From a virus, in the IMG/VR virus record IMGVR_UViG_3300024054_000015, positions 1 to 64,000 of that record: a stretch of DNA of 64,000 bases. One strand, 5' to 3'. A program made the translations under genes and the position numbers. Positions 1 through 64,000 of the stretch are shown here, piece by piece. Below the pieces are notes generated by a model, which had not been told where the DNA came from, did no database searches, and was given only the letters and a program-made list of their open reading frames with translations. Position 1 is the stretch's first letter. Every line of letters begins with the position of its first letter.

Positions 1-600
1 GATGGGCTGATTGTGGAGGGTTACGTTGGTATCGGTATTGCGTCGGGCCTTGGGAACATTCTGCACGTGCGCGGAACCGCCAACCAAACTGGCCTGCGGG
101 TGGATTCTGGACCCTCTTACACCTGCTCGGTGGTTGAACTCTACAACGCGAACACCGGAGCCACGGCAGCTAGAAACTGGCGGTTGGCGAGTAACTATAC
201 AGCGAACGGGATGTTTGAGATTCAACGCTCGCTGTTCGTGGATGCTGCCGCAACGACTACCGCCTTAGCCTTTGATTCCAGTGGCAACGTCGGGATCGGG
301 ACCGGAGCGACAGTTTCGGCCCGTCTGCACGTCATCAGCACTACCGAGCAAATGCGGCTGGGATACGATGCTACGAAATATGCGTCATTCACGGTAGATA
401 ATTCCGGGGATATGACGATCGCTCCGAGTGGTGCGAATCTCGCCATCACAGCGGACGTGGACGTGCCGAGCGACAAAGCATTCTACCTCGGCGCTCCCGC
501 TACCGATGGAACTTGGCGAATCACTCGCAGCGGGAATAACCTGTTGATGGAGCGGCGGGAGTCAGGGGCTTACGTGACCAAACAAACTATTGCAGCGTGA
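1..600 (+). CDS. Tail fibre/appendage protein, 5' truncated
   Basis: The reading frame is open at the window edge, so the N-terminus is missing; the GTG at 13 is only the first internal start. The visible part is rich in Gly, Thr, Ser and Asn and has short beta repeats (GNVGIGT, RLHV, DNSGDMTIAPSG) typical of trimeric phage fibres that end in a beta-helical or knob region. It sits before the decoration, neck and tail genes. A receptor-binding or baseplate fibre is likely; the exact virion position is inferred. Confidence 0.6.
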   Translation, partial: DGLIVEGYVGIGIASGLGNILHVRGTANQTGLRVDSGPSYTCSVVELYNANTGATAARNWRLASNYTANGMFEIQRSLFVDAAATTTALAFDSSGNVGIGTGATVSARLHVISTTEQMRLGYDATKYASFTVDNSGDMTIAPSGANLAITADVDVPSDKAFYLGAPATDGTWRITRSGNNLLMERRESGAYVTKQTIAA

Positions 601-603
601 CCT

Positions 604-1062
604 ATGGCACTTTCCTATACAGCGGCAGGCGGTGTGGTGGCTATTGGGTACGACACCGCAACCAACGAGCGCGGGTTCCTGTTGAAGATGATTAACAGGA
701 CCGGACACTCCTCGGTCAAAGGTGAACTGGTTGCGCAGCACTCGTCCAACAACCGTGAAGTAACTCTGCAAACCGGCGAATACGATACAATCGGCATCGT
801 CCAGGAAGCAGGAGTTGCTGAAGGTTCCGAAATGTGGGTTTGGCAGATCGGCAGCGTGTGCCAAGCGCTGCTCAAGAACACCGTGTCCGCGTCTCGTGCT
901 AATTTGGCGATTGCGGCTGACACTGATGGTCGCATGGATATGGTCGCCACTCCACCACCACCGCCGACAGCCGATACACATTTCAAGGAGGTTGGTCACG
1001 CCCTTGAAGCCGTGACCGGAGGAACGGATCAACTCTGTCTTATTTCCTTCCACCTGAACTAA
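604..1062 (+). CDS. Probable virion decoration protein
   Basis: 152 aa, starting 4 nt after the fibre gene. It is a small beta-rich protein: an N-terminal part (GYDTATNERGFLLKMINRTG), a middle part that reads like a barrel with the segment IGIVQEAGVAEGSEMWVWQ, a PPPPP linker and a C-terminal EVGHALEAVTGGT segment. This pattern occurs in small phage head decoration or fibre proteins that precede tail genes. No catalytic residues are seen. The assignment is family-level inference. Confidence 0.5.
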   Translation: MALSYTAAGGVVAIGYDTATNERGFLLKMINRTGHSSVKGELVAQHSSNNREVTLQTGEYDTIGIVQEAGVAEGSEMWVWQIGSVCQALLKNTVSASRANLAIAADTDGRMDMVATPPPPPTADTHFKEVGHALEAVTGGTDQLCLISFHLN

Positions 1063-1073
1063 GGAGTTCAACT

Positions 1074-1397
1074 ATGGCGGCGATTACTGTCACGTTTTTG
1101 GACCGTACCTTCACCGTCGAGTATCCCGACGCAGTGAAGGGTGTGATTCTGGACGACCTGTGCGAGCGCTACGGGTATCAATCACTCGTTCCCAATCCCA
1201 ATCCAGGCCCCACCGAACCGCCGATGGTGGCCAACGCGGAGGACAAAGTGCAGTTCGTGGTCAACCGCATCGTGGCCGAGTTGTTGCAGCCCAGCAAGAA
1301 CAAGCTGCGCAGCGCGGCGGTTCAGCAAGCTGAAGCGGTGGCTCAACAACAGATTGAGGCGGCGTTCGGAGGCGTGGTCATCAGCGAAGCGAAGTAG
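1074..1397 (+). CDS. Hypothetical virion-region protein
   Basis: 107 aa, preceded by AAGGAG. The N-terminus is beta-like (ITVTFLDRTFTVEYPD), the middle has a Pro/Asn-rich linker (NPNPGPTEPP), and the C-terminal half is helical and Gln/Ala-rich. It lies in the structural operon between the decoration-like gene and an acidic protein. Function not recognised. Confidence 0.55.
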   Translation: MAAITVTFLDRTFTVEYPDAVKGVILDDLCERYGYQSLVPNPNPGPTEPPMVANAEDKVQFVVNRIVAELLQPSKNKLRSAAVQQAEAVAQQQIEAAFGGVVISEAK

Positions 1398-1436
1398 TGG
1401 TGTTTCTCAGGAGCATTCTTTGTACTAGGAGCAAAC

Positions 1437-1913
1437 ATGAAAGTCGATTTCACAACGGAACTCGTGGACATGGAAGGTCAGCCGATGCGCTGGGCAGACC
1501 ATCGTGAAGCGTGCGTGCAGATCATTGGGGAAGCGGCACGGCAGCAGATCATCAGCCCCGAGCAGTTCACCAAGATTCGCGAGTTGATGGGAGCGGATGA
1601 GAGCGTGCCGCCGCTCACCTTGGGTCGGGTAACGATCTCCTCGTTACTGGCCCCCGTCAAGGACGAGTCGCAAGAGGACAAGATGCGTGGCTTCGAGCTA
1701 ATGCAGAAGATCCACAACCGCACGAAGCCGATTACCGTCAGCGACGCGGACATCACGTTCATCAAGAAGGCCATCGGCAATAGCTCGTTCGTCAAGCTGG
1801 TGATGGGCCAGTGCTGGAATCTGCTCGCCGGGCGCAAGGCGTTCCAGTTGGAGGCCGACGAGGAAGACGAGAAGCCACAGGACGAGAAACCGCAGGACGA
1901 GAAGGTAGAGTGA
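1437..1913 (+). CDS. Hypothetical protein with acidic repeat tail
   Basis: 158 aa, start ATG with TAGGAGCAAAC upstream. It is mostly helical, and the C-terminus is a short acidic repeat, DEKPQ in tandem. It is followed after 1 nt by the next gene, so the two are translationally coupled. Position suggests a virion assembly or structural role; no family recognised. Confidence 0.55.
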   Translation: MKVDFTTELVDMEGQPMRWADHREACVQIIGEAARQQIISPEQFTKIRELMGADESVPPLTLGRVTISSLLAPVKDESQEDKMRGFELMQKIHNRTKPITVSDADITFIKKAIGNSSFVKLVMGQCWNLLAGRKAFQLEADEEDEKPQDEKPQDEKVE

Positions 1914-1914
1914 C

Positions 1915-2700
1915 ATGGCCAATACGAAGGTTCCTGTTCCGTATCTGGTGTCCGGTAGCTCACTGGCCGCGACCATCTGGAATCGAGCTGGTCAGGTCTG
2001 GAACGGCTCGTCGCACGTCACGTATGCCGCAGTAGACGTTGCGACCTACGGCGTGAACCTGTCGGAACAGGGAGCTTCGAAGGTCTATCTACTAACCTTT
2101 CCATCGGGCATCACCGCTGCTGGCCGCTATCTGTGCATGGTGTACGTGAAGGCCGGAGCGAGTCTGGCCGAGAGCGATTCCGGCCCCATCTGGGTGGCAG
2201 ATGTCGATTGGGACGGCACGGAGATCACTTCGTTTGAATCCGTGGCGGCGGATGTCTGGGCCTATGCTACCCGCACGCTGACGATGACGGCGGCACAGAT
2301 TGCATCTGTGTTAGCTGGTTCCGAGATAACCGTTCACCGTGGGGATACTACCAGCATCTCAATCACGGGTGCTGGCAACATCTCTGCTCGTACGAAGCTC
2401 TGGTTTGCAGTCAAGCTTGATAAACACCAAGAGGACACAGAGGCTCAACTATTCATCACAGAGGCTGATGGACTAGTCTACGTTAACGGAGCAGATCCTA
2501 CAGCTTCACAAACAGCCACGATCACAGTTACCAATGCTACTACCGGAGCCTTGACTATTGCAATCTCAGCAGCAGCTACAGCCGCTCTAGAAGAGCTTGG
2601 TGGACATTGGGAACTGCAAATGCTCACAGCCTCTGGAATCACCACCTTACTTTATGGAACATTTGTTCTAACAGAGGATGTCGTAAAGGCTACTTCCTAA
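1915..2700 (+). CDS. Tail/baseplate-type beta-rich structural protein
   Basis: 261 aa. Two beta-sandwich-like parts are joined around residues 125-140. The C-terminal part (GDTTSISITG, then TKLWFAVKLDK and GLVYVNGADPT) resembles the immunoglobulin-like N-terminal domain of BppU-type baseplate/fibre proteins. Codon choice changes inside the gene: the first 420 nt favour G/C third bases, the last 300 nt favour A/T, which suggests a mosaic join. It overlaps the next gene by one base (TAATG). Confidence 0.55.
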   Translation: MANTKVPVPYLVSGSSLAATIWNRAGQVWNGSSHVTYAAVDVATYGVNLSEQGASKVYLLTFPSGITAAGRYLCMVYVKAGASLAESDSGPIWVADVDWDGTEITSFESVAADVWAYATRTLTMTAAQIASVLAGSEITVHRGDTTSISITGAGNISARTKLWFAVKLDKHQEDTEAQLFITEADGLVYVNGADPTASQTATITVTNATTGALTIAISAAATAALEELGGHWELQMLTASGITTLLYGTFVLTEDVVKATS

Positions 2701-3116
2701 TGCTAGAGAAGCTGCGAAAGTATTGCCGCGACAATAAGGGAGAAAACTCCGTGGTAGTAGTCATCTGCTACCCCATGGAGTATGCCCTAAAGGTTCATGA
2801 AAGAACAGACCTCCACCACAAGGTAGGTCAAGCCAAGTACCTGGAGACCGCGGCCAGGACTAGCATCAGCGAGATTAGGGCTTCTATCAGAAAGGTCAAG
2901 CCGAACGATATGCCGGAGGCTATGCTTAGAGCAGGTTTGTTAATCCAAAGGCGAAGCCAAGAACTCGTGCCCGTAGATACTTCAGCCCTAAAGTCCAGTG
3001 CGTTTACCTGCTTGCAGGAAGACCTGGATCGTACAGCCTCTCAGGCTAGGGCTGAGGCTGAAGCATTGCGGGTTCGGGTGCTGGCAGAAAGGGCAGCTAA
3101 AAGGAGCAAGAAGTGA
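2700..3116 (+). CDS. Neck/tail completion protein, HK97 gp10-like
   Basis: 138 aa; ATG overlaps the previous stop (TAATG). The central segment with MLRAGLLIQRRSQELVPVD followed by TSALKSSAF is the hallmark of HK97 gp10/minor head-tail joining proteins, in which a helix packs before a PVDTG-L-SS motif. The 14-18 kDa size and position just before the tail terminator and tail tube support the call. The longer in-frame start at 2607 overlaps the previous gene and is not used. Confidence 0.65.
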   Translation: MLEKLRKYCRDNKGENSVVVVICYPMEYALKVHERTDLHHKVGQAKYLETAARTSISEIRASIRKVKPNDMPEAMLRAGLLIQRRSQELVPVDTSALKSSAFTCLQEDLDRTASQARAEAEALRVRVLAERAAKRSKK

Positions 3117-3583
3117 CAGGAGTTCTTTACCACACCCCAGCCGAGATCATTGCTCAGATGATGCACAATGTATCGCTGGCAGATCTTGAGGGTCCTGGCA
3201 CAGGAGACCCTCCGACCGAGTGGACAGTGTTCCCTATCCATTTGCCAGAAAGCCCTGAGCAAGCTATACTGGTAAAAGATACCTCAGGAATGGTTCACAG
3301 AAGGATCCAAACTACCGGAGTCATGGGTGAGCATTACGGAATCCAACTATTGGCCCGTAGCTCTGAGGATCCCGCTGTCCCTTACAAGAAGATGAAGCAG
3401 ATCCTGGAGTACTTCGACTCGAACATTCGCAGAGAGTTGGTGACCTTGCAGGATGGTTATGCCACTAGAACCTACATGGTCCACGCAATCACCAGAATTA
3501 CTCCAGTGGTCCCTGCTGGCAATGATGGCCGCAGGTTTTTCTTTTCAGGGAATGTAATCGCGTCAATTGAACTTCAGAGTTAG
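3113..3583 (+). CDS. Tail terminator/minor tail completion protein
   Basis: 156 aa; GTG start overlapping the preceding TGA (GTGA). It has an alpha/beta layout with a long helix (VPYKKMKQILEYFDSNI) and a beta-rich end (RRFFFSGNVIASIEL), as in phage tail terminators that cap the tail tube at the neck. It sits between the gp10-like and tail tube genes, the standard order in siphoviruses. The family is inferred from size, order and topology. Confidence 0.5.
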   Translation: MTGVLYHTPAEIIAQMMHNVSLADLEGPGTGDPPTEWTVFPIHLPESPEQAILVKDTSGMVHRRIQTTGVMGEHYGIQLLARSSEDPAVPYKKMKQILEYFDSNIRRELVTLQDGYATRTYMVHAITRITPVVPAGNDGRRFFFSGNVIASIELQS

Positions 3584-3606
3584 CCCTAACACGTAGGAGA
3601 TCTAAA

Positions 3607-4071
3607 ATGACTCACACTACAAGAGTAACCCCTCCGGGTACTCCGTTTGATGAAGGCTATCAGTCAATGATTGCCTTTGCCGCCGATCCCAATCTTTCGT
3701 TCTGGGAAACCGTTGTAGGGGCTCCCGGCATCGACGGTGGTGATCCTGTTCCAACAACCACGATGCACAACCGCTCGGTCAGGACCTTGGCTCCTCGTCG
3801 TCTGAAGAGCCACACCGCGTTTCAGGTTCAAGGAAAGTTTGGTGGTGCGACGATTGATCAGGTTTATGCCCTCATCAACGTCAATGGCTGGATCACTGTG
3901 CATTGGCCAGACGAAACCAACTACAGCTTTCCTGGATACCTCAAGAGCTTTCAGCCAGGGCAGTCTCAAGAGGGCAACCCGTTAGAGGGGGTTATTGAGA
4001 TTGTGCCTACTATGCAGATCAATGGTGTTGAGACTGAGTACGATTTGCAGGTGGCGGGCACTGGCACGTAG
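3607..4071 (+). CDS. Major tail (tube) protein
   Basis: 154 aa with ribosome site TAGGAGATCTAAA. The protein is beta-rich, with a segment reading NGWITVHWPDETNYSFPG and a C-terminal part EGVIEIVPTMQINGVE typical of the tail tube protein fold. It is followed by a structured intergenic repeat and then the tail assembly chaperones, which matches the conserved order tube - chaperone - tape measure. Confidence 0.6.
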   Translation: MTHTTRVTPPGTPFDEGYQSMIAFAADPNLSFWETVVGAPGIDGGDPVPTTTMHNRSVRTLAPRRLKSHTAFQVQGKFGGATIDQVYALINVNGWITVHWPDETNYSFPGYLKSFQPGQSQEGNPLEGVIEIVPTMQINGVETEYDLQVAGTGT

Positions 4072-4085
4072 TCGTTAGGGCTGTA

Positions 4086-4181
4086 AAGGGGCCTAGTAGC
4101 CCTTCAGCAACGCGCAAAGCCGCACAAGCACCAATACCTCAGGCGGGCTTGGCGCGTGCTGTAAGGGCTGCTAGGGGCCTT
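4086..4181. repeat. Long imperfect inverted repeat (CTAG family)
   Basis: Arms of about 30 nt (4086-4115 and 4152-4181) pair with few mismatches; the core of the right arm reads AAGGGCTGCTAGGGGCCTT. The stretch 4075-4211 has no GA and only two TC dinucleotides. The same arms occur at 19861-19962 and 53281-53385. Here it separates the tail tube gene from the chaperone gene and could attenuate transcription after the abundant tube mRNA. Confidence 0.75.
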
Positions 4182-4227
4182 AAAACACAGCCCCCCATAA
4201 GTGGTACACGTTCAAAGGAGCAGCAAG

Positions 4228-4713
4228 ATGTCAGACTTGGACTTTAGTGCAATCCAGATCAGAGAGGTTCCCGTTACAGGACCCAACGGTGAAAAGTACG
4301 TCCTGAGAGAAAGCACCGGGAAGGTTACTACTGATCACCGTAATGCCATCATGGCTTCTACACAATTCGGCCCCAACGGCAAGGTCGTGGGCCTCAAGGA
4401 TCTCGCCTCTGTAGAAGCTAAGTTTGTTGCGGGCTGCATGTGGGACTCTAAGGGCAGAAACCCTCCGGTTACTCTCATCCAGTCTTGGCCTGCCAGGGTC
4501 CAGCAAGCCCTGTACGAAAAGGCCAAAGAGCTCAGTGACATGGATGAGGAGTCCCCTGTCAGAAAGGCTCTGGAGTTAGCTCTGAGTAGAGAGGACGCTC
4601 CCATATCGTTTGAGCATCTCTCTGCTTGGGCTAAGGGTCTTGAAGACAGTGATGAACTCAGGCCCCTCATCAGGCTCTTTGCGGATCGGGAGGCAGAACT
4701 AAAAAACTCCTGA
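4228..4713 (+). CDS. Tail assembly chaperone, short form (gpG-like)
   Basis: 161 aa; ATG at 4228 preceded by AAAGGAGCAGCAAG. It is a mainly helical, charged protein in the position of lambda gpG, just before the tape measure gene. Its last codons contain the slippery heptamer A AAA AAC at 4701-4707, which allows a -1 shift into the following frame. The short form ends at the TGA at 4711. By family knowledge both forms coat the tape measure protein during tail assembly and are absent from mature tails. Confidence 0.7.
   Translation: MSDLDFSAIQIREVPVTGPNGEKYVLRESTGKVTTDHRNAIMASTQFGPNGKVVGLKDLASVEAKFVAGCMWDSKGRNPPVTLIQSWPARVQQALYEKAKELSDMDEESPVRKALELALSREDAPISFEHLSAWAKGLEDSDELRPLIRLFADREAELKNS
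4701..4707 (+). other. -1 ribosomal frameshift site (A AAA AAC)
   Basis: In the zero frame the codons read CTA AAA AAC TCC TGA. The heptamer A AAA AAC matches the X XXY YYZ rule for -1 slippage. After slipping, translation continues at 4707 as CTC CTG AGG and stays open to 5060, through the ORF that otherwise begins at 4773. GC-rich sequence directly downstream (TGAGGGGTTGCGGTGG) could slow ribosomes. Confidence 0.8.
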
Positions 4714-5060
4714 GGGGTTGCGGTGGTTGGTTCACCGTAGCCCAAGCGTTCGGTCAAGATCCGTTTGAACTCATGGGTAAATGGCCAGAACGATACAGGG
4801 ATTTAGTTCTTGAGTGGCTCGAGGACCAGTGGAATAGGCCCTCCAGGTCTGATTACTACGCCATGCGTATCTCTCAGAGAATCCAGCAGGGTTACTCCAA
4901 GAAGGCTGTTTCGATAGATGATCAGATGATCAAGTTCGCTGAGCCTACAGTCCAGAAGCCTGTGGATCCGGTAGAACGCTCTAAGGCCATCTGGATTGGA
5001 GGAGTTAAGGCTGCTCAACTAGCTGCAAGGGAGAGCCAATGGCCACGGAATACGAAGTAG
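4707..5060 (+). CDS. Tail assembly chaperone extension (gpGT-like), frameshift product
   Basis: This is the 117-codon extension reached by -1 slippage at 4701-4707; the fusion would be 277 aa (4228-4707 joined to 4707-5060). The junction reads LLRGCGGWFTVAQAFGQDP and continues without a stop into FELMGKWPERYRDLVLEWL. Independent initiation at the ATG at 4773 is possible but has no good ribosome site. The gene overlaps the tape measure start by 22 nt, as in other siphoviruses. Confidence 0.75.
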   Translation, partial: LLRGCGGWFTVAQAFGQDPFELMGKWPERYRDLVLEWLEDQWNRPSRSDYYAMRISQRIQQGYSKKAVSIDDQMIKFAEPTVQKPVDPVERSKAIWIGGVKAAQLAARESQWPRNTK

Positions 5061-7159
5061 ATCGTATGGTCGTGAGGTTGGTAGGAAACCAAGCCGATTA
5101 TCAGAAGATGCTCAAGGACGTAGAGCGTCAAACTGAGCAGACGGCCCAATGGGCTGAGGCCAGAGGCTCTCGCATTGCTGCTGCCTTCAACAAGGCTTTC
5201 AAAGCTGCCGCCATGTCTACAGCCATCGGCGGATCTATCAACGCTCCCTTGGCTAAGGCTGCTGGTGACTTCTCCAGCTACGGCAAGGCCATTCAAGAAG
5301 TCGTTAGGGACTCTGAGAAAGCAGCCCAGCAAGCCGAGCGTATGCAGAAAATCCTAATGGCGAATACGGCAGCCTACAAGGATCTAGCTAAGGTCACTAG
5401 AGTCAACAACCAAGAAGCTGCCGTGTACCTCATGATGAGTCAGCGTACTGGCAAGAGTATTGAGGAGTTGATCAAGTACATTAGGGTCGGCACGGTAGAG
5501 TTTGAGAAGTGGAATAAGGAGGCAAAGAAGTTTGGTCTGATCCTTAAGGACGAGGACGTAAAGGCAGCTAACGACCTTGCTGAGTCTTGGATTAGAGTCA
5601 AGCAAGCTATGCAAGGCTTCTGGTCTCAGCTTGGAGCAATCGTTGGTCCACGCTTCAAAGAGTTCAACGACATGGTCGTGGGGTTAATCCAGTCTGCAAC
5701 TCGCTGGGTTGACAGAAACAGAGACCTGATCAAGTCCTTGCAGCAAGTTGGTGAAAGACTGATCTACGTGGGAACCATCGTGACCGCGGTTCTTACAGGG
5801 TTGGGCACTCTGGCCACGATGATTGTTCCACTTACTGCCTCTATTACTGCTGGAGCATTGGCCTGGAAATACTACTCTGAGGAAGTCAAAAGAGCCTATG
5901 ACATAGTCATGGATTATGGCAAGCGAATCATAGGCTTTATGGACGACACTGTCAAGGGTATCAAAAATGCTCTAAAGGCTAGTGACGTTGAGCTTGCTGT
6001 GAAGATTCTGTGGAGCTCTATCAAGGTCGCCTGGATGCACGGAATGCAGGAGCTCGATAAGCTCACTGGAGAGAAGTTTAGTGCTATCTTTGACAACCTC
6101 TCTTCAGGGAATTGGAAGAGTGCCCTAGAGTCTGTAGCAAAAGAGATAGAGCTCCTGTGGCTGAAGATGCTGGATAAGATGGACCCAATATTCACAGATA
6201 TTGTGAATAGGGTAGCTCAGTTCTGGGCTGAGATCGTCAACACCTTCGAAGAGTCTATCCAAAGCCTCTTCTCAGTTATACAGGATTTTGCCGCCTATGA
6301 TTCTGGAGTGGCTTTTGGGTTAGGGAAAACCGAGCTAGGGAAATCTCTACTCAAGTTTTCTACAGCAGCCCCTCTAAGCACGCAGGCTTCTAGGGATAAG
6401 AGAACGGCTGATGCCTTAGTGGAGGCTGATAAAAGAGCCGATGCTTCTTATGCACGTCGGGCTAAGTATGCTGAGGAGATAGCTAGACTAGAAGCGGAGA
6501 TAGCCGAGGCTAAGGAGAAGGCTAACGCTCAAGCTCAACTATCTCTAGGTATGGCAGGACTTGAAAGAGATCTTCGTAGAAGTCAGGCTTCTGCTGAGGC
6601 TGAAAAGGTTGAAGCTGAAAGGGATAAGGCCAAGAAGGATCTTGAGAAGCTCGAAAAGGATAAGAAGGAGCTCGAGGACACTATACGACGTGAGTCCTCT
6701 AGGCAATCAATCGAGGAGAAACATGATCCCGTAGCTAGGTACATTCGTCAACTTAGAGAGTTGAACGAAATGTTCCTGGATTCAGAGCGAGGTATGTCAG
6801 CCTACAAGAAGGAACTAAAGTCGCTTCAAGACGAGTTAGCTGATAGCTCCTTCAGGGTCAACGTGGAGTTTACAGCCACCGGCATGGACGCTGTTAGGAT
6901 GGGCACCAGAGAGTATCAGCAGATCATAGCCAATACCCTGGAATCGCTGGAGCGTAAGAAGGTCAAGGAAAGAGCCTTGGCCGAAGCCAAGCGTAGAGAA
7001 GCCGAGGACGCTAAGGCCAGGGATCAGGCTCCTAAACCTGCTCCTGGAGCTTTGGCTGCTGGCGACCCTGCAATCCCAAGACTAGACCGCATTGCTACTG
7101 CCGTGGAGAAGATGGCAGATAGGCCGACCATTCAATTCGAACCTGTAGGACTTGTTTAA
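5039..7159 (+). CDS. Tape measure protein
   Basis: 706 aa, the longest tail gene, directly after the chaperones. The N-terminus has the usual tape measure start (VRLVGNQADYQKMLKDVE). A hydrophobic stretch at about residues 241-276 (GTIVTAVLTGLGTLATMIV) could insert into the host membrane. A highly charged coiled coil runs from about 455 to 560. At roughly 1.5 angstroms per residue the tail would be about 100 nm. No peptidase motif is seen. It ends one base into the next gene (TAATG). Confidence 0.85.
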   Translation: MATEYEVDRMVVRLVGNQADYQKMLKDVERQTEQTAQWAEARGSRIAAAFNKAFKAAAMSTAIGGSINAPLAKAAGDFSSYGKAIQEVVRDSEKAAQQAERMQKILMANTAAYKDLAKVTRVNNQEAAVYLMMSQRTGKSIEELIKYIRVGTVEFEKWNKEAKKFGLILKDEDVKAANDLAESWIRVKQAMQGFWSQLGAIVGPRFKEFNDMVVGLIQSATRWVDRNRDLIKSLQQVGERLIYVGTIVTAVLTGLGTLATMIVPLTASITAGALAWKYYSEEVKRAYDIVMDYGKRIIGFMDDTVKGIKNALKASDVELAVKILWSSIKVAWMHGMQELDKLTGEKFSAIFDNLSSGNWKSALESVAKEIELLWLKMLDKMDPIFTDIVNRVAQFWAEIVNTFEESIQSLFSVIQDFAAYDSGVAFGLGKTELGKSLLKFSTAAPLSTQASRDKRTADALVEADKRADASYARRAKYAEEIARLEAEIAEAKEKANAQAQLSLGMAGLERDLRRSQASAEAEKVEAERDKAKKDLEKLEKDKKELEDTIRRESSRQSIEEKHDPVARYIRQLRELNEMFLDSERGMSAYKKELKSLQDELADSSFRVNVEFTATGMDAVRMGTREYQQIIANTLESLERKKVKERALAEAKRREAEDAKARDQAPKPAPGALAAGDPAIPRLDRIATAVEKMADRPTIQFEPVGLV

Positions 7160-8106
7160 TGTCTACCACACTTGTTGGACTCGTGGATTGGGGCGGCGGC
7201 AGATCTGAAGACATGCACCGTCAATACTACGCAAAGTTCCTAGTGGAGTCAACCTCTAAGGACGATGGTCCGCAAACGATCCTAGCCACTTCAGGACTTC
7301 CGTTAGTAGGGTCGGGTTGGATCTACGGTAACGACAGTGATAGTTGGGCCATCTGCCATCCGGGAGTGCAGTGTGAGTCTGTAGTAAAGAACGAGCCGAA
7401 CTTTTGGTGGATCCTAACCTACAACTTTGCCACCAGACCCTGGAGGTTTGCCACTGGCGATTCGGTCATCACCAATCCCCAAAGCATTCCAGACATGATC
7501 TCTGGCAGCTTTGTTACCTACCAGAAAAGAACCCAGAGAGATATCAATGGGGTAGCCATAGCCAGTTCTAGCCTCGAGCCTATCTGGGTCAACAAAGACG
7601 TAGGGATGGCGACAGTAGAGATCCAGCAGACAAGGCTCAACCTTCAGCTTCCAACGCTGACCCAGATGTATAACACGGTGAACGATAGAGACCTCTGGGG
7701 ACTGCCCTCTCACTGTGTCAAGCTGAGGAGCATTACCTGGAGGAGATTGGTGTGGGGTGTGAGAACCTTTTACTATGAAAGGGTTCTTGGCTTTGACATC
7801 AAGTTCAATACCTTCTACGAAGATGAGATTGCAGACGTAGGAACTCGAGTAGTCAATAAGCAATTAGCGGGCTATGTAGCCAGACCGAACGATGCAACAG
7901 TACCAAGTGATTTAGTGCTTGACAGAACAAACCCTCAGGTCTTTGTAAGAAACACTGACGAGACGGGGAACGTTCTAAGGCAGGTACTACTAGACGGGTA
8001 TGGTGAGGAGTGTACCGACCCACTAACTCATGTCCACGTTGTTGCCCGCAAGCAGATGTATACGCAAAGCAACTTCTTGTTGCTAGGTATCCCCACAGTG
8101 ATTTAG
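7159..8106 (+). CDS. Distal tail/baseplate protein, unrecognised family
   Basis: 315 aa, overlapping the tape measure stop by one base. The composition is beta-rich and aromatic, without membrane or signal sequences. By position it is in the slot for a distal tail or baseplate hub component. A repeated basic-aromatic segment (SITWRRLVWGVRTFYYERV) is notable. No family was recognised, so the function rests on gene order only. Confidence 0.5.
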   Translation: MSTTLVGLVDWGGGRSEDMHRQYYAKFLVESTSKDDGPQTILATSGLPLVGSGWIYGNDSDSWAICHPGVQCESVVKNEPNFWWILTYNFATRPWRFATGDSVITNPQSIPDMISGSFVTYQKRTQRDINGVAIASSSLEPIWVNKDVGMATVEIQQTRLNLQLPTLTQMYNTVNDRDLWGLPSHCVKLRSITWRRLVWGVRTFYYERVLGFDIKFNTFYEDEIADVGTRVVNKQLAGYVARPNDATVPSDLVLDRTNPQVFVRNTDETGNVLRQVLLDGYGEECTDPLTHVHVVARKQMYTQSNFLLLGIPTVI

Positions 8107-8115
8107 GAGCAAGCC

Positions 8116-8622
8116 ATGGAGCCCCTGGAAGACACACCGCCGGAATCTGGCACTATTAGTGAGGAAGACATTTCGGTCTTGATATCGCGGGAAGATCTCC
8201 TGAAGAAAGACCAGCCAGAGCTTGATCGATTCAGTATCAAGATCGACGTGTACCACGAGACAGAGGAAGAGGAAGCCTTCGGTAGAGGCATTGCTGCCTG
8301 TAGGTTCACCAAGACCAAGGGTATAGAACCTTACTCCAGAAAGGTGACCGTTACCGAGGAAGAGAACACCCTGTCCATCGGTGACCTAAAGCGTGAGGAT
8401 GTGGGCTACATCTTTATCACCAACTTGGAGGGAACCAAGTTTCGTGTTAATCCCACCGAAGAGGAGCTCGAGGATATCAGGAAGAAGGTAGTAGTGTTCA
8501 ATGGCTTTGAGATCTATCCAGAGGGTATGCCCTTCCTTGGACAACCTTCTGCTGACAGCCCGCTGAAGATTCGTAGTCTGCATGGGCAGGCTAAGGTCCA
8601 GGTTGTAGTCTTTCCGAGGTGA
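8116..8622 (+). CDS. Acidic tail-region protein
   Basis: 168 aa; ATG with TAGGAGCAAGCC upstream. The N-terminal half is strongly acidic (TPPESGTISEEDISVL, HETEEEEAFG); the rest looks beta-rich. It lies in the tail operon between two unrecognised structural genes. Function unknown; a baseplate part is the likely context. Confidence 0.5.
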   Translation: MEPLEDTPPESGTISEEDISVLISREDLLKKDQPELDRFSIKIDVYHETEEEEAFGRGIAACRFTKTKGIEPYSRKVTVTEEENTLSIGDLKREDVGYIFITNLEGTKFRVNPTEEELEDIRKKVVVFNGFEIYPEGMPFLGQPSADSPLKIRSLHGQAKVQVVVFPR

Positions 8623-8626
8623 TGCG

Positions 8627-9259
8627 ATGGCCAAGGCTTATTACCTGAGTGAAGAAGACGCTGAGGTTTTGCGAGACCTAATCAAGCATCACGGTAACAA
8701 GATCCGGCAAGGGGAAGCCCAGCTATCGCCTAGCTTGTTTGAGTTTTCAGAAGAGGATCCCAATGACACCTTCACTCCAGAAGTCTATATCGTAGGGATT
8801 CCGACTGACGGCATTCCAGGTATGGACTATAACGGAGGCACTGGAGCGGCTGTACCTGGACATGCTGAGTGTACGATCCATAAGATGGTCTACAATGATG
8901 ACGAAGACGAGTGGAGGGTTGAAGAGACTAACTTTACTAAAGAAGTCTACAACCTAGCCAGTGCGCCGATTACTAGGGCAAGCAAGTCTCCATTCAGTCT
9001 GGCCATTAGAGACAAGTACGGCAAGTGGATTGGAGGCTTTGGTGGACCTCAAATGATCTTGGGTGTGCTAGATGGGATTATGTCTTATCAAGGATCTGCC
9101 ACCGTAAGCATTTGGGATGGAACTTCAGATACTGGTCAAGACATCACGGCCTATGACTGGTTGTTGAGCAGTGGTCAGTCTTTAGCTAATGGGAAGAAAG
9201 TGGTCGTACTGCCTCATGCCAATGGCAAGTATTATGTCGTAGGAGCTCAGTGTACGTGA
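8627..9259 (+). CDS. Tail-region structural protein
   Basis: 210 aa; ATG preceded by GAGGTGATGCG. The N-terminal helix (YYLSEEDAEVLRDLIKHHG) is followed by a Gly-rich beta region (GKWIGGFGGPQMILGVLDG). It overlaps the next gene by 10 nt. It belongs to the tail tip group by position; no enzyme motif is visible. Confidence 0.5.
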   Translation: MAKAYYLSEEDAEVLRDLIKHHGNKIRQGEAQLSPSLFEFSEEDPNDTFTPEVYIVGIPTDGIPGMDYNGGTGAAVPGHAECTIHKMVYNDDEDEWRVEETNFTKEVYNLASAPITRASKSPFSLAIRDKYGKWIGGFGGPQMILGVLDGIMSYQGSATVSIWDGTSDTGQDITAYDWLLSSGQSLANGKKVVVLPHANGKYYVVGAQCT

Positions 9260-9909
9260 GGTTCTATCCGTCTAATAGTTGCTGTGCGGACTTTTGCGGA
9301 TGTACTCCTGCGTATAAGCCGTCCACCTTGTCCGTCACCATCGCGGGAATCACCAGCCAAGGAACTCCTCCGTTCGGTGCCCTGTGCTACGGCCTGCAAA
9401 CAGGATTATGTCCTTGCGAGGACTTCAATGGAACGTATCTACTGTCTCTGTTGAACCCGACGGGCTGTACCTACACTTACAACTCGGGAGGAAACTGCTT
9501 TGCGGGCGATTGTGTCGTTTCGTTGACGGGTGTCGTCACGAATCGGTCAGGGATTCTAACCTGTCAGATTCAGATGAACTTCAAACGGCCTTGTCGGATG
9601 CTATGTGCGCTCGGGGGTTCTTGTACCTACGCCTGGAGTACGGGCCTTTACCGTTATGTGAAGATCTCGGGTGTTTGCTGGGGTTCGTGCCAATGTATTG
9701 AACCGCCGACGACCTACCAAGGTGACACGATCACTATAGGTTGCTGGCAACCATCCTGCGAAACGAAATCCCTCGTCTTCTATGCCACGGAAAGCAAGAC
9801 CGCAGGCGACTGTCGCGTCAACATGAATCTACCAATCACTCAGGTCGATAACACAGGTTGTTGCGGTTGCTATACTACGGATGCCACTTGCAGCGTTTCT
9901 TCATCATGA
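9250..9909 (+). CDS. Very Cys-rich virion-region protein
   Basis: 219 aa with about 24 cysteines (11%), many in pairs such as CCADFCGC, CPC, CQC and CCGC, spread along the whole chain. The rest is Thr/Ser/Gly/Tyr-rich and beta-like, without a signal peptide. The GTG at 9250 overlaps the previous gene by 10 nt. The stop overlaps the next ATG. It closes the tail module, so a disulfide-stabilised or metal-binding tip protein is likely. From here Arg codons are mostly CGN, unlike the AGR-rich neighbours. Confidence 0.55.
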   Translation: MYVRFYPSNSCCADFCGCTPAYKPSTLSVTIAGITSQGTPPFGALCYGLQTGLCPCEDFNGTYLLSLLNPTGCTYTYNSGGNCFAGDCVVSLTGVVTNRSGILTCQIQMNFKRPCRMLCALGGSCTYAWSTGLYRYVKISGVCWGSCQCIEPPTTYQGDTITIGCWQPSCETKSLVFYATESKTAGDCRVNMNLPITQVDNTGCCGCYTTDATCSVSSS

Positions 9910-10838
9910 TCTGGATCTGTGCCCACTGTCGCTTCGAGCTCTCGCAGCCAACGATCGTCTACCCGGTACGTTGCTTCTGTGGCTACGTAGATCGGGGACC
10001 GATCCTTCCAGCAGAACAGCCGAAGCCGCGTTGGGTGAGCCTCACAGATCGACTGCAAGCGGTTGAACGACTGGCGAGCATGATCCCTTCCACTGTAAAG
10101 CGCATCATGGGTGTCTCCCGTTCCGGCATGTTTGCTGCTGGGATCCTAGCCGAGCGGTTTCATGTACCTCTCTGGTCTATCTCTCAGCAAACGGGTCCAA
10201 TTGACCTCGGTCATGGAGTACGTCTAGACAAGGTCGAGGAAGAAGGCTTAACGGTCGTTGTTGATGATACCGTCGCAGCGGGCTACTCCTTTGCTCAACT
10301 TAAACCGTTGCTCCTGCCTAACTCACTGTTCTACTGTCTTTACTGTAGCCCTGAATGTCGCAACCTCGTAACAGGATTCGCTGAACTTCTCTCGCTGCCC
10401 CACTATCTCGAATGGAACATCTTCAACTCGGTTCATACTCCGTCACTCGCTACGGACATCGATGGAATCCTTTGCCCTGATCCACCGGAGAGCTTCCTGG
10501 ACAAGGAACAGGAATGCCCCTACGAGAAGTGGTTAATCCGAGCTCCGATCCTTCAGCGTCCGTTGCGGGATACCATCCCCTTAATCGCTACGGGTCGTCG
10601 CCGTCGCTATCGGCGGCAGACCGAGAGCTGGCTAGAGACCTGCGGTATCTGTTACGACCAGCTAGTTTTCCCGCAGACCGAGGAAGAGTATCTAAACCCC
10701 GGTAAGATGAAGGCCGAAGCCTACGGCAAATCACCAGCCACGATCTTTATTGAATCCAATCAAAAGCAAGCTCGCTTGATAGCGAGACTCACCGGCAAAC
10801 GTGTAATCTGTCCCGCTTCACAGGAGGTACTAAATTGA
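9906..10838 (+). CDS. PRTase-HAD fusion protein
   Basis: 310 aa; the ATG overlaps the previous TGA (ATGA). Residues 1-20 form a possible zinc knuckle (ICAHC, then CFC). Residues 45-150 form a type I phosphoribosyltransferase with the PRPP loop VVVDDTVAAGYS. Residues 175-310 form a HAD-like domain opening with LATDIDGILC (DxDG) and containing IATGRRRRYR. Phosphoribosyl transfer and phosphatase or nucleotide-sugar steps are the expected activities. It opens the modification operon; the substrate is unknown. Confidence 0.6.
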   Translation: MIWICAHCRFELSQPTIVYPVRCFCGYVDRGPILPAEQPKPRWVSLTDRLQAVERLASMIPSTVKRIMGVSRSGMFAAGILAERFHVPLWSISQQTGPIDLGHGVRLDKVEEEGLTVVVDDTVAAGYSFAQLKPLLLPNSLFYCLYCSPECRNLVTGFAELLSLPHYLEWNIFNSVHTPSLATDIDGILCPDPPESFLDKEQECPYEKWLIRAPILQRPLRDTIPLIATGRRRRYRRQTESWLETCGICYDQLVFPQTEEEYLNPGKMKAEAYGKSPATIFIESNQKQARLIARLTGKRVICPASQEVLN

Positions 10839-11428
10839 TTGTCCTAGAAAACAAACAGTTGGTGATTCTGACGCCTCCGCACACGGCTTCCAAGAATCTG
10901 CATGAAGCCCTCTGCCGTCCTCCACACAACGGTCTCTGGGTAGTCGGTCGCAACCCTGACGGTCACATCGACCATCATGTCTCTATCGCGTCCGAACCCT
11001 GGCTGCATTTCCGCATCGCCTGTGTCGTCCGCGATCCGCTAGAGCGTCTGCGTGGTCTCTGGGTGCATCACTGCATTAGCTGCCGTCGCTTGGGCACTCC
11101 TGCTCTACTCTGGCCGCAGTACGTGATGTCCCTATCCACTGAACGCTGGGGAGTGCTGCCTAGCTACCTTGACCACTACACGATTTCTCGGTGGTTGCAC
11201 AAGACGGCATTGCAGGAGGTCATCCGGTTCGAGGCTCTCCAAGAGGAATTACTGCGAGTGCTAGGTGAGCCGGTGGAACTAGCTCCTGGTTGGACCGACG
11301 ATGGTGAACACCCGTCGATGGAGGAACTGTTCGCGGAAGAAAACAAGATTCGTTTCCACGCGGCAGCGTGGTCGTTGCCAGACAGAGTACGGTGGGACTA
11401 TAAGTTGTTCTGGAACGAGACCCAATGA
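10835..11428 (+). CDS. Sulfotransferase-like protein
   Basis: 197 aa; TTG start overlapping the previous TGA. The N-terminal LTPPHTASKNLHEAL fits the 5'-phosphosulfate-binding loop of PAPS sulfotransferases (T-x-x-x-S/T-x-x). ACVVRDPLERLRGLW fits the 3'-phosphate-binding motif (VRDP-R). Such enzymes sulfate sugars or proteins. Short for the family (usually 230-300 aa). The substrate is presumably a glycan made by the following glycosyltransferases; this is inferred. Confidence 0.55.
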   Translation: MIVLENKQLVILTPPHTASKNLHEALCRPPHNGLWVVGRNPDGHIDHHVSIASEPWLHFRIACVVRDPLERLRGLWVHHCISCRRLGTPALLWPQYVMSLSTERWGVLPSYLDHYTISRWLHKTALQEVIRFEALQEELLRVLGEPVELAPGWTDDGEHPSMEELFAEENKIRFHAAAWSLPDRVRWDYKLFWNETQ

Positions 11429-11793
11429 GTGAGACCACATCAGAAATCCTCCAGGAAGTAATGAATGGTCACGGGGTTGGTAGCCAACTCTGGAGGATTC
11501 TACAGTCTCTGGGAGTTGACCATAACTCAAGCTGCTCGTGCTTACTGTTAGCAGATGTAATGAACGAGCTAGGTCCCAAGGGTTGTGTAAGAGAGCGAGA
11601 GAAGCTCTTGGACTTGATGAGGAAGAACCAAAAGAAGTATGGATGGTATCACCACTTCAAGGCTGGAGTAAACGCTATCTTATTGGGCTGGGCTTTTCAA
11701 CTTAATCCACTAGATCCATTACCAGGACTCTTGGATAGAGCCATCAGCTTGGCAGAGGAGCAGCTATGCCAGTCTGGTCCTATGGCGTCGTAA
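11425..11793 (+). CDS. Small Cys-containing protein of glycosyltransferase operon
   Basis: 122 aa, ATGA overlap with the gene before. The core (CSCLLLADVMNELGPKGC) followed by a basic helix resembles a small helical domain I associate with the ends of phage and bacterial glycosyltransferases (C-x-C ... MN-WG--GC). It overlaps the next gene by 28 nt. Probably an accessory or acceptor-binding protein; no catalytic motif. Confidence 0.5.
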   Translation: MSETTSEILQEVMNGHGVGSQLWRILQSLGVDHNSSCSCLLLADVMNELGPKGCVREREKLLDLMRKNQKKYGWYHHFKAGVNAILLGWAFQLNPLDPLPGLLDRAISLAEEQLCQSGPMAS

Positions 11794-12485
11794 CTATACC
11801 TAGTCGAATCTCTAGCGGTCTGCTAGAAACCACTCTGAAGTATCTTGCTAACGCAGGGTTCCCAGAGCCTAGACTCTTCATTGATGGGTTCCCTAACGAA
11901 GCGTTGCCAGACTTCGCTAAGGTCTTAGCCGTCACTTGCCGCAATCCGGCCTTCGGCACCTTTTGCAGTTTCTACCTGGGAGTCAGCGAGCTATTCTTAA
12001 GGAATCCCAAAGCTGACTTCTATGCCCTGTTTCAAGACGACTGCATCTGCTGCCGCAACATCCGCCAGTACCTTGAGCAGTGTACTCTTCCAGAGAGGTC
12101 GTACCTGAATCTCTACACCTACCCTAACAACGAGCGTGGGGATGTTAAGGGCTGGTCCTTCAGTAACCAACTTGGCAAGGGAGCCGTGGCTCTGGTCTTT
12201 GTACGGGAGGTTCTGGTAGACCTACTCAGAAGCCCTAATTGGGTCAACATTCCACTGTTCAATGATCACCCTAAAGAGGGTTGGAGAAAGGTTGATGATG
12301 GGGTTATCGTAGAGGCTCTAAGGAAGTGTAATGTTAATGAGTACGTTCACCTTCCATCTCTAGTCCAACACGACAACACAGTTAGAAGTTCCCTAGGTCA
12401 CGTAAAGAGTCCTCAGGCCAACACGTTTCCCGGAGTTGACTTTGACGCTTTGTCCCTACTAGGAGCAGCAAATGCAAGCAGATGA
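11766..12485 (+). CDS. GT-A type glycosyltransferase
   Basis: 239 aa. A GT-A-like layout: an N-terminal nucleotide-binding region, a D-D acidic motif in FYALFQDDCICC at about residues 87-96 for metal and nucleotide-sugar binding, and the segment GKGAVALVFVREVL. No membrane helix, so it acts in the cytoplasm. It overlaps both neighbours. The sugar donor cannot be told from sequence. Confidence 0.6.
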   Translation: MPVWSYGVVTIPSRISSGLLETTLKYLANAGFPEPRLFIDGFPNEALPDFAKVLAVTCRNPAFGTFCSFYLGVSELFLRNPKADFYALFQDDCICCRNIRQYLEQCTLPERSYLNLYTYPNNERGDVKGWSFSNQLGKGAVALVFVREVLVDLLRSPNWVNIPLFNDHPKEGWRKVDDGVIVEALRKCNVNEYVHLPSLVQHDNTVRSSLGHVKSPQANTFPGVDFDALSLLGAANASR

Positions 12486-13515
12486 CTATTACAGCCCACT
12501 CAAGATCTTTCATCACAGGGAGTGGCTGGACAAACTCAGAGCCGGTGTTAATCCTTCTCCAATCTTCGTACAGCTAGTACCTACCAACAGATGCAACCAA
12601 GACTGTCACTTCTGTGCCTACAGAATGTCTGGGTACTCTTCCAACGAGAGGTTCCAGGAAAGGGACCAGCTTGACTGGGACAAGCTAAAGGAGATAGTCC
12701 AGGACTGCAAGGACATGGGAGTTAAGGCCATCGAGTTGACTGGTGGCGGCGAGCCCACGGTACACAAGAACTTTCTAGACCTGTGCAGGCTAATCTTGGA
12801 CAGTGGAATCGATCTTGGTCTTGTTACCAACGGATCTGTCTGGTCTGACAGGCATACGGAGGTACTGTCCAAGGCTCTATGGGTTAGGTTCTCTGTAGAC
12901 GCAGGTCGCCCAGAAACCTACGCCAGTATGAGAGGTTCCACTGTCAGGACTTATACAAGAGTAAGGGATGCTATCAGTTCCATGCCTAAAGACGGTCCAG
13001 TGGTAGGTGTAGGGTTTGTGATTAACCGCGAGAACTACAAGGAAATAGAGGAGGCCGCTGACGCAGCTTTTGCAGACGGGGCAGACAACATCCGCTTCAG
13101 TGCTGTTTTCCAGAACGAGGGAACGAAATACTTCGATGGATTCATAGCTGAGGCAACTGCCTCCTGCAACAGAGTGGTGGAGAAGTACAGGTCCACAAGG
13201 ATGAAGGTGTTTGACCTGTTCCTGGACAGAGTCGGTGACCTGGGGCATGGTCCTCCAGACTATACGTTCTGTGGATTCCAGCAAGCCTCTACTTACATTG
13301 GTGCAGACTCTAACGTCTATCGCTGCTGCATCTTGGCCTACAGTCAGCGAGGTATGTTAGGGTGCATACTGGTGAGACGCTTTGCTGACGTGTGGAAGTC
13401 GTTAGACTTCTCCACCTTTGATGCCCACGGTTGTCCTCGCTGCATGTTCAACGCTAAGAACCGAACCATTGCCTATGCTCTAAACCCTAACCCTGCACAC
13501 GTGAACTTTCCGTGA
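12472..13515 (+). CDS. Radical SAM enzyme with SPASM-like tail
   Basis: 347 aa. CNQDCHFC (CxxxCxxC) at about residues 40-47 binds the SAM [4Fe-4S] cluster. ELTGGGEPTVH is the GGE SAM-binding motif. The C-terminus has extra cysteines (CGFQQ, RCCILA, CPRCMF) like a SPASM/twitch auxiliary cluster domain. It carries out radical chemistry on an unknown substrate, possibly a sugar, peptide or base. A 14-nt overlap upstream and GTGA overlap downstream show coupling. Confidence 0.75.
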   Translation: MQADDYYSPLKIFHHREWLDKLRAGVNPSPIFVQLVPTNRCNQDCHFCAYRMSGYSSNERFQERDQLDWDKLKEIVQDCKDMGVKAIELTGGGEPTVHKNFLDLCRLILDSGIDLGLVTNGSVWSDRHTEVLSKALWVRFSVDAGRPETYASMRGSTVRTYTRVRDAISSMPKDGPVVGVGFVINRENYKEIEEAADAAFADGADNIRFSAVFQNEGTKYFDGFIAEATASCNRVVEKYRSTRMKVFDLFLDRVGDLGHGPPDYTFCGFQQASTYIGADSNVYRCCILAYSQRGMLGCILVRRFADVWKSLDFSTFDAHGCPRCMFNAKNRTIAYALNPNPAHVNFP

Positions 13516-14045
13516 TCAACCCAGCGGACAATCTCCGAGACCTCTACACTTGCCTGACGGTAGCCACTTCAGACTGCGAGTCAGTCCTGGACTTGTGCTG
13601 TGGTTTCGGCGAAAAGCTGGCTTGCACTAGAGCAGGGTTCAGGGTTGGTGTAGATATCCACAAGCCTTACCTAGACGTGGCTTGCAAGAAATGGGGGAAC
13701 CGTATTTACTTCGTTTGGGAGGATGCCCTTAGCTACGCTTTTAGCTGTGCCTACCCGTTCGATGGGATCCTACTCATAGATGCCATTGAGCATCTGGAGA
13801 AGCAGCGTGGTCTAGACCTGATCTCCAGGTGTCAAGAAATAGCCAAGAGGCGACTGATCGTATTTACTCCAGAAGGTGTGTGCCCGCAAGATCACGATAC
13901 GTACGAAATGGGTGGTGACTATGCACAGACTCACAAGTCCACCTGGACTGCTGAGGAAATGAGGACTCTAGGGTTTAAGGTAGCCCTCTGGGAAAACTGG
14001 CATCCAGGTACAGAAGGAACATTCTTTGCGATTTGGGAACCTTAG
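13512..14045 (+). CDS. SAM-dependent methyltransferase (class I)
   Basis: 177 aa; GTG start overlapping the preceding TGA. Motif I is VLDLCCGFGEKLA; an acidic residue ends beta-2 (FRVGVDIHKP); motif IV-like GILLIDAIEHLEK follows. No DNA methyltransferase signature (DPPY or PCQ) is present. It most resembles small-molecule or sugar O-/N-methyltransferases. Embedded between two radical SAM genes. Confidence 0.7.
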   Translation: MINPADNLRDLYTCLTVATSDCESVLDLCCGFGEKLACTRAGFRVGVDIHKPYLDVACKKWGNRIYFVWEDALSYAFSCAYPFDGILLIDAIEHLEKQRGLDLISRCQEIAKRRLIVFTPEGVCPQDHDTYEMGGDYAQTHKSTWTAEEMRTLGFKVALWENWHPGTEGTFFAIWEP

Positions 14046-14048
14046 TCC

Positions 14049-14870
14049 ATGATTAGCATGAAGCGTCAGTGGGTCGTGCAGATAGACGTTACCAACGCCT
14101 GCAACAGAGCTTGCAGTAATTGCACGAGGTTGATTGGTCATACCGATGAGACGTTCTATATGGATCCCGACTACTTCCGGCATACCGTGAAGTGCCTGAG
14201 GAGGTTTCCCACTCACAGCCCGCCCAGCCTATACGTGGACGTGCCGAACAAGATGCTAGGCATGATCGGTGGCGAACCCTTGATGCACCCGCAGTTTGAA
14301 GAGTTGGCCAAGATTATGGAAGAGGAGATTCCTTGTAGAGAACACCGAGGACTGTGGACGGGTTTCGTATGGCAGAGGACTAGGTTTGCTGAGTTGATCG
14401 AAAGGGTCTTCGGGTATGTGAACAATAACACTCACTCCACAGAGTGTTACCACTCACCGATCCTAGTGGCCATCAAAGACGTGGTTCCAGATGAGGCCAC
14501 TCGCAAGTCCCTGATCAGCAACTGCTGGCTGCAAAAGATGTGGGCTGGAACCGTAACACCCAAGGGTCTGTTCTTCTGTGAGGTAGCGGGAGCCTTTGAC
14601 TTCGTTATGAAGGGGCCAGGAGGTTTGCCGGTAACAGAGGACTGTTGGGAGAGGCCCTTGTCGGACTTCCAGGAGCAGATAGATCGGTGGTGCCAGGGAT
14701 GTGGAGTACCTCTGCAACTGAAGGGCAGGCGGGACACCGAGGAGGTAGACGACATCAGCCTCAGCAACCTAGCTCTTCTTTCAGAGAGTTCGCGGATAAA
14801 GGTTAGGAAGTATAACCTAGTGACAGGTCTTCAGGAGAGAACAGGTAAACCTTGGGAGTACCTGAAATGA
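14049..14870 (+). CDS. Radical SAM enzyme
   Basis: 273 aa; ATG at 14049, with another in-frame ATG at 14058. CNRACSNC gives the CxxxCxxC cluster motif near residue 15, and MIGGEPLMHP gives the GGE motif. Several later cysteines (CWLQKMW, FFCEVAG, CQGCG) may bind an auxiliary cluster. It is distinct from the radical SAM at 12472. It ends with an ATGA overlap into the next glycosyltransferase. Confidence 0.7.
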   Translation: MISMKRQWVVQIDVTNACNRACSNCTRLIGHTDETFYMDPDYFRHTVKCLRRFPTHSPPSLYVDVPNKMLGMIGGEPLMHPQFEELAKIMEEEIPCREHRGLWTGFVWQRTRFAELIERVFGYVNNNTHSTECYHSPILVAIKDVVPDEATRKSLISNCWLQKMWAGTVTPKGLFFCEVAGAFDFVMKGPGGLPVTEDCWERPLSDFQEQIDRWCQGCGVPLQLKGRRDTEEVDDISLSNLALLSESSRIKVRKYNLVTGLQERTGKPWEYLK

Positions 14871-15589
14871 CTCACGTATGGACGTATTGGGAAGGGCCGA
14901 TGCCGGAGTACATTAGCATCTGCCTCTGGTCCAGTAGAATGATCTGCTCGAGCGGCCTGGAGTTTACCTGTGTTACTCCAGAGAATGTGCGGACGTTCTT
15001 GCCACCTGGAACAATCCATGAGAACTACTTGAAGCTCCAGCAACCAGCCCTTAGAGCTGATTGTGTGCGGGCGGCTTTGCTGGCAAGGTACGGAGGCTGG
15101 TGGTGGGACGCTGATACGGTAGGCATCAACTATCCAAGCAAGTCCATAGTCAACCCGGAGTCTGCTCTGTATATGATCTGGGACAAGGCTCCTAGGAGAG
15201 TTCTAAATGGCTACATCTACCTGCCACCCGATTCCACGATAGCGAAGGTATGGCTAGGCGCTGTTAACCGAGCCCTGATGGATGACTACGAGCATATCGA
15301 TTGGTGTTCACTCGGAGAGGGAGTGTTGACCAATCTATTGCCAGAGTTGGGAGCAGTGCAGATAGACCGCAGCACGTTCCTACCCATAGACATAGATAGC
15401 TCTGTGGGCTTGTTTTTTGGTGAGGAGGACTTCCATAAGTACCTAACCCATCACACTGTCTGCTTCGGGCTTAACCACTCTTGGTTCATGTACCACAAGT
15501 TTGAGGCTATGAGCCTTCCAGCCTGCGAGTGGCACAAGAGTCCGCTGCTAATCCACAGGCTCTTGGAACATGCTAGGAGGTTGCTATGA
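14867..15589 (+). CDS. Capsular-polysaccharide type glycosyltransferase (GT32-like)
   Basis: 240 aa; the start at 14867 overlaps the previous stop. The segment ALRADCVRAALLARYGG followed by WWWDADTV carries the R-x-D and D-x-D residues of GT32/TcdA-like transferases, and a conserved His-Trp pair lies near the C-terminus (NHSWFMYH). It transfers a sugar from a nucleotide donor in the cytoplasm. Acceptor unknown. Confidence 0.65.
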   Translation: MTHVWTYWEGPMPEYISICLWSSRMICSSGLEFTCVTPENVRTFLPPGTIHENYLKLQQPALRADCVRAALLARYGGWWWDADTVGINYPSKSIVNPESALYMIWDKAPRRVLNGYIYLPPDSTIAKVWLGAVNRALMDDYEHIDWCSLGEGVLTNLLPELGAVQIDRSTFLPIDIDSSVGLFFGEEDFHKYLTHHTVCFGLNHSWFMYHKFEAMSLPACEWHKSPLLIHRLLEHARRLL

Positions 15590-16935
15590 AAGCCTCTATT
15601 TGCATGTCTACTTTCTACAGAGAACCTCGAGTATTGCAGAGGACACTTAATAGTATCTTCAAGCAGGAGGTTCCGTTTGAGTTTGAGGTGATCATAGCAG
15701 ACGATGGAGCCTCTGATAAAGAGCAGACTGCCAGAAAGATCTGTGAACGCTTCCCTGTCAAGTACATACCCATTGAGCGGGACAACGTCAAGCGTAATCC
15801 CTGCGTGGCTAGGAACGTAGCCTATAGAGCAGCTACGGGCAGTGTGATCATTGCCCAATCCGACGAGGTAGCTCATGTCAGCCCTAACGCCATAGAGACC
15901 TTGGTGATAGAGCTAGAGCTAAAGCCCAAGTCCTTCATCATCGCCTCCGTTATTGCCTGTGGGCCTGACGGTAGTGAATGGTCTGCTTACACCGGCAGAT
16001 GGTATCGAAACGGGAATCCTCAACCCTACCAGTCAAGGCTTGTTCCGTTCTTCTTCCTTGGAGCCTTGTGGAGAAGAGACCTGTACGCCGTTGGTGGTAA
16101 CGACGAGGAGTTCGTAAGCTACCAGGGATACGACGATGACTGGTTTGCCAGATGCTTGGAGAATGGATTAGGTCTAAGGGCCGTTTATGTGGACTCAGTC
16201 GTGGGACACCACCAGTATCATGAGTGCCACGACACCAAGGAGAAGTACACGCTCTCCAAAGCCTTTTATAGAAGGAAGTGCGAAATGGCTCAACAGGAGA
16301 ATGTTTGGAGGGCTGCTGGAGGTCCTTGGCCTTACGAGGAGTCGTTTGCCTCTGCCTATAAGAGCGGCGGTGATTGGAGCGGCCACGAGTCCGGTAGTGG
16401 TGAGGGGTCTTCCATCAAGGCCACTGAATCCATAAGGGTTATGCTGAAGAACCTGATAGGGCTGCTGGACCTCAAGTCCATCCTGGACATACCTTGTGGA
16501 GACTTTAACTGGATGAGATGGGTGGAGCTAGGTGACGTGAAGTACCTGGGAGCCGACATCGTCAAGGAGCTAGTTCTGCAAAACCAAGAGAGGTTTCCAG
16601 GTAGAGAGTTCTTGTACCTGAACCTGCTAACGGAAAACCTGCCGACGGTAGACCTAGTTCTTTGCAGGGATTGCTTCGGGCACATGTCCTTTGAGGACTG
16701 CAACCGAGCCCTTGAGAACATCAAGCGTAGCAAGAGCAAGTACCTGCTGATGACAACCTTTTGGAACCATGCTAACATGGACGGTAGGACAGGTCCTAGT
16801 TGGCACGCTAGGTCCATGACCAAGTCACCCTTCAACCTGCCACCACCCATGCTGACCGTGGACGAGTTGTGCCAGGAAGTCTATCCAAAGTACGCAGACA
16901 AGAGCTTAGGCTTATGGGAGGTTGCCAAGTTATGA
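15586..16935 (+). CDS. GT2 glycosyltransferase-methyltransferase fusion
   Basis: 449 aa. Residues 1-245 are a GT2 domain: ICMSTFYREP, DDGASDKE and ARNVAYRAATG, then a region with GGNDEEF and GYDDDWFARC. Residues 255-449 are a class I methyltransferase with ILDIPCGDFNWM as motif I and LGADIVKE as motif II. One chain could add and then methylate a sugar. Coupled by ATGA overlaps on both sides. Confidence 0.7.
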   Translation: MKASICMSTFYREPRVLQRTLNSIFKQEVPFEFEVIIADDGASDKEQTARKICERFPVKYIPIERDNVKRNPCVARNVAYRAATGSVIIAQSDEVAHVSPNAIETLVIELELKPKSFIIASVIACGPDGSEWSAYTGRWYRNGNPQPYQSRLVPFFFLGALWRRDLYAVGGNDEEFVSYQGYDDDWFARCLENGLGLRAVYVDSVVGHHQYHECHDTKEKYTLSKAFYRRKCEMAQQENVWRAAGGPWPYEESFASAYKSGGDWSGHESGSGEGSSIKATESIRVMLKNLIGLLDLKSILDIPCGDFNWMRWVELGDVKYLGADIVKELVLQNQERFPGREFLYLNLLTENLPTVDLVLCRDCFGHMSFEDCNRALENIKRSKSKYLLMTTFWNHANMDGRTGPSWHARSMTKSPFNLPPPMLTVDELCQEVYPKYADKSLGLWEVAKL

Positions 16936-17666
16936 ACAGCATCGTAGTCTGTGTGGAGTTCGACGATTTCCTAGCTCTTACTTTGCCAAGGAACAGGCGG
17001 CACTTTGGGCGGACGCTGGTAGTTACCTCCTGTGCTGATGTTTCCACTCAGAAGCTGGCTCTGGAGAACTCCTGCGAGTGCTTCGTTACGAACTCGTTCT
17101 ATGAACGTGGGGCGATGTTCAACAAGGGCTCGGCCTTGGAGAAGGGCCTGGACGTTCTCGGCAGGGAGGGCTGGATTTGCATCTGGGATGCAGACATTGT
17201 CATGCCGAACTCCATAGAGTTTGACAAGTCAGAGGAGTGCCTCTATACAGCCCTACGCAGAACCCTAGACTTCCCGCAGGACTTCAACGACAACCTGGAC
17301 TGGGAAACCGTTCCTGTTACTGGTCTCGAGTGCGAGTACCCTGGATACTTTCAACTGTTCCATGTCTCAGCAGCTAGACAAAAGCCTTGGTACGAAACAG
17401 ACTGGACGCACGCGGGCGGCTGTGATGGCAGCTTCCAGCACAGGTTCAAGAGGTTGGCTAGACCACCCTTCAACGTCCTGCACTTAGGCCCGAGCGTAGA
17501 CGAAGCTCCACTATTCCATTTGAGAATAGGAAACAACTGGTGCGGCAGGACCACTCCCAGGTTAGACGGTAAACCACTGTCGCCAGATGCTAGGCTGCAT
17601 CAAGTGGCCTCTATTTCAGAGAGTAGAAGGGTAGGTTGTGGCACAATGAATGAGAAGCTGAAATGA
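16932..17666 (+). CDS. GT-A type glycosyltransferase
   Basis: 244 aa from the ATG at 16932 (ATGA overlap). The D-x-D motif lies in WICIWDADIVMP at about residues 80-91, after a region with KGSALEKGLDVLG that resembles nucleotide-sugar pocket helices. The C-terminal part has HLGPSVDEAPLFHLR. No membrane segment. Family-level call only. Confidence 0.55.
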   Translation: MNSIVVCVEFDDFLALTLPRNRRHFGRTLVVTSCADVSTQKLALENSCECFVTNSFYERGAMFNKGSALEKGLDVLGREGWICIWDADIVMPNSIEFDKSEECLYTALRRTLDFPQDFNDNLDWETVPVTGLECEYPGYFQLFHVSAARQKPWYETDWTHAGGCDGSFQHRFKRLARPPFNVLHLGPSVDEAPLFHLRIGNNWCGRTTPRLDGKPLSPDARLHQVASISESRRVGCGTMNEKLK

Positions 17667-18526
17667 TTTCAAAGCGTATGGCGTTCTTCTGGGTTGGTCG
17701 CATGTCTTGGCTAAGGTGGCTGACCCTCAGTAGCTTCGTTAGGTTCAACCCAGACTGGGAGGTTGTGCTTTACACAGCCGACAGTGAGTTTGTCGGGTCA
17801 AAGCATTGGAAGTCTGACAACGACGACGATAGCTCCTACGAGGGGCCTGACTATTGGGAGCATATTCCAAAGCAGGTCATCGTCAAGAAGTTTGTACCAC
17901 CTTCCGTAATGAGTGCTGCCCAGATGTGTGATCTGTTCCAGTGGTGGTACTTGGGCACAGAGGGTGGGTTCTATGCCGACATGGACATCCTGTGGCTCCG
18001 GCCTTTCGATGAGACTTATAGAACCTGTCTAAACTCTAACGCTGTGTTCTGCCTAGAGGGTACACTCCTAGCCATTGGCCTTGTAGGCTCTACACCGGAT
18101 TGCCCACTGTTCAGGGCTATCTATAGCGGAGCCGAGATAGAGTCCAATGCCGACTATCAGCACTATGGGACTAACCTTGTCTACAGAGTGTTCGAGATTG
18201 GCTATGGTAAACCTCATCCCGGCAAGAAGTTTCTTAACCTAGCTAGAAGGATCTACCCGAATCTGCAAATAGAGGAGATCCCGCAGAATACGGTCTATCC
18301 ATTTATCTGGGATGAGGCCGACAAGATCTTTGAGAGAAAGCTGCCTGTGCCTAACAGTTCTGTAGGAATCCACTGGTTTGGAGGAGGGCCAATCCCTAAC
18401 AAATGGAACAGGTTATTGACCGAGGACTCCTGGACAAGCTACGACAACACTTTCACTGCCAGATTGAATAGGATCTGCAAAGTTGAAGGTAACTTTAATC
18501 TATCCCCCACAGCAGTCGCGTCCTGA
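17663..18526 (+). CDS. GT32/OCH1-like glycosyltransferase
   Basis: 287 aa, ATGA overlap. QMCDLFQWWYLGTEGGFYAD followed by MDIL contains the R/D-x2-R-like helix and D-x-D motif of GT32 (OCH1, capsule) transferases; a late GIHWFGGG segment fits the family's C-terminal His-Trp motif. It is the second GT32-like gene in the operon (the first is at 14867). Its last 44 nt overlap the following gene. Confidence 0.65.
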   Translation: MISKRMAFFWVGRMSWLRWLTLSSFVRFNPDWEVVLYTADSEFVGSKHWKSDNDDDSSYEGPDYWEHIPKQVIVKKFVPPSVMSAAQMCDLFQWWYLGTEGGFYADMDILWLRPFDETYRTCLNSNAVFCLEGTLLAIGLVGSTPDCPLFRAIYSGAEIESNADYQHYGTNLVYRVFEIGYGKPHPGKKFLNLARRIYPNLQIEEIPQNTVYPFIWDEADKIFERKLPVPNSSVGIHWFGGGPIPNKWNRLLTEDSWTSYDNTFTARLNRICKVEGNFNLSPTAVAS

Positions 18527-19841
18527 CATTCCCCACAAGCCAGAGGCTTCCCTAGCTTATCCTTATCTGGCTGGGGGTCTACTAGACCTTGGTGTAAGTG
18601 TCAGTATCTATGACGCCTGTGTAGGGAACAGTAAAGATCCTGAGGACGTGTTCTACAACTCTGTGGACCTCCCTAGTGGGCTACGCAGATACGGGGTTTC
18701 AGACGACAGGATCTTAGAGGAGGTTAGCGACAGTGACCTAGTTGGCATCACTTCCATATTCACTGCTCAGGAAACGATGGCCCTGTACGTCGGCAGGCTC
18801 ATCAAGAAACATTTTCCAGACAAGGTCTTGGTTTGTGGCGGCACCAATGCCAGAAGCAGACCTAGGATGTTCATCAAGTCTGGGTTTGACGTGGTCTGTA
18901 TGTCTGAGGCCGACTACAGCATCCAAGCCATCGCCTACGCAGTAGAGAACCACAGGCCGACTAGAAGGTTCTACCGGCAACCACTGATCACCAACCTGGA
19001 CCAGCTTCCCATGCCAGCTTGGGAGCTACACCAGAACGATCGGTACTGGCAGTTAGGAAAGCCTCACGGTTCAGCCCAAGGTGAGGGCTTCAAGTACGCT
19101 CCCATCATGACCTCTAGAGGATGTGTGTTCAGGTGCAGCTATTGCCACATCTCAGGAGAGCAAGGCATCTGCAAGTTTCGTGTCAAGTCCTTGGACAGGG
19201 TTTCCTTAGAGTTGGAGAAGCTTCGCACCCTGGGTGTAGAGAACCTCTTCATTGAGGACGACACGCTATTCGGGAACAAGCCCAGGGGCCTTGACGTCTT
19301 GAGGCTAGTCCAGCAGTTCAGCTTTAAGGTCTGGGACATCAACGGCGTCAACATTGCCCACCTGTTCAAAGGCAGCGAGCCAGACCAAGAAGTCCTGGAC
19401 ACTCTTCAGGCTTGTGGCTTTGCAGCCCTGACCATTCCAGTAGAGTCTGGTAGCCAGAGGATCCTGGACAAGTACGCCTCCAGGAAGTGGCAGGTAGCCA
19501 GATACGACATATCGAAACTCATCAAGGGTCTGAACAGCAGAGGCATCAAGGCAGGCGTGAACTACATGCTGGGCTATCCAGACGAGACCCTAGAGGAGAT
19601 GCAGTCAACCATCGCTCTAGCTCAGAAGCTAAGAGACGCTGGGGCGAACAGTTCAAACTTCATGATCGTTATCCCACTGCCTGGAACTGCCATCTATGAC
19701 ATGGCTATTAGGGAGGGGTATCTGGATCTAGACTTTAACCCAGATACGTTCAACTGGAGGCAAGCCAGCATGAAGAATACAACCGTGCCAGCAAGTCAAA
19801 TAGAGGAGATGCAAGCCGAAGCCTACGCCAAGCTAAACTAG
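18483..19841 (+). CDS. B12-binding-domain radical SAM enzyme
   Basis: 452 aa, TTG start in an overlap of 44 nt. The N-terminal 150 residues look like a cobalamin-binding Rossmann domain (LIYPPQQSRPD, CGGTNARSRP, EADYSIQAI). The radical SAM core follows with SRGCVFRCSYCH (CxxxCxxC). Class B radical SAM enzymes of this type often methylate unreactive carbons or phosphorus, or rearrange lipids and sugars. It ends the operon. Confidence 0.75.
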   Translation: MKVTLIYPPQQSRPDIPHKPEASLAYPYLAGGLLDLGVSVSIYDACVGNSKDPEDVFYNSVDLPSGLRRYGVSDDRILEEVSDSDLVGITSIFTAQETMALYVGRLIKKHFPDKVLVCGGTNARSRPRMFIKSGFDVVCMSEADYSIQAIAYAVENHRPTRRFYRQPLITNLDQLPMPAWELHQNDRYWQLGKPHGSAQGEGFKYAPIMTSRGCVFRCSYCHISGEQGICKFRVKSLDRVSLELEKLRTLGVENLFIEDDTLFGNKPRGLDVLRLVQQFSFKVWDINGVNIAHLFKGSEPDQEVLDTLQACGFAALTIPVESGSQRILDKYASRKWQVARYDISKLIKGLNSRGIKAGVNYMLGYPDETLEEMQSTIALAQKLRDAGANSSNFMIVIPLPGTAIYDMAIREGYLDLDFNPDTFNWRQASMKNTTVPASQIEEMQAEAYAKLN

Positions 19842-19860
19842 GCTGTTTGGCGTAATGCCC

Positions 19861-19962
19861 AACAAGGCCCCTAGCTACCCTGTAGGCGAGCGCAAGCCGT
19901 AACAAGGTGCAGCTAGGCCACTAACTACCAGCGCTCGGCTACGGGCCTGCTAGGGGCTTTAA
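19861..19962. repeat. Long inverted repeat (CTAG family), convergent junction
   Basis: Arms 19861-19893 and 19931-19962 pair over about 30 nt with mismatches; the right arm contains CCTGCTAGGGGCTTTAA. It lies between the end of the + strand modification operon and the - strand csrA gene and probably stops transcription. It belongs to the same family as 4086-4181 and 53281-53385. Only one GA and one TC occur in 19841-19998. Confidence 0.7.
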
Positions 19963-19986
19963 TTGGCATACTACCTTTGGGGGTAA

Positions 19987-20046
19987 GGTAGGCAGCGCTC
20001 TCGCTCGGGTCCTGCTCCGCCCGTAGCTTGAGAGCGCTGCCCTACC
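19987..20046. terminator. Strong hairpin between convergent operons
   Basis: GGTAGGCAGCGCTCTC (from 19987) pairs with GAGAGCGCTGCCCTACC (ending 20046), with further pairing of CGGG and CCCG. The stem lies 6 nt past the csrA stop on the - strand and also downstream of the + operon, so it can serve both. No long U-tract is present. Confidence 0.65.
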
Positions 20047-20052
20047 GTTCTG

Positions 20053-20226
20053 CTACTGTTTACCCTCCAGCTTGATCCTGTCGTAAACTTCCTGTCTATG
20101 CACTGGCATCTCTTTCGGGGCCTCGATGGCTATGCCCACCTTGTCTCCCCTAATGTAAGAGATAGAGATCCTGATGTTGTCACCAATCATGATCGACTCG
20201 CCAGCGTGTCTACTGAGAACTAGCAT
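20053..20226 (-). CDS. csrA: Carbon storage regulator CsrA
   Basis: 57 aa. The start MLVLSRHAGESI is the canonical CsrA N-terminus. The core (GDNIRISISYIRGDKVGIAI) and EAPKEMPVHRQEV carry the RNA-binding GIxAP-like and VHR residues. AAAGGAG precedes the ATG at 20226. CsrA binds GGA in hairpin loops near ribosome sites and controls translation of host or phage mRNAs. The gene ends the long - strand early operon and is coupled to the small gene upstream by a 17-nt overlap. Confidence 0.95.
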   Translation of the reverse strand: MLVLSRHAGESIMIGDNIRISISYIRGDKVGIAIEAPKEMPVHRQEVYDRIKLEGKQ

Positions 20227-20380
20227 CTTGAACTCCTTTACGATCTGGTTCTGACCCTGTCTCATCAACTATCCCTAGATCATAGGCCTCCTCTAGAGAC
20301 AACTCTCCATGATGGAATGCACTTCGTGCGTCTTCTGTATCAATCGTTTGATCCAAGAAGTCGTCAGCCATATCTCCCAT
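20210..20380 (-). CDS. Small acidic protein upstream of csrA
   Basis: 56 aa, read as MGDMADDFLDQTIDTEDARS onwards, with GAAGGAGTAAGTT before the ATG at 20380. Acidic and helical, with no family recognised. Its 3' end overlaps the csrA start, so csrA translation may depend on it. It starts 4 nt after the ligase stop. Confidence 0.6.
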   Translation of the reverse strand: MGDMADDFLDQTIDTEDARSAFHHGELSLEEAYDLGIVDETGSEPDRKGVQDASSQ

Positions 20381-20383
20381 AAC

Positions 20384-21289
20384 TTACTCCTTCGTTGTAG
20401 GAAGTGAAGACCGGAGACCTAAGTAGATCGGGAACCGTGGAGCATCTCTAACTCCTGTGGGCTGGGACTTGTACTTGACAATCATACCACGTAGGAACTC
20501 TCTACAGTTCCAGAGAACCTTCCTGGTCTCATCGTCAAAGCCCGATCCTATGTTGAATATCACGCCACTGTGAATGTCAATCACTGTTAGTGATCCCAAT
20601 GTGTCCATTGGAATGAGATTGGCCTTGTGGGAGCTACGCTTGGTCCTGCCGAGCTCATCCAGCTTGGCCTCATTGGCGTTGTGCATCTTCTCCTCGACAC
20701 CTATGATAACGGCCTCAGAATCTGAGAACCGTTTTATCTTGAGCAGCCACCCCTCCTTCTCGGTGCTGCGTCCGAACTTGTAAGGACCGTAGGGGTCACG
20801 AACCATCACACCTTCAAAGCCTAGTGATAGTACGTGATGCTCGTACTCCTCCAGTTCTTCTGGGGTACTCATTCGGTCTGGTAGTACCAGTCGTACTGGA
20901 TCACTCGGAGTGGGACTCTTGCCGAATTGGTCGGCCAGTCTAGTAACCCTTATGTCGTATCCACACGTAGGGCTAGTTGCCAACCAGTCAAATACTTGAT
21001 ACTCGAAGTCAGGTGCTCCATCCCTGGACATGATGGCAGAACTGGTCTGCTGGAAAGTGCCCTCAGGTACGACCAACTCCCCGTCAAAGCCTACGGGGCA
21101 GATACTTTCTAGCTTGCCCCTAACGTACTCGTTGGGAATCGGCTTGAAGTTTCGGCTGACGGCAACCTTTCGATCGCCTTGCTGAATGATAAGACACCGA
21201 ATGCCATCCAGCTTAGGCGTCGCCAGCACTGGATACTTCAGCTTGTTGATGTCCGAACATTTCCCCGCTAACATGGGTTTCTCGATCAT
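20384..21289 (-). CDS. ATP-dependent DNA ligase
   Basis: 301 aa from the ATG at 21289 (GGAAGGAAACCAG upstream); an upstream TTG is less likely. Motif I is TPKLDGIRC with the adenylated Lys; motif III is VGFDGELV; motif IV is LGFEGVMVRDP; motif V is LLKIKRF. The C-terminal 90 residues form the OB domain. The size fits small phage ligases (T7 type). It seals nicks in replication and repair. Confidence 0.92.
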   Translation of the reverse strand: MIEKPMLAGKCSDINKLKYPVLATPKLDGIRCLIIQQGDRKVAVSRNFKPIPNEYVRGKLESICPVGFDGELVVPEGTFQQTSSAIMSRDGAPDFEYQVFDWLATSPTCGYDIRVTRLADQFGKSPTPSDPVRLVLPDRMSTPEELEEYEHHVLSLGFEGVMVRDPYGPYKFGRSTEKEGWLLKIKRFSDSEAVIIGVEEKMHNANEAKLDELGRTKRSSHKANLIPMDTLGSLTVIDIHSGVIFNIGSGFDDETRKVLWNCREFLRGMIVKYKSQPTGVRDAPRFPIYLGLRSSLPTTKE

Positions 21290-21584
21290 CTGGTTTCCTT
21301 CCAAACTTAACGGAAATTCCCTTGAGACCTAGCTTCTCGGCTAGGCCCCTAGCTTCCTCTAAACTCTTGACTAACCCCTGATCTGTATGCAACTCTAGGC
21401 TCCAACTAGAGGCATATACGGTAAGGTACTCTGGTCCTGAGTTGATTCTGGAGTGAGTAAAGGCTTTGCTCTCCTCCAGTTCGTTTGGGACGCGTACCGA
21501 AACGTCCTCTCCGTTCAACACCCTAAGCTCGCGCTCGAGCCTCCTAAGCTGCTCCTCAAGGATCCGGGTCTGTAGAGACTTCAT
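21213..21584 (-). CDS. Hypothetical protein, coiled-coil N-terminus
   Basis: 123 aa with GGAGG 13 nt before the ATG. The N-terminal 25 residues are a charged heptad helix (ILEEQLRRLERELRVLNG). It overlaps the ligase start by 77 nt in another frame and the gene upstream by 29 nt. No family recognised; real by ribosome site and coupling. Confidence 0.5.
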   Translation of the reverse strand: MKSLQTRILEEQLRRLERELRVLNGEDVSVRVPNELEESKAFTHSRINSGPEYLTVYASSWSLELHTDQGLVKSLEEARGLAEKLGLKGISVKFGRKPDDRETHVSGEMFGHQQAEVSSAGDA

Positions 21585-21789
21585 CGCCAGAGTCCTCCAA
21601 CTTCTGAAACTTCTTTACAGTTTTCATAAAGATCTCTGGAGGATCTTCGTCCTGAAACCAAACGTGTGGCGTCTTGTTCTCCTTGATTGTGTGAGCTCTG
21701 AGGGCCTCCCTATTCTCTGGTGAGAAATGGGTTTCCTTCACATATAGAAAGTTCTCCGTGTCCTCCGGGTGCATTATGTAGATCTTCAT
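21556..21789 (-). CDS. Small hypothetical early protein
   Basis: 77 aa from the ATG at 21789 (GGAGATAAT upstream). Contains TPHVWFQDEDPPEIF, similar to VTHVWFEDERGTVLD in the product of 22088-22300, so the two may be distant paralogs. Function unknown. Confidence 0.55.
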   Translation of the reverse strand: MKIYIMHPEDTENFLYVKETHFSPENREALRAHTIKENKTPHVWFQDEDPPEIFMKTVKKFQKLEDSGDEVSTDPDP

Positions 21790-21790
21790 A

Positions 21791-22075
21791 TTATCTCCGG
21801 GAGATGTTAATCGCGTGATAGGTGTTGCCAGTGCGTTCATCCGTGACCTCCGTCATGGTCACGTGGCAGTAATCCCTGACCATGCCGTGGACGATGTTCT
21901 TCCGCACCGTACTCTGTACGGCTCTAGGAGCACAGCGTACTGCGAGGTTGACGATTCGTCCAATCTTGATGGCCAGATCCTTAGCGTCGATGCCTGGATT
22001 AGCCGCCGTCAGATCATTGATCAAAGCCACCACTTCCTTACGACCTTCTTCTGCAATCTCTAAGTAACGAGCCAT
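21791..22075 (-). CDS. Small hypothetical early protein
   Basis: 94 aa with GAAAGGAGCAAGTC before the ATG. Predominantly alpha/beta, slightly basic, no membrane segment and no motif recognised. One nucleotide separates it from the following gene start, so it is part of the - strand operon. Confidence 0.6.
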   Translation of the reverse strand: MARYLEIAEEGRKEVVALINDLTAANPGIDAKDLAIKIGRIVNLAVRCAPRAVQSTVRKNIVHGMVRDYCHVTMTEVTDERTGNTYHAINISRR

Positions 22076-22087
22076 GACTTGCTCCTT

Positions 22088-22300
22088 TCAGTTGGATCTA
22101 GCTGCATCTGCCTTCGGACCGTACACTGCCATTGGACCATCCACTGGATCTAGAACAGTTCCTCTTTCATCCTCGAACCAGACATGGGTTACGTCATAGA
22201 TCTCCTTTATGATCTTTCTGGTAAGCTCCCTATCGAACTCCGTCACAGACAGGGCTTCGCCACATTGCATCCCGATAGCATCCGCTGTGTAGTATCTCAT
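22088..22300 (-). CDS. Small hypothetical early protein
   Basis: 70 aa; the ATG at 22300 lies one base after the helicase stop. Shares the H-V-W-F-x-D-E segment with the product of 21556-21789, suggesting duplication. Function unknown. Confidence 0.55.
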   Translation of the reverse strand: MRYYTADAIGMQCGEALSVTEFDRELTRKIIKEIYDVTHVWFEDERGTVLDPVDGPMAVYGPKADAARSN

Positions 22301-22301
22301 G

Positions 22302-24182
22302 TTACACCTTGTACCTTGAAATTTCCCCATCCTCGGTGATAACCGATACAAGGAACTTCCTGGAAATAGATCCGTCCTTGCGTACAACGTCTACGTACTG
22401 ACCCATCTTTCCGCTGGGACCGCGTACGACCCATTTTCCGGTCACCTTATCCATGGACCATGTGAACTCTCCTTCCGGTGGGCTTGAGGGTGTCGGTGGA
22501 ATTACAGTTGGAATCTCTACTGGAATCGGTGTGGAGGCAATGATGTACTCCACATCCAAGCTATCATCTCCTGTAAAGGTAGGACACTCTGTTATGTCTA
22601 ATTGTAGCTTGGCTCTGGTAACTGCGACGTAGACCAGCTTCTTGATGGCGTCGTCGCACTTGCTAAGGGTTGGGAAGTCGCTGGCAAGTGCGACTGTATC
22701 CCACTCACGTCCTTTGGCCTTGTGAGCCGTGCTGATGATAAGATCCGCATCCTTTTCCTGCGGCATGTTCTTCAGGGCATCCTTGATCACCTTGGCCCCG
22801 AAGGTGTCAATCAGCTTAACCATCAGCCGCAGGTCTTCACCCTCGTCCTGTTTGCTGTACTCCTGCACTTCTGTCCAGGAAGCAAAGCAGGCAAGCTCTG
22901 GGTGAGAGGTAGGCTTCAGTTTCTGTAGGCACTCAGCAGCTTCTACGAAGCTGATGACGTCTGAGCCGCCACCAACCAGGAAAGGTCGTAGACCGTTGCC
23001 AATCGCTGTGAGGAGCTTGGTCACTGCCATCGCATTGGTTCTGCAAAGGATGGCAACCGGATTCGCAATCGGTCCAACCACGCTCGGTATGCTCGGTAGA
23101 CCTTTGAGCCTTAGAGGCGTCGGCTCATCCAACGTCTCAAGCACGGCATTGGCTACCTGAGCAATCGCCTCGCCAAAGCGAAAGCTCTGGCTTAAGAAGC
23201 AGCGTGGCGCGTCCGGAAAGAAGGACATCGCGTTGATGGCTCCACGCCACTCATAGATCTGCTGGGCACTGTCGCCAACCAGGATCACTGGACACTTCTG
23301 CCGTCGTAGGATGTCCAGCATTACTGGCGCAGTGTCCTGAGCCTCATCCAGTAGGATGTAGTCAGCAGAGATTACTGGATCGCTCAACTGCCAGATCTTG
23401 ACGTAGTGGTCGTGTCCAAACGTCAGTTGCCCATCCTTGTCGCACAGGTCCTTCCAAGCCTTCAACGCAAAGGGCAGCAGGTATTCCCTGACCTTCTTGT
23501 TGTTGGTGTAGGTTCTCCTTTCATCCACAGGAGCGTCGATACCATCGATGTAACGAAAGTGATCGACCTTCAGTTCCATGTCTGCCGACTGGCAGAATCG
23601 CCGAATGGCGTCCAGCACCTTACCTGCCAGGAAGCCCGGAGCAATTCGCCTGGTCTCATCACCAAGCTCAAACTCGAAGGCTTCCAGTTCCAGCATCCTT
23701 GCCACCTGCTCACTCTTGATCCTTGGTCGGTTGAGCTTGTGAGCATACTGCTTTCCTACAGCCTGAAAGGCAAGGCTGTGAGTCGTGTTGCACTGTACTC
23801 GAGTCCCATGGAACTTGGGTTTCGTCTCGGCTACCAGTGCTGAATTGAAAGCTGTGTACTGTCCACGACCTTCCATGACGTCTGCTAACATTCGCAGAGT
23901 CGTGGTTTTTCCAGTACCTGCTCCAGCTTCAATTATCAGACACTTCTTAACTCTACCTCCCTCAACCAAGATGACTTGCTGCTCCTTGGTTGGCTTCTTG
24001 TCACTCTTTGGTCCTGTGGGCGGTTTCAGCCTCTCTATTATTGAGGCTGTCTTCGTCTCACTTGCCACCACTTTCCTGGCAGTAGGGACACACTCTGGAC
24101 ACACGTTCCAGTTCCCTATTGCTCGGGGCCTGTTTGTCGGCTGTCCACAGATCTGACAGTCAACTGGTTGTTTCTTAGGCAT
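22302..24182 (-). CDS. UvrD/Rep-family superfamily 1 helicase
   Basis: 626 aa. The N-terminus has a zinc-ribbon-like pair of CxxC motifs (CQICG, CPEC). The helicase core follows: Walker A EAGAGTGKTTT near residue 86, motif II ILLDEAQD, motif III VGDSAQQIYEWRGA, motif V-like STAHKAKGREWD and motif VI LVYVAVTRAK. It resembles UvrD/Dda/Fbh1-type 3'-5' helicases used in recombination and fork restart. The last 80 residues are a C-terminal extension repeated in tone (TGKWVVRGPSGKMGQYV). Confidence 0.88.
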   Translation of the reverse strand: MPKKQPVDCQICGQPTNRPRAIGNWNVCPECVPTARKVVASETKTASIIERLKPPTGPKSDKKPTKEQQVILVEGGRVKKCLIIEAGAGTGKTTTLRMLADVMEGRGQYTAFNSALVAETKPKFHGTRVQCNTTHSLAFQAVGKQYAHKLNRPRIKSEQVARMLELEAFEFELGDETRRIAPGFLAGKVLDAIRRFCQSADMELKVDHFRYIDGIDAPVDERRTYTNNKKVREYLLPFALKAWKDLCDKDGQLTFGHDHYVKIWQLSDPVISADYILLDEAQDTAPVMLDILRRQKCPVILVGDSAQQIYEWRGAINAMSFFPDAPRCFLSQSFRFGEAIAQVANAVLETLDEPTPLRLKGLPSIPSVVGPIANPVAILCRTNAMAVTKLLTAIGNGLRPFLVGGGSDVISFVEAAECLQKLKPTSHPELACFASWTEVQEYSKQDEGEDLRLMVKLIDTFGAKVIKDALKNMPQEKDADLIISTAHKAKGREWDTVALASDFPTLSKCDDAIKKLVYVAVTRAKLQLDITECPTFTGDDSLDVEYIIASTPIPVEIPTVIPPTPSSPPEGEFTWSMDKVTGKWVVRGPSGKMGQYVDVVRKDGSISRKFLVSVITEDGEISRYKV

Positions 24183-24196
24183 GACACTGATCCCTC

Positions 24197-24397
24197 TTAA
24201 TGACCTTTGATCCTTCTCAACTCTGTACTAAATTCTAATGTTCCCCAATCAAGAACTTCCTGAACTCCTAGCTGCACACTTTTCGCTCCGAAAACTACTG
24301 GATCTTCTGCGGATCCCTTCACTGCCGAGCAGTTGCAGAACTTGATCCAGTTAGCCTTGGTGAACTTCCACAATTCACCGTCAAGTAGAACATACAT
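24197..24397 (-). CDS. Small hypothetical protein
   Basis: 66 aa with AAGGAGGTTACG directly before the ATG, an excellent ribosome site. Begins YVLLDGELWKFTKANW. No family recognised. It lies 14 nt upstream of the helicase start. Confidence 0.6.
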   Translation of the reverse strand: MYVLLDGELWKFTKANWIKFCNCSAVKGSAEDPVVFGAKSVQLGVQEVLDWGTLEFSTELRRIKGH

Positions 24398-24482
24398 CGT
24401 AACCTCCTTCTAGTAGAGTGTCAATCAACACTGCACACTGCCGCAGCAGATCTTTCCAGGATCCCTGCGGGAGTTTGAAGTG

Positions 24483-24776
24483 TTACATGCCGTACCTACT
24501 GTGAGGGAAAGCCTTCTTGCAGATCTGCTCCTGCCTCTTGCGAGGCTGCTTCTCCAACCACTCCACAGCCTCGTTGTCTCCGCCGTGGGACATCGGATAT
24601 CCTCCAGTGAATCCGCAGGATGTAACCGACTCGATTACTTGGGATCTGGTCATTACAGCCCGCTCGATGCTCTTGGCTTCCCCACAGTCAACCATGCACT
24701 GAAGGGTGTCCGGTCCAATCGCCTGCCATGTGGCATCCAGTGCGCGAATGGCTCGTTTCTCCATGTCGTCTGTCAT
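24483..24776 (-). CDS. Small hypothetical protein
   Basis: 97 aa; start overlaps the previous stop (ATGA). Mostly helical, with five cysteines including CGFTGGYPM and a basic C-terminus (QPRKRQEQICKKAF). Function unknown. About 85 nt without a gene follow, including a weak AGTGT/ACACT hairpin near 24417-24432. Confidence 0.55.
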   Translation of the reverse strand: MTDDMEKRAIRALDATWQAIGPDTLQCMVDCGEAKSIERAVMTRSQVIESVTSCGFTGGYPMSHGGDNEAVEWLEKQPRKRQEQICKKAFPHSRYGM

Positions 24777-25000
24777 CTGTCAAGTCTCCCTTTGAATTGA
24801 TTCACAGCATCAAAGAAGTTTTCGCTGTAGTGCCCGAACTCGGTACTACCGTCTGGAAAGAATCTCCAGGAGACATACTCTCCATCAGGTCTACCTCCCT
24901 TGTTCCAATGGCAAAGAACATAAATGTTTCCGCAGCGGCTCTCCATTCCTGTTAGGACTACCGCTCCGTTTTCTAGAATGGTTCCAGGTTTTGGAATCAT
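24773..25000 (-). CDS. Small hypothetical protein
   Basis: 75 aa, beta-rich (TILENGAVVLTGMES, VLCHWNKGG). It overlaps both neighbours by 4 nt, typical of a translated chain of early genes. Function unknown. Confidence 0.55.
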   Translation of the reverse strand: MIPKPGTILENGAVVLTGMESRCGNIYVLCHWNKGGRPDGEYVSWRFFPDGSTEFGHYSENFFDAVNQFKGRLDR

Positions 25001-25212
25001 GATGGCCTCCGGCTCAGTCTACGAGGGGGCTCTCTGCGAACAGGCTGCTCCTCTGGAAGAAGAGGCTGTGCTAACGGCTCTTGCTCACAGGGGTCAATTG
25101 GTCTCACTTGTATGTCTCCGTCCATGTTGATACCGAATCCCATCAAGTTGGTCGTGATAGCCATGCGGCCTCTAACGACACCATCCACTACTAGTTCGTA
25201 ATACTGAATCAT
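24997..25212 (-). CDS. Small hypothetical protein
   Basis: 71 aa, ATGA-coupled to the PcfJ-like gene. N-terminal beta part (YYELVVDGVVRGRMAITT) and a Pro/Arg-rich tail (EEQPVRREPPRRLSRRPS) that may bind nucleic acid. Function unknown. Confidence 0.5.
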   Translation of the reverse strand: MIQYYELVVDGVVRGRMAITTNLMGFGINMDGDIQVRPIDPCEQEPLAQPLLPEEQPVRREPPRRLSRRPS

Positions 25213-26441
25213 CTGATCGGACCTCCCTGAAAGTAGTCCTCAAACAAGTGTCGAACTTCTTTACTCACTGGACTGTTGCACGGTCCACTCACCTGAACTA
25301 TAGCTCCGGCTCTCGTTTCGATTTGGCCCAGAGCTATCGGCTTTCCACCTCCGTTTCTAAGAACCAGTAGCACACTGGTCCTCTTGTCTATGGGATCGTG
25401 GTAGTTGGCAGCACAGTTATGAAGAGCCACCCCAATCTCCACGAGCTCACCGTAAGTCCTAACTGGACCAATGGTCGTTTCACCAACCTCCACAGTTGGG
25501 AACCTGTCTACCCAATCGTAGACGTACTCTTTGGGAACCGTCGGCACCCAAGGATGGCCCCATCTCTCACGATTCGCGGCGTCTATAGCCTCGATCGTAG
25601 CGAACAGCCTTTCTGGTGGCATGGCTAAGACTTGATCAAACTCTTCGTCACGAAGTCTGGTGACCTCGTCCAGTCTGCCCATTCTGTTCTCCACCCTAAA
25701 CCAGTCTCTGTACCTCCAGATGTACTCCAGGAGTCGCTTGATCTCCAGGCGCTTCTCCTTGGACTTCCAATACCATTTAGATGGAGTTAGTATCCCCTGC
25801 GACGTACCATAGCCTAGAGCTATGATATAGTCTGGAGGAACTATCGCCAGATCATTGACTTGTTGCAGAACCGTCTGCAAGTCAAACTTCCAGAGGATGA
25901 AGAAGTCCTTTCCCCTTTTGTACTTCATCCAAGTCTCCCTGACGTAAGGATCCTCGCAGAAGCAGAACTCGAGGTTATCTCTGTGAGGAACCTTCTTGTC
26001 ACCAAAGATCCTGGTGTAGTTGTCGGCAGCTTTGACTGCCCGAAGATAGAACTTCGGCTGTGCAGCTTTGATGTGCCGATAGAGAATGCCTGCTGGAATG
26101 CAGTCCTTGTCCAACTCATCCAGCGTTACATTCCCTCTACAGGTGTTAGACAGAATCATCAGGAACCTCTCAATAGAGGTATCAATCCTGTTCCCTCCAG
26201 CCCAAGCTCTGAGCTTTCCATTCTTAAGAGTCGGTTCTAAAGAAGGAACACGGCTATGCCATACAGACTCTGCTGCTGCGATAGCCCATCTCACGGACAG
26301 CTCTCTACTGTGTCCGCGTTCCCGAGCCTTCTTGTAGTTCTCGATCATCTTAACGGCATTCGGCAAGAGTGCATGATGCCGTCCGATGTCGTTTACCCAA
26401 CGAGGCTTGCCTGAAGACAAGCATGGAGTGCTCCAAGGCAT
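25209..26441 (-). CDS. PcfJ-like protein
   Basis: 410 aa from the ATG at 26441, which overlaps the previous stop (TAATG). The C-terminal 110 residues carry the PcfJ-type pattern: GVALHNCAANYHD, then SVLLVLRNGGGKPIALGQIE and VQVSGPCNSPVS. PcfJ proteins occur on conjugative plasmids and phages; the role is unknown, with RNA or nucleotide-linked functions suspected. The N-terminal 250 residues are helical and unassigned. Confidence 0.65.
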   Translation of the reverse strand: MPWSTPCLSSGKPRWVNDIGRHHALLPNAVKMIENYKKARERGHSRELSVRWAIAAAESVWHSRVPSLEPTLKNGKLRAWAGGNRIDTSIERFLMILSNTCRGNVTLDELDKDCIPAGILYRHIKAAQPKFYLRAVKAADNYTRIFGDKKVPHRDNLEFCFCEDPYVRETWMKYKRGKDFFILWKFDLQTVLQQVNDLAIVPPDYIIALGYGTSQGILTPSKWYWKSKEKRLEIKRLLEYIWRYRDWFRVENRMGRLDEVTRLRDEEFDQVLAMPPERLFATIEAIDAANRERWGHPWVPTVPKEYVYDWVDRFPTVEVGETTIGPVRTYGELVEIGVALHNCAANYHDPIDKRTSVLLVLRNGGGKPIALGQIETRAGAIVQVSGPCNSPVSKEVRHLFEDYFQGGPIR

Positions 26442-26731
26442 TACAAATCCTCCGCAGAAAGAACTGCGATCACAGTGGACATGTCTGAAGCCAACCCTCT
26501 TGGTGATACAGGGTGATCTGGCACCTTCTTGTGAGTGTTGTTCGGTCCATAAACCAGGATCACCCGCTGTCCTAGATATGAACTGTCCAGCATCTGGCAC
26601 TCCAGCATGAACCATCCAGTAGGACGATAGTCACGCTTCTGCCTCAGCAAGATCTCTTTGAGACCTTCTGGAGTTTGCTCCTGTCTGTCGCAATACAGTT
26701 TTGCGAACTCATCGAACTTCACTTGCTTCAT
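26441..26731 (-). CDS. Small hypothetical protein
   Basis: 96 aa; AAAGGAA before the ATG, short spacing. Contains a compact beta segment GQRVILVYGPNNTHKK. One-base overlap with the PcfJ-like gene. Function unknown. Confidence 0.5.
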   Translation of the reverse strand: MKQVKFDEFAKLYCDRQEQTPEGLKEILLRQKRDYRPTGWFMLECQMLDSSYLGQRVILVYGPNNTHKKVPDHPVSPRGLASDMSTVIAVLSAEDL

Positions 26732-26772
26732 TTCCTTTCCCCTAAACTAAGGTTACCGAACTCTACCAAGAG

Positions 26773-26801
26773 CCAACCGAGGCTCACACTCCCTCGGTTG
26801 G
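26773..26801 (-). terminator. Hairpin after 26810 gene
   Basis: Perfect 10-bp stem CCAACCGAGG / CCTCGGTTGG with a 9-nt loop, 9 nt past the stop of the - strand gene at 26810. It divides the - strand block into two transcription sections. No clear U-tract. Confidence 0.65.
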
Positions 26802-26809
26802 TTGCTTGG

Positions 26810-27142
26810 TCAGTTAGGTCGCTTGAATGTCAGGTGAATGTTGAAACTGTTCGTCTTGGCACCATCAAAGAGCCAACCATCGTTTCTCATACGAGCGATG
26901 AATCTTTGTACGTTCTCCTCCTCTTCCAACTCGGTTGGGGGTCGTGGAATCACTATGACCTTGGTCGTGTAATCCTGATCCACTCGAGCCTTGCAGGGAT
27001 TTTCTTCCAGACACTTATTCCACATGTCTGTTTCCTTTTGTGTAATTCCCGGTCCTGCCGGAGCAGACTGTGCTAAGACCAGTCGCTTTGTGCTTTCCAC
27101 GAACTTGCAGGCTTCGCAAACGCCGCAGCGAATTGTGATCAT
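26810..27142 (-). CDS. Small Cys-motif protein
   Basis: 110 aa. CGVCEACKF gives a CxxCxxC metal-binding start; two further cysteines (KCLEENPC) follow. Helical C-terminus with FIARMRNDGWLF. Possibly a zinc-binding regulator of host transcription; not recognised. Confidence 0.5.
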   Translation of the reverse strand: MITIRCGVCEACKFVESTKRLVLAQSAPAGPGITQKETDMWNKCLEENPCKARVDQDYTTKVIVIPRPPTELEEEENVQRFIARMRNDGWLFDGAKTNSFNIHLTFKRPN

Positions 27143-27603
27143 GATGCTCTTCCTATGCTGACGTTGAATTGAGCACAGAAGCTTCGCTTCGGGTTGGGTA
27201 ACTCGATTCCGTCCAGTGTGTCAATGTCAAATGGCTCACTGGCATTGCCGAGAGGGGCTGGCATCGTTCTGTACCACCACCACTTGACTCCATCACCATC
27301 CACATACTCCGGACAGTTCTCGTCCAAGCCTGCACAGGCTTTGGAGAAGTCACTGGTCATGTAGTCCTTCCAATCTCCATCACCCGGCTTGATGAGCCAC
27401 CTTTCCAACTTGCCCTCATCAGCGGCCTCATCAAAGGCATCCTGAAGGTTAGAAGCAAACACGATGCACACCGGGAATCCATGGTCGTGAATCAACCACG
27501 GCACAACCTTGTGTGGATTGGACTCACCATCCGGAATCCAGTTGTCCAGATTCACGACATCGCTGTCAGAGAACTGGATTTCCCTGAACTTACTCATACT
27601 CAC
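27139..27603 (-). CDS. Hypothetical protein
   Basis: 154 aa; GTG at 27603 overlaps the preceding TGA and has AGAGGAGAAGAACA upstream; an ATG follows at 27597. Acidic and Trp-rich (KWWWYRTMP). No family recognised. Confidence 0.5.
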   Translation of the reverse strand: MSMSKFREIQFSDSDVVNLDNWIPDGESNPHKVVPWLIHDHGFPVCIVFASNLQDAFDEAADEGKLERWLIKPGDGDWKDYMTSDFSKACAGLDENCPEYVDGDGVKWWWYRTMPAPLGNASEPFDIDTLDGIELPNPKRSFCAQFNVSIGRAS

Positions 27604-27941
27604 TGTTCTTCTCCTCTGTAGATCTCGTCCGCATCACCGGACTCGTCTGTATGGAGGTAAAGCTTCTGTCCACATGAACAGTAAGCGAATCCCTCCTTTA
27701 CCTCCAGGATACCTTCAACAGCCCAATAGGTCTCACCGCAGGAGTCGTTCGGGTAGAACTTCCCGCAGTTGTGACACCAGAATCCTGCCCCTCCACACCA
27801 GAGCCGATTGTCTTCCTTGATCGATTCCGTGCATTCCTCTGCACAGGCAAGGTTCTTCCTGCCGCAGAATCCACAGATCTCATCAGGACCTTCGGCTGGT
27901 CCACAGTGAGGGTTCATGAACCACTCTTCTCTAGTAGTCAT
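27600..27941 (-). CDS. Zinc-ribbon protein
   Basis: 113 aa from the ATG at 27941 (TAAGGAGATGCCA). Contains three CxxC pairs: CGFCG, CHNCG and CSCG, plus CAEEC, so it can bind two or three zinc ions. Rubredoxin/zinc-ribbon proteins of this type in phage early regions often contact nucleic acid or transcription machinery. Target unknown. Confidence 0.6.
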   Translation of the reverse strand: MTTREEWFMNPHCGPAEGPDEICGFCGRKNLACAEECTESIKEDNRLWCGGAGFWCHNCGKFYPNDSCGETYWAVEGILEVKEGFAYCSCGQKLYLHTDESGDADEIYRGEEQ

Positions 27942-27994
27942 TGGCATCTCCTTAGGTCTACTACGCTTCTCTCAGAGACTTCCCAACCGAAGGA

Positions 27995-28384
27995 TCACCA
28001 CCGACCATGCGTCCACGTGCTCTCCTTGAGTTCGGACATCTTGTAGATCAAGGCCGGTTCTTTGAGGTACAACCCGTCCTCCGGATCCTCGTGCAGTTCC
28101 CAGTCCACGAAGGCTGCACTGTCGTATCGCAGCATGTCTTCCGGAAAGGAAAACAAGCCTCGGGCAACTCCGATGTGAACCCATCGGTACTTGACCGGAC
28201 ACTTCTTCAGGTCTGTGATCGGCAACCAGACGGCAGTCGCCGCTTGCGAGGGCACCATCCGCACGTAGATCTGTGCATCCGGTGCGTCGCTGGTCGGATA
28301 GGAAACCGTCTCCACTATCCGTCGTCTCTTGCTGGTTGGCAACTGAACCGTCGCCAACTCCCAAGGTTTCCACCTACTGTCCAT
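27995..28384 (-). CDS. Hypothetical protein
   Basis: 129 aa; overlaps the upstream gene by 11 nt. Basic N-terminus (LPTSKRRRIVETV) then a mixed alpha/beta body. A competing antisense-like frame at 27972-28373 has poorer composition and no ribosome site. Function unknown. Confidence 0.5.
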   Translation of the reverse strand: MDSRWKPWELATVQLPTSKRRRIVETVSYPTSDAPDAQIYVRMVPSQAATAVWLPITDLKKCPVKYRWVHIGVARGLFSFPEDMLRYDSAAFVDWELHEDPEDGLYLKEPALIYKMSELKESTWTHGRW

Positions 28385-28580
28385 CAGCGTTCTCCTGACT
28401 GGCTGGAATCAAGACTTCCATCATGTTCCAGATGAGGTCATTGTAACCGATGATCCCTTCCCACTGAAGGAATCTCTCCAAAACCTCTCGGGGCCGCATG
28501 TTGGCGATATCTTCCTCCGTGTACCCAGCATCATCCAGGGAATCCACGACCATCATTGGTAGTCTTTCAACGTCGATCAT
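28374..28580 (-). CDS. Small acidic protein behind structured leader
   Basis: 68 aa, TTAGGAGATGTCAAT before the ATG. Helical and acidic (SLDDAGYTEEDIANMRPREV). It follows a structured leader at 28590-28690 that is shared with the gene at 28809-29513. Function unknown. Confidence 0.6.
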   Translation of the reverse strand: MIDVERLPMMVVDSLDDAGYTEEDIANMRPREVLERFLQWEGIIGYNDLIWNMMEVLIPASQENADGQ

Positions 28581-28589
28581 ATTGACATC

Positions 28590-28690
28590 TCCTAAGCTAA
28601 ACCGAACACTAGAAACACAGCCCTCACGGTAGGAATCGCACCTACTCTCGATCGCGTCTGTGAGGGTTAGCCCATCTTTACGAGTTTACC
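28590..28690 (-). ncRNA. Structured 5' leader, copy 1
   Basis: On the - strand a 7-bp stem CCCTCAC / GTGAGGG encloses a T-arm-like hairpin GTAGGTGCGATTCCTAC, followed by GGGCTGTGTTTC and an SD region GCTTAGGAG. The same order, with different but still pairing stem sequences, precedes the gene at 28809-29513. The block GAGGGCTGTGTTTC is identical (28612-28625). It may be a cis-regulatory RNA; the two examples are the only ones found here. Confidence 0.5.
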
Positions 28691-28709
28691 AGACTCTGGG
28701 CTGTAGCAT
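28686..28709 (-). CDS. Seven-codon leader ORF with perfect anti-SD match
   Basis: ATG at 28709 followed by Leu-Gln-Pro-Arg-Val-Trp and a stop. It is preceded by AAAGGAGGTGACCC; AAAGGAGGTGA matches the 3' end of 16S rRNA over 11 nt, far stronger than any other ribosome site seen in the window. It may load ribosomes to control the leader downstream. Translation is not proven. Confidence 0.35.
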   Translation of the reverse strand: MLQPRVW

Positions 28710-28725
28710 GGGTCACCTCCTTTCA

Positions 28726-28797
28726 TTTCGTTGCGCTTAGGGGATGCAACGAAACCCATCAAAGGAGTCTGCTGGCAGAGTCAACCACCAGCAGACT
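28726..28797 (-). terminator. Two hairpins after 28809 gene
   Basis: AGTCTGCTGG / CCAGCAGACT (28766-28775 with 28788-28797) is a perfect 10-bp stem 12 nt past the stop of the gene at 28809. A second stem TTTCGTTGC / GCAACGAAA (28726-28734 with 28746-28754) follows. Together they probably end transcription from 29513 and separate it from the leader downstream. U-tracts are weak. Confidence 0.6.
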
Positions 28798-28808
28798 TGA
28801 CCTCATGC

Positions 28809-29513
28809 TTACTCCTGGGCCTTGGCCTTCTTCAGTTCCTCACGACCCTTGGCCGTGATCTTGAACCGCTTCCCTCGCACCCCCTCCTCCGGCACGAGCT
28901 CTTCGAGCAGCCCGCCTTCCACGATCTGGGGCAGCTTCTTGCCCTTCTGGATTCCAGTGCTGTCGGCGATCTCACTGGCAGTCCGAATGTTGCCGTCATC
29001 CATGGCCTCCAGCACCTTGATCATGTTCGGCGTCAAGCCATTGAATGACTTCCGGCCTTCCCCCTTGGCCCTCGCCAGCTTCGGCAGCGGTCCAATCGAG
29101 GCCCGGTGCTTCTTGGCATCCTCCAGAATGCTCCACTCCTCGGTGTACTCCAGTTCCCGTTGGGCTTTCGCCACAGCGGCATCGGCCAGAGCGATCTCCT
29201 CCTCCTTCTTGGCCCTCTCAGCCAAGGCCAACTTCTTCTCGTTTTCCTTGGCCTCCTTCTTGGAGTTCTTCTCCTTTTTCTCCTTCTCCTGGGCTTGCTT
29301 CAGCTCCTTCTTGAGCTCCTCCATCTTCCGCTTGATGGCCTCCTTGGCCTCGTTCTGGGCCTTGGCCTTCTTGACGTTCTCCTCGTCCATCTTCTTCTCC
29401 TCGGGGGTCGTGGCGGGCTTCCCAACCGGCAGGGGCTTCGTGGTCCCCTCGGCGGCCTTCTTCTTCTGCTCCTCGGCCTTCTGCTGGTTCTGCGGGTTCT
29501 GATTCTTAGCCAT
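28809..29513 (-). CDS. Coiled-coil winged-helix protein
   Basis: 234 aa from the ATG at 29513 (GCAGGAGCAACAG). Residues 1-150 are an extremely charged Lys/Glu/Ala coiled coil. Residues 155-234 are a winged helix: LTPNMIKVLEAMDDGN, then ASEIADSTGIQKGKKLPQIV and RGKRFKITAKGRE. The winged helix is clearly paralogous to the product of 48951-49271. Likely a DNA-binding, possibly nucleoid-like or regulatory protein. Confidence 0.65.
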   Translation of the reverse strand: MAKNQNPQNQQKAEEQKKKAAEGTTKPLPVGKPATTPEEKKMDEENVKKAKAQNEAKEAIKRKMEELKKELKQAQEKEKKEKNSKKEAKENEKKLALAERAKKEEEIALADAAVAKAQRELEYTEEWSILEDAKKHRASIGPLPKLARAKGEGRKSFNGLTPNMIKVLEAMDDGNIRTASEIADSTGIQKGKKLPQIVEGGLLEELVPEEGVRGKRFKITAKGREELKKAKAQE

Positions 29514-29605
29514 CTGTTGCTCCTGCGCTCCTAAGCGCTGTAAACGAAACGAAACACGAAACACAGCCCTCCGCCGAGTAACGACACTCGGTACGATCCT
29601 CTCCG
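29514..29605 (-). ncRNA. Structured 5' leader, copy 2
   Basis: On the - strand CCTCC / GGAGG encloses a hairpin CCGAG / CTCGG, followed by GAGGGCTGTGTTTC (29558-29571), short GTTTC repeats and CGCTTAGGAG. Order and spacing match the leader at 28590-28690 although the stems differ in sequence, which suggests conserved structure. It precedes the coiled-coil winged-helix gene. Confidence 0.5.
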
Positions 29606-29611
29606 GAGGCT

Positions 29612-29643
29612 CCAAGGATCACTGCCAAAGTGGCAACCCTTGG
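29612..29643 (-). terminator. Nested hairpin after 29677 gene
   Basis: CCAAGG / CCTTGG (29612-29617 with 29638-29643) encloses TGCCA / TGGCA. It is about 33 nt past the stop of the - strand gene at 29677 and just upstream of leader copy 2. Confidence 0.5.
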
Positions 29644-29676
29644 CAAGCACTGGCAACTAGAGCAAATGCCGTGCCA

Positions 29677-29934
29677 TCACACGTATCCCCTTTCGCTCTT
29701 CCATGCGTCAAATGACAAGAGCAACGTCCTCTCTGCCGAGCGACGATATTCGGTGATCCGGTCAAGCAGCTTCCCAAACTCGCAGTCGCTGCCGTACCGA
29801 TTGAGGAGTTTGTGAGCCAAGAGCTCATCAATCTGAGACCTGGCTATCTCTCCTGCGGCGTGCTGGATTTCATCCAGCGAGGTCCTCATCCTCCGGCTAG
29901 GACGCTTCATGACTTCTTCCCTTACTGGCTTCAT
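29677..29934 (-). CDS. Small basic helical protein
   Basis: 85 aa; start overlaps the preceding stop by one base (TGATG). Basic N-terminus (MKRPSRRMRTSLDEI), helical throughout. Might bind nucleic acid. No family recognised. Confidence 0.55.
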   Translation of the reverse strand: MKPVREEVMKRPSRRMRTSLDEIQHAAGEIARSQIDELLAHKLLNRYGSDCEFGKLLDRITEYRRSAERTLLLSFDAWKSERGYV

Positions 29935-30173
29935 CAGATGGATCCCTTTCGCGAGTAGACCCCGAGGATCTTCGCGTCCTCGCCACGGTCGTTGAGGTAC
30001 CTCAAGAGGTCAGACATCTTCGCCGGTTGCGTGACGGCAAAGACGTCGAGGCCTCCATCCACTAACACAAGAACGACGTGATCCAGTTCAACCGGCTCAA
30101 AGTCCCGGTCAAATCCGTTGTAAACGGTCTCGGCACCTGAATCTGTCACAGTGAACTTTCTAGGCTTTAGCAT
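29934..30173 (-). CDS. Small hypothetical protein
   Basis: 79 aa from the ATG at 30173 (GGAAAGGGAGACTCGG). Beta-rich with HVVLVLVDGGLDVFAVT. Overlaps the upstream zinc-ribbon gene by 14 nt. Function unknown. Confidence 0.55.
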   Translation of the reverse strand: MLKPRKFTVTDSGAETVYNGFDRDFEPVELDHVVLVLVDGGLDVFAVTQPAKMSDLLRYLNDRGEDAKILGVYSRKGSI

Positions 30174-30348
30174 CCGAGTCTCCCTTTCCTCCAACTACTT
30201 TCCACTGCCCGTAGTCCAACGCTGGACTACCACACTTCTTGCACAGCACATCCCTCCAGAGCTCTTTCGGTCCGGTATAGGTCGCCGGATCCTTGGCTCT
30301 CTGGCAATGGCCGCACTCCTGACACTCACGAATGAACCACTTAGTCAT
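30160..30348 (-). CDS. Zinc-ribbon protein
   Basis: 62 aa from the ATG at 30348. Two Cys pairs (CQECGHC, CKKCG) about 30 residues apart form a zinc ribbon. It overlaps both neighbours. Likely a small nucleic-acid or polymerase-binding early protein, by analogy only. Confidence 0.55.
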   Translation of the reverse strand: MTKWFIRECQECGHCQRAKDPATYTGPKELWRDVLCKKCGSPALDYGQWKVVGGKGDSDAKA

Positions 30349-30602
30349 ACTCTCATCTCCCCAAGTGTCAACCATACTTCAGAGAGGTTCTGCTTGTCTC
30401 GCTTAACGTGCAAGATCTTGTATCCGTGTTTCTTGATCCTCATTCCAGCGACGCTAGCGATTCTTTGCTCATCCATACTCTTCCAGCGGTCGTAGACCTC
30501 CATGGCTCTGTCCCTGGCTTCCTTCATGGATCCAGCCTTAACCAGATCCGTCCACACGAAGAGTCCAGCTTGAACTCTCACTTTCCAAAAAGAGTCGGTC
30601 AT
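30345..30602 (-). CDS. Small hypothetical protein
   Basis: 85 aa from the ATG at 30602, directly after the previous stop (TGAGATG). It has a helix KEARDRAMEVYDRWKSM followed by a basic strand region (RIKKHGYKILHVKRDKQ). Function unknown; the upstream in-frame extension is rejected because it lies inside the gene at 30604-30774. Confidence 0.55.
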   Translation of the reverse strand: MTDSFWKVRVQAGLFVWTDLVKAGSMKEARDRAMEVYDRWKSMDEQRIASVAGMRIKKHGYKILHVKRDKQNLSEVWLTLGEMRV

Positions 30603-30603
30603 C

Positions 30604-30774
30604 TCACTTCTCCAAGTGAACCAAGAGTCTGTCAACCAGATCCGAGTCGCGGTCGTCGACCTCCGCCGCGTCGTTGAATACCTCCAACGCATGCTCCAGT
30701 TCGTCTCTGGTTAAGTTCCCCAGCGGCACTCCCGCCAAGATCTCCTTCAGTTCTGCTACACTCAACATTTTCAT
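30604..30774 (-). CDS. Small acidic helical protein
   Basis: 56 aa, starting MKMLSVAELKEILAGVPLGN. Very acidic C-terminal half (FNDAAEVDDRDSDLVDRLLV). AGGGAGTGCTAGG precedes the ATG. One base from the next gene. Function unknown. Confidence 0.55.
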   Translation of the reverse strand: MKMLSVAELKEILAGVPLGNLTRDELEHALEVFNDAAEVDDRDSDLVDRLLVHLEK

Positions 30775-30804
30775 CCTAGCACTCCCTAAGCAATCATCGA
30801 GGAA

Positions 30805-30841
30805 TCTGCCTCATCAGTGCCGGTAGATCATCTCCGGCAGA
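30805..30841 (-). terminator. Nested hairpin after 30847 gene
   Basis: TCTGCC / GGCAGA encloses a CCGG-AGAT / ATCT-CCGG stem. It starts 6 nt past the stop of the - strand gene at 30847 and lies in the leader of the gene at 30604. Confidence 0.5.
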
Positions 30842-30846
30842 GTCAG

Positions 30847-31041
30847 TCACTCCTGGCTTTCGGCTTTCCTCGCAAGCTCCATCAGGGCACTGGTAATCTG
30901 CTCCTCTGTTATTCTAGCCTTTCGGCTCTTTGTGTTGTCGGTCATCTGTACAAAACATCTCAGCCTTCTATTCGTTTTCGCTCTTATCATGTTCTCCGTA
31001 ACAAACACGGAATTCATTCCACCTAGTTCTCTAACGCTCAT
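30847..31041 (-). CDS. Small basic protein
   Basis: 64 aa; ATGA overlap with the upstream gene. Basic and helical with RAKTNRRLRCFVQM and ARITEEQITSALMELARKA. Function unknown. Confidence 0.5.
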   Translation of the reverse strand: MSVRELGGMNSVFVTENMIRAKTNRRLRCFVQMTDNTKSRKARITEEQITSALMELARKAESQE

Positions 31042-31442
31042 AGCTTTACTCCCAACTTTTCCATTCTGGCCGTTACCTCGGCCATCTCTTCATCACTCAA
31101 GGTTACTCCAGCCTGCTCGCAGGCTTGCAGTGCTGCCAACAGGGCTTGCATTTCATCCAGTTGCCCTCGCAGCTTCTTCGGCCTGTTCTTCTCTGCAATA
31201 AGTTCATTCTGCTTCTCGTTACTCTTATGGTAGCACGCCTGGCATACCGTCGTAACGTTCCAAGTGTCATAACCATTCTGGTTAATCAACAGCCTCGTAG
31301 CTTCCACTTCCTCCGCCTCCTCCACTGTAAGGCAAGGCTTGCAGTGGTAGGGGCAGTTTCGGCATCGTCCTATTCGGTACACTTCAGGTGGCATACTACC
31401 TGCCCTCCCGTCCTTATTTCCAAATGGTAATATTCTAATCAT
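31038..31442 (-). CDS. Cys-rich zinc-binding protein
   Basis: 134 aa from the ATG at 31442; GGAG lies 4-7 nt upstream. CRNCPYHCKPC and CQACYHK give several metal-binding Cys pairs. The C-terminal half is helical and acidic. Its ribosome site marks the exact left border of the GA/TC-free cassette, so this gene once had another upstream neighbour. Confidence 0.6.
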   Translation of the reverse strand: MIRILPFGNKDGRAGSMPPEVYRIGRCRNCPYHCKPCLTVEEAEEVEATRLLINQNGYDTWNVTTVCQACYHKSNEKQNELIAEKNRPKKLRGQLDEMQALLAALQACEQAGVTLSDEEMAEVTARMEKLGVKL

Positions 31443-31518
31443 TCGCTCCACGCCTTACACTGCCTGCGCTGCCTGCTATACGCTGCGCCACTGTGTAGGC
31501 AAAAACCAATAGGCGCAA

Positions 31519-31550
31519 TAAAGCCCGTATGGCAAGCCATACGGGCTTTA
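31519..31550 (-). terminator. Perfect hairpin after cassette gene
   Basis: TAAAGCCCGTATGG and CCATACGGGCTTTA pair over 14 bp around a CAAG loop, 17 nt past the stop of the - strand gene at 31567. The - strand continues with TTGCGCCTATTGGTTTTT, giving a loose T-rich tail. Confidence 0.75.
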
Positions 31551-31566
31551 CGTGCGCTGCGCTGTG

Positions 31567-31920
31567 TTACTTGCCAGCGCTTACCAGCATGTAGTAGGCT
31601 GTGCCACCAACGGTAGTACCGTTGTTGCCAACGTAGCCGCCAGTGGTAACGCTTACCACTTGGCCAGCGCTGGCAAGCTTGCGCAATGTGCCGCGCAGTG
31701 GTGCCCATACAAGCTTGCCATTGCTGCGCTTGCGCGGCTTAAAGCCGCAAGCTTGCGCTACTTGGCGCAGTGTGTAGGGCTTACCTGCCTGCAAGCTTGC
31801 AAGTACTGCGCTGCCTTGCGGCGCTGCCTGCGCTGTGCTGGCAAGCGCTGCCTGCAATGCTGCAAGCGCTGCCTGTTGGGGGCTGGTGGTGGTGCTGGTG
31901 GTGGTGCTGGTGGTTGCCAT
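31567..31920 (-). CDS. Winged-helix protein of GA/TC-free cassette
   Basis: 117 aa from MATTSTTTSTTTS. It contains no Asp, Glu, Ile or His, a direct result of the missing GA/TC dinucleotides. After a Thr/Ser/Ala-rich 45-residue arm comes a winged-helix-like part: VLASLQAGKPYTLRQVAQAC, a basic patch FKPRKRSNGK, GTLRKLASAGQVVSV and GTAYYML. It parallels the winged helices at 28809 and 48951. Even its ribosome site (TTAGGGGT) avoids GGAG. Probably DNA-binding. Confidence 0.6.
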   Translation of the reverse strand: MATTSTTTSTTTSPQQAALAALQAALASTAQAAPQGSAVLASLQAGKPYTLRQVAQACGFKPRKRSNGKLVWAPLRGTLRKLASAGQVVSVTTGGYVGNNGTTVGGTAYYMLVSAGK

Positions 31921-32040
31921 GTGCGTTACCCCTAAGCTGGTGGTGCAGTACCGTTGCTGCCACATTGGCAGCAACCGGCGTAACAGTGGCAACAACCGCA
32001 AGCGCTGTGCCAATGGCGCGCAAAATGGCTACAAGTGGCA

Positions 32041-32073
32041 GCGCGCGCGCACATATATGTTGTGTGCGCGCGC
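32041..32073 (-). promoter_or_regulatory. Alternating GC/AT inverted repeat
   Basis: GCGCGCGCGCACA and TGTGTGCGCGCGC flank TATATGT. The alternating purine-pyrimidine tract could form a cruciform or Z-DNA. It lies about 120 nt upstream of the cassette gene, at the right edge of the GA/TC-free block, and may hold its promoter or act as a border. Confidence 0.5.
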
Positions 32074-32147
32074 CGCCCCTGCCGGTCATTCACCATACAG
32101 ACTCATAGAAAGTTTGGATAACATGGAAATACGACTATTGGAAATAT

Positions 32148-32186
32148 CTAGACCTCCATACAAGATCCGTTTGTATGGAGATCTAG
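32148..32186 (-). terminator. Terminator of ParB-like gene
   Basis: CTCCATACAA and TTGTATGGAG pair over 10 bp around GATCCGT, extended by CTAGA/TCTAG. It begins 11 nt past the stop of the - strand gene at 32197. Confidence 0.7.
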
Positions 32187-32196
32187 GTTAGACTGC

Positions 32197-33447
32197 TCAT
32201 CCTTGTGACTTGTCCAAGCTTCCAATGTCAATACCCATCAGGTCACCAAACACTTCCCCAACCGTTGGACAAGCTGCCAACCTTTCCACTCCATCCTGGT
32301 CCTTGATTAGATCAAGGGTGACGTCCTCCTCAGCCAACTTCTTGTTTTCTGCGAATTTCCACCAGGATTGGACGATTAGGGCGACCCTTTCCTGGAGAAA
32401 AGAGCCTCCAGCAGAGTCCATCAGTTCTGATACAGCTTGTATGAGCAGCTTCATGGACTTGTCGCCAGAAGCGATGGCAGTCCAAAAGCTGCAAGCCTTA
32501 TCCCACATGTCCCAATTCAGCAAGTCCTCTGTGGGACAGTCGGCCTGGATGTAGCCTGTGCCCTCGGAGTTCTCCCGCTCGCTGCTACTGGACCCCATGA
32601 GGTACAGCAGTGCCGCAGCGTATCCAGGACTGGGATAATACTTGAGCTTGTCGTCATTTCCATTCTCCTCGTATATGTGCCGCACGCACTCCAGGAGCTT
32701 CGGATGGCGTTGGATGAAGTCCAAGCTCTCGGCATGTGTACGCCTGGGAGCAAAGGCGTTTTCGCTGGCTCCAGTGCGCTGCCAGAGCAGCCTCACAGCA
32801 TAGTCTGCCATACGGCTGAGCATTTTCAGCTTACGCTTGTCCTTGGACCTGGAGGCGTCCATGTCTCCAAACAGCCCGGAGGCGTAGATGGCATCCGCCA
32901 AGCTACGAGGCTTGCCAGTGTTGATGGTGTTAATGCTTTGGATGTCTTCACGTACTCCAATGTTGATGAAGCAGTGAATCTTCGGCTCTTCTCCCCAATG
33001 GTGGTACTTGTCCGGATTGTTGAGCCATTCCTGCTCAGCCAGCACTAAGCCGATTAGGCGATGCTTCCCGTCGATCACTAGGGCTGTGCGGCTGATAATG
33101 ATCGACTCACCGTTCGCCTCGCCGCCATCGCCGTTCCAGTGCCCACCGAGTATTTCGCCCATCCACTGCAAGGCAGTAGCCATATAGAACGGTCGCTGCT
33201 TCTCGACGTTAAAGCACTTGGTTGCGACTCCATTGCGGTCCTTCAGGAGAAATTCTGTGTAGGGCTTGTCGGCGTTGTCCGACTGCTTCCAGCCTAGGAA
33301 GGTTCGAGCCTGCTCGGCTGTTAGCCAACCTACCTTCCCCTTGAGCTCGGGGTAGATCACCTTACGCTCTTTGGGCGGCGCTGGCTCTTTGGACTGCTTC
33401 TTGCTCTTAGCCTTGGACTCTTCCAACTTTTCAACAAACTTCGGCAT
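32197..33447 (-). CDS. ParB-like protein
   Basis: 416 aa from the ATG at 33447 (AAGGAGCAACAC). A basic Lys-rich N-terminal 35 residues precede a ParB/sulfiredoxin-like core with ALVIDGKHRLIGLVLAE, equivalent to the G-x-H-R loop. The family includes partition proteins, CTPases, nucleases and phage regulators. The C-terminal 200 residues are helical and unassigned. With no parA nearby, partition is unlikely; DNA binding, nuclease or base modification are possible. Confidence 0.55.
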   Translation of the reverse strand: MPKFVEKLEESKAKSKKQSKEPAPPKERKVIYPELKGKVGWLTAEQARTFLGWKQSDNADKPYTEFLLKDRNGVATKCFNVEKQRPFYMATALQWMGEILGGHWNGDGGEANGESIIISRTALVIDGKHRLIGLVLAEQEWLNNPDKYHHWGEEPKIHCFINIGVREDIQSINTINTGKPRSLADAIYASGLFGDMDASRSKDKRKLKMLSRMADYAVRLLWQRTGASENAFAPRRTHAESLDFIQRHPKLLECVRHIYEENGNDDKLKYYPSPGYAAALLYLMGSSSSERENSEGTGYIQADCPTEDLLNWDMWDKACSFWTAIASGDKSMKLLIQAVSELMDSAGGSFLQERVALIVQSWWKFAENKKLAEEDVTLDLIKDQDGVERLAACPTVGEVFGDLMGIDIGSLDKSQG

Positions 33448-33457
33448 GTGTTGCTCC

Positions 33458-33790
33458 TTAACCAAAATCAACTGCACTAGGTACAAACTGTTCCCTTTCG
33501 TCCAACTCTTCCTGAGGAACATCCTCAGGTTCTACTGGCTGTGCTGAAAGCGTTCTCCTTTCTTTGAGTTCTTCTTTTGTCAGGTACTGCCATCCACATA
33601 GACCCTCGTCTAGTTCTGGGGCTTCGTGGTTGGCAGTAGAGGTACTAATGACCTTAATACCTATCCCTTTAGTAGTCCCACGGCCATTAGACCGTACGAT
33701 GTGGTCCTCACTAGACCACCCTGCGCGAATTTTCGCAGTTTCCTGGGCAATTTCTTCCTCTGTGGGAAGATAGGGTGTAGCCCTCGGCAT
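33458..33790 (-). CDS. Small acidic protein, first gene of - strand block
   Basis: 110 aa with AAAGGAGGTTCCAA before the ATG. It has a helical N-terminus, a Gly/Thr-rich middle (RSNGRGTTKGIGIKV) and an acidic C-terminus (VEPEDVPQEELDERE). It is driven by the promoter at 33835-33863. Function unknown; position suggests an early gene. Confidence 0.6.
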   Translation of the reverse strand: MPRATPYLPTEEEIAQETAKIRAGWSSEDHIVRSNGRGTTKGIGIKVISTSTANHEAPELDEGLCGWQYLTKEELKERRTLSAQPVEPEDVPQEELDEREQFVPSAVDFG

Positions 33791-33834
33791 TTGGAACCTC
33801 CTTTAGTTGCTGGCTGTTGTTCCAAGTATGCCTA

Positions 33835-33863
33835 ATTATACACAACTATTTATGTTTTAACAA
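33835..33863 (-). promoter_or_regulatory. Sigma70-like promoter of - strand block
   Basis: On the - strand TTGTTA (-35), a 17-nt spacer and TATAAT (-10) lie about 45 nt upstream of the start at 33790. The -35 is inside the repeat at 33847-33866, so a protein bound there would control the promoter. Confidence 0.65.
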
Positions 33864-33866
33864 TAA
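33847..33866. promoter_or_regulatory. Candidate operator, copy 1
   Basis: TATTTATGTTTTAACAATAA, 17 of 20 identical to the copy at 34043-34062. It overlaps the -35 and spacer of the promoter at 33835. Two copies bracketing a divergent intergenic region suggest a shared regulator or an origin-binding protein. Confidence 0.5.
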
Positions 33867-34042
33867 CCCCTTTGGGTGGGGCTAACAAGCAGTTCGGATC
33901 TACTTTGGATCTTCTTTAACTCTTACTCTAATAATATAATAATAAAATAATAAGAATACTGACCCATTGTAAGTATAGTGGAGAATGCCGCAAGTGCAAG
34001 GCCCGAGGCCGCGAATGGTGTGCGGCTCCCTTGCAAAAGCCT

Positions 34043-34062
34043 TATTTATGCTTTAACATAAA
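34043..34062. promoter_or_regulatory. Candidate operator, copy 2
   Basis: TATTTATGCTTTAACATAAA, directly before the GTG start at 34066. It contains an imperfect palindrome (TTTATG / CATAAA). The 33867-34042 interval between the copies holds a 30-nt A/T-only tract near 33930-33955 and no gene. Confidence 0.5.
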
Positions 34063-34065
34063 GGT

Positions 34066-34638
34066 GTGGCACCTTACCCTTCTCTTCAGAAAGTTGCGGC
34101 GATGCGGGAAGAATTCGAAAGGATGATTGAGTTAGGCAAATGCGGGTACAAGCTCGCAGTCCTCAAGATTGTTAGACCAGACACCGATCCCGAGTACACC
34201 TACCAGTTAAGGCTGGATGGGCTGCGCTATGGGCAGTTCGGCATTGTGCAGGAGGATGAGATCTTCTACGTGGTCCACGTGGGCTCGGGCAGAGTTTGCG
34301 GTGAGTTCACAGTTATTGAGACTGCTGAGCGTGAGGTTTTTCTTCTCAGAAAATTGACCGACTGGAGGAAGGTTGGCTGGAGTGACAATGAGAAGTTTCT
34401 AAAGAGTCCTTTCCGCTTCATCTGTGCTGAAGCTGCGGAGTATTGTGTAGGTCTGGACAAGCCATTTGACAGACTCGCCAAGGCTGTGAAGGCCGCTCTC
34501 CCTAAGACTAAGGAAGAGATCGTGGAAGAGTTTGCATTTGAGCTACAGTCCACTCCATTCGGGGATGATGAGGAATTTGTACCTCCCAAGCGGTCTGAAG
34601 CCAAGAAAGACGATGGCTGGGGGCATACTATTACATAG
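34066..34638 (+). CDS. Hypothetical protein, first gene of + strand replication block
   Basis: 190 aa; GTG at 34066 behind AAAGG, with an alternative ATG at 34102. Mixed alpha/beta; C-terminus is acidic then basic (FGDDEEFVPPKRSEAKKDD). It faces the - strand block across the divergent control region. No family recognised. Confidence 0.5.
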   Translation: MAPYPSLQKVAAMREEFERMIELGKCGYKLAVLKIVRPDTDPEYTYQLRLDGLRYGQFGIVQEDEIFYVVHVGSGRVCGEFTVIETAEREVFLLRKLTDWRKVGWSDNEKFLKSPFRFICAEAAEYCVGLDKPFDRLAKAVKAALPKTKEEIVEEFAFELQSTPFGDDEEFVPPKRSEAKKDDGWGHTIT

Positions 34639-34686
34639 TGGCGGCGGCGGGCTTGCCTTATTACTGTTTGTGGTTACTATACTAAT

Positions 34687-34902
34687 ATGGCACATAAATA
34701 CAGCAATTATCGTGGTCGTCCAAGGAAGTATCCATGGAAGACCTGGTTCAAAAACTCTGTGACCCATTTGGTTCGTGGTAAGGACTACCAGTGTGAACCT
34801 TATAGTCTGGCTATACAGATACGCAGGATGTCTAACATCCTGGACATTCCAGTTACGGTCTCCGTACATGCAGAGCGGGTGACCATTACGAGGTTGAAAT
34901 GA
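34687..34902 (+). CDS. Small basic AT-hook-like protein
   Basis: 71 aa with YRGRPRKYPWKTWF near the N-terminus (RGRP-R core of AT hooks) and a beta-rich C-terminus (IPVTVSVHAERVTITRL). ATGA overlap with the HNH gene suggests a joint function or joint mobility. Confidence 0.5.
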   Translation: MAHKYSNYRGRPRKYPWKTWFKNSVTHLVRGKDYQCEPYSLAIQIRRMSNILDIPVTVSVHAERVTITRLK

Positions 34903-35363
34903 ACTACACAGAGAAAGACTTAAAAAGGTTCTGGAGCAGAGTCAACAAGTCTGGACCTGTTCATCCAGTTCATGGAACCTGTTGGAATTGGAAGACTTGG
35001 GATGGACGTAACTTCTATCACTATGGTGACTTCTTCTGCCAGGGAAGAATCTACAGGGCTCACAGGTTTTGCTGGGAGCTCCTTGTTGGACCAATTCCAG
35101 AAGGACTTATCGTCTGTCACAAGTGCGATAACGGAGGTTGTGTTAAGCCTAGTCATTTGTTCCTTGGCACTTACCAAGACAATATGACTGACGCCTCTGT
35201 TAAGGGTAGGATGAAAAGTCCTAAAGCTAAATTGAACAAGACTCAGGTTAGAAGAGTGAGGCAGGGTAAGGAATCCTTGGCCAAGCTGGCTAGGGAGTTT
35301 GGAATAACTGTTCCGGCGTTGATTCAAGTGAGAAAGAGAACTACTTACAAGTGGGTGAAATAA
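34899..35363 (+). CDS. HNH homing-type endonuclease
   Basis: 154 aa. HNH_3-type core: YRAHRFCWELLVGPIPEGL then VCHKCDNGGCVKPSHLFLG. The C-terminal 45 residues form a helix-turn-helix (LAREFGITVPALIQV). It is paralogous to 51184-51729 (both open with RFW-S-V-K--GP). Such free-standing nucleases cut intronless alleles and spread between phages. Confidence 0.8.
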   Translation: MNYTEKDLKRFWSRVNKSGPVHPVHGTCWNWKTWDGRNFYHYGDFFCQGRIYRAHRFCWELLVGPIPEGLIVCHKCDNGGCVKPSHLFLGTYQDNMTDASVKGRMKSPKAKLNKTQVRRVRQGKESLAKLAREFGITVPALIQVRKRTTYKWVK

Positions 35364-35863
35364 TGCCTAAGCTCCCTATTCCTATAGTCATTAAACCTGA
35401 ACCTTGGTTCATTGGAGTAGATCCAGGTCAGTCTGGAGGAATCGCTGTAGTCTCTTTCAGTGTAAAGTGTGAGTACCTTTTCAAAATGCCTGAGACAGAG
35501 CAGGGCATTTGGGAGCTCTTTAGAGACCTATCAGTTGCATGTGAGTGTCGTGCTGTGATAGAGAAGGTTCACGCCATGCCTAAGCAGGGTGTATCATCCA
35601 CATTCAAGTTTGGCTGTGGATATGGTGGGCTTAGGATGGCTCTAACTGGAAACCTAATTCCATTTGAGGAGGTTTCTCCACAGACTTGGCAGAAGCAAAT
35701 GGGTATCCGTCCTCGAGCAAAGACGGAGAGCAAGAACGATCACAAAAACAAGCTCTTAGCAGCCGCCCAGCGACTATTTCCTGGACCGAGAATTACCAAG
35801 GCTACTGCTGATGCTCTATTGCTGGCGGAATACCTGCGTCGTGAGTACAGGGGAGTCATGTAA
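35363..35863 (+). CDS. RuvC-like Holliday junction resolvase
   Basis: 166 aa; ATG overlaps the previous stop (TAATG). WFIGVDPGQSGGIAVV is the first acidic strand of the RNase H fold; AVIEKVHAMPKQGVSST is the second acidic motif; TKATADALLLAEYLRR gives the C-terminal acidic motif. It resolves branched replication or recombination intermediates before packaging. Confidence 0.8.
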   Translation: MPKLPIPIVIKPEPWFIGVDPGQSGGIAVVSFSVKCEYLFKMPETEQGIWELFRDLSVACECRAVIEKVHAMPKQGVSSTFKFGCGYGGLRMALTGNLIPFEEVSPQTWQKQMGIRPRAKTESKNDHKNKLLAAAQRLFPGPRITKATADALLLAEYLRREYRGVM

Positions 35864-36432
35864 TGCCTAGAGTTGGCGATACTCCTTGGCAACGCTTTAA
35901 GCTCAAGTGGTCTGACTGTACGCAGTGTGAACTGTGTCAGGTACGGAAGAAGATCGTGCTGTGTCGTGGCAGTATCCCCTGTGATGTACTCCTGATTGGT
36001 GAAGCTCCTGGAGCCAGCGAAGACGTAATAGGTCAACCGTTCGTTGGACCTGCCGGTCACTTGTTGGATGAGCAGGTAGAGAATGTCATGAAGAACCTGG
36101 ACTTCCCAGAGATCAGCTTCTGCTTCACCAACCTAGTATGCTGTATCCCCAAGGTTCATGGCCGAAAGATCACTGAACCTATGGAGGAGCATGTGGACTC
36201 CTGCCAGCAGAGGAGGCTCGAGTTCATCCAGTTGTGCCAGCCTAAGATTATAGTCTCTGTTGGAGACTTGGCCTACAAGTACCTGGAGAGGGATGAGTTG
36301 GAAACCGTTAAGATCACTCATCCTGCGGCAATCCTCAGGGCTGAGGTTGTAAGGCAAGGACTTATGTATCAGAAAGTGGTGGTAACTCTAGAAAACGCCA
36401 TAAGGGATCTGTTAGATGGACAAGTTCATTGA
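35863..36432 (+). CDS. Family 4/5-like uracil-DNA glycosylase
   Basis: 189 aa. GEAPGASEDVIGQPFVGPAG is the signature of Fe-S UDGs, and CTQCELC plus later cysteines can bind the cluster. The HPSP motif is altered to ITHPAAIL. The enzyme would remove uracil or another base; in a phage that seems to make modified thymine it may police DNA or act as a processing enzyme. Confidence 0.75.
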   Translation: MPRVGDTPWQRFKLKWSDCTQCELCQVRKKIVLCRGSIPCDVLLIGEAPGASEDVIGQPFVGPAGHLLDEQVENVMKNLDFPEISFCFTNLVCCIPKVHGRKITEPMEEHVDSCQQRRLEFIQLCQPKIIVSVGDLAYKYLERDELETVKITHPAAILRAEVVRQGLMYQKVVVTLENAIRDLLDGQVH

Positions 36433-36598
36433 GTTAATGATGGAACCCGAACCGGAGTTGGTTAGGGAACAGTTGGAAATGCGTCGTGAGAGGTTCTTAC
36501 CAGTTACACAGGAGCAGTTAGATGCCCAAGCTCGCCAGCAAGCTGAAGAAGATTCAAGAAGAAAGGCCGAAAGGCCCAGTCTGGCAGGGTCCATGTGA
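36416..36598 (+). CDS. Small charged protein (overlapping)
   Basis: 60 aa, strongly charged helix (ELVREQLEMRRERFLP, QARQQAEEDSRRKAE). Overlaps the UDG end by 17 nt and the nuclease start by 77 nt. Possibly only a translated leader of the nuclease gene. Confidence 0.35.
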   Translation: MDKFIELMMEPEPELVREQLEMRRERFLPVTQEQLDAQARQQAEEDSRRKAERPSLAGSM

Positions 36599-37640
36599 TC
36601 CTGGTCCCAATGGAGGAGTAACACAATCGTTACTCAACTCCTTTCTGGTGTGTCGGGAAAGGTTCAGAATCAAGTACATGGAGGGACTCCAGATACCGGA
36701 TGACTTCAACCACCGGCTTGAGTATGGAAACATGTGGCACGCCTGTGAGGAAGGCTTGGCTGCAAAAGACAAGGATCCCTTCGAAAGACTCACAAAGCTG
36801 GTCGTGGAACTCTGTGAGAAGTATCCACTTAAGAAGGCTGATATCATCCACTGGTACGAGATCTGTAGGATCCAGTTTCCAGTGTACCAAGCCTTCTGGG
36901 CTGAACACGAGGATACAGACAATCTCAGACCCGTTGCTCAAGAGCTTACGTTTAGGGTAGGCTTTCTACTGCCCAAAGGCAGGAAGGTCTGGCTGCGAGG
37001 CAAGTTCGACTCCATCGACAGAATTGGAACTAAGGTCTGGCTGCAAGAGAACAAGACCAAAGGAGACATTGACTCTGCTCTCATGCAGCGGCAGTTGTCG
37101 TTCGATCTGCAGACCATGCTATACCTCACAGCTATGCACAGTCAGGCGTGGACTGGTGAGGATGGAGCGCACTATGCTCCATCAGAGGTTGCCGGCGTCC
37201 GCTACAACGTGATCCGTAGACCTCTCAGCGGTGGTAAGGGTAGTATCCGCCAAAAGAAGAACCAAACTTCTGAGGAGTTCTACCAGGAACTTGGTGAGTT
37301 GATCAAGAGTGCTACTGGCCCAGAGTGGGGAGTATTACCAAGAGAGCATTTCTTCTTCATGCGGTGGAAGGTGGCTGTAACCAATGCGGATATAGTCGCC
37401 TATGTGCAGCACTTCCTGATCCCAGTCCTGGAGATGTTGTGTGACTGGTATGAGGAGCAGGTGGAGTTAAAGGAAATGAACCTTCGGCCCTTCGATGGTC
37501 ATCACCACTTTAGGACACCTTATGGAATCTACTCTCCACTGTATGATGGGAAGCCCACAGACGTGGATGAGTTTCTTTCTTCAGGGAGTACCGTAGGTCT
37601 TGTGAGAACCGAAAAGTTGTTTAAGGAGTTAGCAGAATGA
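36522..37640 (+). CDS. PD-(D/E)XK nuclease (RecB/Cas4-like)
   Basis: 372 aa. Cas4/RecB-type layout: an N-terminal Cys near SLLNSFLVCRERF, then WLRGKFDSIDRIG (catalytic Asp) and VWLQENKTKGDID (E-x-K), followed by the QxxxY-like helix SFDLQTMLYLTAM. It is followed by a Sak4-like ATPase and an SSB-like gene, a common phage recombination set; it likely resects DNA ends. Confidence 0.78.
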   Translation: MPKLASKLKKIQEERPKGPVWQGPCDPGPNGGVTQSLLNSFLVCRERFRIKYMEGLQIPDDFNHRLEYGNMWHACEEGLAAKDKDPFERLTKLVVELCEKYPLKKADIIHWYEICRIQFPVYQAFWAEHEDTDNLRPVAQELTFRVGFLLPKGRKVWLRGKFDSIDRIGTKVWLQENKTKGDIDSALMQRQLSFDLQTMLYLTAMHSQAWTGEDGAHYAPSEVAGVRYNVIRRPLSGGKGSIRQKKNQTSEEFYQELGELIKSATGPEWGVLPREHFFFMRWKVAVTNADIVAYVQHFLIPVLEMLCDWYEEQVELKEMNLRPFDGHHHFRTPYGIYSPLYDGKPTDVDEFLSSGSTVGLVRTEKLFKELAE

Positions 37641-37867
37641 GTAAGAGAGTCAGTTCTTGGTGGCCCTATCTTCAAGCAGTGGTCTGGGGGATTGGGATTC
37701 TGGAAGTGTTGATCTTGTCACTTGAGGAAAATGAGAATGCCGTCGGTTCAGAAACAAACAGTGGGTCAAAGGCCAGTAGCAAGCGGAGTCCTCGGAAGAA
37801 TCGTACCCGTAAGCAGCTTGTCAAAGGGGATGAAGCTGTTGGTGTACGGAAGAGGAAAAACGGGTAA
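37637..37867 (+). CDS. Small protein with one membrane segment
   Basis: 76 aa; ATGA overlap. Residues 8-28 (WPYLQAVVWGIGILEVLILS) are hydrophobic; the rest is very basic (SPRKNRTRKQLVKG). It overlaps the ATPase gene by 131 nt in another frame, so the C-terminal half may be an artefact. Could be a small membrane protein. Confidence 0.35.
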   Translation: MSKRVSSWWPYLQAVVWGIGILEVLILSLEENENAVGSETNSGSKASSKRSPRKNRTRKQLVKGDEAVGVRKRKNG

Positions 37868-38564
37868 GACCCGTCTGTTCTCCACGTTTCCAAAGCCTGC
37901 TCTACTGGTAGGTACTGAGGATGGAACCAACAGTATCGCCGACGTGAAGGGCCTGGACTTTATCTACCTCAGGGAAAGCTCTGAGTTGGATGAAGTTTGT
38001 ACGATGCTCAAGAGTGGCAAGTACAAGTCCGTAGGCTTGGACACGGCAGGTGGATTGCAGGACTTGATCCTCAAGGAAGTGTTGGGTTTGGATAACGTAC
38101 CTGTTCAGCGTAGCTGGGGAATGGCCCAGCAACGTGATTGGGGTACAGTTGGTGTCCAACTCAAGGAACGGCTACGCAGGTTGCTAGACCTAGCTGATGC
38201 TGGTATAATGGATGTAATGGTCATCGCTCACGAAAGAAACTTCAACGATGAGGGTGGTAGTGAGCTCATGACCCCCACAGTAGGTGCTGCCCTCAGTCCT
38301 TCTGCTGCCGGTTGGCTTAATGGAGCCACCGACTACATCTGTCAAACTTTTATCAAGGAAGCCACCCAGACAACTACACAAAAGGTGGCGGGAAAGGAGA
38401 TTAGCCAAACGAAGAAGACGGGCAAGGCTGAGTATTGCCTTAGAATTGGAGCCCATCCTGTGTATATTACAGGGTTCAGGGTAAGAAAGTCTGCCCAACA
38501 GTTGCCTGACATGATTGTGGACCCCAGCTACGAGAAGATTCGCAAACTCATTGACGTTTCTTGA
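37737..38564 (+). CDS. Sak4-like RecA-fold ATPase
   Basis: 275 aa from the ATG at 37737 (GAGGAAAATGAGA). Walker A VYGRGKTGKTRLF; Walker B-like KSVGLDTAG; long core typical of single-RecA-domain Sak4 annealing proteins that act with SSB. It lies between the nuclease and an SSB-like gene. Confidence 0.75.
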   Translation: MPSVQKQTVGQRPVASGVLGRIVPVSSLSKGMKLLVYGRGKTGKTRLFSTFPKPALLVGTEDGTNSIADVKGLDFIYLRESSELDEVCTMLKSGKYKSVGLDTAGGLQDLILKEVLGLDNVPVQRSWGMAQQRDWGTVGVQLKERLRRLLDLADAGIMDVMVIAHERNFNDEGGSELMTPTVGAALSPSAAGWLNGATDYICQTFIKEATQTTTQKVAGKEISQTKKTGKAEYCLRIGAHPVYITGFRVRKSAQQLPDMIVDPSYEKIRKLIDVS

Positions 38565-38578
38565 GAAAGGAACCCTGT

Positions 38579-39742
38579 ATGGCGAAGAAAGTGACGAAGA
38601 GTTCGTTCGCGGAGCGCTTGGCTCAGGCTCACGAGGAGCATAAGGGAGACGAAACACGAGTAGGAAGTGGTGGAGATCTGCCGCCCGGTATCGATCAGGG
38701 AGTAGCACGGCTGGTCGATGTCAAGGTTGGCACCTTCCAGAAGGGTGACAATAAGGGGCAACCGTTCTTCATGGCTGCTGGAACTGTGCTGGAACCTGAC
38801 ACCATCACAGTGGTTGACCAGAAGACAAAGAAGTCTCGCGTGATCCACGTCAAGGGCTTGCGTACCCAGATTGGGCCGGAACCCATCTGTGATACAACCG
38901 CCAAGAAGACTGGCGTGGTGACTTCCTTGTCGGACCATTGGGATCGCGTGCTCAACCACTTGCGGTTGTTGGGAATCGATACTAAAACTATTTCTCCAGA
39001 AGATGTGATCGCGGAGGCTGAAAATGGTGAGTTTAGCTCTGGTGCTGTGTTGGAAGCACTTCTGGAAGCTGCTCCGACATTTCGTTTCCGTACTTGGCAG
39101 GGCAAGCCTAGTGCAGAGTACCCCGATCCGCGTGTGAACCACGATTGGCGAGGGGCCTTTGACTACAGCGAGAATGGAGACGGGGATGCTGTGCAAGACT
39201 CCTCTGGGGAAAAGCCTAAGTGGGAGTCGGATGCTGAGGCTGAGGCCGGGGCCACAGAGGAAGAGGCACCCGTAGAGGAAGAGCCTGAAACCGAAGCTAC
39301 TGAAGAGCCTGAAGAGGATGAGAAGGTGGACTACCTCGCCTTGGCAAAGCTGGCTGATGCTGGCAAGCCCAAGAAGGAAGCCCTGGCAGCAGCCAAGACC
39401 TTGTCTGATCACGCCAAGATGCTTGGAATCGAGGGAGCTGAGGACATGGCTTCCTGGGTAGAGGTGGCCGAGGCAATCGTAGCAGAGGAGCAGCCCGAGG
39501 CCGAGGAAGAGGAGGAAGAGCCTCAGGAGGAGGAAGAGTACCAGGAAGAGCCTGAGGAGTGGGCACCCTCTGAGGGCGAAGTGTGCTACCTCAGCAACGG
39601 AGCTAAGAAGGCTCCCACTGAGTGTGAGATTGTCAAGGTGTACGGCAAGGTTCAGAAGGCCGACATCAAGCGTTTGGACACCAAGAAGATTATCAAGGGT
39701 GTTCCATTCGCGAAGCTGGGGCCGGATGAGATTCCGTTCTAA
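38579..39742 (+). CDS. SSB-like protein with acidic tail and DEIPF tip
   Basis: 387 aa. Residues 40-200 look like an OB-type fold (VARLVDVKVGTFQKGDNKG, VIHVKGLRTQIGPEP). A long Glu/Ala-rich segment follows, then a second small domain and the last five residues DEIPF, which match the SSB C-terminal interaction tip (DDDIPF). AAAGGAACCCTGT precedes the ATG. It follows the Sak4-like gene, the expected partner. Confidence 0.65.
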   Translation: MAKKVTKSSFAERLAQAHEEHKGDETRVGSGGDLPPGIDQGVARLVDVKVGTFQKGDNKGQPFFMAAGTVLEPDTITVVDQKTKKSRVIHVKGLRTQIGPEPICDTTAKKTGVVTSLSDHWDRVLNHLRLLGIDTKTISPEDVIAEAENGEFSSGAVLEALLEAAPTFRFRTWQGKPSAEYPDPRVNHDWRGAFDYSENGDGDAVQDSSGEKPKWESDAEAEAGATEEEAPVEEEPETEATEEPEEDEKVDYLALAKLADAGKPKKEALAAAKTLSDHAKMLGIEGAEDMASWVEVAEAIVAEEQPEAEEEEEEPQEEEEYQEEPEEWAPSEGEVCYLSNGAKKAPTECEIVKVYGKVQKADIKRLDTKKIIKGVPFAKLGPDEIPF

Positions 39743-39756
39743 GTGATCCCTTTCCC

Positions 39757-39812
39757 AACCCTTCCCATCACGGTGGAATGCTGGCTCTGCCGTGGTTGGG
39801 AAGGGTATTTTA
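39757..39812 (+). terminator. Terminator after SSB-like gene
   Basis: ACCCTTCCC pairs with GGGAAGGGT (39758-39766 with 39798-39806), extended inside by CACGG / CCGTG, followed by ATTTTAT. It closes the recombination sub-operon. The 190 nt before the next gene contain only this element. Confidence 0.75.
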
Positions 39813-39932
39813 TATGACCCATTTGGACTACCAACTGAAACCCGCCCGCAAAATGCTCGCTGGGTCCAAACCAGTGGAGAAACGGGCTATGGCTCAACAC
39901 TGGTAGGAGGGTCTTATTCTTGCGGAGAAGTT

Positions 39933-40217
39933 ATGACGCCGGAAGAACACATACAGCAAGCCGAGTTGAAGATCAGGTGGTGGCGGTCGATCATTGCCAA
40001 GAAGCCGATTACTATTCAGGTTTTCGATAAGTGTAGGAGGGAGTGGGTTGTGATTAAGGATCCTTCCTGGGATTCGATAAACACCTATCGTGAGAAGCCT
40101 AAGCCCTTTGAGGGTTGGGTAGCGACAGCCGATTGCTACCGCACCCAAGAAGACGCGAGTCGTGCTATGGGTGACACTTTCCATAGGCTGATTCACGTCC
40201 GTGAAGTGGAGGAGTGA
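39933..40217 (+). CDS. Small hypothetical protein
   Basis: 94 aa from the ATG at 39933 (GCGGAGAAGTT). A longer GTG-started form from 39792 would run through the terminator and is not favoured. Helical start (EEHIQQAELKIRWWRS). Function unknown. Confidence 0.5.
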   Translation: MTPEEHIQQAELKIRWWRSIIAKKPITIQVFDKCRREWVVIKDPSWDSINTYREKPKPFEGWVATADCYRTQEDASRAMGDTFHRLIHVREVEE

Positions 40218-40219
40218 GG

Positions 40220-40606
40220 ATGAGTCTACCAAAGCTCGAAGATCTGATCCGAGAAAAGATCGATTACAACGGCTATACGCTCAGCTACGTTAATGTCTCG
40301 GATGCTCTTAGGCTGTTGGAGCAGTGCCGACAACTCCAGATGGAATTAGCACAAGCTCGTGCGACCCCTAATCCTACGCGAGACTTTGTTACAGAATGTA
40401 ATGAAGCCTTAGATTCAAAGAATAAGGTAATTAAGCAGTTGGCTACAGAAGTGGAGCGGTTGCGCAATGCGCTGGAACAGTACGCCGACAGAAATCGCTG
40501 GGCTGGAGTGGATCACCAAGTAACCTGGATCAGAACTGAAGGGCCGCAGAGGGATCAGAATTACCCTGGTTGGCGGATAGCTGAGGAGGCGCTGAGGTAT
40601 GAGTAA
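40220..40606 (+). CDS. Coiled-coil protein
   Basis: 128 aa from the ATG at 40220. Two helical regions, the second a coiled coil (KQLATEVERLRNALEQYADR). Similar EVERLR helices occur in the next gene and at the C-terminus of the product of 40829, suggesting shuffled modules. Function unknown. Confidence 0.55.
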   Translation: MSLPKLEDLIREKIDYNGYTLSYVNVSDALRLLEQCRQLQMELAQARATPNPTRDFVTECNEALDSKNKVIKQLATEVERLRNALEQYADRNRWAGVDHQVTWIRTEGPQRDQNYPGWRIAEEALRYE

Positions 40607-40832
40607 AATCTATGAACCATTGGATATGCACACAGAGTGTCGGCGGATAATCAAGCTCCGCATTGCGGAGCTTGGGCTCCTGCGGGCGGAAGTGGAGCGG
40701 TTGCGGAAGGCGTTGCTGTGTCCAGAGTGCGCTGGGAAAGGACAAGTGGCTGTGTTTGGTATCACTACCGTTAACTGGATGGACTGCCCCAACTGCGAGG
40801 CAGCGAAGATCCGAAAGGAAGCACAGAAATGA
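40599..40832 (+). CDS. Small zinc-binding coiled-coil protein
   Basis: 77 aa with helix LRAEVERLRKALL and two Cys pairs, CPECAGKG and CPNC, a DnaJ-type CxxCxGxG half. Overlaps both neighbours by 4-8 nt. Function unknown. Confidence 0.5.
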   Translation: MSKIYEPLDMHTECRRIIKLRIAELGLLRAEVERLRKALLCPECAGKGQVAVFGITTVNWMDCPNCEAAKIRKEAQK

Positions 40833-42325
40833 GTAAGACTAGAAAGTTGCAGTTTGAGAATCTCGAGTCCCGTCAGTTGCTCTCGACCGATCTATGGCCG
40901 AAAGGGGTGGGACTGAAGGCCGATGTCTTCGTCGATGGCGGGGTTGAATTGTCGAAGGTGTCGTTGGCAAAATCCGCCAACCTCGCTGGACTCACACGCG
41001 AAGTGTTCTTCACCAACAGTGGTGCGACGACGCGCGCTGTGATCGGTGGCAATGCCAACGATACCAACGGTGCTCTGCTGTTCCCGGATGGCCAGCCGCG
41101 ATTTGGCACCATCTATGTCAACGGCGGATCGGCGGGTCATGCCAAGATAATGGGCGCGGCGGGGCGACAAGCAATAGAAACCTTCTATGCCCACGGAGGT
41201 TCCTACACCGGCTCGTGTGCTGGTGAGTTTGTGGCAGCACGTCGTATTCCGTCGCTTTGGGGCGGGAAGGTTGGTAATCAAGGTAACACAGGAAGACAAA
41301 CCATTACGTTTGATGAAACCGACCATCCGCTGGTGCAGGATTTGATGCGCTGGAACGGCGGCAGTAATGTCGTCACCAACGTCCCGCACTATTGGGGACC
41401 GACGAACCGGGAATCTTATCCGCATCCCGAGGGGACGCTGTTCCTCGGCACGATTACGGGCGGGCTGTATCGTGGAACCGATTTCCTCGTCGAATACCAA
41501 CGCGATGCGGAATCGGGGGTAACGGTGCTCAGCCCCTCCCATCCTGAGTATGGTAGGCAGGCTAGTCATACAGCCTTGATGGCGTCGATACTAAAGCGGG
41601 CCAACGATCTGTCGCGCACCACACCGGACCTGAAGGGCACGCTGGTTAGCGACCAGTCCTTGGAAATGAGCGGCCCGGAACAGAAAGTCGGTGATGGGCA
41701 GTATCACAGATATACGCTCGAGGTTCCAGAGGGAACGAGCGTACTGTACGTGGGTCTCACCAACCTTAGCGGCAACGCTGACCTCTTTATACAGAAGGAT
41801 GGCGTAGCGCACGCTGGTAGCTACCTAGTGAAGTCAACCAACGTCGGCGATGACATGGTGGCAATTCCAAGCCCGGAGGCTGGCACGTATGAGATCAGTG
41901 TGTTCGGGGCACATACGGTGTTGAATGGTGCAGCCTACACTTTGTCAGTGAAAGCTCAAGCGGTGGACATGGTACTAGCGGAAGCGGAGATGAACATGAG
42001 TGACGAGGTGAAGGTCGAAGGTCCGTACACCTTCGGGTTGACCCCTGGCTCCAAGTTGGAGGTCCAGACCATTGAAGGTCAGGAGATCGATCGCCTGCGG
42101 GTGGAAATGGATCAGTTACAAAAGAAACTGGATGAGGCTAACAAGTTGTTGGCCGCGTCGATGCGACTGTTGAAGAATCGCGATTACTATTGGAGTTGGA
42201 ACTATAAGCTGGAGCAATACGGCTACTTCAGCCAGGGTGAGTACGTCGGTACGGAGTTACTGGACGTGGTGAAACTGGAGGCCAGACTCGCAAATGAAAG
42301 AGCCAGCAACAGTAACGCCAGTTGA
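40829..42325 (+). CDS. Planctomycete-type secreted GATase-like/PPC protein
   Basis: 498 aa. The N-terminus KLQFENLESRQLLS is the export signal found on many planctomycete surface proteins (LExRxLLS). Residues 35-260 look like a BPL_N/class I GATase-like domain with YTGSCAGEF as the nucleophile elbow. Residues 285-380 are a PPC beta-sandwich. The last 105 residues are a coiled coil of phage style that begins near an internal ATG with its own ribosome site. G/C-ending codons suggest recent gain from a host. It may act on or outside the host envelope. Confidence 0.7.
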   Translation: MSKTRKLQFENLESRQLLSTDLWPKGVGLKADVFVDGGVELSKVSLAKSANLAGLTREVFFTNSGATTRAVIGGNANDTNGALLFPDGQPRFGTIYVNGGSAGHAKIMGAAGRQAIETFYAHGGSYTGSCAGEFVAARRIPSLWGGKVGNQGNTGRQTITFDETDHPLVQDLMRWNGGSNVVTNVPHYWGPTNRESYPHPEGTLFLGTITGGLYRGTDFLVEYQRDAESGVTVLSPSHPEYGRQASHTALMASILKRANDLSRTTPDLKGTLVSDQSLEMSGPEQKVGDGQYHRYTLEVPEGTSVLYVGLTNLSGNADLFIQKDGVAHAGSYLVKSTNVGDDMVAIPSPEAGTYEISVFGAHTVLNGAAYTLSVKAQAVDMVLAEAEMNMSDEVKVEGPYTFGLTPGSKLEVQTIEGQEIDRLRVEMDQLQKKLDEANKLLAASMRLLKNRDYYWSWNYKLEQYGYFSQGEYVGTELLDVVKLEARLANERASNSNAS

Positions 42326-42473
42326 GTGTCGGGTGTGCGACGGCTATGGGGTTCTGTATCGCACCGTCGTGCAGAGAGACGGTGAAGAATACGAGGTAGC
42401 CGATGAGTGTCCAGCGTGCGGCGGGCATGGGTGGACCGTAGAACTTGTCAAAGGTGGTGTTGTTTCTGTTTAG
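42294..42473 (+). CDS. Small DnaJ-type zinc finger protein
   Basis: 59 aa. CRVCDGYGVLY and CPACGGHGWT form a pair of CxxCxGxG motifs, as in the DnaJ zinc-finger module. It starts inside the end of the previous gene. Such small proteins are common in phages; target unknown. Confidence 0.55.
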   Translation: MKEPATVTPVECRVCDGYGVLYRTVVQRDGEEYEVADECPACGGHGWTVELVKGGVVSV

Positions 42474-42487
42474 TTTCTGTAAGGAGA

Positions 42488-42937
42488 ATGATGATGGTGC
42501 GAAGGATGTTGATGGTGTTCGTGGTGTTGGTGTTGGTGTCTGACGTGAATGCAGGTATCTTCAACTGGCGAAGAGCTCGCTGCTCCAATGGATCCTGTGG
42601 TACAGCTTCAGCAGTACAAAAGGAAACTGCTGTGCAGAAGGAAGCCGTTCAAAAGGAGGCTGTGCAGAAAGAGGCCGTGCAAAAGTCCGTGGTGGTCACG
42701 CAAGGTAGTCCACTTTACGGGATCTGCCTCCGCAAAGCTCGTCTACAGGCGGCACGCGGACGAGTGTTTCATCCAGGAGGTAGTATGGGCAGTTGCCATT
42801 ACGAAGGATGTGGTAGTGGTTCTACAGCCGCTCAAGCTCTGGCTAATTGCTGCTTCACTGGAAAGCGACGTTGTGCAGCCTCAGCAGTAGTGCGAGGGGC
42901 GAACGGTCGTTACTACGCTACCAAACTCTTCTGGTAG
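42488..42937 (+). CDS. Secreted Cys-rich protein with QKEAV repeats
   Basis: 149 aa from the first of three ATG codons at 42488 (AAGGAGA). Residues 1-22 are a signal peptide (MLMVFVVLVLVSDVNAG, cleavage near NAG). A fourfold AVQKE repeat follows, then a Cys-containing domain (GICLRKA, GSCHYEGCGSGS, NCCFTGKRRC) as in small secreted planctomycete proteins. It may alter the envelope or act in exclusion or lysis; inferred. Confidence 0.6.
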   Translation: MMMVRRMLMVFVVLVLVSDVNAGIFNWRRARCSNGSCGTASAVQKETAVQKEAVQKEAVQKEAVQKSVVVTQGSPLYGICLRKARLQAARGRVFHPGGSMGSCHYEGCGSGSTAAQALANCCFTGKRRCAASAVVRGANGRYYATKLFW

Positions 42938-42943
42938 TCTACG

Positions 42944-43029
42944 GGCCTGATAGTGTAATCGGTAGCACATTGCTGTTCAAGATCGGTGGCTTGGCAGTGA
43001 AGGTGTGGGTTCGAATCCCACTAAGGTCC
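42944..43029 (+). tRNA. Degenerate tRNA-like sequence, isotype unclear
   Basis: The acceptor pairs GGCCTGA with TAAGGTC (one mismatch), the D-arm is TAGTGTAATCGGTAGCACA, and the T-arm GTGGGTTCGAATCCCAC is perfect. The anticodon region does not fold cleanly: either TTGCT/GGCAG closes an 18-nt loop, or TTGCT/ATCGG with one mismatch gives loop GTTCAAG with anticodon UCA and a long variable arm. No CCA is encoded. It could be an intact odd tRNA, a suppressor, or a decaying copy. Confidence 0.5.
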
Positions 43030-43296
43030 TTGAAAACAAGACTGTAAATCTGGCAGCAGTAATGTCGCAACGCACAGTCTACAACCGACCTCACGGACGC
43101 TCGCGAAAGCGTTGGTCTGGCAGGTTTGTGCGTAGCTGTAGAAATGTCTGGTCTTTGTTCGCGGGAGCTGGACCGTCTCCACGGAGACGTTTCGAGCCTA
43201 CACTCCTTTCCACAGATGGGCTTTTGTCCGGGTTAGCCGCCGGACGCTGGTGGGCTCCGGAAGCTAATGTCCGTCCCACCCAACTAAGCAGTACCT
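43030..43296 (+). other. Gene-poor structured stretch
   Basis: No convincing gene. Short hairpins are present: CGTCTC/GAGACG near 43175-43190 and GTCCGG/CCGGAC near 43227-43246. An Arg/Ser-rich ORF (43057-43400) runs through it into the next gene and is probably spurious. The stretch may be a processed leader or a remnant of more tRNA-like sequence. Confidence 0.4.
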
Positions 43297-43962
43297 ATGG
43301 TCATATCTACCGCCTGCTGGGGCGGAAGAAAGAAATACCAGCTAGAGTTTTACAAGAATTATCATACAGAATGGAGTCAATTAGTGGGACCATTTCTTGA
43401 TAAGTTAAGGAAGACTCTGGACGAGAAGCCAGTAGCTATATGGACGCCTAGGCCAGAAGTCTTGCTTCTTCCGCAGATTCCCAAACCCATGCACGGACTT
43501 GCTCCTAGGGTAATCCTTGGAGACAAGTGGTGGAATGAGACTAGACGTGCTGCCTACAATAAAACTGACAATCATTGTATCGCCTGTGGAGTTCACAAAA
43601 CCCGAGCTAAGGGTCCAAAATGGATGGAGGCCCACGAGGTCTACCGTACTAACTATCTACAGGGCAGAATGGTCTTTCTGGAAGCTGTTCCACTGTGTCA
43701 CTACTGTCACAACTTCATACATAGTGGGCGTCTGCAGGCCCTCTTGGATAAGCACAGAATCACACAGCAGCGGTTTACCTCTATTATCCAACATGGTGAG
43801 CGCGTGCTTGGTCAGGCTGGTTTGGAGAAGGCTCCGCCATACGAAGGTAAAATCGCGCCGTGGTCAAGCTGGCGTCTCGTGTTGAACCGTAAGATGTATA
43901 AGCCACGCTTCAAGTCAGCAGAGGCTTGGGCTAAACACTTCGGGGTAGAATTGGAGGAGTAA
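43297..43962 (+). CDS. HNH-like protein
   Basis: 221 aa. CIACGVHK and CHYCHNFIH supply two Cys pairs around MEAHEVYR, forming a zinc-bound HNH-like core. It differs from the HNH_3 proteins at 34899 and 51184. ATG at 43297 is uncertain because the ribosome site is poor. It is next to the DNA polymerase, a frequent site for such nucleases. Confidence 0.6.
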   Translation: MVISTACWGGRKKYQLEFYKNYHTEWSQLVGPFLDKLRKTLDEKPVAIWTPRPEVLLLPQIPKPMHGLAPRVILGDKWWNETRRAAYNKTDNHCIACGVHKTRAKGPKWMEAHEVYRTNYLQGRMVFLEAVPLCHYCHNFIHSGRLQALLDKHRITQQRFTSIIQHGERVLGQAGLEKAPPYEGKIAPWSSWRLVLNRKMYKPRFKSAEAWAKHFGVELEE

Positions 43963-43963
43963 G

Positions 43964-45970
43964 GTGCCGAAAGTAAAGGAGCATATCTATGCCTTGGATA
44001 CCGAAGCTACAGGGTTAGATCTAAGGCATGGGGCTAGGCCGTTCTTTGTCAGCATTTGCACACAGGACAACGAGGTACACTATTGGGAAGCTACAGTTGA
44101 TCCACTAACTAGGAGGCCTTATTGGAAAGAGGAGGACTTGTATGAAATCCAGGAGATGATAGATGAGGCCGATACCTTGGTCCTGCAAAACCCTCGGTAC
44201 GACTTTCGTGGGCTGGACCTGTTGGGACTCAGGGCTGGTACTCCAAGGAATTGGATCAAGGTCCGCGATACGTTAATGGCTGGGCATCTGCTAGTGTCCA
44301 ATCAGCCACATGATCTAACCACTATGGCTATGATCTATCTGAGGCTGAACATTCAACCACTTGAGGACAAGCTGGAGGCAGCGGTTAAGGAGGCCGTTAG
44401 GATTGCCAAGCGCAAGTACCCTAAGTGGAGGTTGGCTAAGAAAGACCTGCCCGAGATGCCTAGTGCCAAGGACAAGGTCTGGAAGTACGACTCCTGGCTA
44501 CCCAAGGCTATTGCCGCAGCAGAGGGCTACGAGCCTGACCATGACTGGTGGACCGTTCTAGCAAACTACGGCAACGGCGACAGTAGTGTGACCCTGCCGT
44601 TGTACTTAGCCCAGGAGAAGCTGCTAATCAAGGCTGGGCTTTACAGTATCTACAAGTTCCGGCTCAAGCTGTTGCCAACCATCTACAAGATGGAAACACA
44701 TGGCATGACTATGAGTAAGGAGCGGACCACCGAACTACTGGCTAGGCTCACAGATGAATCCGAGCAGTGTCGCGCTAACTGTATAGAGCTCTCTGATGGA
44801 GAGTTGGAGGACTTGCCCGTTAATGGAATGAGCAATGCTCTACGGCATGTGCTGTTTGAGAAGTTCTCCTTACACTCACCTAAGCAAACAGCCGCAGGAA
44901 AGTCCAGTGCTGACAAGTTCGTGCTGGACCACTGGATCGCTACTCTTCCAGAAAGTTCCAGGGCTTGGAAGTTTGTTAACGACCTGAAGAGGTACCGAAA
45001 GCGTAAGACTGCCATAGGGTACATTCACTCCTATGAGAAGTTCTGGCAGCATACGGTAGTCACGCTGCGTGGTAGTGGTACTGTCATGATAGTGTACCCC
45101 TCGTATAATCCGACGGGCACAGATACGCTGCGGTTCAGTAGCCAGAACCCTAATGCCCAACAGGTCAGCAAGCAGGAGGAGGTCAACACTCGCTACTGCT
45201 TTGGTCCAGCCCCAGGTCGTGAGTGGTGGTCCATAGACTTCTCCAACCTGGAGTTGCGTATCCCAGCCTACGAGTCGGGCGAAGAGGAGATGATATTCCT
45301 GTTCGAGCATCCGAACGATCCACCCTACTATGGCTCCTACCACATGATGATCTTCGACACGCTGCACCCTAACCTGTTCCTGGAACATGGTATGGAGTGC
45401 AAGAAGGTCTTCGAGTCTACGTGGTATCAGTGGACCAAGAATGGAAACTTTGCTGTGCAGTATGGGGCTGTGGAGCATAGTGGTACGGCAGATAAAGCCT
45501 ACCACGTACTAGGAGCCCAGCGTAAGATCATGTCGCGGTTCACTAGGATCAAGCAACTCAGCAATCGGTGGATCGAGTTCGCCAATAAGTCTGGCTATGT
45601 GGAAACAATGCCCGACAAGACAGTGGACCCTATTCGGGGTTATCCCCTATACTGTACCCGCACCAACTACGGCAAGGTCTTGGAAACAGTGCCTCTAAGC
45701 TACCACGTTCAGGGTACTGCCATGTGGATCACCTGTAGGGCGATGATTGACTGCCAGAACTACTTGGACATACATAAGAGTAGTGGTGGCAGGATAATCT
45801 CACAGATCCATGACGAGATCCTGTTCGACTTCCCGGTAGGTGTAGGCAAGCACCATGTTGGGAATCTTAGGAAGCTAATGGAGCAGGTAGGTCAGGATAT
45901 TGGGGTTCCATTGGCAACCACTTGCGGCTATCATCCAGTAACTTGGGCCAAGTCGGAGAACTATCAGTGA
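43964..45970 (+). CDS. Family A DNA polymerase with 3'-5' exonuclease
   Basis: 668 aa; GTG start. Exonuclease: YALDTEATGLD (Exo I), VLQNPRYDFRGLD (Exo II), GNGDSSVTLPLY (Exo III). Polymerase: motif A SIDFSNLELR near residue 425, motif B KNGNFAVQYGA near 492, motif C QIHDEILFD near 615. The residue four after the motif B Lys is Phe, as in E. coli Pol I Phe762. It is the replicative polymerase and would copy any modified thymidine nucleotide. Confidence 0.92.
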   Translation: MPKVKEHIYALDTEATGLDLRHGARPFFVSICTQDNEVHYWEATVDPLTRRPYWKEEDLYEIQEMIDEADTLVLQNPRYDFRGLDLLGLRAGTPRNWIKVRDTLMAGHLLVSNQPHDLTTMAMIYLRLNIQPLEDKLEAAVKEAVRIAKRKYPKWRLAKKDLPEMPSAKDKVWKYDSWLPKAIAAAEGYEPDHDWWTVLANYGNGDSSVTLPLYLAQEKLLIKAGLYSIYKFRLKLLPTIYKMETHGMTMSKERTTELLARLTDESEQCRANCIELSDGELEDLPVNGMSNALRHVLFEKFSLHSPKQTAAGKSSADKFVLDHWIATLPESSRAWKFVNDLKRYRKRKTAIGYIHSYEKFWQHTVVTLRGSGTVMIVYPSYNPTGTDTLRFSSQNPNAQQVSKQEEVNTRYCFGPAPGREWWSIDFSNLELRIPAYESGEEEMIFLFEHPNDPPYYGSYHMMIFDTLHPNLFLEHGMECKKVFESTWYQWTKNGNFAVQYGAVEHSGTADKAYHVLGAQRKIMSRFTRIKQLSNRWIEFANKSGYVETMPDKTVDPIRGYPLYCTRTNYGKVLETVPLSYHVQGTAMWITCRAMIDCQNYLDIHKSSGGRIISQIHDEILFDFPVGVGKHHVGNLRKLMEQVGQDIGVPLATTCGYHPVTWAKSENYQ

Positions 45971-46356
45971 AGGCTAAGTGTGTAGCTATCTTAGATACTA
46001 TGTGGGGAGGATCTGGCAAGGCTCCAGGTATGTTTAGGATAAACCCTAAGAACCACACAGGCCGGAGGCTGTACTGGTTCCTCGGCCACAAGGATCTATG
46101 GGTTACGAATGCCTGCACAGAGTACGTCGCCAATGCCAAGCTGCACGGGAGGCCAGACCCTAAGAGGTTGGCAACTAACCTCCAGAGAGTCACCTGTGAC
46201 CTATTGCTGGTCTGTGGTTCGGTGGCTGCTAAAGCCTTTAGGAAGTGTGGCTACAAACCGAAGTGTAGGGTCATATACATTCCGCATCCAGCTTGGCGTG
46301 GTTGGACAATGGAGCACTTGGAAGAAGTGAGAAGGAGAATACAAGATGAAGATTGA
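45967..46356 (+). CDS. UDG-superfamily-like protein
   Basis: 129 aa; GTG overlaps the polymerase TGA. A short alpha/beta fold with CDLLLVCGSVAAKAF and VIYIPHPAWRGWT, resembling the central strand and HPSP loop of UDG-like folds, but without the N-terminal GE-PG motif. Possibly a base-recognition protein linked with the modification genes that follow. Confidence 0.5.
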   Translation: MKAKCVAILDTMWGGSGKAPGMFRINPKNHTGRRLYWFLGHKDLWVTNACTEYVANAKLHGRPDPKRLATNLQRVTCDLLLVCGSVAAKAFRKCGYKPKCRVIYIPHPAWRGWTMEHLEEVRRRIQDED

Positions 46357-47224
46357 AGATGTTAGGAAGCTAAGCCCAGAAGGGAGGTTTCTGTATTGGG
46401 TTGGGGAAAGATGGAATATCCTTAGCAAGAGAAGGAGTGGCTATGTAAGGCCCTGGACGAATGACAAGATCTTACAGTCCTACTACTTTACCAATGTGAA
46501 GCGTAAGGATGACAAGGTCACCATCTGGGTTACTGAGAACATTATTGGACCAATGCAATGGGATCCACTGGTCATCTTTGCAGTCCTAGCCTTTCGGTGG
46601 TTCAACCAACCCCAACCTTCTGGAGAGTATCTAGTAAGTCATGATCTTCTAAAGCTGTGGAACTGCGAGTTGGCAGTGAAGGGACTTACAGGGTTCAAGA
46701 ACGCGGGCTTGAAAGTGTTCACTGGAGCCTTTAACATTTCCAATGGAGGTAGTAGCAAGCCTAAAGTCAACCGCGTCTGCGAGGACTACATCCAGCCAGT
46801 ATGGGAGTGTCGAGAGAACTTACTGAACCGTATATTAGAGCCCAAGGAGCGTACCCTCGCAAGAGCCTTTGAGGTAATCTCCGAGTATCCAGGTATGGGT
46901 GGCAGTGGCTTCATGGCTGCTCAGGTTGTCTGTGATCTAGCCTACACACACTTTCTAGAGGATGCTAAGGACTTTGAAACATGGTGTTCCTGGGGTCCGG
47001 GAAGTAGACGTGGTATGAATAGAGTGTGTGGCTTTGATGAAAACTTTCCAATGCCAGCAGGGGATTGGAATGTTAGACTTCAACGCTTGCGTGGGGTCAT
47101 CAGTAGGAAGCTTGGCCTAAACCTCCATGCCCGCGATGTTCAGAACTGTCTATGTGAGTTCTCGAAATACGAAAGGGCTTTGTGGAATCAAGGTCACTTA
47201 AAGAGGAGGTACAAGGGTGCCTAG
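46346..47224 (+). CDS. HMUDK-helical / thymine-modification protein
   Basis: 292 aa. The N-terminal motif ERWNILSKRRSGYVRPWTND followed by KILQSYYFTNVKRKDD is the signature of the 5-hmdU DNA kinase helical domain/putrescinyl- and glutamyl-thymine pyrophosphorylase group that builds hypermodified thymine in phage DNA. No separate P-loop kinase is visible here. Overlaps upstream and downstream genes by a few bases. Confidence 0.7.
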   Translation: MKIEDVRKLSPEGRFLYWVGERWNILSKRRSGYVRPWTNDKILQSYYFTNVKRKDDKVTIWVTENIIGPMQWDPLVIFAVLAFRWFNQPQPSGEYLVSHDLLKLWNCELAVKGLTGFKNAGLKVFTGAFNISNGGSSKPKVNRVCEDYIQPVWECRENLLNRILEPKERTLARAFEVISEYPGMGGSGFMAAQVVCDLAYTHFLEDAKDFETWCSWGPGSRRGMNRVCGFDENFPMPAGDWNVRLQRLRGVISRKLGLNLHARDVQNCLCEFSKYERALWNQGHLKRRYKGA

Positions 47225-48134
47225 AATACAGGAGCAGTTGATTGTCTATGTCCCCACTAGGGGAAGAGCTCGCAAGCAGACAACCCTCAAGCAGTTTGAC
47301 CTCTATAAAAGGCCAGACGTGTTTGTAGTGGTTCCAGAGTGTGAACGCAGGTTGTGGACTAGGGATGTGCTGGTAGTTCCAGACGACTACAAGTTTTCTG
47401 ACATTCGGCAGTTCATCCTTAACTGTCCTGGGAAGTACCATCTGGTGTTGGATGACGACCTAAGACCCGCGGTCAGAAGGATCGACGATCCAACTAAGTT
47501 CACCAACCTAGAGGTTATGGACAGGGCTTCTAGGGCAGACCATATTGACCAACTGTTTGATACGATACTGTCGTTACTCCAAGAGGGATGGGTGCATGGA
47601 GGCATTGCGGCTCGGCAAGGGGCCAACAACGACACCAATCAGTATCAGTTCTGTAGTCGGGTGGTAAGAGCCCACTTCTACAACGCAGAGATTGTGAAGA
47701 GTCTAGGACACGACTTTCGGCAGTTCGTTATTAAGCAGGACTATGACTTCATCCTGTCCATGCTGTGTAAGGGGATCCCTAACATAGTGATAAACGAATA
47801 TGTCCAGGATCAGGTTGGCAGTAACACTTCAGGAGGTTGCTCCAGGTATAGGACAAGCTCGGTGCTAGAGGAAGGAGCTAATCTACTACACCAGAAGTAT
47901 CCAGACTTCGTAAAGGTGGTGCATAAGCACCCCAAGACTTCCTGGGGAGGAAAGCCTAGAGTGGATGTAGTGATCCAGTGGAAGAAAGCCTATAAGGAGG
48001 GGTTAGAGTATGCCCGTCATTTACAGAGAAAGAATCCGGCCTCCATGGACAATAAAGATAGAGCAATCGCGCGGTTGCAACCTCTCATGCAAGTTCTGTC
48101 CAATAAACTACTTGAAGGAAATCAACCAAAGTAG
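47217..48134 (+). CDS. TET-associated glycosyltransferase-like protein
   Basis: 305 aa. The start IVYVPTRGRARKQTTLKQF, the D-D-D motif LVLDDDLRP and the C-terminal pattern GGCSRYRTSSVLEEGANLL then WGGKPRVDVVIQWKKAY fit the TAGT group of DNA base glycosyltransferases found near phage base-modification enzymes. It likely adds a sugar to a hydroxymethylated base. No TET/JBP gene is seen in the window. Its last 125 nt overlap the radical SAM gene. Confidence 0.65.
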   Translation: MPRIQEQLIVYVPTRGRARKQTTLKQFDLYKRPDVFVVVPECERRLWTRDVLVVPDDYKFSDIRQFILNCPGKYHLVLDDDLRPAVRRIDDPTKFTNLEVMDRASRADHIDQLFDTILSLLQEGWVHGGIAARQGANNDTNQYQFCSRVVRAHFYNAEIVKSLGHDFRQFVIKQDYDFILSMLCKGIPNIVINEYVQDQVGSNTSGGCSRYRTSSVLEEGANLLHQKYPDFVKVVHKHPKTSWGGKPRVDVVIQWKKAYKEGLEYARHLQRKNPASMDNKDRAIARLQPLMQVLSNKLLEGNQPK

Positions 48135-48906
48135 GAAGTTCCTAAGCCCCTCAATGTGTAGGATTATTACTCGGCAGGCAGTGGAGCTAAAGCCCAACCT
48201 GAGAGTGGAACTGACCCTTAGAGGGGAGCCTACTCTAAACCCGCACATTCTGGAGAACCTCTCCATTATTAGAGAGGAGGCGCCTGAGTTCCAGATAAGT
48301 CTGTTCACCAATGGGGTGAAGACCTTTGGTGATCCGTCCCTGATCGTAGCGTTGCTGGATGCAGGTGTGAACATCCTGTGCATCGATTGCTACAACAATA
48401 CCTACCAGAGATTTCTCGAAGCTGCCAAGAGAACCAAGGAGCAGGTCGTGGACTTCAGGGAGTTCTCTGCCTACAAGAGATACAGGAACGGTCATAGGCT
48501 ACGGGTTATCAACCTAGTACCCGACATCCAGGAGGGATCTGTAGACGTCAGGAAGATCCACAATAACGCTGGAAACGTGGACCCCGAGTACCTGTCTAAA
48601 CTTGAGGGCTACGTTAAGCAAGCCCTACCATTGGCCCGAGGATGCTCTAGACCATTCACTGAGGTTGTGGTCTACTACAATGGGGATGTTCCAATCTGCT
48701 GTAGTGATTGGAAGGCTGAGTATGTCCTAGGTAATGTTATGGACCAAGACCTATCGGACATCTGGTATGGTAAGAGACACTACGAAGCCTTGGTGAAGCT
48801 TCACATGTCTAGGGCAGATAGAAGTCTACCTCCATGTGCCAAGTGTGACTACCACGGTGGGTATCGTCTTGGACTTCTGCAAGATCCAATAAAAAACCCC
48901 CGCTGA
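48010..48906 (+). CDS. Radical SAM enzyme with SPASM-like tail
   Basis: 298 aa. CNLSCKFC near residue 23 is the cluster motif; ELTLRGEPTLN replaces the GGE motif with RGE; C-terminal CCSDWK and CAKCDYHGGY are SPASM-like. Remarkably the CxxxCxxC codons lie within the 125 nt shared, in another frame, with the TAGT-like gene. Its position suggests a further step of base modification. Confidence 0.7.
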   Translation: MPVIYRERIRPPWTIKIEQSRGCNLSCKFCPINYLKEINQSRKFLSPSMCRIITRQAVELKPNLRVELTLRGEPTLNPHILENLSIIREEAPEFQISLFTNGVKTFGDPSLIVALLDAGVNILCIDCYNNTYQRFLEAAKRTKEQVVDFREFSAYKRYRNGHRLRVINLVPDIQEGSVDVRKIHNNAGNVDPEYLSKLEGYVKQALPLARGCSRPFTEVVVYYNGDVPICCSDWKAEYVLGNVMDQDLSDIWYGKRHYEALVKLHMSRADRSLPPCAKCDYHGGYRLGLLQDPIKNPR

Positions 48907-48925
48907 ACACCGTTCAACGAGGGTT
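48895..48925. terminator. Bidirectional terminator at convergent genes
   Basis: AACCCCCGCTGAAC pairs with GTTCAACGAGGGTT around a 3-nt loop. On the - strand it is followed by TTTTTT, a classic U-tract for the gene at 48951; on the + strand by TTGTTTGTGTT. The radical SAM stop lies inside the stem. Confidence 0.8.
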
Positions 48926-48950
48926 GTTTGTGTTGATCGTAGTTGCCGTG

Positions 48951-49271
48951 TTAGCTCTTTGATTCCTTCAGGGCTTTTTCCAGGGCTTTTCGACCAACGG
49001 GTGTAATCTTGAATCTCTTGCCACGCTTGCCTTCCTCGGCCACCAGTTCCTGTAGATATCCTTTCTCCACAAGCTCGGGCAGTCGGCGTCCCTTGTCGAT
49101 CCCGGTCGAGGAACTGATCTCAGCGGCAGTCAACACGCTACCACTCTTCAGCGAGTCCAACACCTTCATCATGTTGGGAGTAAGATCCTTTGGCTCCCGA
49201 GGGGTTTGCTCCTTCTTCTCCTCCTTGGCGACCTTTCCCTTCTTCACTGGAAGTTCTGCTGTCTTGGGCAT
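48951..49271 (-). CDS. Winged-helix regulator-like protein
   Basis: 106 aa from the ATG at 49271 (AAAGGAGCATTTG). A basic N-terminal arm is followed by LTPNMMKVLDSLKSGSVL, SSSTGIDKGRRLPELVEKG and KRGKRFKITPVGRK, paralogous to the C-terminal domain of the product of 28809. It stands alone on the - strand inside a + strand block with its own promoter and terminator, as regulators often do. Confidence 0.65.
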   Translation of the reverse strand: MPKTAELPVKKGKVAKEEKKEQTPREPKDLTPNMMKVLDSLKSGSVLTAAEISSSTGIDKGRRLPELVEKGYLQELVAEEGKRGKRFKITPVGRKALEKALKESKS

Positions 49272-49317
49272 CAAATGCTCCTTTAGAAATGTAACCAACA
49301 AAACACCACTACCTTGC

Positions 49318-49345
49318 ATTGTAGGGTATAATGAAGTATTGGCAA
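49318..49345 (-). promoter_or_regulatory. Sigma70-like promoter for winged-helix gene
   Basis: On the - strand TTGCCA, a 16-nt spacer and TACAAT lie about 47 nt upstream of the ATG at 49271. A TATAAT on the + strand at 49327 lies inside the spacer and may serve the thymidylate-synthase-like gene, giving a face-to-face arrangement. Confidence 0.5.
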
Positions 49346-49411
49346 GTCCTAGCTGAAAAATTTGTTCAAATAGTTGCAACTCGTGTTCCCACTCTCACTT
49401 AGGAGCAGACA

Positions 49412-50458
49412 ATGCACCTGTCTTACATGAATGTGAACGCCGCTTTCAACGACTTGGTGTGCAAGTTCCACTACAGTGAAATCCCCATAACTGTAGCCCC
49501 TAGTAGGAATGGGGACGTGATCATGGCGACCCAGCCCATGACCATCACCTACCTGAACCCCAAGCAAAGAGTCTTGTTTAACGAGGCTCGGGATTGCAAC
49601 CCATTCTTTCATCTGTTTGAGTCCTTGTGGATACTGGCTGGCAGGGATGACGTCGCTCCTCTGAAGTATTTTGTGTCTACGATTAATGAGTTCTCTGACA
49701 CAGGTTTCACGTTCAATGGTGCCTATGGTCAGAGATTGAGGTACTTCCATAGGATTGATCAGATTAAAGAGGCCATTGCCCAACTGAAGCACAACCCAAA
49801 CTCTAGAAGGGTAGTGCTACAGATGTGGACTCTCTCAGACATGATGAAAGCTGACAACAGACATGGAACCATGTCCAAGGACGTTCCATGCAACACACAT
49901 GCCTACGTCTCTATCAACCCACTTGGCCTAGAACTAACTGTCTGTAACCGAAGCAACGACATGATCTGGGGAATGCTGGGAGCCAATGTCGTACACTTCT
50001 CTTTCCTTCAGGAATACTTGGCGGCTTGTATAGGAGTTCCGGTCAACGTCTACAATCAGTTCACTAACAACCTACACGTTTACCGAAGCAACTGGAAGCC
50101 AGATGAATGGTTGAGTGACCGGACCGAGGATCTGTATAGTATGCCACGCGTCTTGAGAGCAGTGCCCTTAGTAAAAGACGTAGAGAGGTTCAACTACGAG
50201 TGTGCAGAGTTCATAGACCTAAAGGAGGATGGAGTCTATCAGGAACCATTTCTTAACGACGTAGCTGTCTGGGCTTGCTTGGGGTACAGACACCATAAGA
50301 ACCGGGAGTACCCTCGAGCTCTGGAAGCTGTGTCCAGGATAGAGTCTGATGATTGGAGAGTTGCTTGTCGTAGGTGGTTGGAACGAAGGTCAGTAGCTTG
50401 GAGGAAGAAGAATGGAGATGTCGAAAGAGCCGAGAGTTGTGATAACGCTGAGGCTTAG
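49412..50458 (+). CDS. Thymidylate synthase-like dUMP hydroxymethylase
   Basis: 348 aa (TTAGGAGCAGACA before the ATG). ThyA-family core: AFNDLVCKFHYSE, FESLWILAGRDDV, NPNSRRVVLQMW, catalytic DVPCNTHAY (Cys near 158), CNRSNDMIWGMLGANVVHFS and QFTNNLHVY. The DVPCN and WGMLGAN changes from canonical PPCH and LGxPFN fit phage nucleotide hydroxymethylases rather than host ThyA. With the genes at 46346-48906 it points to 5-hydroxymethyluracil-derived DNA. Confidence 0.75.
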   Translation: MHLSYMNVNAAFNDLVCKFHYSEIPITVAPSRNGDVIMATQPMTITYLNPKQRVLFNEARDCNPFFHLFESLWILAGRDDVAPLKYFVSTINEFSDTGFTFNGAYGQRLRYFHRIDQIKEAIAQLKHNPNSRRVVLQMWTLSDMMKADNRHGTMSKDVPCNTHAYVSINPLGLELTVCNRSNDMIWGMLGANVVHFSFLQEYLAACIGVPVNVYNQFTNNLHVYRSNWKPDEWLSDRTEDLYSMPRVLRAVPLVKDVERFNYECAEFIDLKEDGVYQEPFLNDVAVWACLGYRHHKNREYPRALEAVSRIESDDWRVACRRWLERRSVAWRKKNGDVERAESCDNAEA

Positions 50459-50690
50459 TAAGCTCGAGAGGGACAAGTTGATTGACAAGGCTAACAAGAT
50501 GGGCATTAGCCTGAACGAGTACCTGAGGTTTAGATTAGGATTCCCCCTAAATGAAAAGAGTACCAAGATCATCAGCGCTCCAAACCCCTATCTCATCAAC
50601 GAACTTTCCAGATCTATCGCTACCGAACTTGCCAGACAGGAGGCCAGTCCTAACAAAGCAGGACTTTGCCCGCCGGTATCGTTCGGGTGA
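50412..50690 (+). CDS. Ribbon-helix-helix-like small protein
   Basis: 92 aa with GGAGGAAGAAGA before the ATG. N-terminal VVITLRLSKLERDKLIDKAN and GISLNEYLRFRLG fit the strand-helix-helix pattern of Arc/MobC-like proteins. Likely a DNA-binding regulator. It overlaps the gene before and, by 140 nt, the gene after. Confidence 0.55.
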   Translation: MEMSKEPRVVITLRLSKLERDKLIDKANKMGISLNEYLRFRLGFPLNEKSTKIISAPNPYLINELSRSIATELARQEASPNKAGLCPPVSFG

Positions 50691-51174
50691 GTTCGGCAAT
50701 GCCGCCCCTACGTGGGATTGCAGTATCGAGCTACTCCGTTCTGGCTATCTAGATCCAGTACATCTACGCTGTAGGGAGTCTAGTGGAGCAACCTTCTACA
50801 ACCTGGAGCCTTCAGAAGCTCTACGCATGTGGAAGGCAATGCCCTTCCCAGAGATGTACTACTGCTCGGCAATGGCTCCACATGGTAGGGGAACCATCCA
50901 AGGCGAAGTACAGCAAACAGAAAGGGGTTTGTCACTGTTGGCCTTTAGTGCCGACATAACTATGCGGGATGCTATGGCAAGGCGTGGTGTGGAGCTACAT
51001 GGCATCCTTGCCGTCCACTTACTGAAGATGAACATGTGTCCTAAGAGCTATGACTGGCTTCAGTTCCTACTGGAGGCCTATCCACTTCATGTTGTGGAGT
51101 TCACTTGCTTTGATTGTAATTGGGGTACGTTACCTGGATTCAACACCGTCTTTTGGGAGGTCCGCCTGTATTAG
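50551..51174 (+). CDS. Conserved-type phage protein of unknown function
   Basis: 207 aa. The segment PVLTKQDFARRYRSGEFGNA followed by PTWDCSIELLRSGY and VHLRCRESSGATFYNL matches a pattern I recognise from many unrelated phages without known function. The first 40 residues overlap the previous gene and may be overcalled. Three cysteines near the C-terminus (TCFDC). Confidence 0.55.
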   Translation: MKRVPRSSALQTPISSTNFPDLSLPNLPDRRPVLTKQDFARRYRSGEFGNAAPTWDCSIELLRSGYLDPVHLRCRESSGATFYNLEPSEALRMWKAMPFPEMYYCSAMAPHGRGTIQGEVQQTERGLSLLAFSADITMRDAMARRGVELHGILAVHLLKMNMCPKSYDWLQFLLEAYPLHVVEFTCFDCNWGTLPGFNTVFWEVRLY

Positions 51175-51183
51175 GAGTTCTAA

Positions 51184-51729
51184 ATGCCGTTTACACAGAA
51201 AATTTTAGACAGATTCTGGTCCAAGGTAGATAAGAAAGGTCCTATCCATACAGCCTATGGGAAATGTTGGACCTGGAGTAGTGCAATTAACAATAAAGGA
51301 TACGGTGTGTTTAGCCTACGTAGAGGTAGAAATTCCTACTCTCACAGGCTATCTTGGAGGATTCATTATGGTAAGATTCCGGACGGGATGTGTGTACTTC
51401 ACAAGTGCGACAACCCAAGATGTGTAAATCCAAGCCATTTATTTCTTGGATCTCACAAGGACAACACGCAGGACATGATTAGAAAGGGAAGGAGAGGATA
51501 CACTGGAGTATCTGGAGACTCAAATCCTTCCAGGACTCATCCAGAGTGTTTAGCTAGAGGCTCTAGTCATGGAATGGCAAAGCTATCAGAAGGTCAAGTT
51601 TTAGAAATTCTTAAACTTAGAAAGGTTGGGTATACGCAGGCCAGATTAGGAAAGATGTTTGGTGTTAGCAGGGAGCAGATTAAGAATATTGTCAACAATA
51701 AGCAGTGGAGACATGTCGTATGTCAATGA
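51184..51729 (+). CDS. HNH homing-type endonuclease
   Basis: 181 aa. YSHRLSWRIHYGKIPDGM then VLHKCDNPRCVNPSHLFLG is an HNH_3 core; the C-terminal 50 residues are a helix-turn-helix with RLGKMFGVSREQIKNIV. Paralog of 34899-35363 but with a 25-residue insert (GYTGVSGDSNPSRTHP). A/T-richer than its neighbours, consistent with separate mobility. Confidence 0.8.
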   Translation: MPFTQKILDRFWSKVDKKGPIHTAYGKCWTWSSAINNKGYGVFSLRRGRNSYSHRLSWRIHYGKIPDGMCVLHKCDNPRCVNPSHLFLGSHKDNTQDMIRKGRRGYTGVSGDSNPSRTHPECLARGSSHGMAKLSEGQVLEILKLRKVGYTQARLGKMFGVSREQIKNIVNNKQWRHVVCQ

Positions 51730-52337
51730 CTCTAAAAGAGTATCAACAGTTAGCTCTACGAACGGAATGTGATCAAAATCGCAGTCTTAACAACATTGTT
51801 CATCATCAGCCTCCACTTATTACTGTTAGGGCGCTACACAGTGTGATTGGAATGTCTGGAGAAGTAGGTGAATTATCTGGGTCCATAGAGAAATGGATCT
51901 ACTATGGACAACCCTTGGATGTTTTGAATATCAAAGAGGAGATAGGAGACCTACTATGGTATGTGAATCAGTTATGCAGCGTGTTACATCTGGACCTAGG
52001 ACAGATCATGGAGGCCAACATTGCCAAGCTGAGACAACGCTATCCCCAGAAGTTCGAGGAAGTCTTAGCCAAGGAAGAGAACCGCGACCGTGCTGCTGAG
52101 GCGGAGTGTGTAGCCTGTAGCACAGGTGGAAACATGAACTGTTCGGAGGAAGTCACGGAGAGTGGATCCGACTTCATCAAGCATCAAATGCTGAATAAGC
52201 CTAGGACTGCTCTCTGCCCTCATTGTGGTGGGCATCTGAATAGACAGGCTTGTAACAGGGCTGCTGAGGGTGGTAGGTCCGTAGCGTGCCCAGACTGCTT
52301 GAAATCGTTTTCCGTTAAGGAGATCAGATACGCATGA
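51726..52337 (+). CDS. MazG-like pyrophosphatase with zinc ribbon
   Basis: 203 aa; ATG at 51726 overlaps the HNH stop (ATGA). Residues 1-115 are a MazG-like all-alpha fold with GEVGELSGSIEKW and IKEEIGDLLWYVNQL (E-E-E-D). Residues 155-200 are a zinc ribbon (CPHCGG, CPDC). MazG-type enzymes hydrolyse NTPs or ppGpp; the ribbon may add nucleic-acid or partner binding. Confidence 0.7.
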   Translation: MTLKEYQQLALRTECDQNRSLNNIVHHQPPLITVRALHSVIGMSGEVGELSGSIEKWIYYGQPLDVLNIKEEIGDLLWYVNQLCSVLHLDLGQIMEANIAKLRQRYPQKFEEVLAKEENRDRAAEAECVACSTGGNMNCSEEVTESGSDFIKHQMLNKPRTALCPHCGGHLNRQACNRAAEGGRSVACPDCLKSFSVKEIRYA

Positions 52338-53227
52338 CAGAGGATCTGCCAGCAAAGATAAGACCTTTTGTGTTTCATGGACTGACTTTATCAAAGAGAA
52401 ACAACGAGTACGTAGGAGCCTGCCCCTTTTGTGATAAGGAGAAGTTCTCGGTCAACTGTATCACAGGACTCTGGAAGTGTTGGTACTGCGCCACTGGTAG
52501 CGAGAAGGCCGGAGGCAACATTAGCACTTTCATCCAGAAGTTTCATGGGATGTGCATGGAAGCCACTAAGCCCAGCGAGTATTCCAAACTAGCTGAGGAC
52601 CGTAGCTTTGTGGATGGCATGGCTGTAGTGGAATGGCAGTTGGCTCTATCAACCACTACGGGCGATTGGCTAGTCCCAGGGTACAACCATCAGCGAACGC
52701 TGTGTTCCCTGTATCGCTACATCCACCAGAGAGATGGTGGCTATAGGCTGATCCCTACTCCCACACTAGGTCATCACATTCATGGGATGAACTTATGGGT
52801 CAAGAGCAAGCCTGTAGTCTACATCTGTGAAGGGCCTTGGGATGCCATCGCCTTATGGGAATGCTTGATTGCTGCTAAGAACTCTTCCAATGGTCTAGCT
52901 CTCACTGCCAGCAGAGAGTCTAGCCTAGCTTCTCAAGCTAACGTGATAGCTGTTCCTGGATGTGAGGTATTCTACGAGCCGTGGCTATCTCTGTTCGAGG
53001 GCAAGATCGTTAACCTGATGTACGATAGCGATCATCCTCGTAAGCATCCGAATACAGGACACATCACAGAGGGTGCTGGCTACAGAGCCATGAAGAGGAT
53101 CACGGAGTTGTTCTCTAAGTCTAAACATCAACCAGAGGAGTTGAATTACTTATGTTGGGGTCCAGAGGGTTACGATCCCAAGAGAAAGTCTGGGTTCGAC
53201 GTTAGGGACTTCATCGTTAGGGGATAG
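52334..53227 (+). CDS. DnaG-type primase (zinc finger and Toprim)
   Basis: 297 aa. The N-terminal zinc finger is CPFCDKEKFSVN with CWYC; the Toprim domain has VVYICEGPWDAIALWE and a DSD-like NLMYDSDHP. It lacks a helicase domain, which the next gene supplies. Primes lagging-strand synthesis. ATGA-coupled to the MazG gene. Confidence 0.8.
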   Translation: MTEDLPAKIRPFVFHGLTLSKRNNEYVGACPFCDKEKFSVNCITGLWKCWYCATGSEKAGGNISTFIQKFHGMCMEATKPSEYSKLAEDRSFVDGMAVVEWQLALSTTTGDWLVPGYNHQRTLCSLYRYIHQRDGGYRLIPTPTLGHHIHGMNLWVKSKPVVYICEGPWDAIALWECLIAAKNSSNGLALTASRESSLASQANVIAVPGCEVFYEPWLSLFEGKIVNLMYDSDHPRKHPNTGHITEGAGYRAMKRITELFSKSKHQPEELNYLCWGPEGYDPKRKSGFDVRDFIVRG

Positions 53228-53229
53228 AT

Positions 53230-54606
53230 ATGCCGAGATTGCCAGCACTTGAAGAGCCCTTACAGCCTGCCACCCAAACAAGCCCAGCAAGGCCCCTACA
53301 AGCCCGTTTAACGCATTTGCGGGCTTTATTGGGGTTGGTGCAGCCTGTACCGCGCGCGTGGCTTGTAGGGGCTGCTAGGGGCCTTAAAAGCCATGCCACT
53401 AGTTCGGGGGGTGAAGAAACTACCATTAGACTTAAATCCTGCGAGTCGTATCAAGATCTCGTGAAGGCTTGGCGTAAGGCCCTCAAGTGGTCTCCAGGTC
53501 TTGATAACACGTTAGCAGTGATGTTAGCCTCGAGCTTCTCTACACAGTTCGTTGGAGAGCAGTTGTGGCTTAAAGTCATCGGGCCTCCTAGTTGTGGAAA
53601 GACAACCCTAATGGAAGGGTTAGCCACTGCTAGGAAGTGGTATTTGAGTAAAGATACCATACGAGGCTTTCATAGTGGTTGGAAGCGTGAGGACAATGCA
53701 GACGTATCGTTAGCCGATATGGTCAAGGGAATGACATTAGGGACTAAGGATGGCGATACACTCCTCAAGGCTCCCAACCTCAAACAGATACTAGCCGAGG
53801 CTCGAGCTCTCTACGATCGTGTATCCAGAACCAACTACCGCAACGATACCAATCGTGAGTACCAAGGTCATCGCATGACTTGGCACCTAGCAGGCACTAA
53901 CGCTCTTAGGGAGATCGACGACTCAGAGCTTGGTGTAAGGTTTCTGGACGTAGTGGTAATGGATAAGATTGATGACGAGTTCGAGTACGAGGTCTGCTGG
54001 AGGGCTGTCAACCAAGAGATGATCAACATGCGTCATCTCTCTGACGGAAAACCCGAAACGCAGTATCCTGAGGATTTGGCTAATGCAATGGCCCTTTCTG
54101 GAGGATATCTCGACTTCCTCAGGACTAATGCTGTGGAGCTAGCTCGTAGTCTAGAGTTGTCTGATGAAAGCGTCGTTAATCGCTGTATTCAGCTAGGGAT
54201 CTTCACAGCCTTTATGCGTGCTAGATCTGGTGCTAACTCCGAGGAAGCTACTCGTGAGTTTGGCCCTAGACTAACGACACAGTTAGGGCGATTGGCTACA
54301 GGATTAGCCTGTGTCTTCAACAAGCCTAGAGTTGATGATGAGGTCATGCACAAGACTTGGCAAGTCGCTATGCACACATCCAGAGGGCCTACGTTAGAGC
54401 TCGTGAAGGTTCTACACAAGATCCCTCAAGGGATAGAAGTGCGTGGTTTAGCAGCCCTAATGCGTGCTAATGATGACAAGCTGCGCGCGCAGTTAAGATT
54501 CTTGCGAGCTATTGGTGTAGTGGAAACTGATGTGAACTTTAAGCGTTGGCGTATAACTCCCAAGCTATCCAAGCTCTATGAGGCTGTCAATGCCCAGAGA
54601 TCCTAA
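53230..54606 (+). CDS. AAA+ replicative helicase-like ATPase with repeat-derived N-terminus
   Basis: 458 aa. Walker A VIGPPSCGKTTLMEG near residue 120, Walker B-like LDVVVMDKIDDEFEY, and a C-terminal winged-helix-like part (GIEVRGLAALM, FKRWRITPKLSKLY). It follows the primase, the expected partner. Residues 9-58 are encoded by the inverted repeat at 53281-53385 and its flanks, read through in frame without a stop; they are Pro/Ala/Arg-rich and probably disordered. The next in-frame ATG is about 98 codons in, so the repeat must be translated if the ATPase is intact. Confidence 0.7.
   Translation: MPRLPALEEPLQPATQTSPARPLQARLTHLRALLGLVQPVPRAWLVGAARGLKSHATSSGGEETTIRLKSCESYQDLVKAWRKALKWSPGLDNTLAVMLASSFSTQFVGEQLWLKVIGPPSCGKTTLMEGLATARKWYLSKDTIRGFHSGWKREDNADVSLADMVKGMTLGTKDGDTLLKAPNLKQILAEARALYDRVSRTNYRNDTNREYQGHRMTWHLAGTNALREIDDSELGVRFLDVVVMDKIDDEFEYEVCWRAVNQEMINMRHLSDGKPETQYPEDLANAMALSGGYLDFLRTNAVELARSLELSDESVVNRCIQLGIFTAFMRARSGANSEEATREFGPRLTTQLGRLATGLACVFNKPRVDDEVMHKTWQVAMHTSRGPTLELVKVLHKIPQGIEVRGLAALMRANDDKLRAQLRFLRAIGVVETDVNFKRWRITPKLSKLYEAVNAQRS
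53281..53385. repeat. Inverted repeat (CTAG family) inside helicase gene
   Basis: Arms 53281-53304 and 53360-53385 pair, the right arm reading GGCTTGTAGGGGCTGCTAGG and on. An inner hairpin AAGCCCG/CGGGCTT lies at 53300-53326. The stretch 53255-53404 (150 nt) has no GA and no TC, as in the 31448-32086 cassette. It shares arms with 4086-4181 and 19861-19962. Confidence 0.75.
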
Positions 54607-54763
54607 CACTTATGGAGAGGTTCTTAAGGAAAGGCTGAGGAATTGGGCATTTCCTGTTTGCATGGATGCTCTTAGGGAAATAGAGCGCTTAGAACGTCTT
54701 TTAAGAGAGAAAGACAGAGAGATAGAAGAGTTAACCTCTAAGCGCAAGTATATTAGATTGTAA
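54590..54763 (+). CDS. Small coiled-coil protein
   Basis: 57 aa from the ATG at 54590 inside the helicase end (GAGGCTGTCA upstream). Residues 30-50 are a charged heptad helix (REIERLERLLREKDREIEEL). Function unknown. The 80 nt after it contain only a CAAGTG/CACTTG inverted repeat. Confidence 0.5.
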   Translation: MPRDPNTYGEVLKERLRNWAFPVCMDALREIERLERLLREKDREIEELTSKRKYIRL

Positions 54764-54843
54764 TTATATCAAGTGTTTTCGGGCTTGCAAGTGACATTTG
54801 TGCGTGGTAAGTTGCACTTGTGGAGACACCCTGGGAGCAGACT

Positions 54844-55404
54844 ATGAACGGATTGGTGTACGATCTGGAGATTGTCAAGGGTATCCCTTTAGGACATAAA
54901 GAAGAGGGTGTGGAGTACTGTGACGGATGGACAGACTATGCTAACATGGGCATCAGTGTTCTCTGTGCCTACGACTTCGTGAGCAAGTCTTTTAGGGTCT
55001 TCTGTCAGGACAACCTTCAGGAGTTCTTTGAGTTAGCAGCCCAAAGGGATCCATTGATTGGGTTCAACTCTGTAGGATTCGATAACAACGTCCTCTCATG
55101 CTTTGGTACTCTTCCAGAGGGTAAGGACTACTACGATATCCTTCAGGAGATCTATCGCACGGTTGGCAAAAGATTCAAGGGTAGTGGTCTTGATGCTATC
55201 TGTACTCTGAATGGGTTGGGTAGCAAGTCTGGAAATGGTGCTCTAGCTCCTGTGCAATGGCAGAGAGGGCAAATTGGTAGTGTCATTGATTACTGCTTGA
55301 GGGATGTAAGGCTTACGAGGGATCTCTTCGTCCTCAGTCAGAAGGCTATCATCAAGACTCCTAAGGGAAACCTCTCGTTGAGGAAGGTTGATGATGCTGA
55401 TTAA
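54844..55404 (+). CDS. DEDDy 3'-5' exonuclease (DnaQ-like)
   Basis: 186 aa from the ATG at 54844 (GGGAGCAGACT). VYDLEIVKGI carries the D-x-E of Exo I; IGFNSVGFDNNVL is Exo II; YCLRDVRLTRDLF is Exo III (Y-x3-D). A free-standing exonuclease in addition to the one in the polymerase. It may process RNA or DNA ends. Confidence 0.72.
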   Translation: MNGLVYDLEIVKGIPLGHKEEGVEYCDGWTDYANMGISVLCAYDFVSKSFRVFCQDNLQEFFELAAQRDPLIGFNSVGFDNNVLSCFGTLPEGKDYYDILQEIYRTVGKRFKGSGLDAICTLNGLGSKSGNGALAPVQWQRGQIGSVIDYCLRDVRLTRDLFVLSQKAIIKTPKGNLSLRKVDDAD

Positions 55405-55966
55405 CCCTTTCACTGGTCAAGTCTTGAATGCTAATCCAGAGGGGCATAACCAGTATTGGAACCCTAATGGACCTTCTGCAGACTTCTCTCTGCCTCTGAA
55501 GCCCTCTATCTCTCCAGGAAGTCTATCGAGGGGGTTGGCTAAGAGAAGGTCTAGGGAGGCTATTCGCCTTCTTAAAGTTGCCTCTAGAGCTCCTGGCACA
55601 AGTCTTGATAAGTTCATGTCTAAAATGACTGGAGTTGACGCTGATAGCCGAGTGGCTGAGGAAGCTAAGGATCAGCTAGAGAGACTTAGGAGTAGTAGAA
55701 AGCCCTCAAAACACGCTCTGGTTGCTAAGAAGCTCAGGGACATCTACGAAAACGAGGAATTCCTCATGGTTGATGAGGCAGATGCCCTAAAGAGACTCTC
55801 CGGCGCAAATCAGAGAGCAGCAGATGCCTATGCCGTGGCTAAGAAGATTAGATCAAGGAGAAACGCCAGTAGTGGTCAATTCGTGAAGAAGAGTGGTGAT
55901 TTGATTCCAGTTCAACCCTTCAATCAACCTTTCTGGACTCCTCGTGAGTACCCTGAACCTGACTAG
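55394..55966 (+). CDS. Tagged virion-associated protein 1
   Basis: 190 aa. The N-terminal 27 residues carry the tag LINPFTGQVLNANPEGHNQY shared by the proteins at 56871, 57944, 60018 and 61030. The body is basic and helical, ending in a Pro/Phe-rich tail (VQPFNQPFWTPREYPEPD). The start lies inside the exonuclease gene behind GAGGAAGG. Probably packaged in the head; function unknown. Confidence 0.55.
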   Translation: MLINPFTGQVLNANPEGHNQYWNPNGPSADFSLPLKPSISPGSLSRGLAKRRSREAIRLLKVASRAPGTSLDKFMSKMTGVDADSRVAEEAKDQLERLRSSRKPSKHALVAKKLRDIYENEEFLMVDEADALKRLSGANQRAADAYAVAKKIRSRRNASSGQFVKKSGDLIPVQPFNQPFWTPREYPEPD

Positions 55967-55978
55967 TGGAGACCTATC

Positions 55979-56212
55979 ATGACTGAAGGCTGGCAACAAC
56001 GACTCATTGACGAAGCAGAGGACCTCGAGATCAGGATCAAGAAGCTCTCTGAGTTTGCTAACACCGAGGAGTTCAAGAGCCTTGACAGTACTCATCGTGA
56101 TTTCGTGAGGATTCAGCAGTATCACATGGGGTGGTATCTCTGGGCTCTGAAGGCTCGAATCAAGAGACTTTCTGAGCCTGCTCCTCCGGTTATCATTCCG
56201 TTGAATAAATAA
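55979..56212 (+). CDS. Acb2-like cyclic nucleotide sponge candidate
   Basis: 77 aa, TGGAGACCTATC before the ATG. The layout WQQRLIDEAEDLEIRIKKLS, a short EFKSLDSTHRDFV segment and a final long helix to LKARIKRL matches the helical-hairpin pattern of Acb2/Vs.4 proteins, which bind CBASS and Thoeris signalling nucleotides to block host defence. Length is slightly short for the family (about 80-95). Judged by pattern only. Confidence 0.5.
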   Translation: MTEGWQQRLIDEAEDLEIRIKKLSEFANTEEFKSLDSTHRDFVRIQQYHMGWYLWALKARIKRLSEPAPPVIIPLNK

Positions 56213-56218
56213 TGTCTA

Positions 56219-56896
56219 GTGGTGGATGGGACAGAAATGCCATCTGTGATTCTCAAGAAACGTGATCTTGATTCCTTGAATGATATGGAATTGAGATTCG
56301 TCAAGGCTTTGATCGCTGACGATCTTTGGAGACCTGTTCAGGCAGCTAGGACTGTTGGATATAAGAGCCCTTCATTAGCTGCTACGAGGTTGATGAAGAA
56401 GCCCGTAGTAGCAGCAGCCTTAGGAAGAGAACAACGTCGCAGATTAGAACGTCTTCAGTTGAAAGCTGATGAAGTTCTGCACATGCTCGCTACTGGACTC
56501 TTCTTCAATCCACTTTCACTCTTTAAGCCTTCTGCTGATGGAAAGTGGGTCGTAGAGGACTTGGACAAAGTCCCTGCGGAAATAGGACGTTGTGTAGAGG
56601 AAGTCAAGTGTCGTACTGTGGACAGTATGGACGACGATGGGAACGTGACTTCCACAACGTACTTTGAACTGAAGATGATGTCCAAGACGAAGCTCTTAGA
56701 GCTTGCGATGAAACACTGCGGAGTTGACGGCACGCAGAAGATAGAGCATACGGGCAATCTGGGTCTACAGATCGGCCTCAGCAATGGGATCAATGGGCTG
56801 CTGATGGCCATTGAGAACACACGCTCTTCCCAAGTGGTCGATGGTACAGTGTTGGAGAAAGAGGTAACAGATGTTACTAATCAATCCGCTGACTAG
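56219..56896 (+). CDS. terS: Terminase small subunit
   Basis: 225 aa from GTG at 56219; ATG at 56237 is an alternative. The N-terminal helix-turn-helix region (MELRFVKALIADDLW, AARTVGYKSPSLAATRLM) is typical of Terminase_2-type small subunits that bind packaging sites. The C-terminus is acidic. It lies upstream of the large subunit with four small genes between, an unusual separation. Confidence 0.75.
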   Translation: MVDGTEMPSVILKKRDLDSLNDMELRFVKALIADDLWRPVQAARTVGYKSPSLAATRLMKKPVVAAALGREQRRRLERLQLKADEVLHMLATGLFFNPLSLFKPSADGKWVVEDLDKVPAEIGRCVEEVKCRTVDSMDDDGNVTSTTYFELKMMSKTKLLELAMKHCGVDGTQKIEHTGNLGLQIGLSNGINGLLMAIENTRSSQVVDGTVLEKEVTDVTNQSAD

Positions 56897-57344
56897 GCAA
56901 GTTCTAAACCACATGCAAGGAAGGCATGATCAGTCAGGACATGGACAGGAGGCTTTGCCAGACAAGTTCTACAAGAAGAGAAGGGATTCTACTTCCAGTA
57001 GGTTGGCCAAGAGAATCTTTGAGGGACCATTTGACAGTTTTGAAGAGGCTGCTGCTCACTCGTACGTGTTGGATGACCTGGACACTAGGAAGTCTTCCCT
57101 GGATAAAGGCTTTCTGATGGGAGCTCATGGGAAAGCAATCCCTGTCACCAAAGGCTCTTATCTTCAGGAGGATATCACAGGAGGAAATGAGGGAGACATT
57201 CACGACTACAACAAGAGTGGAGATCGTATCCCTATAAGGCATAGGATTGTCCCGGTAAGGAGTGTGGCAAAGCTCCGACCCAAAAGAGTGAACATGATGG
57301 CAGACGTGATAGCAGAACTTAGGCAGAGAAGGGGATTAGACTGA
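56871..57344 (+). CDS. Tagged virion-associated protein 2
   Basis: 157 aa. Tag variant LLINPLTRQVLNHMQGRHDQ; the HDQSGHG piece resembles tags I know from other phage head-associated proteins. The body contains GFLMGAHGKAIPVTKG and a basic C-terminus. Overlaps the terminase small subunit end by 26 nt. Function unknown. Confidence 0.55.
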   Translation: MLLINPLTRQVLNHMQGRHDQSGHGQEALPDKFYKKRRDSTSSRLAKRIFEGPFDSFEEAAAHSYVLDDLDTRKSSLDKGFLMGAHGKAIPVTKGSYLQEDITGGNEGDIHDYNKSGDRIPIRHRIVPVRSVAKLRPKRVNMMADVIAELRQRRGLD

Positions 57345-57733
57345 TGTCCAACGAGATACAGGTAACGATTCAGCTTAGTTGTGCTAAGGGTGAGTTCTAT
57401 CAGCCTGCCCTTGGAACGCCTCAATCAGTAGACCAGAACGGTCTAGGTGGAGGCAATCCAGGGTTCATTAACGTAGGGGCCTCTGAGGAGGACGTTAGCT
57501 TGGGAGACCTTACGACTCCAGGCTATTGCTACATCAAGAACCTTGGCCCTTTGACTGGCACGGCTCAGCCTGTGATCACCTTTGGTCCTAAGAGTGGCGG
57601 AGCTATGGTCGGCTTCTGTAGTCTAAAGACTGGCGAGGAAGCGTGCTTTAGGCTCACGGACACAACTCCCACGCTGCGCATTGTCAGCGATATCGCGAAT
57701 ACAGGCGTGCAGATAGTCATCCTGGAGGATTAG
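57344..57733 (+). CDS. Virion structural protein, beta-rich
   Basis: 129 aa, one-base overlap upstream. Beta-rich with GDLTTPGYCYIKNLGPLTG and CFRLTDTTPTLRIVS, the style of small head or baseplate surface proteins in phages of this kind. No tag. Exact place in the virion unknown. Confidence 0.55.
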   Translation: MSNEIQVTIQLSCAKGEFYQPALGTPQSVDQNGLGGGNPGFINVGASEEDVSLGDLTTPGYCYIKNLGPLTGTAQPVITFGPKSGGAMVGFCSLKTGEEACFRLTDTTPTLRIVSDIANTGVQIVILED

Positions 57734-57734
57734 C

Positions 57735-57941
57735 ATGGCTACGATTCATCTAGCAGGTCCAATAGTAACTGTAGACAGCAGAGTCGTTCAGCGTTGTGCT
57801 GTCTGTGGACAGAAGCTAGTGGACTTGGACGCTTTCGAGCCAGGAAAGCCTGTAGTGGAAGAGGGCTGTCAGTTGAAGACAGTGCAGAACGTAGATATGT
57901 ACCATAGCTCCGACCTGTGCGTGACCTTGGTGGAGAAATGA
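57735..57941 (+). CDS. Small Cys-pair protein
   Basis: 68 aa. VQRCAVCGQKLVDLD gives one CxxC, with later single cysteines. One base after the previous gene and overlapping the start region of the next. Function unknown. Confidence 0.5.
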   Translation: MATIHLAGPIVTVDSRVVQRCAVCGQKLVDLDAFEPGKPVVEEGCQLKTVQNVDMYHSSDLCVTLVEK

Positions 57942-57943
57942 CC

Positions 57944-58423
57944 ATGCTCATCAATCCGTTTACAGGTCAGGTACTCAACGTCAATCCACAGGGATACAAT
58001 CAGTACACTGGAAAGGGTCCGGAGTCTAACAGGAAGAGACTTCAGCAGATCGCTGGAGATGATGTCCGTATTGAGTACAAGATCCCAGAGGCCTACGAGA
58101 AGAGCGTGAGGCTGTCTGGAGACTACTTTCCTCCAGAGGTAGACTGGGACACTGAAGAGGTAACGAAGCCAGCGACTATCTTTGTTTCTCCAGGCAGATA
58201 CGAAGGTGCTATAGCTGCCCATGAGATAGGGCATCATAAGCTAGGTCACACGCAGGATGTGGAATACGAAGATGATGCAGAGAGCCGTGAAAGAGATGCC
58301 TGGCGATATGCTCTTAAGAACAGAAAGAGTATGGCAGTCTCTAAGAGGAAACTGTTCCGCCTTATGAGGACTGCTGAGGTTCTGGCTAAGAAGTCTAGAG
58401 GAACTTTCGGACCAGCTAAGTGA
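57944..58423 (+). CDS. Tagged HEXXH metallopeptidase-like protein
   Basis: 159 aa from the ATG at 57944 (GGAG at 8 nt); an ATG at 57938 is possible. Tag LINPFTGQVLNVNPQGYNQY, then a zincin-like core with AAHEIGHHKLGHT and downstream acidic residues (DDAESRERDAW), as in IrrE/ImmA-type peptidases. If the tag directs packaging, this protease could act in the prohead or be injected into the host. Confidence 0.65.
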   Translation: MLINPFTGQVLNVNPQGYNQYTGKGPESNRKRLQQIAGDDVRIEYKIPEAYEKSVRLSGDYFPPEVDWDTEEVTKPATIFVSPGRYEGAIAAHEIGHHKLGHTQDVEYEDDAESRERDAWRYALKNRKSMAVSKRKLFRLMRTAEVLAKKSRGTFGPAK

Positions 58424-60021
58424 TCAACTCCGAAGCTGACCTACTCTCTGATCCCTTTAACTTTCTTGCTCTGTGTTGGCCAGACATCAAGCTGACCAAG
58501 CCGCAAGCCAAGATCGTACATAGCATTGTCCACAATCACACTACTGTCGTGCCTGCTGGCAACGATCAAGGCAAGGACTTTATTGCAGCCTTTATCTGCG
58601 TCTGGTTCTTCTGCTCTCGTAGCCCTTGCAAGATTGTGACCCATTCGGTAGATCAGCCTCAGCTTAAAGGCGTTCTCTGGGGCGAAATGAAGAGGTTTAT
58701 TCAGACCTCGAGATATCCTCTGCCGCTGAACGTGCGTGAGGATATGTTCATGCAGTTCGTGCGTCCTGATGGTACAGCCGATCCCTTGAGCTACCTCATT
58801 GGCCGTGTCACACGTAAGGGTGAGGGATTGCTGGGTCATCATATCGCTAACACAGAGAGCGATAGACTGCCCGATGGCTCTATGCTTCCTCGTACGCTGT
58901 TCGTAGCTGATGAAGCCAGCGGTATTGACGACGAGGCATGGGAGAAGGTGGACACCTGGAGTCATCGTAAGCTCGCTATCGGCAATCCCTATCCCACTAC
59001 GAACTTCTTCTATAAGGCCACGAAGGCCGGAGATATCCCGCACCCCAGGCTCAAGGGACGTTTCCTTCAGAAGGTTATCCACATCGATTGCGATGATAGT
59101 CCGCACGTAGAGCGGGCTAAGTCGATGATGGACATTGGTCTAGACCCTGATGACAAGGTCTTGATCCCAGGCATCCTCAGTTGGCAGGAATACGAGCGAC
59201 GTCTCAAGGTCTGGGATGAGATGCGGCAGTGCATCGGCCTACATGGGAAGTTCTATGAAGGTCGTGAAGTCAAGCTATTTCCTCCCAACTGGCTAGACCG
59301 TGCTGAGGAAGTCGCTGAGAGGTTGCCGAAGGATCGCATAGGCAAAGCGATGGGAGTGGACGCTGCTGAAGGTGGCGATAACTCCGTGTGGTGCATAGTG
59401 GACGAGTTGGGCTTGATCTACATGGAGGCCCATAAGACAAATGACACAAATGATATTCCTGGACTTTCCATTGCCATCGGGAAGCGTTTCGGTGTTGCTC
59501 CTGAGCGTTGGGTATTCGATCGTGGGGGTGGCGGCAAGCAACATGCCGATCGGTTACGAGCAATGGGGTATGAGTGTGCTTCCATCGGTTTTGGTGAGGG
59601 TGTGGTAGATCCACAAGCCTGGAAGCGTACTGCGGACTATATCCCGAAGAAAGAAGTGCGGGAGGCTACAGAAGAGAGGTACATCTACAAGAACCGTAGA
59701 GCCGAGATGTACGGCACGCTTAGGCTTGCATTAGATCCGACTGTGTTGCAAAATGGCTTCGGGCTACCAAAAGAGTTGATTCGGGTGAAACGGTTGGACG
59801 GTGGACCTTCCCTCAGAGATCAGTTAGAGATACTACCGCTGCTCTACGATCCTGAGGGAAGGCTCTACTTGCCGCCTAAGCAGAAGAAGAATGCGGACGA
59901 CAAAACAGTCACGATCAAAGATATGCTGGGCGACTATAGCCCAGACGAGGCAGACGCGCTTGTGCTCGCCTGCTATGGAATGACCTTTAAGAGTCCTCCA
60001 GTCATCAGGAGTATGATATGA
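58420..60021 (+). CDS. terL: Terminase large subunit
   Basis: 533 aa; GTG start overlapping the previous stop. ATPase: a degenerate Walker A TTVVPAGNDQGKDF near residue 45 and Walker B RTLFVADEASG near 160. RNase H-like nuclease: AMGVDAAEGGDNS near 310, WVFDRGGGGKQH and SPDEADALVLA near 508. It cuts and pumps DNA into the prohead through the portal. Confidence 0.9.
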   Translation: MINSEADLLSDPFNFLALCWPDIKLTKPQAKIVHSIVHNHTTVVPAGNDQGKDFIAAFICVWFFCSRSPCKIVTHSVDQPQLKGVLWGEMKRFIQTSRYPLPLNVREDMFMQFVRPDGTADPLSYLIGRVTRKGEGLLGHHIANTESDRLPDGSMLPRTLFVADEASGIDDEAWEKVDTWSHRKLAIGNPYPTTNFFYKATKAGDIPHPRLKGRFLQKVIHIDCDDSPHVERAKSMMDIGLDPDDKVLIPGILSWQEYERRLKVWDEMRQCIGLHGKFYEGREVKLFPPNWLDRAEEVAERLPKDRIGKAMGVDAAEGGDNSVWCIVDELGLIYMEAHKTNDTNDIPGLSIAIGKRFGVAPERWVFDRGGGGKQHADRLRAMGYECASIGFGEGVVDPQAWKRTADYIPKKEVREATEERYIYKNRRAEMYGTLRLALDPTVLQNGFGLPKELIRVKRLDGGPSLRDQLEILPLLYDPEGRLYLPPKQKKNADDKTVTIKDMLGDYSPDEADALVLACYGMTFKSPPVIRSMI

Positions 60022-60620
60022 GCAAAGAGCCAATCGTGAATCCGTTTACTGGAGAAGTGGTGGCGAACTTCAGTCTTAGGGGAATCGGAGAGGTATTTGA
60101 CCTGGGAAGGAAGGCCCAGAAGCTCGGTCAGATGGCAGGAACTAAGTCAGGTGCGGTTGAGTCCAGGTGGGCTAAACTTCGCGGTAAAGACGCTGGTCTC
60201 TCTAGGAGAGCTTCCAGAAGGATCTACCGAGCCGGTGCTGGAACCCAGAAGGCCATAGAAGCCGCGAAGAAGCACTCCTTCAAGACGGGAGTGGCGACTG
60301 GTGCGGTTGCTGGTGCTGCCTCTACAGGAGCCGCCATGAAGTACTCCAAGTCCAAGAAGAAGCAGATGGCTCACAACATCCTCGGCATGGCTCTGGGAAA
60401 GGTCAGGAACCCTCTGCAAGATGCCCTCACCAAACCCTTCCGCAAGAAGAAGACCACTGTCGGTGGCGTGCTGAAGGGCGGACTCACAGGCGTTAGGAAC
60501 GAGAGCCATCTTGGCCTCATTACGCCTTCCAAGGCTAGGAAGCGTAAGCTCATCTCTTCTGCAGAGCAAGATGCCAAGAAGAGGGGATTGGTCCTCAAGC
60601 CCGTCGGGAGCTTCAGATGA
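60018..60620 (+). CDS. Tagged basic protein 3
   Basis: 200 aa. Tag form EPIVNPFTGEVVANF. The body is very basic (many Lys/Arg) with a Gly/Ala hydrophobic segment (GVATGAVAGAASTGAAM) at about 94-110 and a Lys-rich end. It might bind DNA or insert in a membrane during ejection. ATGA overlap with the terminase gene. Confidence 0.55.
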   Translation: MSKEPIVNPFTGEVVANFSLRGIGEVFDLGRKAQKLGQMAGTKSGAVESRWAKLRGKDAGLSRRASRRIYRAGAGTQKAIEAAKKHSFKTGVATGAVAGAASTGAAMKYSKSKKKQMAHNILGMALGKVRNPLQDALTKPFRKKKTTVGGVLKGGLTGVRNESHLGLITPSKARKRKLISSAEQDAKKRGLVLKPVGSFR

Positions 60621-60805
60621 CTCTTGGACAAATCGCTTACGAAGCCTACTGCAAGTTCAGTGACAACAAGTCTCTGGTCTCTGGGCAAGAGCTACCAAGC
60701 TGGGGAAACCTCAACAGTCGCATTAAGGCTGCTTGGGAAGCATGTGCTAAAGAGGTTGGCAGGTATGTGATGACAGAATTGGCAGACCTTGCCAAAGGAG
60801 ACTAG
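60617..60805 (+). CDS. Small conserved-type phage protein
   Basis: 62 aa. The pattern AYEAYCKFSDNKSLVSG then LPSWGNLNSRIKAAWEACA is common in small proteins of many tailed phages; role unknown. ATGA overlap upstream. Confidence 0.6.
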   Translation: MTLGQIAYEAYCKFSDNKSLVSGQELPSWGNLNSRIKAAWEACAKEVGRYVMTELADLAKGD

Positions 60806-61030
60806 GTGGACAAGCCTAAGACCATTGCTGACCTGGGCGACAACACCGAACGTGATAAGCCCATTATCGGCAAGTCCATGATAGACCATGGACCTAAGTC
60901 GGTAAGTCGTCGCATTGAGGAAGCCCAGAAGCGGCATGAGGAAGAGCAGAAGCTGCTAGAGGCTGGCGGCTATGACTATGGCGGCACAGAGGCTTTCGAA
61001 CGAGCCATGAGGAACGTGGGGAGATGGTGA
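60806..61030 (+). CDS. Small charged protein
   Basis: 74 aa; GTG start directly after the previous stop. Acidic N-terminus and a charged helix (RRIEEAQKRHEEEQKLLEAG). Function unknown. Confidence 0.5.
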   Translation: MDKPKTIADLGDNTERDKPIIGKSMIDHGPKSVSRRIEEAQKRHEEEQKLLEAGGYDYGGTEAFERAMRNVGRW

Positions 61031-61560
61031 TGATTCTAGTCAATCCATTCACTGGCCAAGTGCTTATCAACGCCAACCCTAGAGGCGACAATCAGTACAT
61101 CAATCCCGATGGGCCTAGCCAGAAGCCTGTTAGAACAGCGAAGCATCTCGTTAAACGTCTGACTGCTGGCGTGCTAGGACCTGTCTCGGCAGATCGTGTT
61201 GCTGGATTTGCACTGCCTGACGACAGTCTAGTGGGAGGCCTGGGCAAGATGCATGAGGATCTGGTGCGAGAGGATCCTGAGAAGTTCGGAATGGACAGAG
61301 GAGACATGCCAAGAGATCCAGTGGCCAAGGCTATCTCCAAGGGAGCCATACGCTTTCGTGGAGTTTCCCTAGAGCTCGACTCTAGCAGACACACTCCAGG
61401 GAAGATTGGCATGATGATCTCCAGCGGTAAGTTGCCCTCTACTACCGAAGGTCATGTCTACATTGACTCTGCAGACTTCAATGGTGCAGCCCATGTGGAT
61501 GAGTTGCTGATGGCCAAGTCTTGGAGACATCTAGCTTACGGGAAGAAAAGACTAAGATAA
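61030..61560 (+). CDS. Tagged virion-associated protein 4
   Basis: 176 aa from the ATG at 61030 (61024 is an alternative). Tag ILVNPFTGQVLINANPRGDN followed by QYINPDGPS, close to the tag at 55394. The body has a possible ADP-ribosyltransferase-like stretch (AIRFRGVSLELDS) as in phage head-associated enzymes, but no catalytic triad could be confirmed. Function unknown. Confidence 0.55.
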   Translation: MILVNPFTGQVLINANPRGDNQYINPDGPSQKPVRTAKHLVKRLTAGVLGPVSADRVAGFALPDDSLVGGLGKMHEDLVREDPEKFGMDRGDMPRDPVAKAISKGAIRFRGVSLELDSSRHTPGKIGMMISSGKLPSTTEGHVYIDSADFNGAAHVDELLMAKSWRHLAYGKKRLR

Positions 61561-61570
61561 GGAAATAAGA

Positions 61571-64000
61571 ATGCCCACAGCAGAACGCAAGCGCCTGGCC
61601 TTGGAGCAGATGGCCAACTCCAAAGACTTCGTCATGAACGCTGAGTTCCAGGCCAAGTTCTTAGACCTCGTGCAAAACGAGTTCCTTAGTCGTGGAGCTT
61701 TCATTCAACGCTGGATGGACCCACGTCGGGACTACAACCGTGAGTGCGGCTATCCCGAGACGTATGAGATCACCAGTGAGAAGTGGCAGGACTACTACGA
61801 ACGTCATCCCATTGCTGCCCGCGTTGTGGAGATCATGCCTAGCGAGTGCTGGCAGATAACGCCAGATCTGTACGAGGTTGATGACCCCAACGTCAACACT
61901 CCGTTCGAACAGGGCTTTAAGGACTTGGCTGGGGACCTGCGTGGAGTCCAGTCGTACTACAAGCCTGAGGAAGAGGTCGTGCATCCGCTGTGGGAGTACT
62001 GCCGACGGCTAGACATTCTCTCAGGAATTGGTCAGTTCGGTGTGATGCTGCTAGGGTACGACGATGGCATTTCCCTGAACCAACCTGTAGAGGGTTGGCA
62101 AGAGCCAGAGGTAGGGAACATCACCTGGAACCAAGAGGCACTGCCTTTCCTCAGAGAGTTGTCCAAGCACTTCCATATCACCGCTAACGGTGAGCTAATA
62201 TGGAATGCACCAACTCCCGATGAAGAAGAGCAGTTGAAGAAAAAGTCCAAGTCTGTGCCTGAGGCAACTAACGGCAAGAAGCCCAAGGAGAAGAAGGTCA
62301 CCGACAAGGAGAACATGCAGAGCTCAGAAGGCTATCTGCCTCCAGAGCCTACAGGGAAGTCCATGCCTAGTCCTGCGGCCTTCGGTAATGTCAACCCGCA
62401 GCAGGGAAAGTATCACGATCCCATGGACCCAGAGGCTTTGAAGGACATCCAGCCTCAAGGGCCAGAGCAGCCAGAGTTTGGGGACTTTACTACTGAGGAC
62501 CAACGCCAACAGCCAGGAATGCAGACCGCTCCCACAGGCAGACGTAGGCTGATCTATGTGCGAGTGTTCCCCGAGGCGTTAGTGCAGATCATGCGATACG
62601 AGCAGAACATGGCGAGTCCACGCTTTGGACAGCCTACCATGTATCGCATCACGCTCAATGACCCCATGCAGAACCAGACGGGAGTGGGACTGCCTCTAAG
62701 CACCATTGAGGTCCACTACTCGCGGGTTATTCACGCTGCTGATTTGGGAGCTAATGCCGGATCTAGTGAAATCTTCGCTCCTCCTCGCATGAGGCCGGTG
62801 CTGAACAACCTCATCGATCTACAGAAGATCTATGGAGCTTGCGGGGAAGGCTACTGGAAGAACGCTTTCGCAACGCTGGCAGCAGAGACACATCCTCAAC
62901 TCGGTGGAGATGTTACTCTGGACGTAGAAGCCATGCGGGAGCAGATGAAGAAGTGGAGAGATAGCCTGGATCGTGTGCTGGCAGCTACGGGCGTCACTTG
63001 GAGGACTATCAGCCCGCAACTGATTGATCCCAATAGCTACGTGCAGAATCACCTGACTGCCATTTGCATCAAGCTCGGCTGTCCGTTGCGAGTGTTCATG
63101 GGCAGCGAACAAGGAGTGTTGGCCGCGAGCCAGGACTCGTACTCTTGGGGATTGCGAGTTCAAGAGCGTCGCAAGAACTACCTGACTCCTCGGCTAATCG
63201 TGCCGTTGATTGACAGACTCATCACCGTAGGCGTGCTGCCTGCTCCGCAAGAGTCGTACATGGTCAACTGGAACGATGAGCAGAAGCTGACTCCTCAGGA
63301 GCAGGCGAGCATCGGTGGAGCAATCACTGGAGCGATGGCAACCTACATCAGTGGCCAAGTTGACCAACTGATTGAGCCTGTGACCTGGATGACAGAGGTT
63401 CTGGGCTGGAATAGGGAGAAGGCTCAGTCTGTGGTAGATGCCACGATGGAGCATATCCTCAAGCAGCAAGAGCAGCAGGCGATGCAGGGGCAGCAGATGA
63501 TTGACCCCATGACGGGTCAGCCCATGCAGCAGGACGAGATGGGACAGTTCATTGATCCCAATACGGGCGAGCCTGCTCCGACAGATGAGATGGGCAAGCC
63601 GATGGTGATGGATCCCAATACTGGACAACCGATGCCCGCTCAGCCTCAGTCGCCACAAGAGAGCCAAGGCCCGCTAGGGGCAGAGGCTTCAGAGGCCGCT
63701 CAGGTTAGCCAAGAGATGGATCCTGGAGTTGAGGCACCAGAAGAGCAGATGGAACCCGAGGAAGAAGAGTTGCCCACAGACCCCGACTCTGGGTTGATGA
63801 TCGACGAGGAAGCAGGACTAGCTCTTGATCCAGAGACAGGTGACGTGTACGACATAGAGACTGGAGAAGTAGTAGGGAACGTGAACGATGATGAGCAATA
63901 TGCTGACGAGTTTGATCAGGAGCAACCGGATCAAGAAGATGGTTCTGAACTGGAAACTGAAGAACCCGAGGACGGCTTTGAAGACATGGAAGGTGATCAA
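61571..64000 (+). CDS. Portal protein, 3' truncated at window edge
   Basis: At least 810 aa from the ATG at 61571 (TAAGGAAATAAGA); the frame is still open at 64000. The first 600 residues fit anti-CBASS/DUF1073-like portals: IGQFGVMLLGYDDG, EVHYSRVIHAADLG, FMGSEQGVLAASQDSYSWG. The C-terminal 180 residues are low-complexity, acidic and Gln/Met-rich with repeats of D-P-x-T-G (DPMTGQPM, DPNTGEPA, DPNTGQPM, DPETGDVY). DIETGEVVGNVNDDEQY near the end mirrors the tag found on small head proteins. A large internal Pro/Lys linker lies at about 220-290. Confidence 0.85.
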   Translation, partial: MPTAERKRLALEQMANSKDFVMNAEFQAKFLDLVQNEFLSRGAFIQRWMDPRRDYNRECGYPETYEITSEKWQDYYERHPIAARVVEIMPSECWQITPDLYEVDDPNVNTPFEQGFKDLAGDLRGVQSYYKPEEEVVHPLWEYCRRLDILSGIGQFGVMLLGYDDGISLNQPVEGWQEPEVGNITWNQEALPFLRELSKHFHITANGELIWNAPTPDEEEQLKKKSKSVPEATNGKKPKEKKVTDKENMQSSEGYLPPEPTGKSMPSPAAFGNVNPQQGKYHDPMDPEALKDIQPQGPEQPEFGDFTTEDQRQQPGMQTAPTGRRRLIYVRVFPEALVQIMRYEQNMASPRFGQPTMYRITLNDPMQNQTGVGLPLSTIEVHYSRVIHAADLGANAGSSEIFAPPRMRPVLNNLIDLQKIYGACGEGYWKNAFATLAAETHPQLGGDVTLDVEAMREQMKKWRDSLDRVLAATGVTWRTISPQLIDPNSYVQNHLTAICIKLGCPLRVFMGSEQGVLAASQDSYSWGLRVQERRKNYLTPRLIVPLIDRLITVGVLPAPQESYMVNWNDEQKLTPQEQASIGGAITGAMATYISGQVDQLIEPVTWMTEVLGWNREKAQSVVDATMEHILKQQEQQAMQGQQMIDPMTGQPMQQDEMGQFIDPNTGEPAPTDEMGKPMVMDPNTGQPMPAQPQSPQESQGPLGAEASEAAQVSQEMDPGVEAPEEQMEPEEEELPTDPDSGLMIDEEAGLALDPETGDVYDIETGEVVGNVNDDEQYADEFDQEQPDQEDGSELETEEPEDGFEDMEGDQ

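Follow-up and report, generated by a model that had tools for sequence, protein, structure and literature searches.

The island and its transcription unit

The stretch analysed here (the window) comprises bases 1–64,000 of an 80,045-bp record, G000, from an uncultured virus of bacteria. It contains a 639-bp island without a single GA or TC dinucleotide, which holds a gene for a basic 117-aa protein (P0001) on the minus strand, preceded by a ribosome site and a presumed promoter/leader region and followed by a terminator-like hairpin (Table 1). Several long overlapping reading frames are expected by chance in the island, because the rule excludes TGA; the listed frame was taken as the gene because it combines a protein-like pattern with a ribosome site and a terminator, and we infer that it is the gene of the island. 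As the sequence-only reading had pointed out, its translation lacks Asp and Glu, and even the ribosome site avoids GGAG.

The N-terminus of P0001 is rich in Thr, Ser, Ala and Gln and is followed by a winged-helix-like domain, with Ala, Ser or Gln at winged-helix positions that are usually acidic. An AlphaFold model of low confidence (pLDDT 55) predicted helices at residues 34–44, 51–58 and 73–84 followed by two strands, and its top Foldseek matches were MarR-type winged helices, all of them weak (best E 0.2). No sequence match was obtained in Pfam, PHROGs or PDB. P0001 is probably a winged-helix DNA-binding protein. Neither a homologue of the cassette DNA or protein nor an empty site was found in the phages and viral contigs searched. 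Matches in a 15-mer scan were judged near chance for the size of the collection, although G002, a true relative, and L018, which is the same phage, were among them. Two weak protein matches were dropped, one in G044, where the ORF overlaps a better reading frame, and one in G021, a short match within a 1169-aa frame.

The 166-bp leader holds direct repeats as well as inverted repeats at 31953–31975 and 32034–32080, the latter of alternating purine-pyrimidine sequence (GCGCGCGCACA..TGTGCGCGCGC). A consensus scan recognised no sigma-70-type promoter within the island. The 127 nt enclosing the terminator-like hairpin gave a folding z-score of −4.07, and beyond this hairpin the island continues for 71 bp more, until it reaches the next gene's GGAG ribosome site. 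Hairpins had been proposed for both ends of the island: the right-hand one is present (32034–32080), but the other lies inside the unit and not at its edge. A Type II hammerhead ribozyme was observed at the Rfam gathering score (30800–30865, minus strand, 39.4 bits), on the same strand as the cassette and some hundreds of bases downstream of it.

Table 1. Coordinates of the island, its transcription unit, further GA/TC-free or GA/TC-poor regions and presumed modification genes in the window
Feature	Position	Strand	Evidence
GA/TC-free island, 639 bp	31448–32086	.	Counts, shuffles, 42-class scan
Terminator-like hairpin, perfect 15-bp stem, just 3′ of the gene	31519–31550	.	Folding, repeat search
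Gene for 117-aa basic protein P0001, no Asp/Glu	31567–31920	−	Translation
GA-free ribosome site AGGGGT before ATG (31920)	31928–31933	−	Sequence
Presumed promoter/leader of the unit	31921–32086	−	Inverted repeats
Intergenic GA/TC-poor region (O/E 0.26), long hairpin, motif copy at 4165–4184	4072–4227	+	
GA/TC-poor region (O/E 0.40) between converging genes, hairpin, motif variant at 19944–19963	19842–20052	.	
Divergent-gene region at GC-skew minimum (33965), free runs 33822–33894 and 34028–34081	33822–34081	.	
98-bp GA/TC-free run over start of gene 34687–34902	34613–34710	+	
150-bp GA/TC-free island, codons 9–58 of gene 53230–54606	53255–53404	+	Count, alignment
Family A DNA polymerase, places the phage among relatives	43964–45970	+	Profile, tree
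5-hmdU DNA kinase (HMUDK_hel)	46346–47224	+	Pfam PF18723 E 1.4e-38; 31% identical to M6 homologue
TET-associated glycosyltransferase (TAGT)	47217–48134	+	PF20691 E 3.6e-10; phrog_842 E 5e-35
Radical SAM/SPASM enzyme, presumed part of hypermodification cluster	48010–48906	+	Homologues in G046, G002, G049
Thymidylate-synthase homologue, presumed dUMP hydroxymethylase	49412–50458	+	PF00303 E 1.2e-20

Absence of GA and TC

Direct counting on both strands gave 0 GA and 0 TC in the island, confirming what had been read from the letters, and the several tens of each that had been anticipated correspond to 48 GA and 43 TC per 639 bp at the window-average rate. From the island's own base composition 75.9 GA and TC steps together are expected, and the lowest number among 2000 shuffles was 53. 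All 48 trinucleotides that contain neither GA nor TC occur in the island, from which it follows that the rule is exactly the GA/TC step and not a general low complexity; TG is abundant, with 82 copies.

Counting along the whole 80,045-bp record, a check proposed in the earlier reading, showed that the longest GA/TC-free runs after the island measure just 150, 98, 73 and 73 bp. The chance of a run such as the island anywhere in the record, calculated from the genome-wide GA/TC rate, is ~ 3e-39. The surroundings do use both dinucleotides freely, since elsewhere in G000 they are slightly above expectation (O/E 1.14; 1.09 at synonymous codon junctions). When 42 symmetric di- and trinucleotide classes were scanned in 35 related phage records, GA/TC in G000 ranked first and GA/TC in its sister phage G046 second, with GA/TC in G048 also among the top entries; the other classes yielded no comparable run in these records.

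The borders had been said to fall exactly at neighbouring gene signals. On the left this holds, as the island stops within the GGAG Shine-Dalgarno motif that serves the next gene (start near 31442). On the right it is only approximately true: the upstream gene ends at 32197, ~ 110 bp from the border, with its terminator-like hairpin in between. A search for a second assembly of G000 spanning 31–32 kb found none.

Further islands and a shared motif

Low GA/TC windows (120 bp, O/E < 0.45) were found at 4041–4240, 19781–20020, 33761–33880, 33961–34080, 34581–34740 and 53221–53440. The 150-bp island in gene 53230–54606 contains the motif GGGCTGCTAGGGGCCTTAAA at 53369–53388. With up to three mismatches, GGGCTGCTAGGGGCCTTAAA has three matches in G000 versus 0.01 expected, all of them in low-GA/TC islands. 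Copies of AGGGGSYTTAA lie in GA/TC-free or GA/TC-poor stretches in 3/3 cases in G000, 4/5 in G046 and 1/1 in G002, the last not being independent as G002 was found via the motif (G046 was found via its polymerase); ten other records had no copy.

Within the 150-bp island the encoded protein reads PVPRAW, where its homologues have PVPEEW, PVPEEW, PVKDDW or PYPQEW. Since the homologues align through the whole of this region, the GA/TC rule was evidently imposed in place, overriding their residues, and for the same reason an interpretation of the region as an insertion element was withdrawn. A general depletion of GA/TC in intergenic DNA was also rejected: rough gene calls gave a value of 1.06, part of the stretches scored as intergenic in that test being mis-called genes, and only specific islands were low. 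As a separate observation, TA-free runs of 336 and 361 bp cover a gene for a Lys/Gln/Pro-rich protein at 28810–29507.

Presumed thymidine-hypermodification genes

By homology, G000 appears to encode a thymidine-hypermodification enzyme set, located in a gene block at 43964–52337 that also includes MazG. Like M6, ViI and phiW-14, it has the HMUDK_hel kinase, a thymidylate synthase resembling dUMP hydroxymethylases, a radical SAM enzyme and a glycosyltransferase. The thymidylate-synthase homologue shares 39% identity over 320 aa with the enzyme of phage M6, the DNA of which carries 5-hmdU-derived bases. An M6-like alpha-glutamyl/putrescinyl thymine pyrophosphorylase was not among the G000 genes scanned; TAGT and radical SAM genes adjoin the kinase instead. 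Relatives of the 5-hmdU kinase were present in 103 phage records. The Tet_JBP profile had no match, though no positive control matched either.

Both hypermodified T and the action of 5-hmdU kinases have been placed in TG and TC dinucleotides (PMC6449724; PMC7653180). Bulky modifications block the RNA polymerases of Escherichia coli and Bacillus subtilis at promoters, whereas 5-hydroxymethyluracil is tolerated (summarised in PMC11550810).

Three other features of the window were recorded. A second cluster, distinct from that of the kinase, spans 11766–19841; it encodes radical SAM enzymes, glycosyltransferases and small methyltransferases, which could tailor DNA or the virion. A tRNA gene at 42943–43030 has an unusual anticodon loop (4-base 'caag' according to ARAGORN; Rfam tRNA 41.8 bits). 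The protein encoded at 40829–42325 begins with MSKTRKLQFENLESRQLLS, which we take to be a signal-like motif of planctomycetes and a possible hint to the host.

A sister phage and wider relatives

A polymerase profile search was used to find the family to which G000 belongs. Phage G046 (54,644 bp) is its sister in the PolA tree (support 98/98), with a polymerase 51% and a kinase 41% identical to those of G000. It has an island of 651 bp (30287–30937) with 0 GA and 2 TC, which holds a single autonomous gene; the encoded 160-aa protein lacks Asp and Glu, and a strong hairpin follows the gene. The model of this protein shows a helix-helix-helix-wing arrangement (pLDDT ~ 70 in the domain), and Foldseek returned TubR as the top match, followed by MarR and PadR, all weak (best E 0.057). 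The Asp/Glu-free proteins of the two phages share no detectable sequence similarity (Smith-Waterman score 28 versus a shuffle mean of 28.0) and are therefore regarded as equivalents, not as proven homologues.

Further GA/TC-free runs in G046 measure 207, 157, 153, 147 and 146 bp, its shorter islands spanning 137–207 bp overall. The longest of them, at 207 bp, extends over the start of gene 24952–26343, the orthologue of G000 gene 53230–54606, and at this start the acidic residues typical of homologues have been lost in both phages. In each of the two phages the GC-skew minimum (33965 in G000, 50455 in G046) falls at a divergent junction that is flanked by short GA/TC-free runs.

Among more distant relatives, the kinase-positive G048 contains islands in noncoding DNA, one of 279 bp (1 TC) and one of 180 bp. 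Phage G002 (L057–L059), positive for the kinase and the radical SAM enzyme, is depleted in GA/TC genome-wide (O/E 0.71; 0.63 at synonymous junctions, z −22) and may have carried the same constraint further. The kinase-negative relatives sampled from the PolA family, several of them partial, had no GA/TC-free run longer than 89 bp and GA/TC O/E values of 1.13–1.31. No clear islands were seen in the kinase-positive G017, G018, G021, G049, G053 and G057, and the phages with islands do not form one clade on the trees. In ~ 1.4 Mb of kinase-bearing contigs together with M6 and Epa5, no comparable island was found for any dinucleotide; the other long runs there were mostly much weaker and low-complexity-looking, and the notion that islands are a general trait of kinase phages was abandoned. 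One kinase-bearing relative, G033 (L098/L155), has a 1.6-kb run without AAA/TTT.

Discussion

GA and TC are absent from a 639-bp gene unit of G000, this absence recurs in the sister phage, and elsewhere in the genome it overrides acidic residues that homologues retain. The constraint applies locally, to both strands and to a single dinucleotide step, at control sites conserved between sister phages that carry hypermodification genes; it is most simply explained if the islands have to stay free of hypermodification. We consider it somewhat probable that they are hypermodification-free sites, kept readable for polymerase and regulators in a phage that hypermodifies TC. We chose a reading in terms of transcription for two reasons: the largest island forms an entire gene unit, and promoters are known to be blocked by bulky modifications of T. 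Escape from a modification enzyme had been among the causes listed in the sequence-only reading; that idea gains support here, except that the island would dodge the phage's own presumed modification and not a foreign enzyme.

According to this proposal, the 5-hmdU kinase of G000, or the enzymes acting after it, would work at TC (GA on the opposite strand), so that the T's of the islands would stay plain T or 5-hmdU. The published kinases accept both TG and TC. With TG plentiful in the island, this counts against the proposal unless the G000 kinase is specific for TC and not TG, as we infer. Bulky hypermodified T would block bacterial RNA polymerase and regulators at promoters, with 5-hmU being tolerated. 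If the T's of the island escape hypermodification, the TC-free unit would be transcribable by the host polymerase from the incoming, fully modified genome. Its product would be a small DNA-binding regulator acting at other TC-free elements (the motif GCTAGGGGCCTTAAAA, the divergent promoter region) and starting the phage programme, presumably in an immediate-early role. More tentatively, and with slightly less than even confidence, we suggest that such a genome may have two chemical registers, a hypermodified bulk and plain TC-free islands, in which an Asp/Glu-free immediate-early regulator, itself shaped by the rule, acts on the other islands. Several points weigh against the proposal: some kinase-positive relatives are without islands, the island phages do not form one clade on the trees, the two Asp/Glu-free proteins are dissimilar in sequence and their models are both of low confidence, no promoter was recognised, and the two outer parts of the island are superfluous for the simplest model of gene expression.

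The main rival to the transcription reading is a role in replication or packaging, for which the islands would likewise be kept free of TC hypermodification, the cassette being an initiator gene with origin-like DNA and the other islands initiation or protein-binding sites. The winged-helix fold is common in initiators, the weak top match of the G046 model (TubR) is a plasmid segregation protein, the leader holds the repeats described above, and both sister phages have GA/TC-free runs at the GC-skew minimum. The large island, however, is separated from that minimum by ~ 2 kb in G000 and by ~ 20 kb in G046. Islands are also scattered over many places, some of them inside gene starts, and the island gene has its own terminator-like hairpin. 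We regard this role as unlikely.

Four other explanations fit worse than TC-directed hypermodification. The best placed of them, which we nevertheless judge to be quite improbable, is that the island avoids methylation or another modification, by an enzyme of the phage or its host, of the A in GA or the C in TC. The sequence rule is silent on which base of TC/GA is modified, and the TAGT family is known also from modified-cytosine pathways. The presence of a thymidylate-synthase homologue and a 5-hmdU kinase argues for T, however, and the two methylase families searched, PF00145 (DNA_methylase) and PF01555 (N6_N4_Mtase), were absent from G000, G046, G048 and G002 while the positive controls matched.

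Marginally less probable is escape from a host nuclease, a restriction system or a CRISPR PAM that needs GA/TC, as the sequence-only reading had also proposed. A strand-symmetric rule as short as a PAM would suit it, and so would the genome-wide depletion of G002 at synonymous junctions, but the islands occupy regulatory positions that are conserved between G000 and G046. Moreover, only ~ 1 kb of the 80-kb genome would be protected, and since GA/TC is free elsewhere in G000, shielding less than 2% of the genome gives no protection.

A rule acting on RNA, under which island transcripts must lack GA (CsrA sites, GGA) or UC/GA (a dinucleotide-specific RNase), is less probable again. A CsrA-like gene is present in G000 (20053–20268, minus strand) and a similar one in G046, and several G000 islands fold into strong hairpins. 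Yet GA and TC are both absent and both strands obey, whereas avoidance of CsrA needs only the loss of GGA from the transcript; the hairpins, strong in G000, are not conserved in G046 (z near 0 or above −1.4), which also led us to discard a conserved hairpin as the unifying feature of the islands.

The least probable explanation, import of the cassette from a replicon that shuns GA/TC, or else chance, mutation bias or an assembly artefact, draws on a gene without detectable relatives and a region present in one assembly only, and is contradicted by the probability calculated above, by synonymous sites of G000 that show no depletion, by the equivalent island in the independent G046, and by the recurrence of the rule at other G000 sites, at the orthologous gene start in G046 and in a coding region that aligns with its homologues.

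TC-directed hypermodification with exempt islands would set G000 apart from known systems. The M6-type pathway has a published target of TG/TC, whereas in G000 the relevant step seems to be TC only, and it is missing from an entire gene. Neither M6 nor Epa5 showed an island lacking the target dinucleotides, and the literature cited here describes none. The M6 kinase reportedly uses TG. Intergenic TG/CA is lowered in M6 (0.76 vs 1.02 overall; L116/L118), which would fit a TG-preferring kinase, but this comparison was uncontrolled and was not used as evidence.

Avoidance of restriction sites or PAMs similarly keeps a short motif out of phage DNA, and acts genome-wide and statistically on 4–6-bp sites or PAMs; in G000, by contrast, a 2-bp step is wholly absent from discrete functional islands and free elsewhere. 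In both SPO1 and the present proposal, the base chemistry of the phage steers protein binding and the timing of gene reading. Practically all T is replaced in the 5-hmU DNA of SPO1, and we know of no sequence-defined unmodified islands in that phage. The SPO1 protein TF1 requires hmU DNA, according to work cited in PMC6449724. Three helices and a wing, as in MarR, PadR and TubR regulators, are predicted for both Asp/Glu-free proteins, with weak Foldseek matches; unlike these regulators, both are devoid of acidic residues, and neither has a significant sequence or structure match.

The authors of PMC6449724, who mapped TG/TC resistance, left the influence of modified T on promoters and transcription as a subject for later study. 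Islands of the kind described here would offer a direct answer to the question of how phages with bulky bases get their first genes read by the host polymerase. They would also be a case of a DNA-chemistry rule strong enough to strip all acidic residues from a protein. If the proposal is true, target-free islands would provide a readout, from sequence alone, of both the modification motif and the early control regions of uncultured phages.
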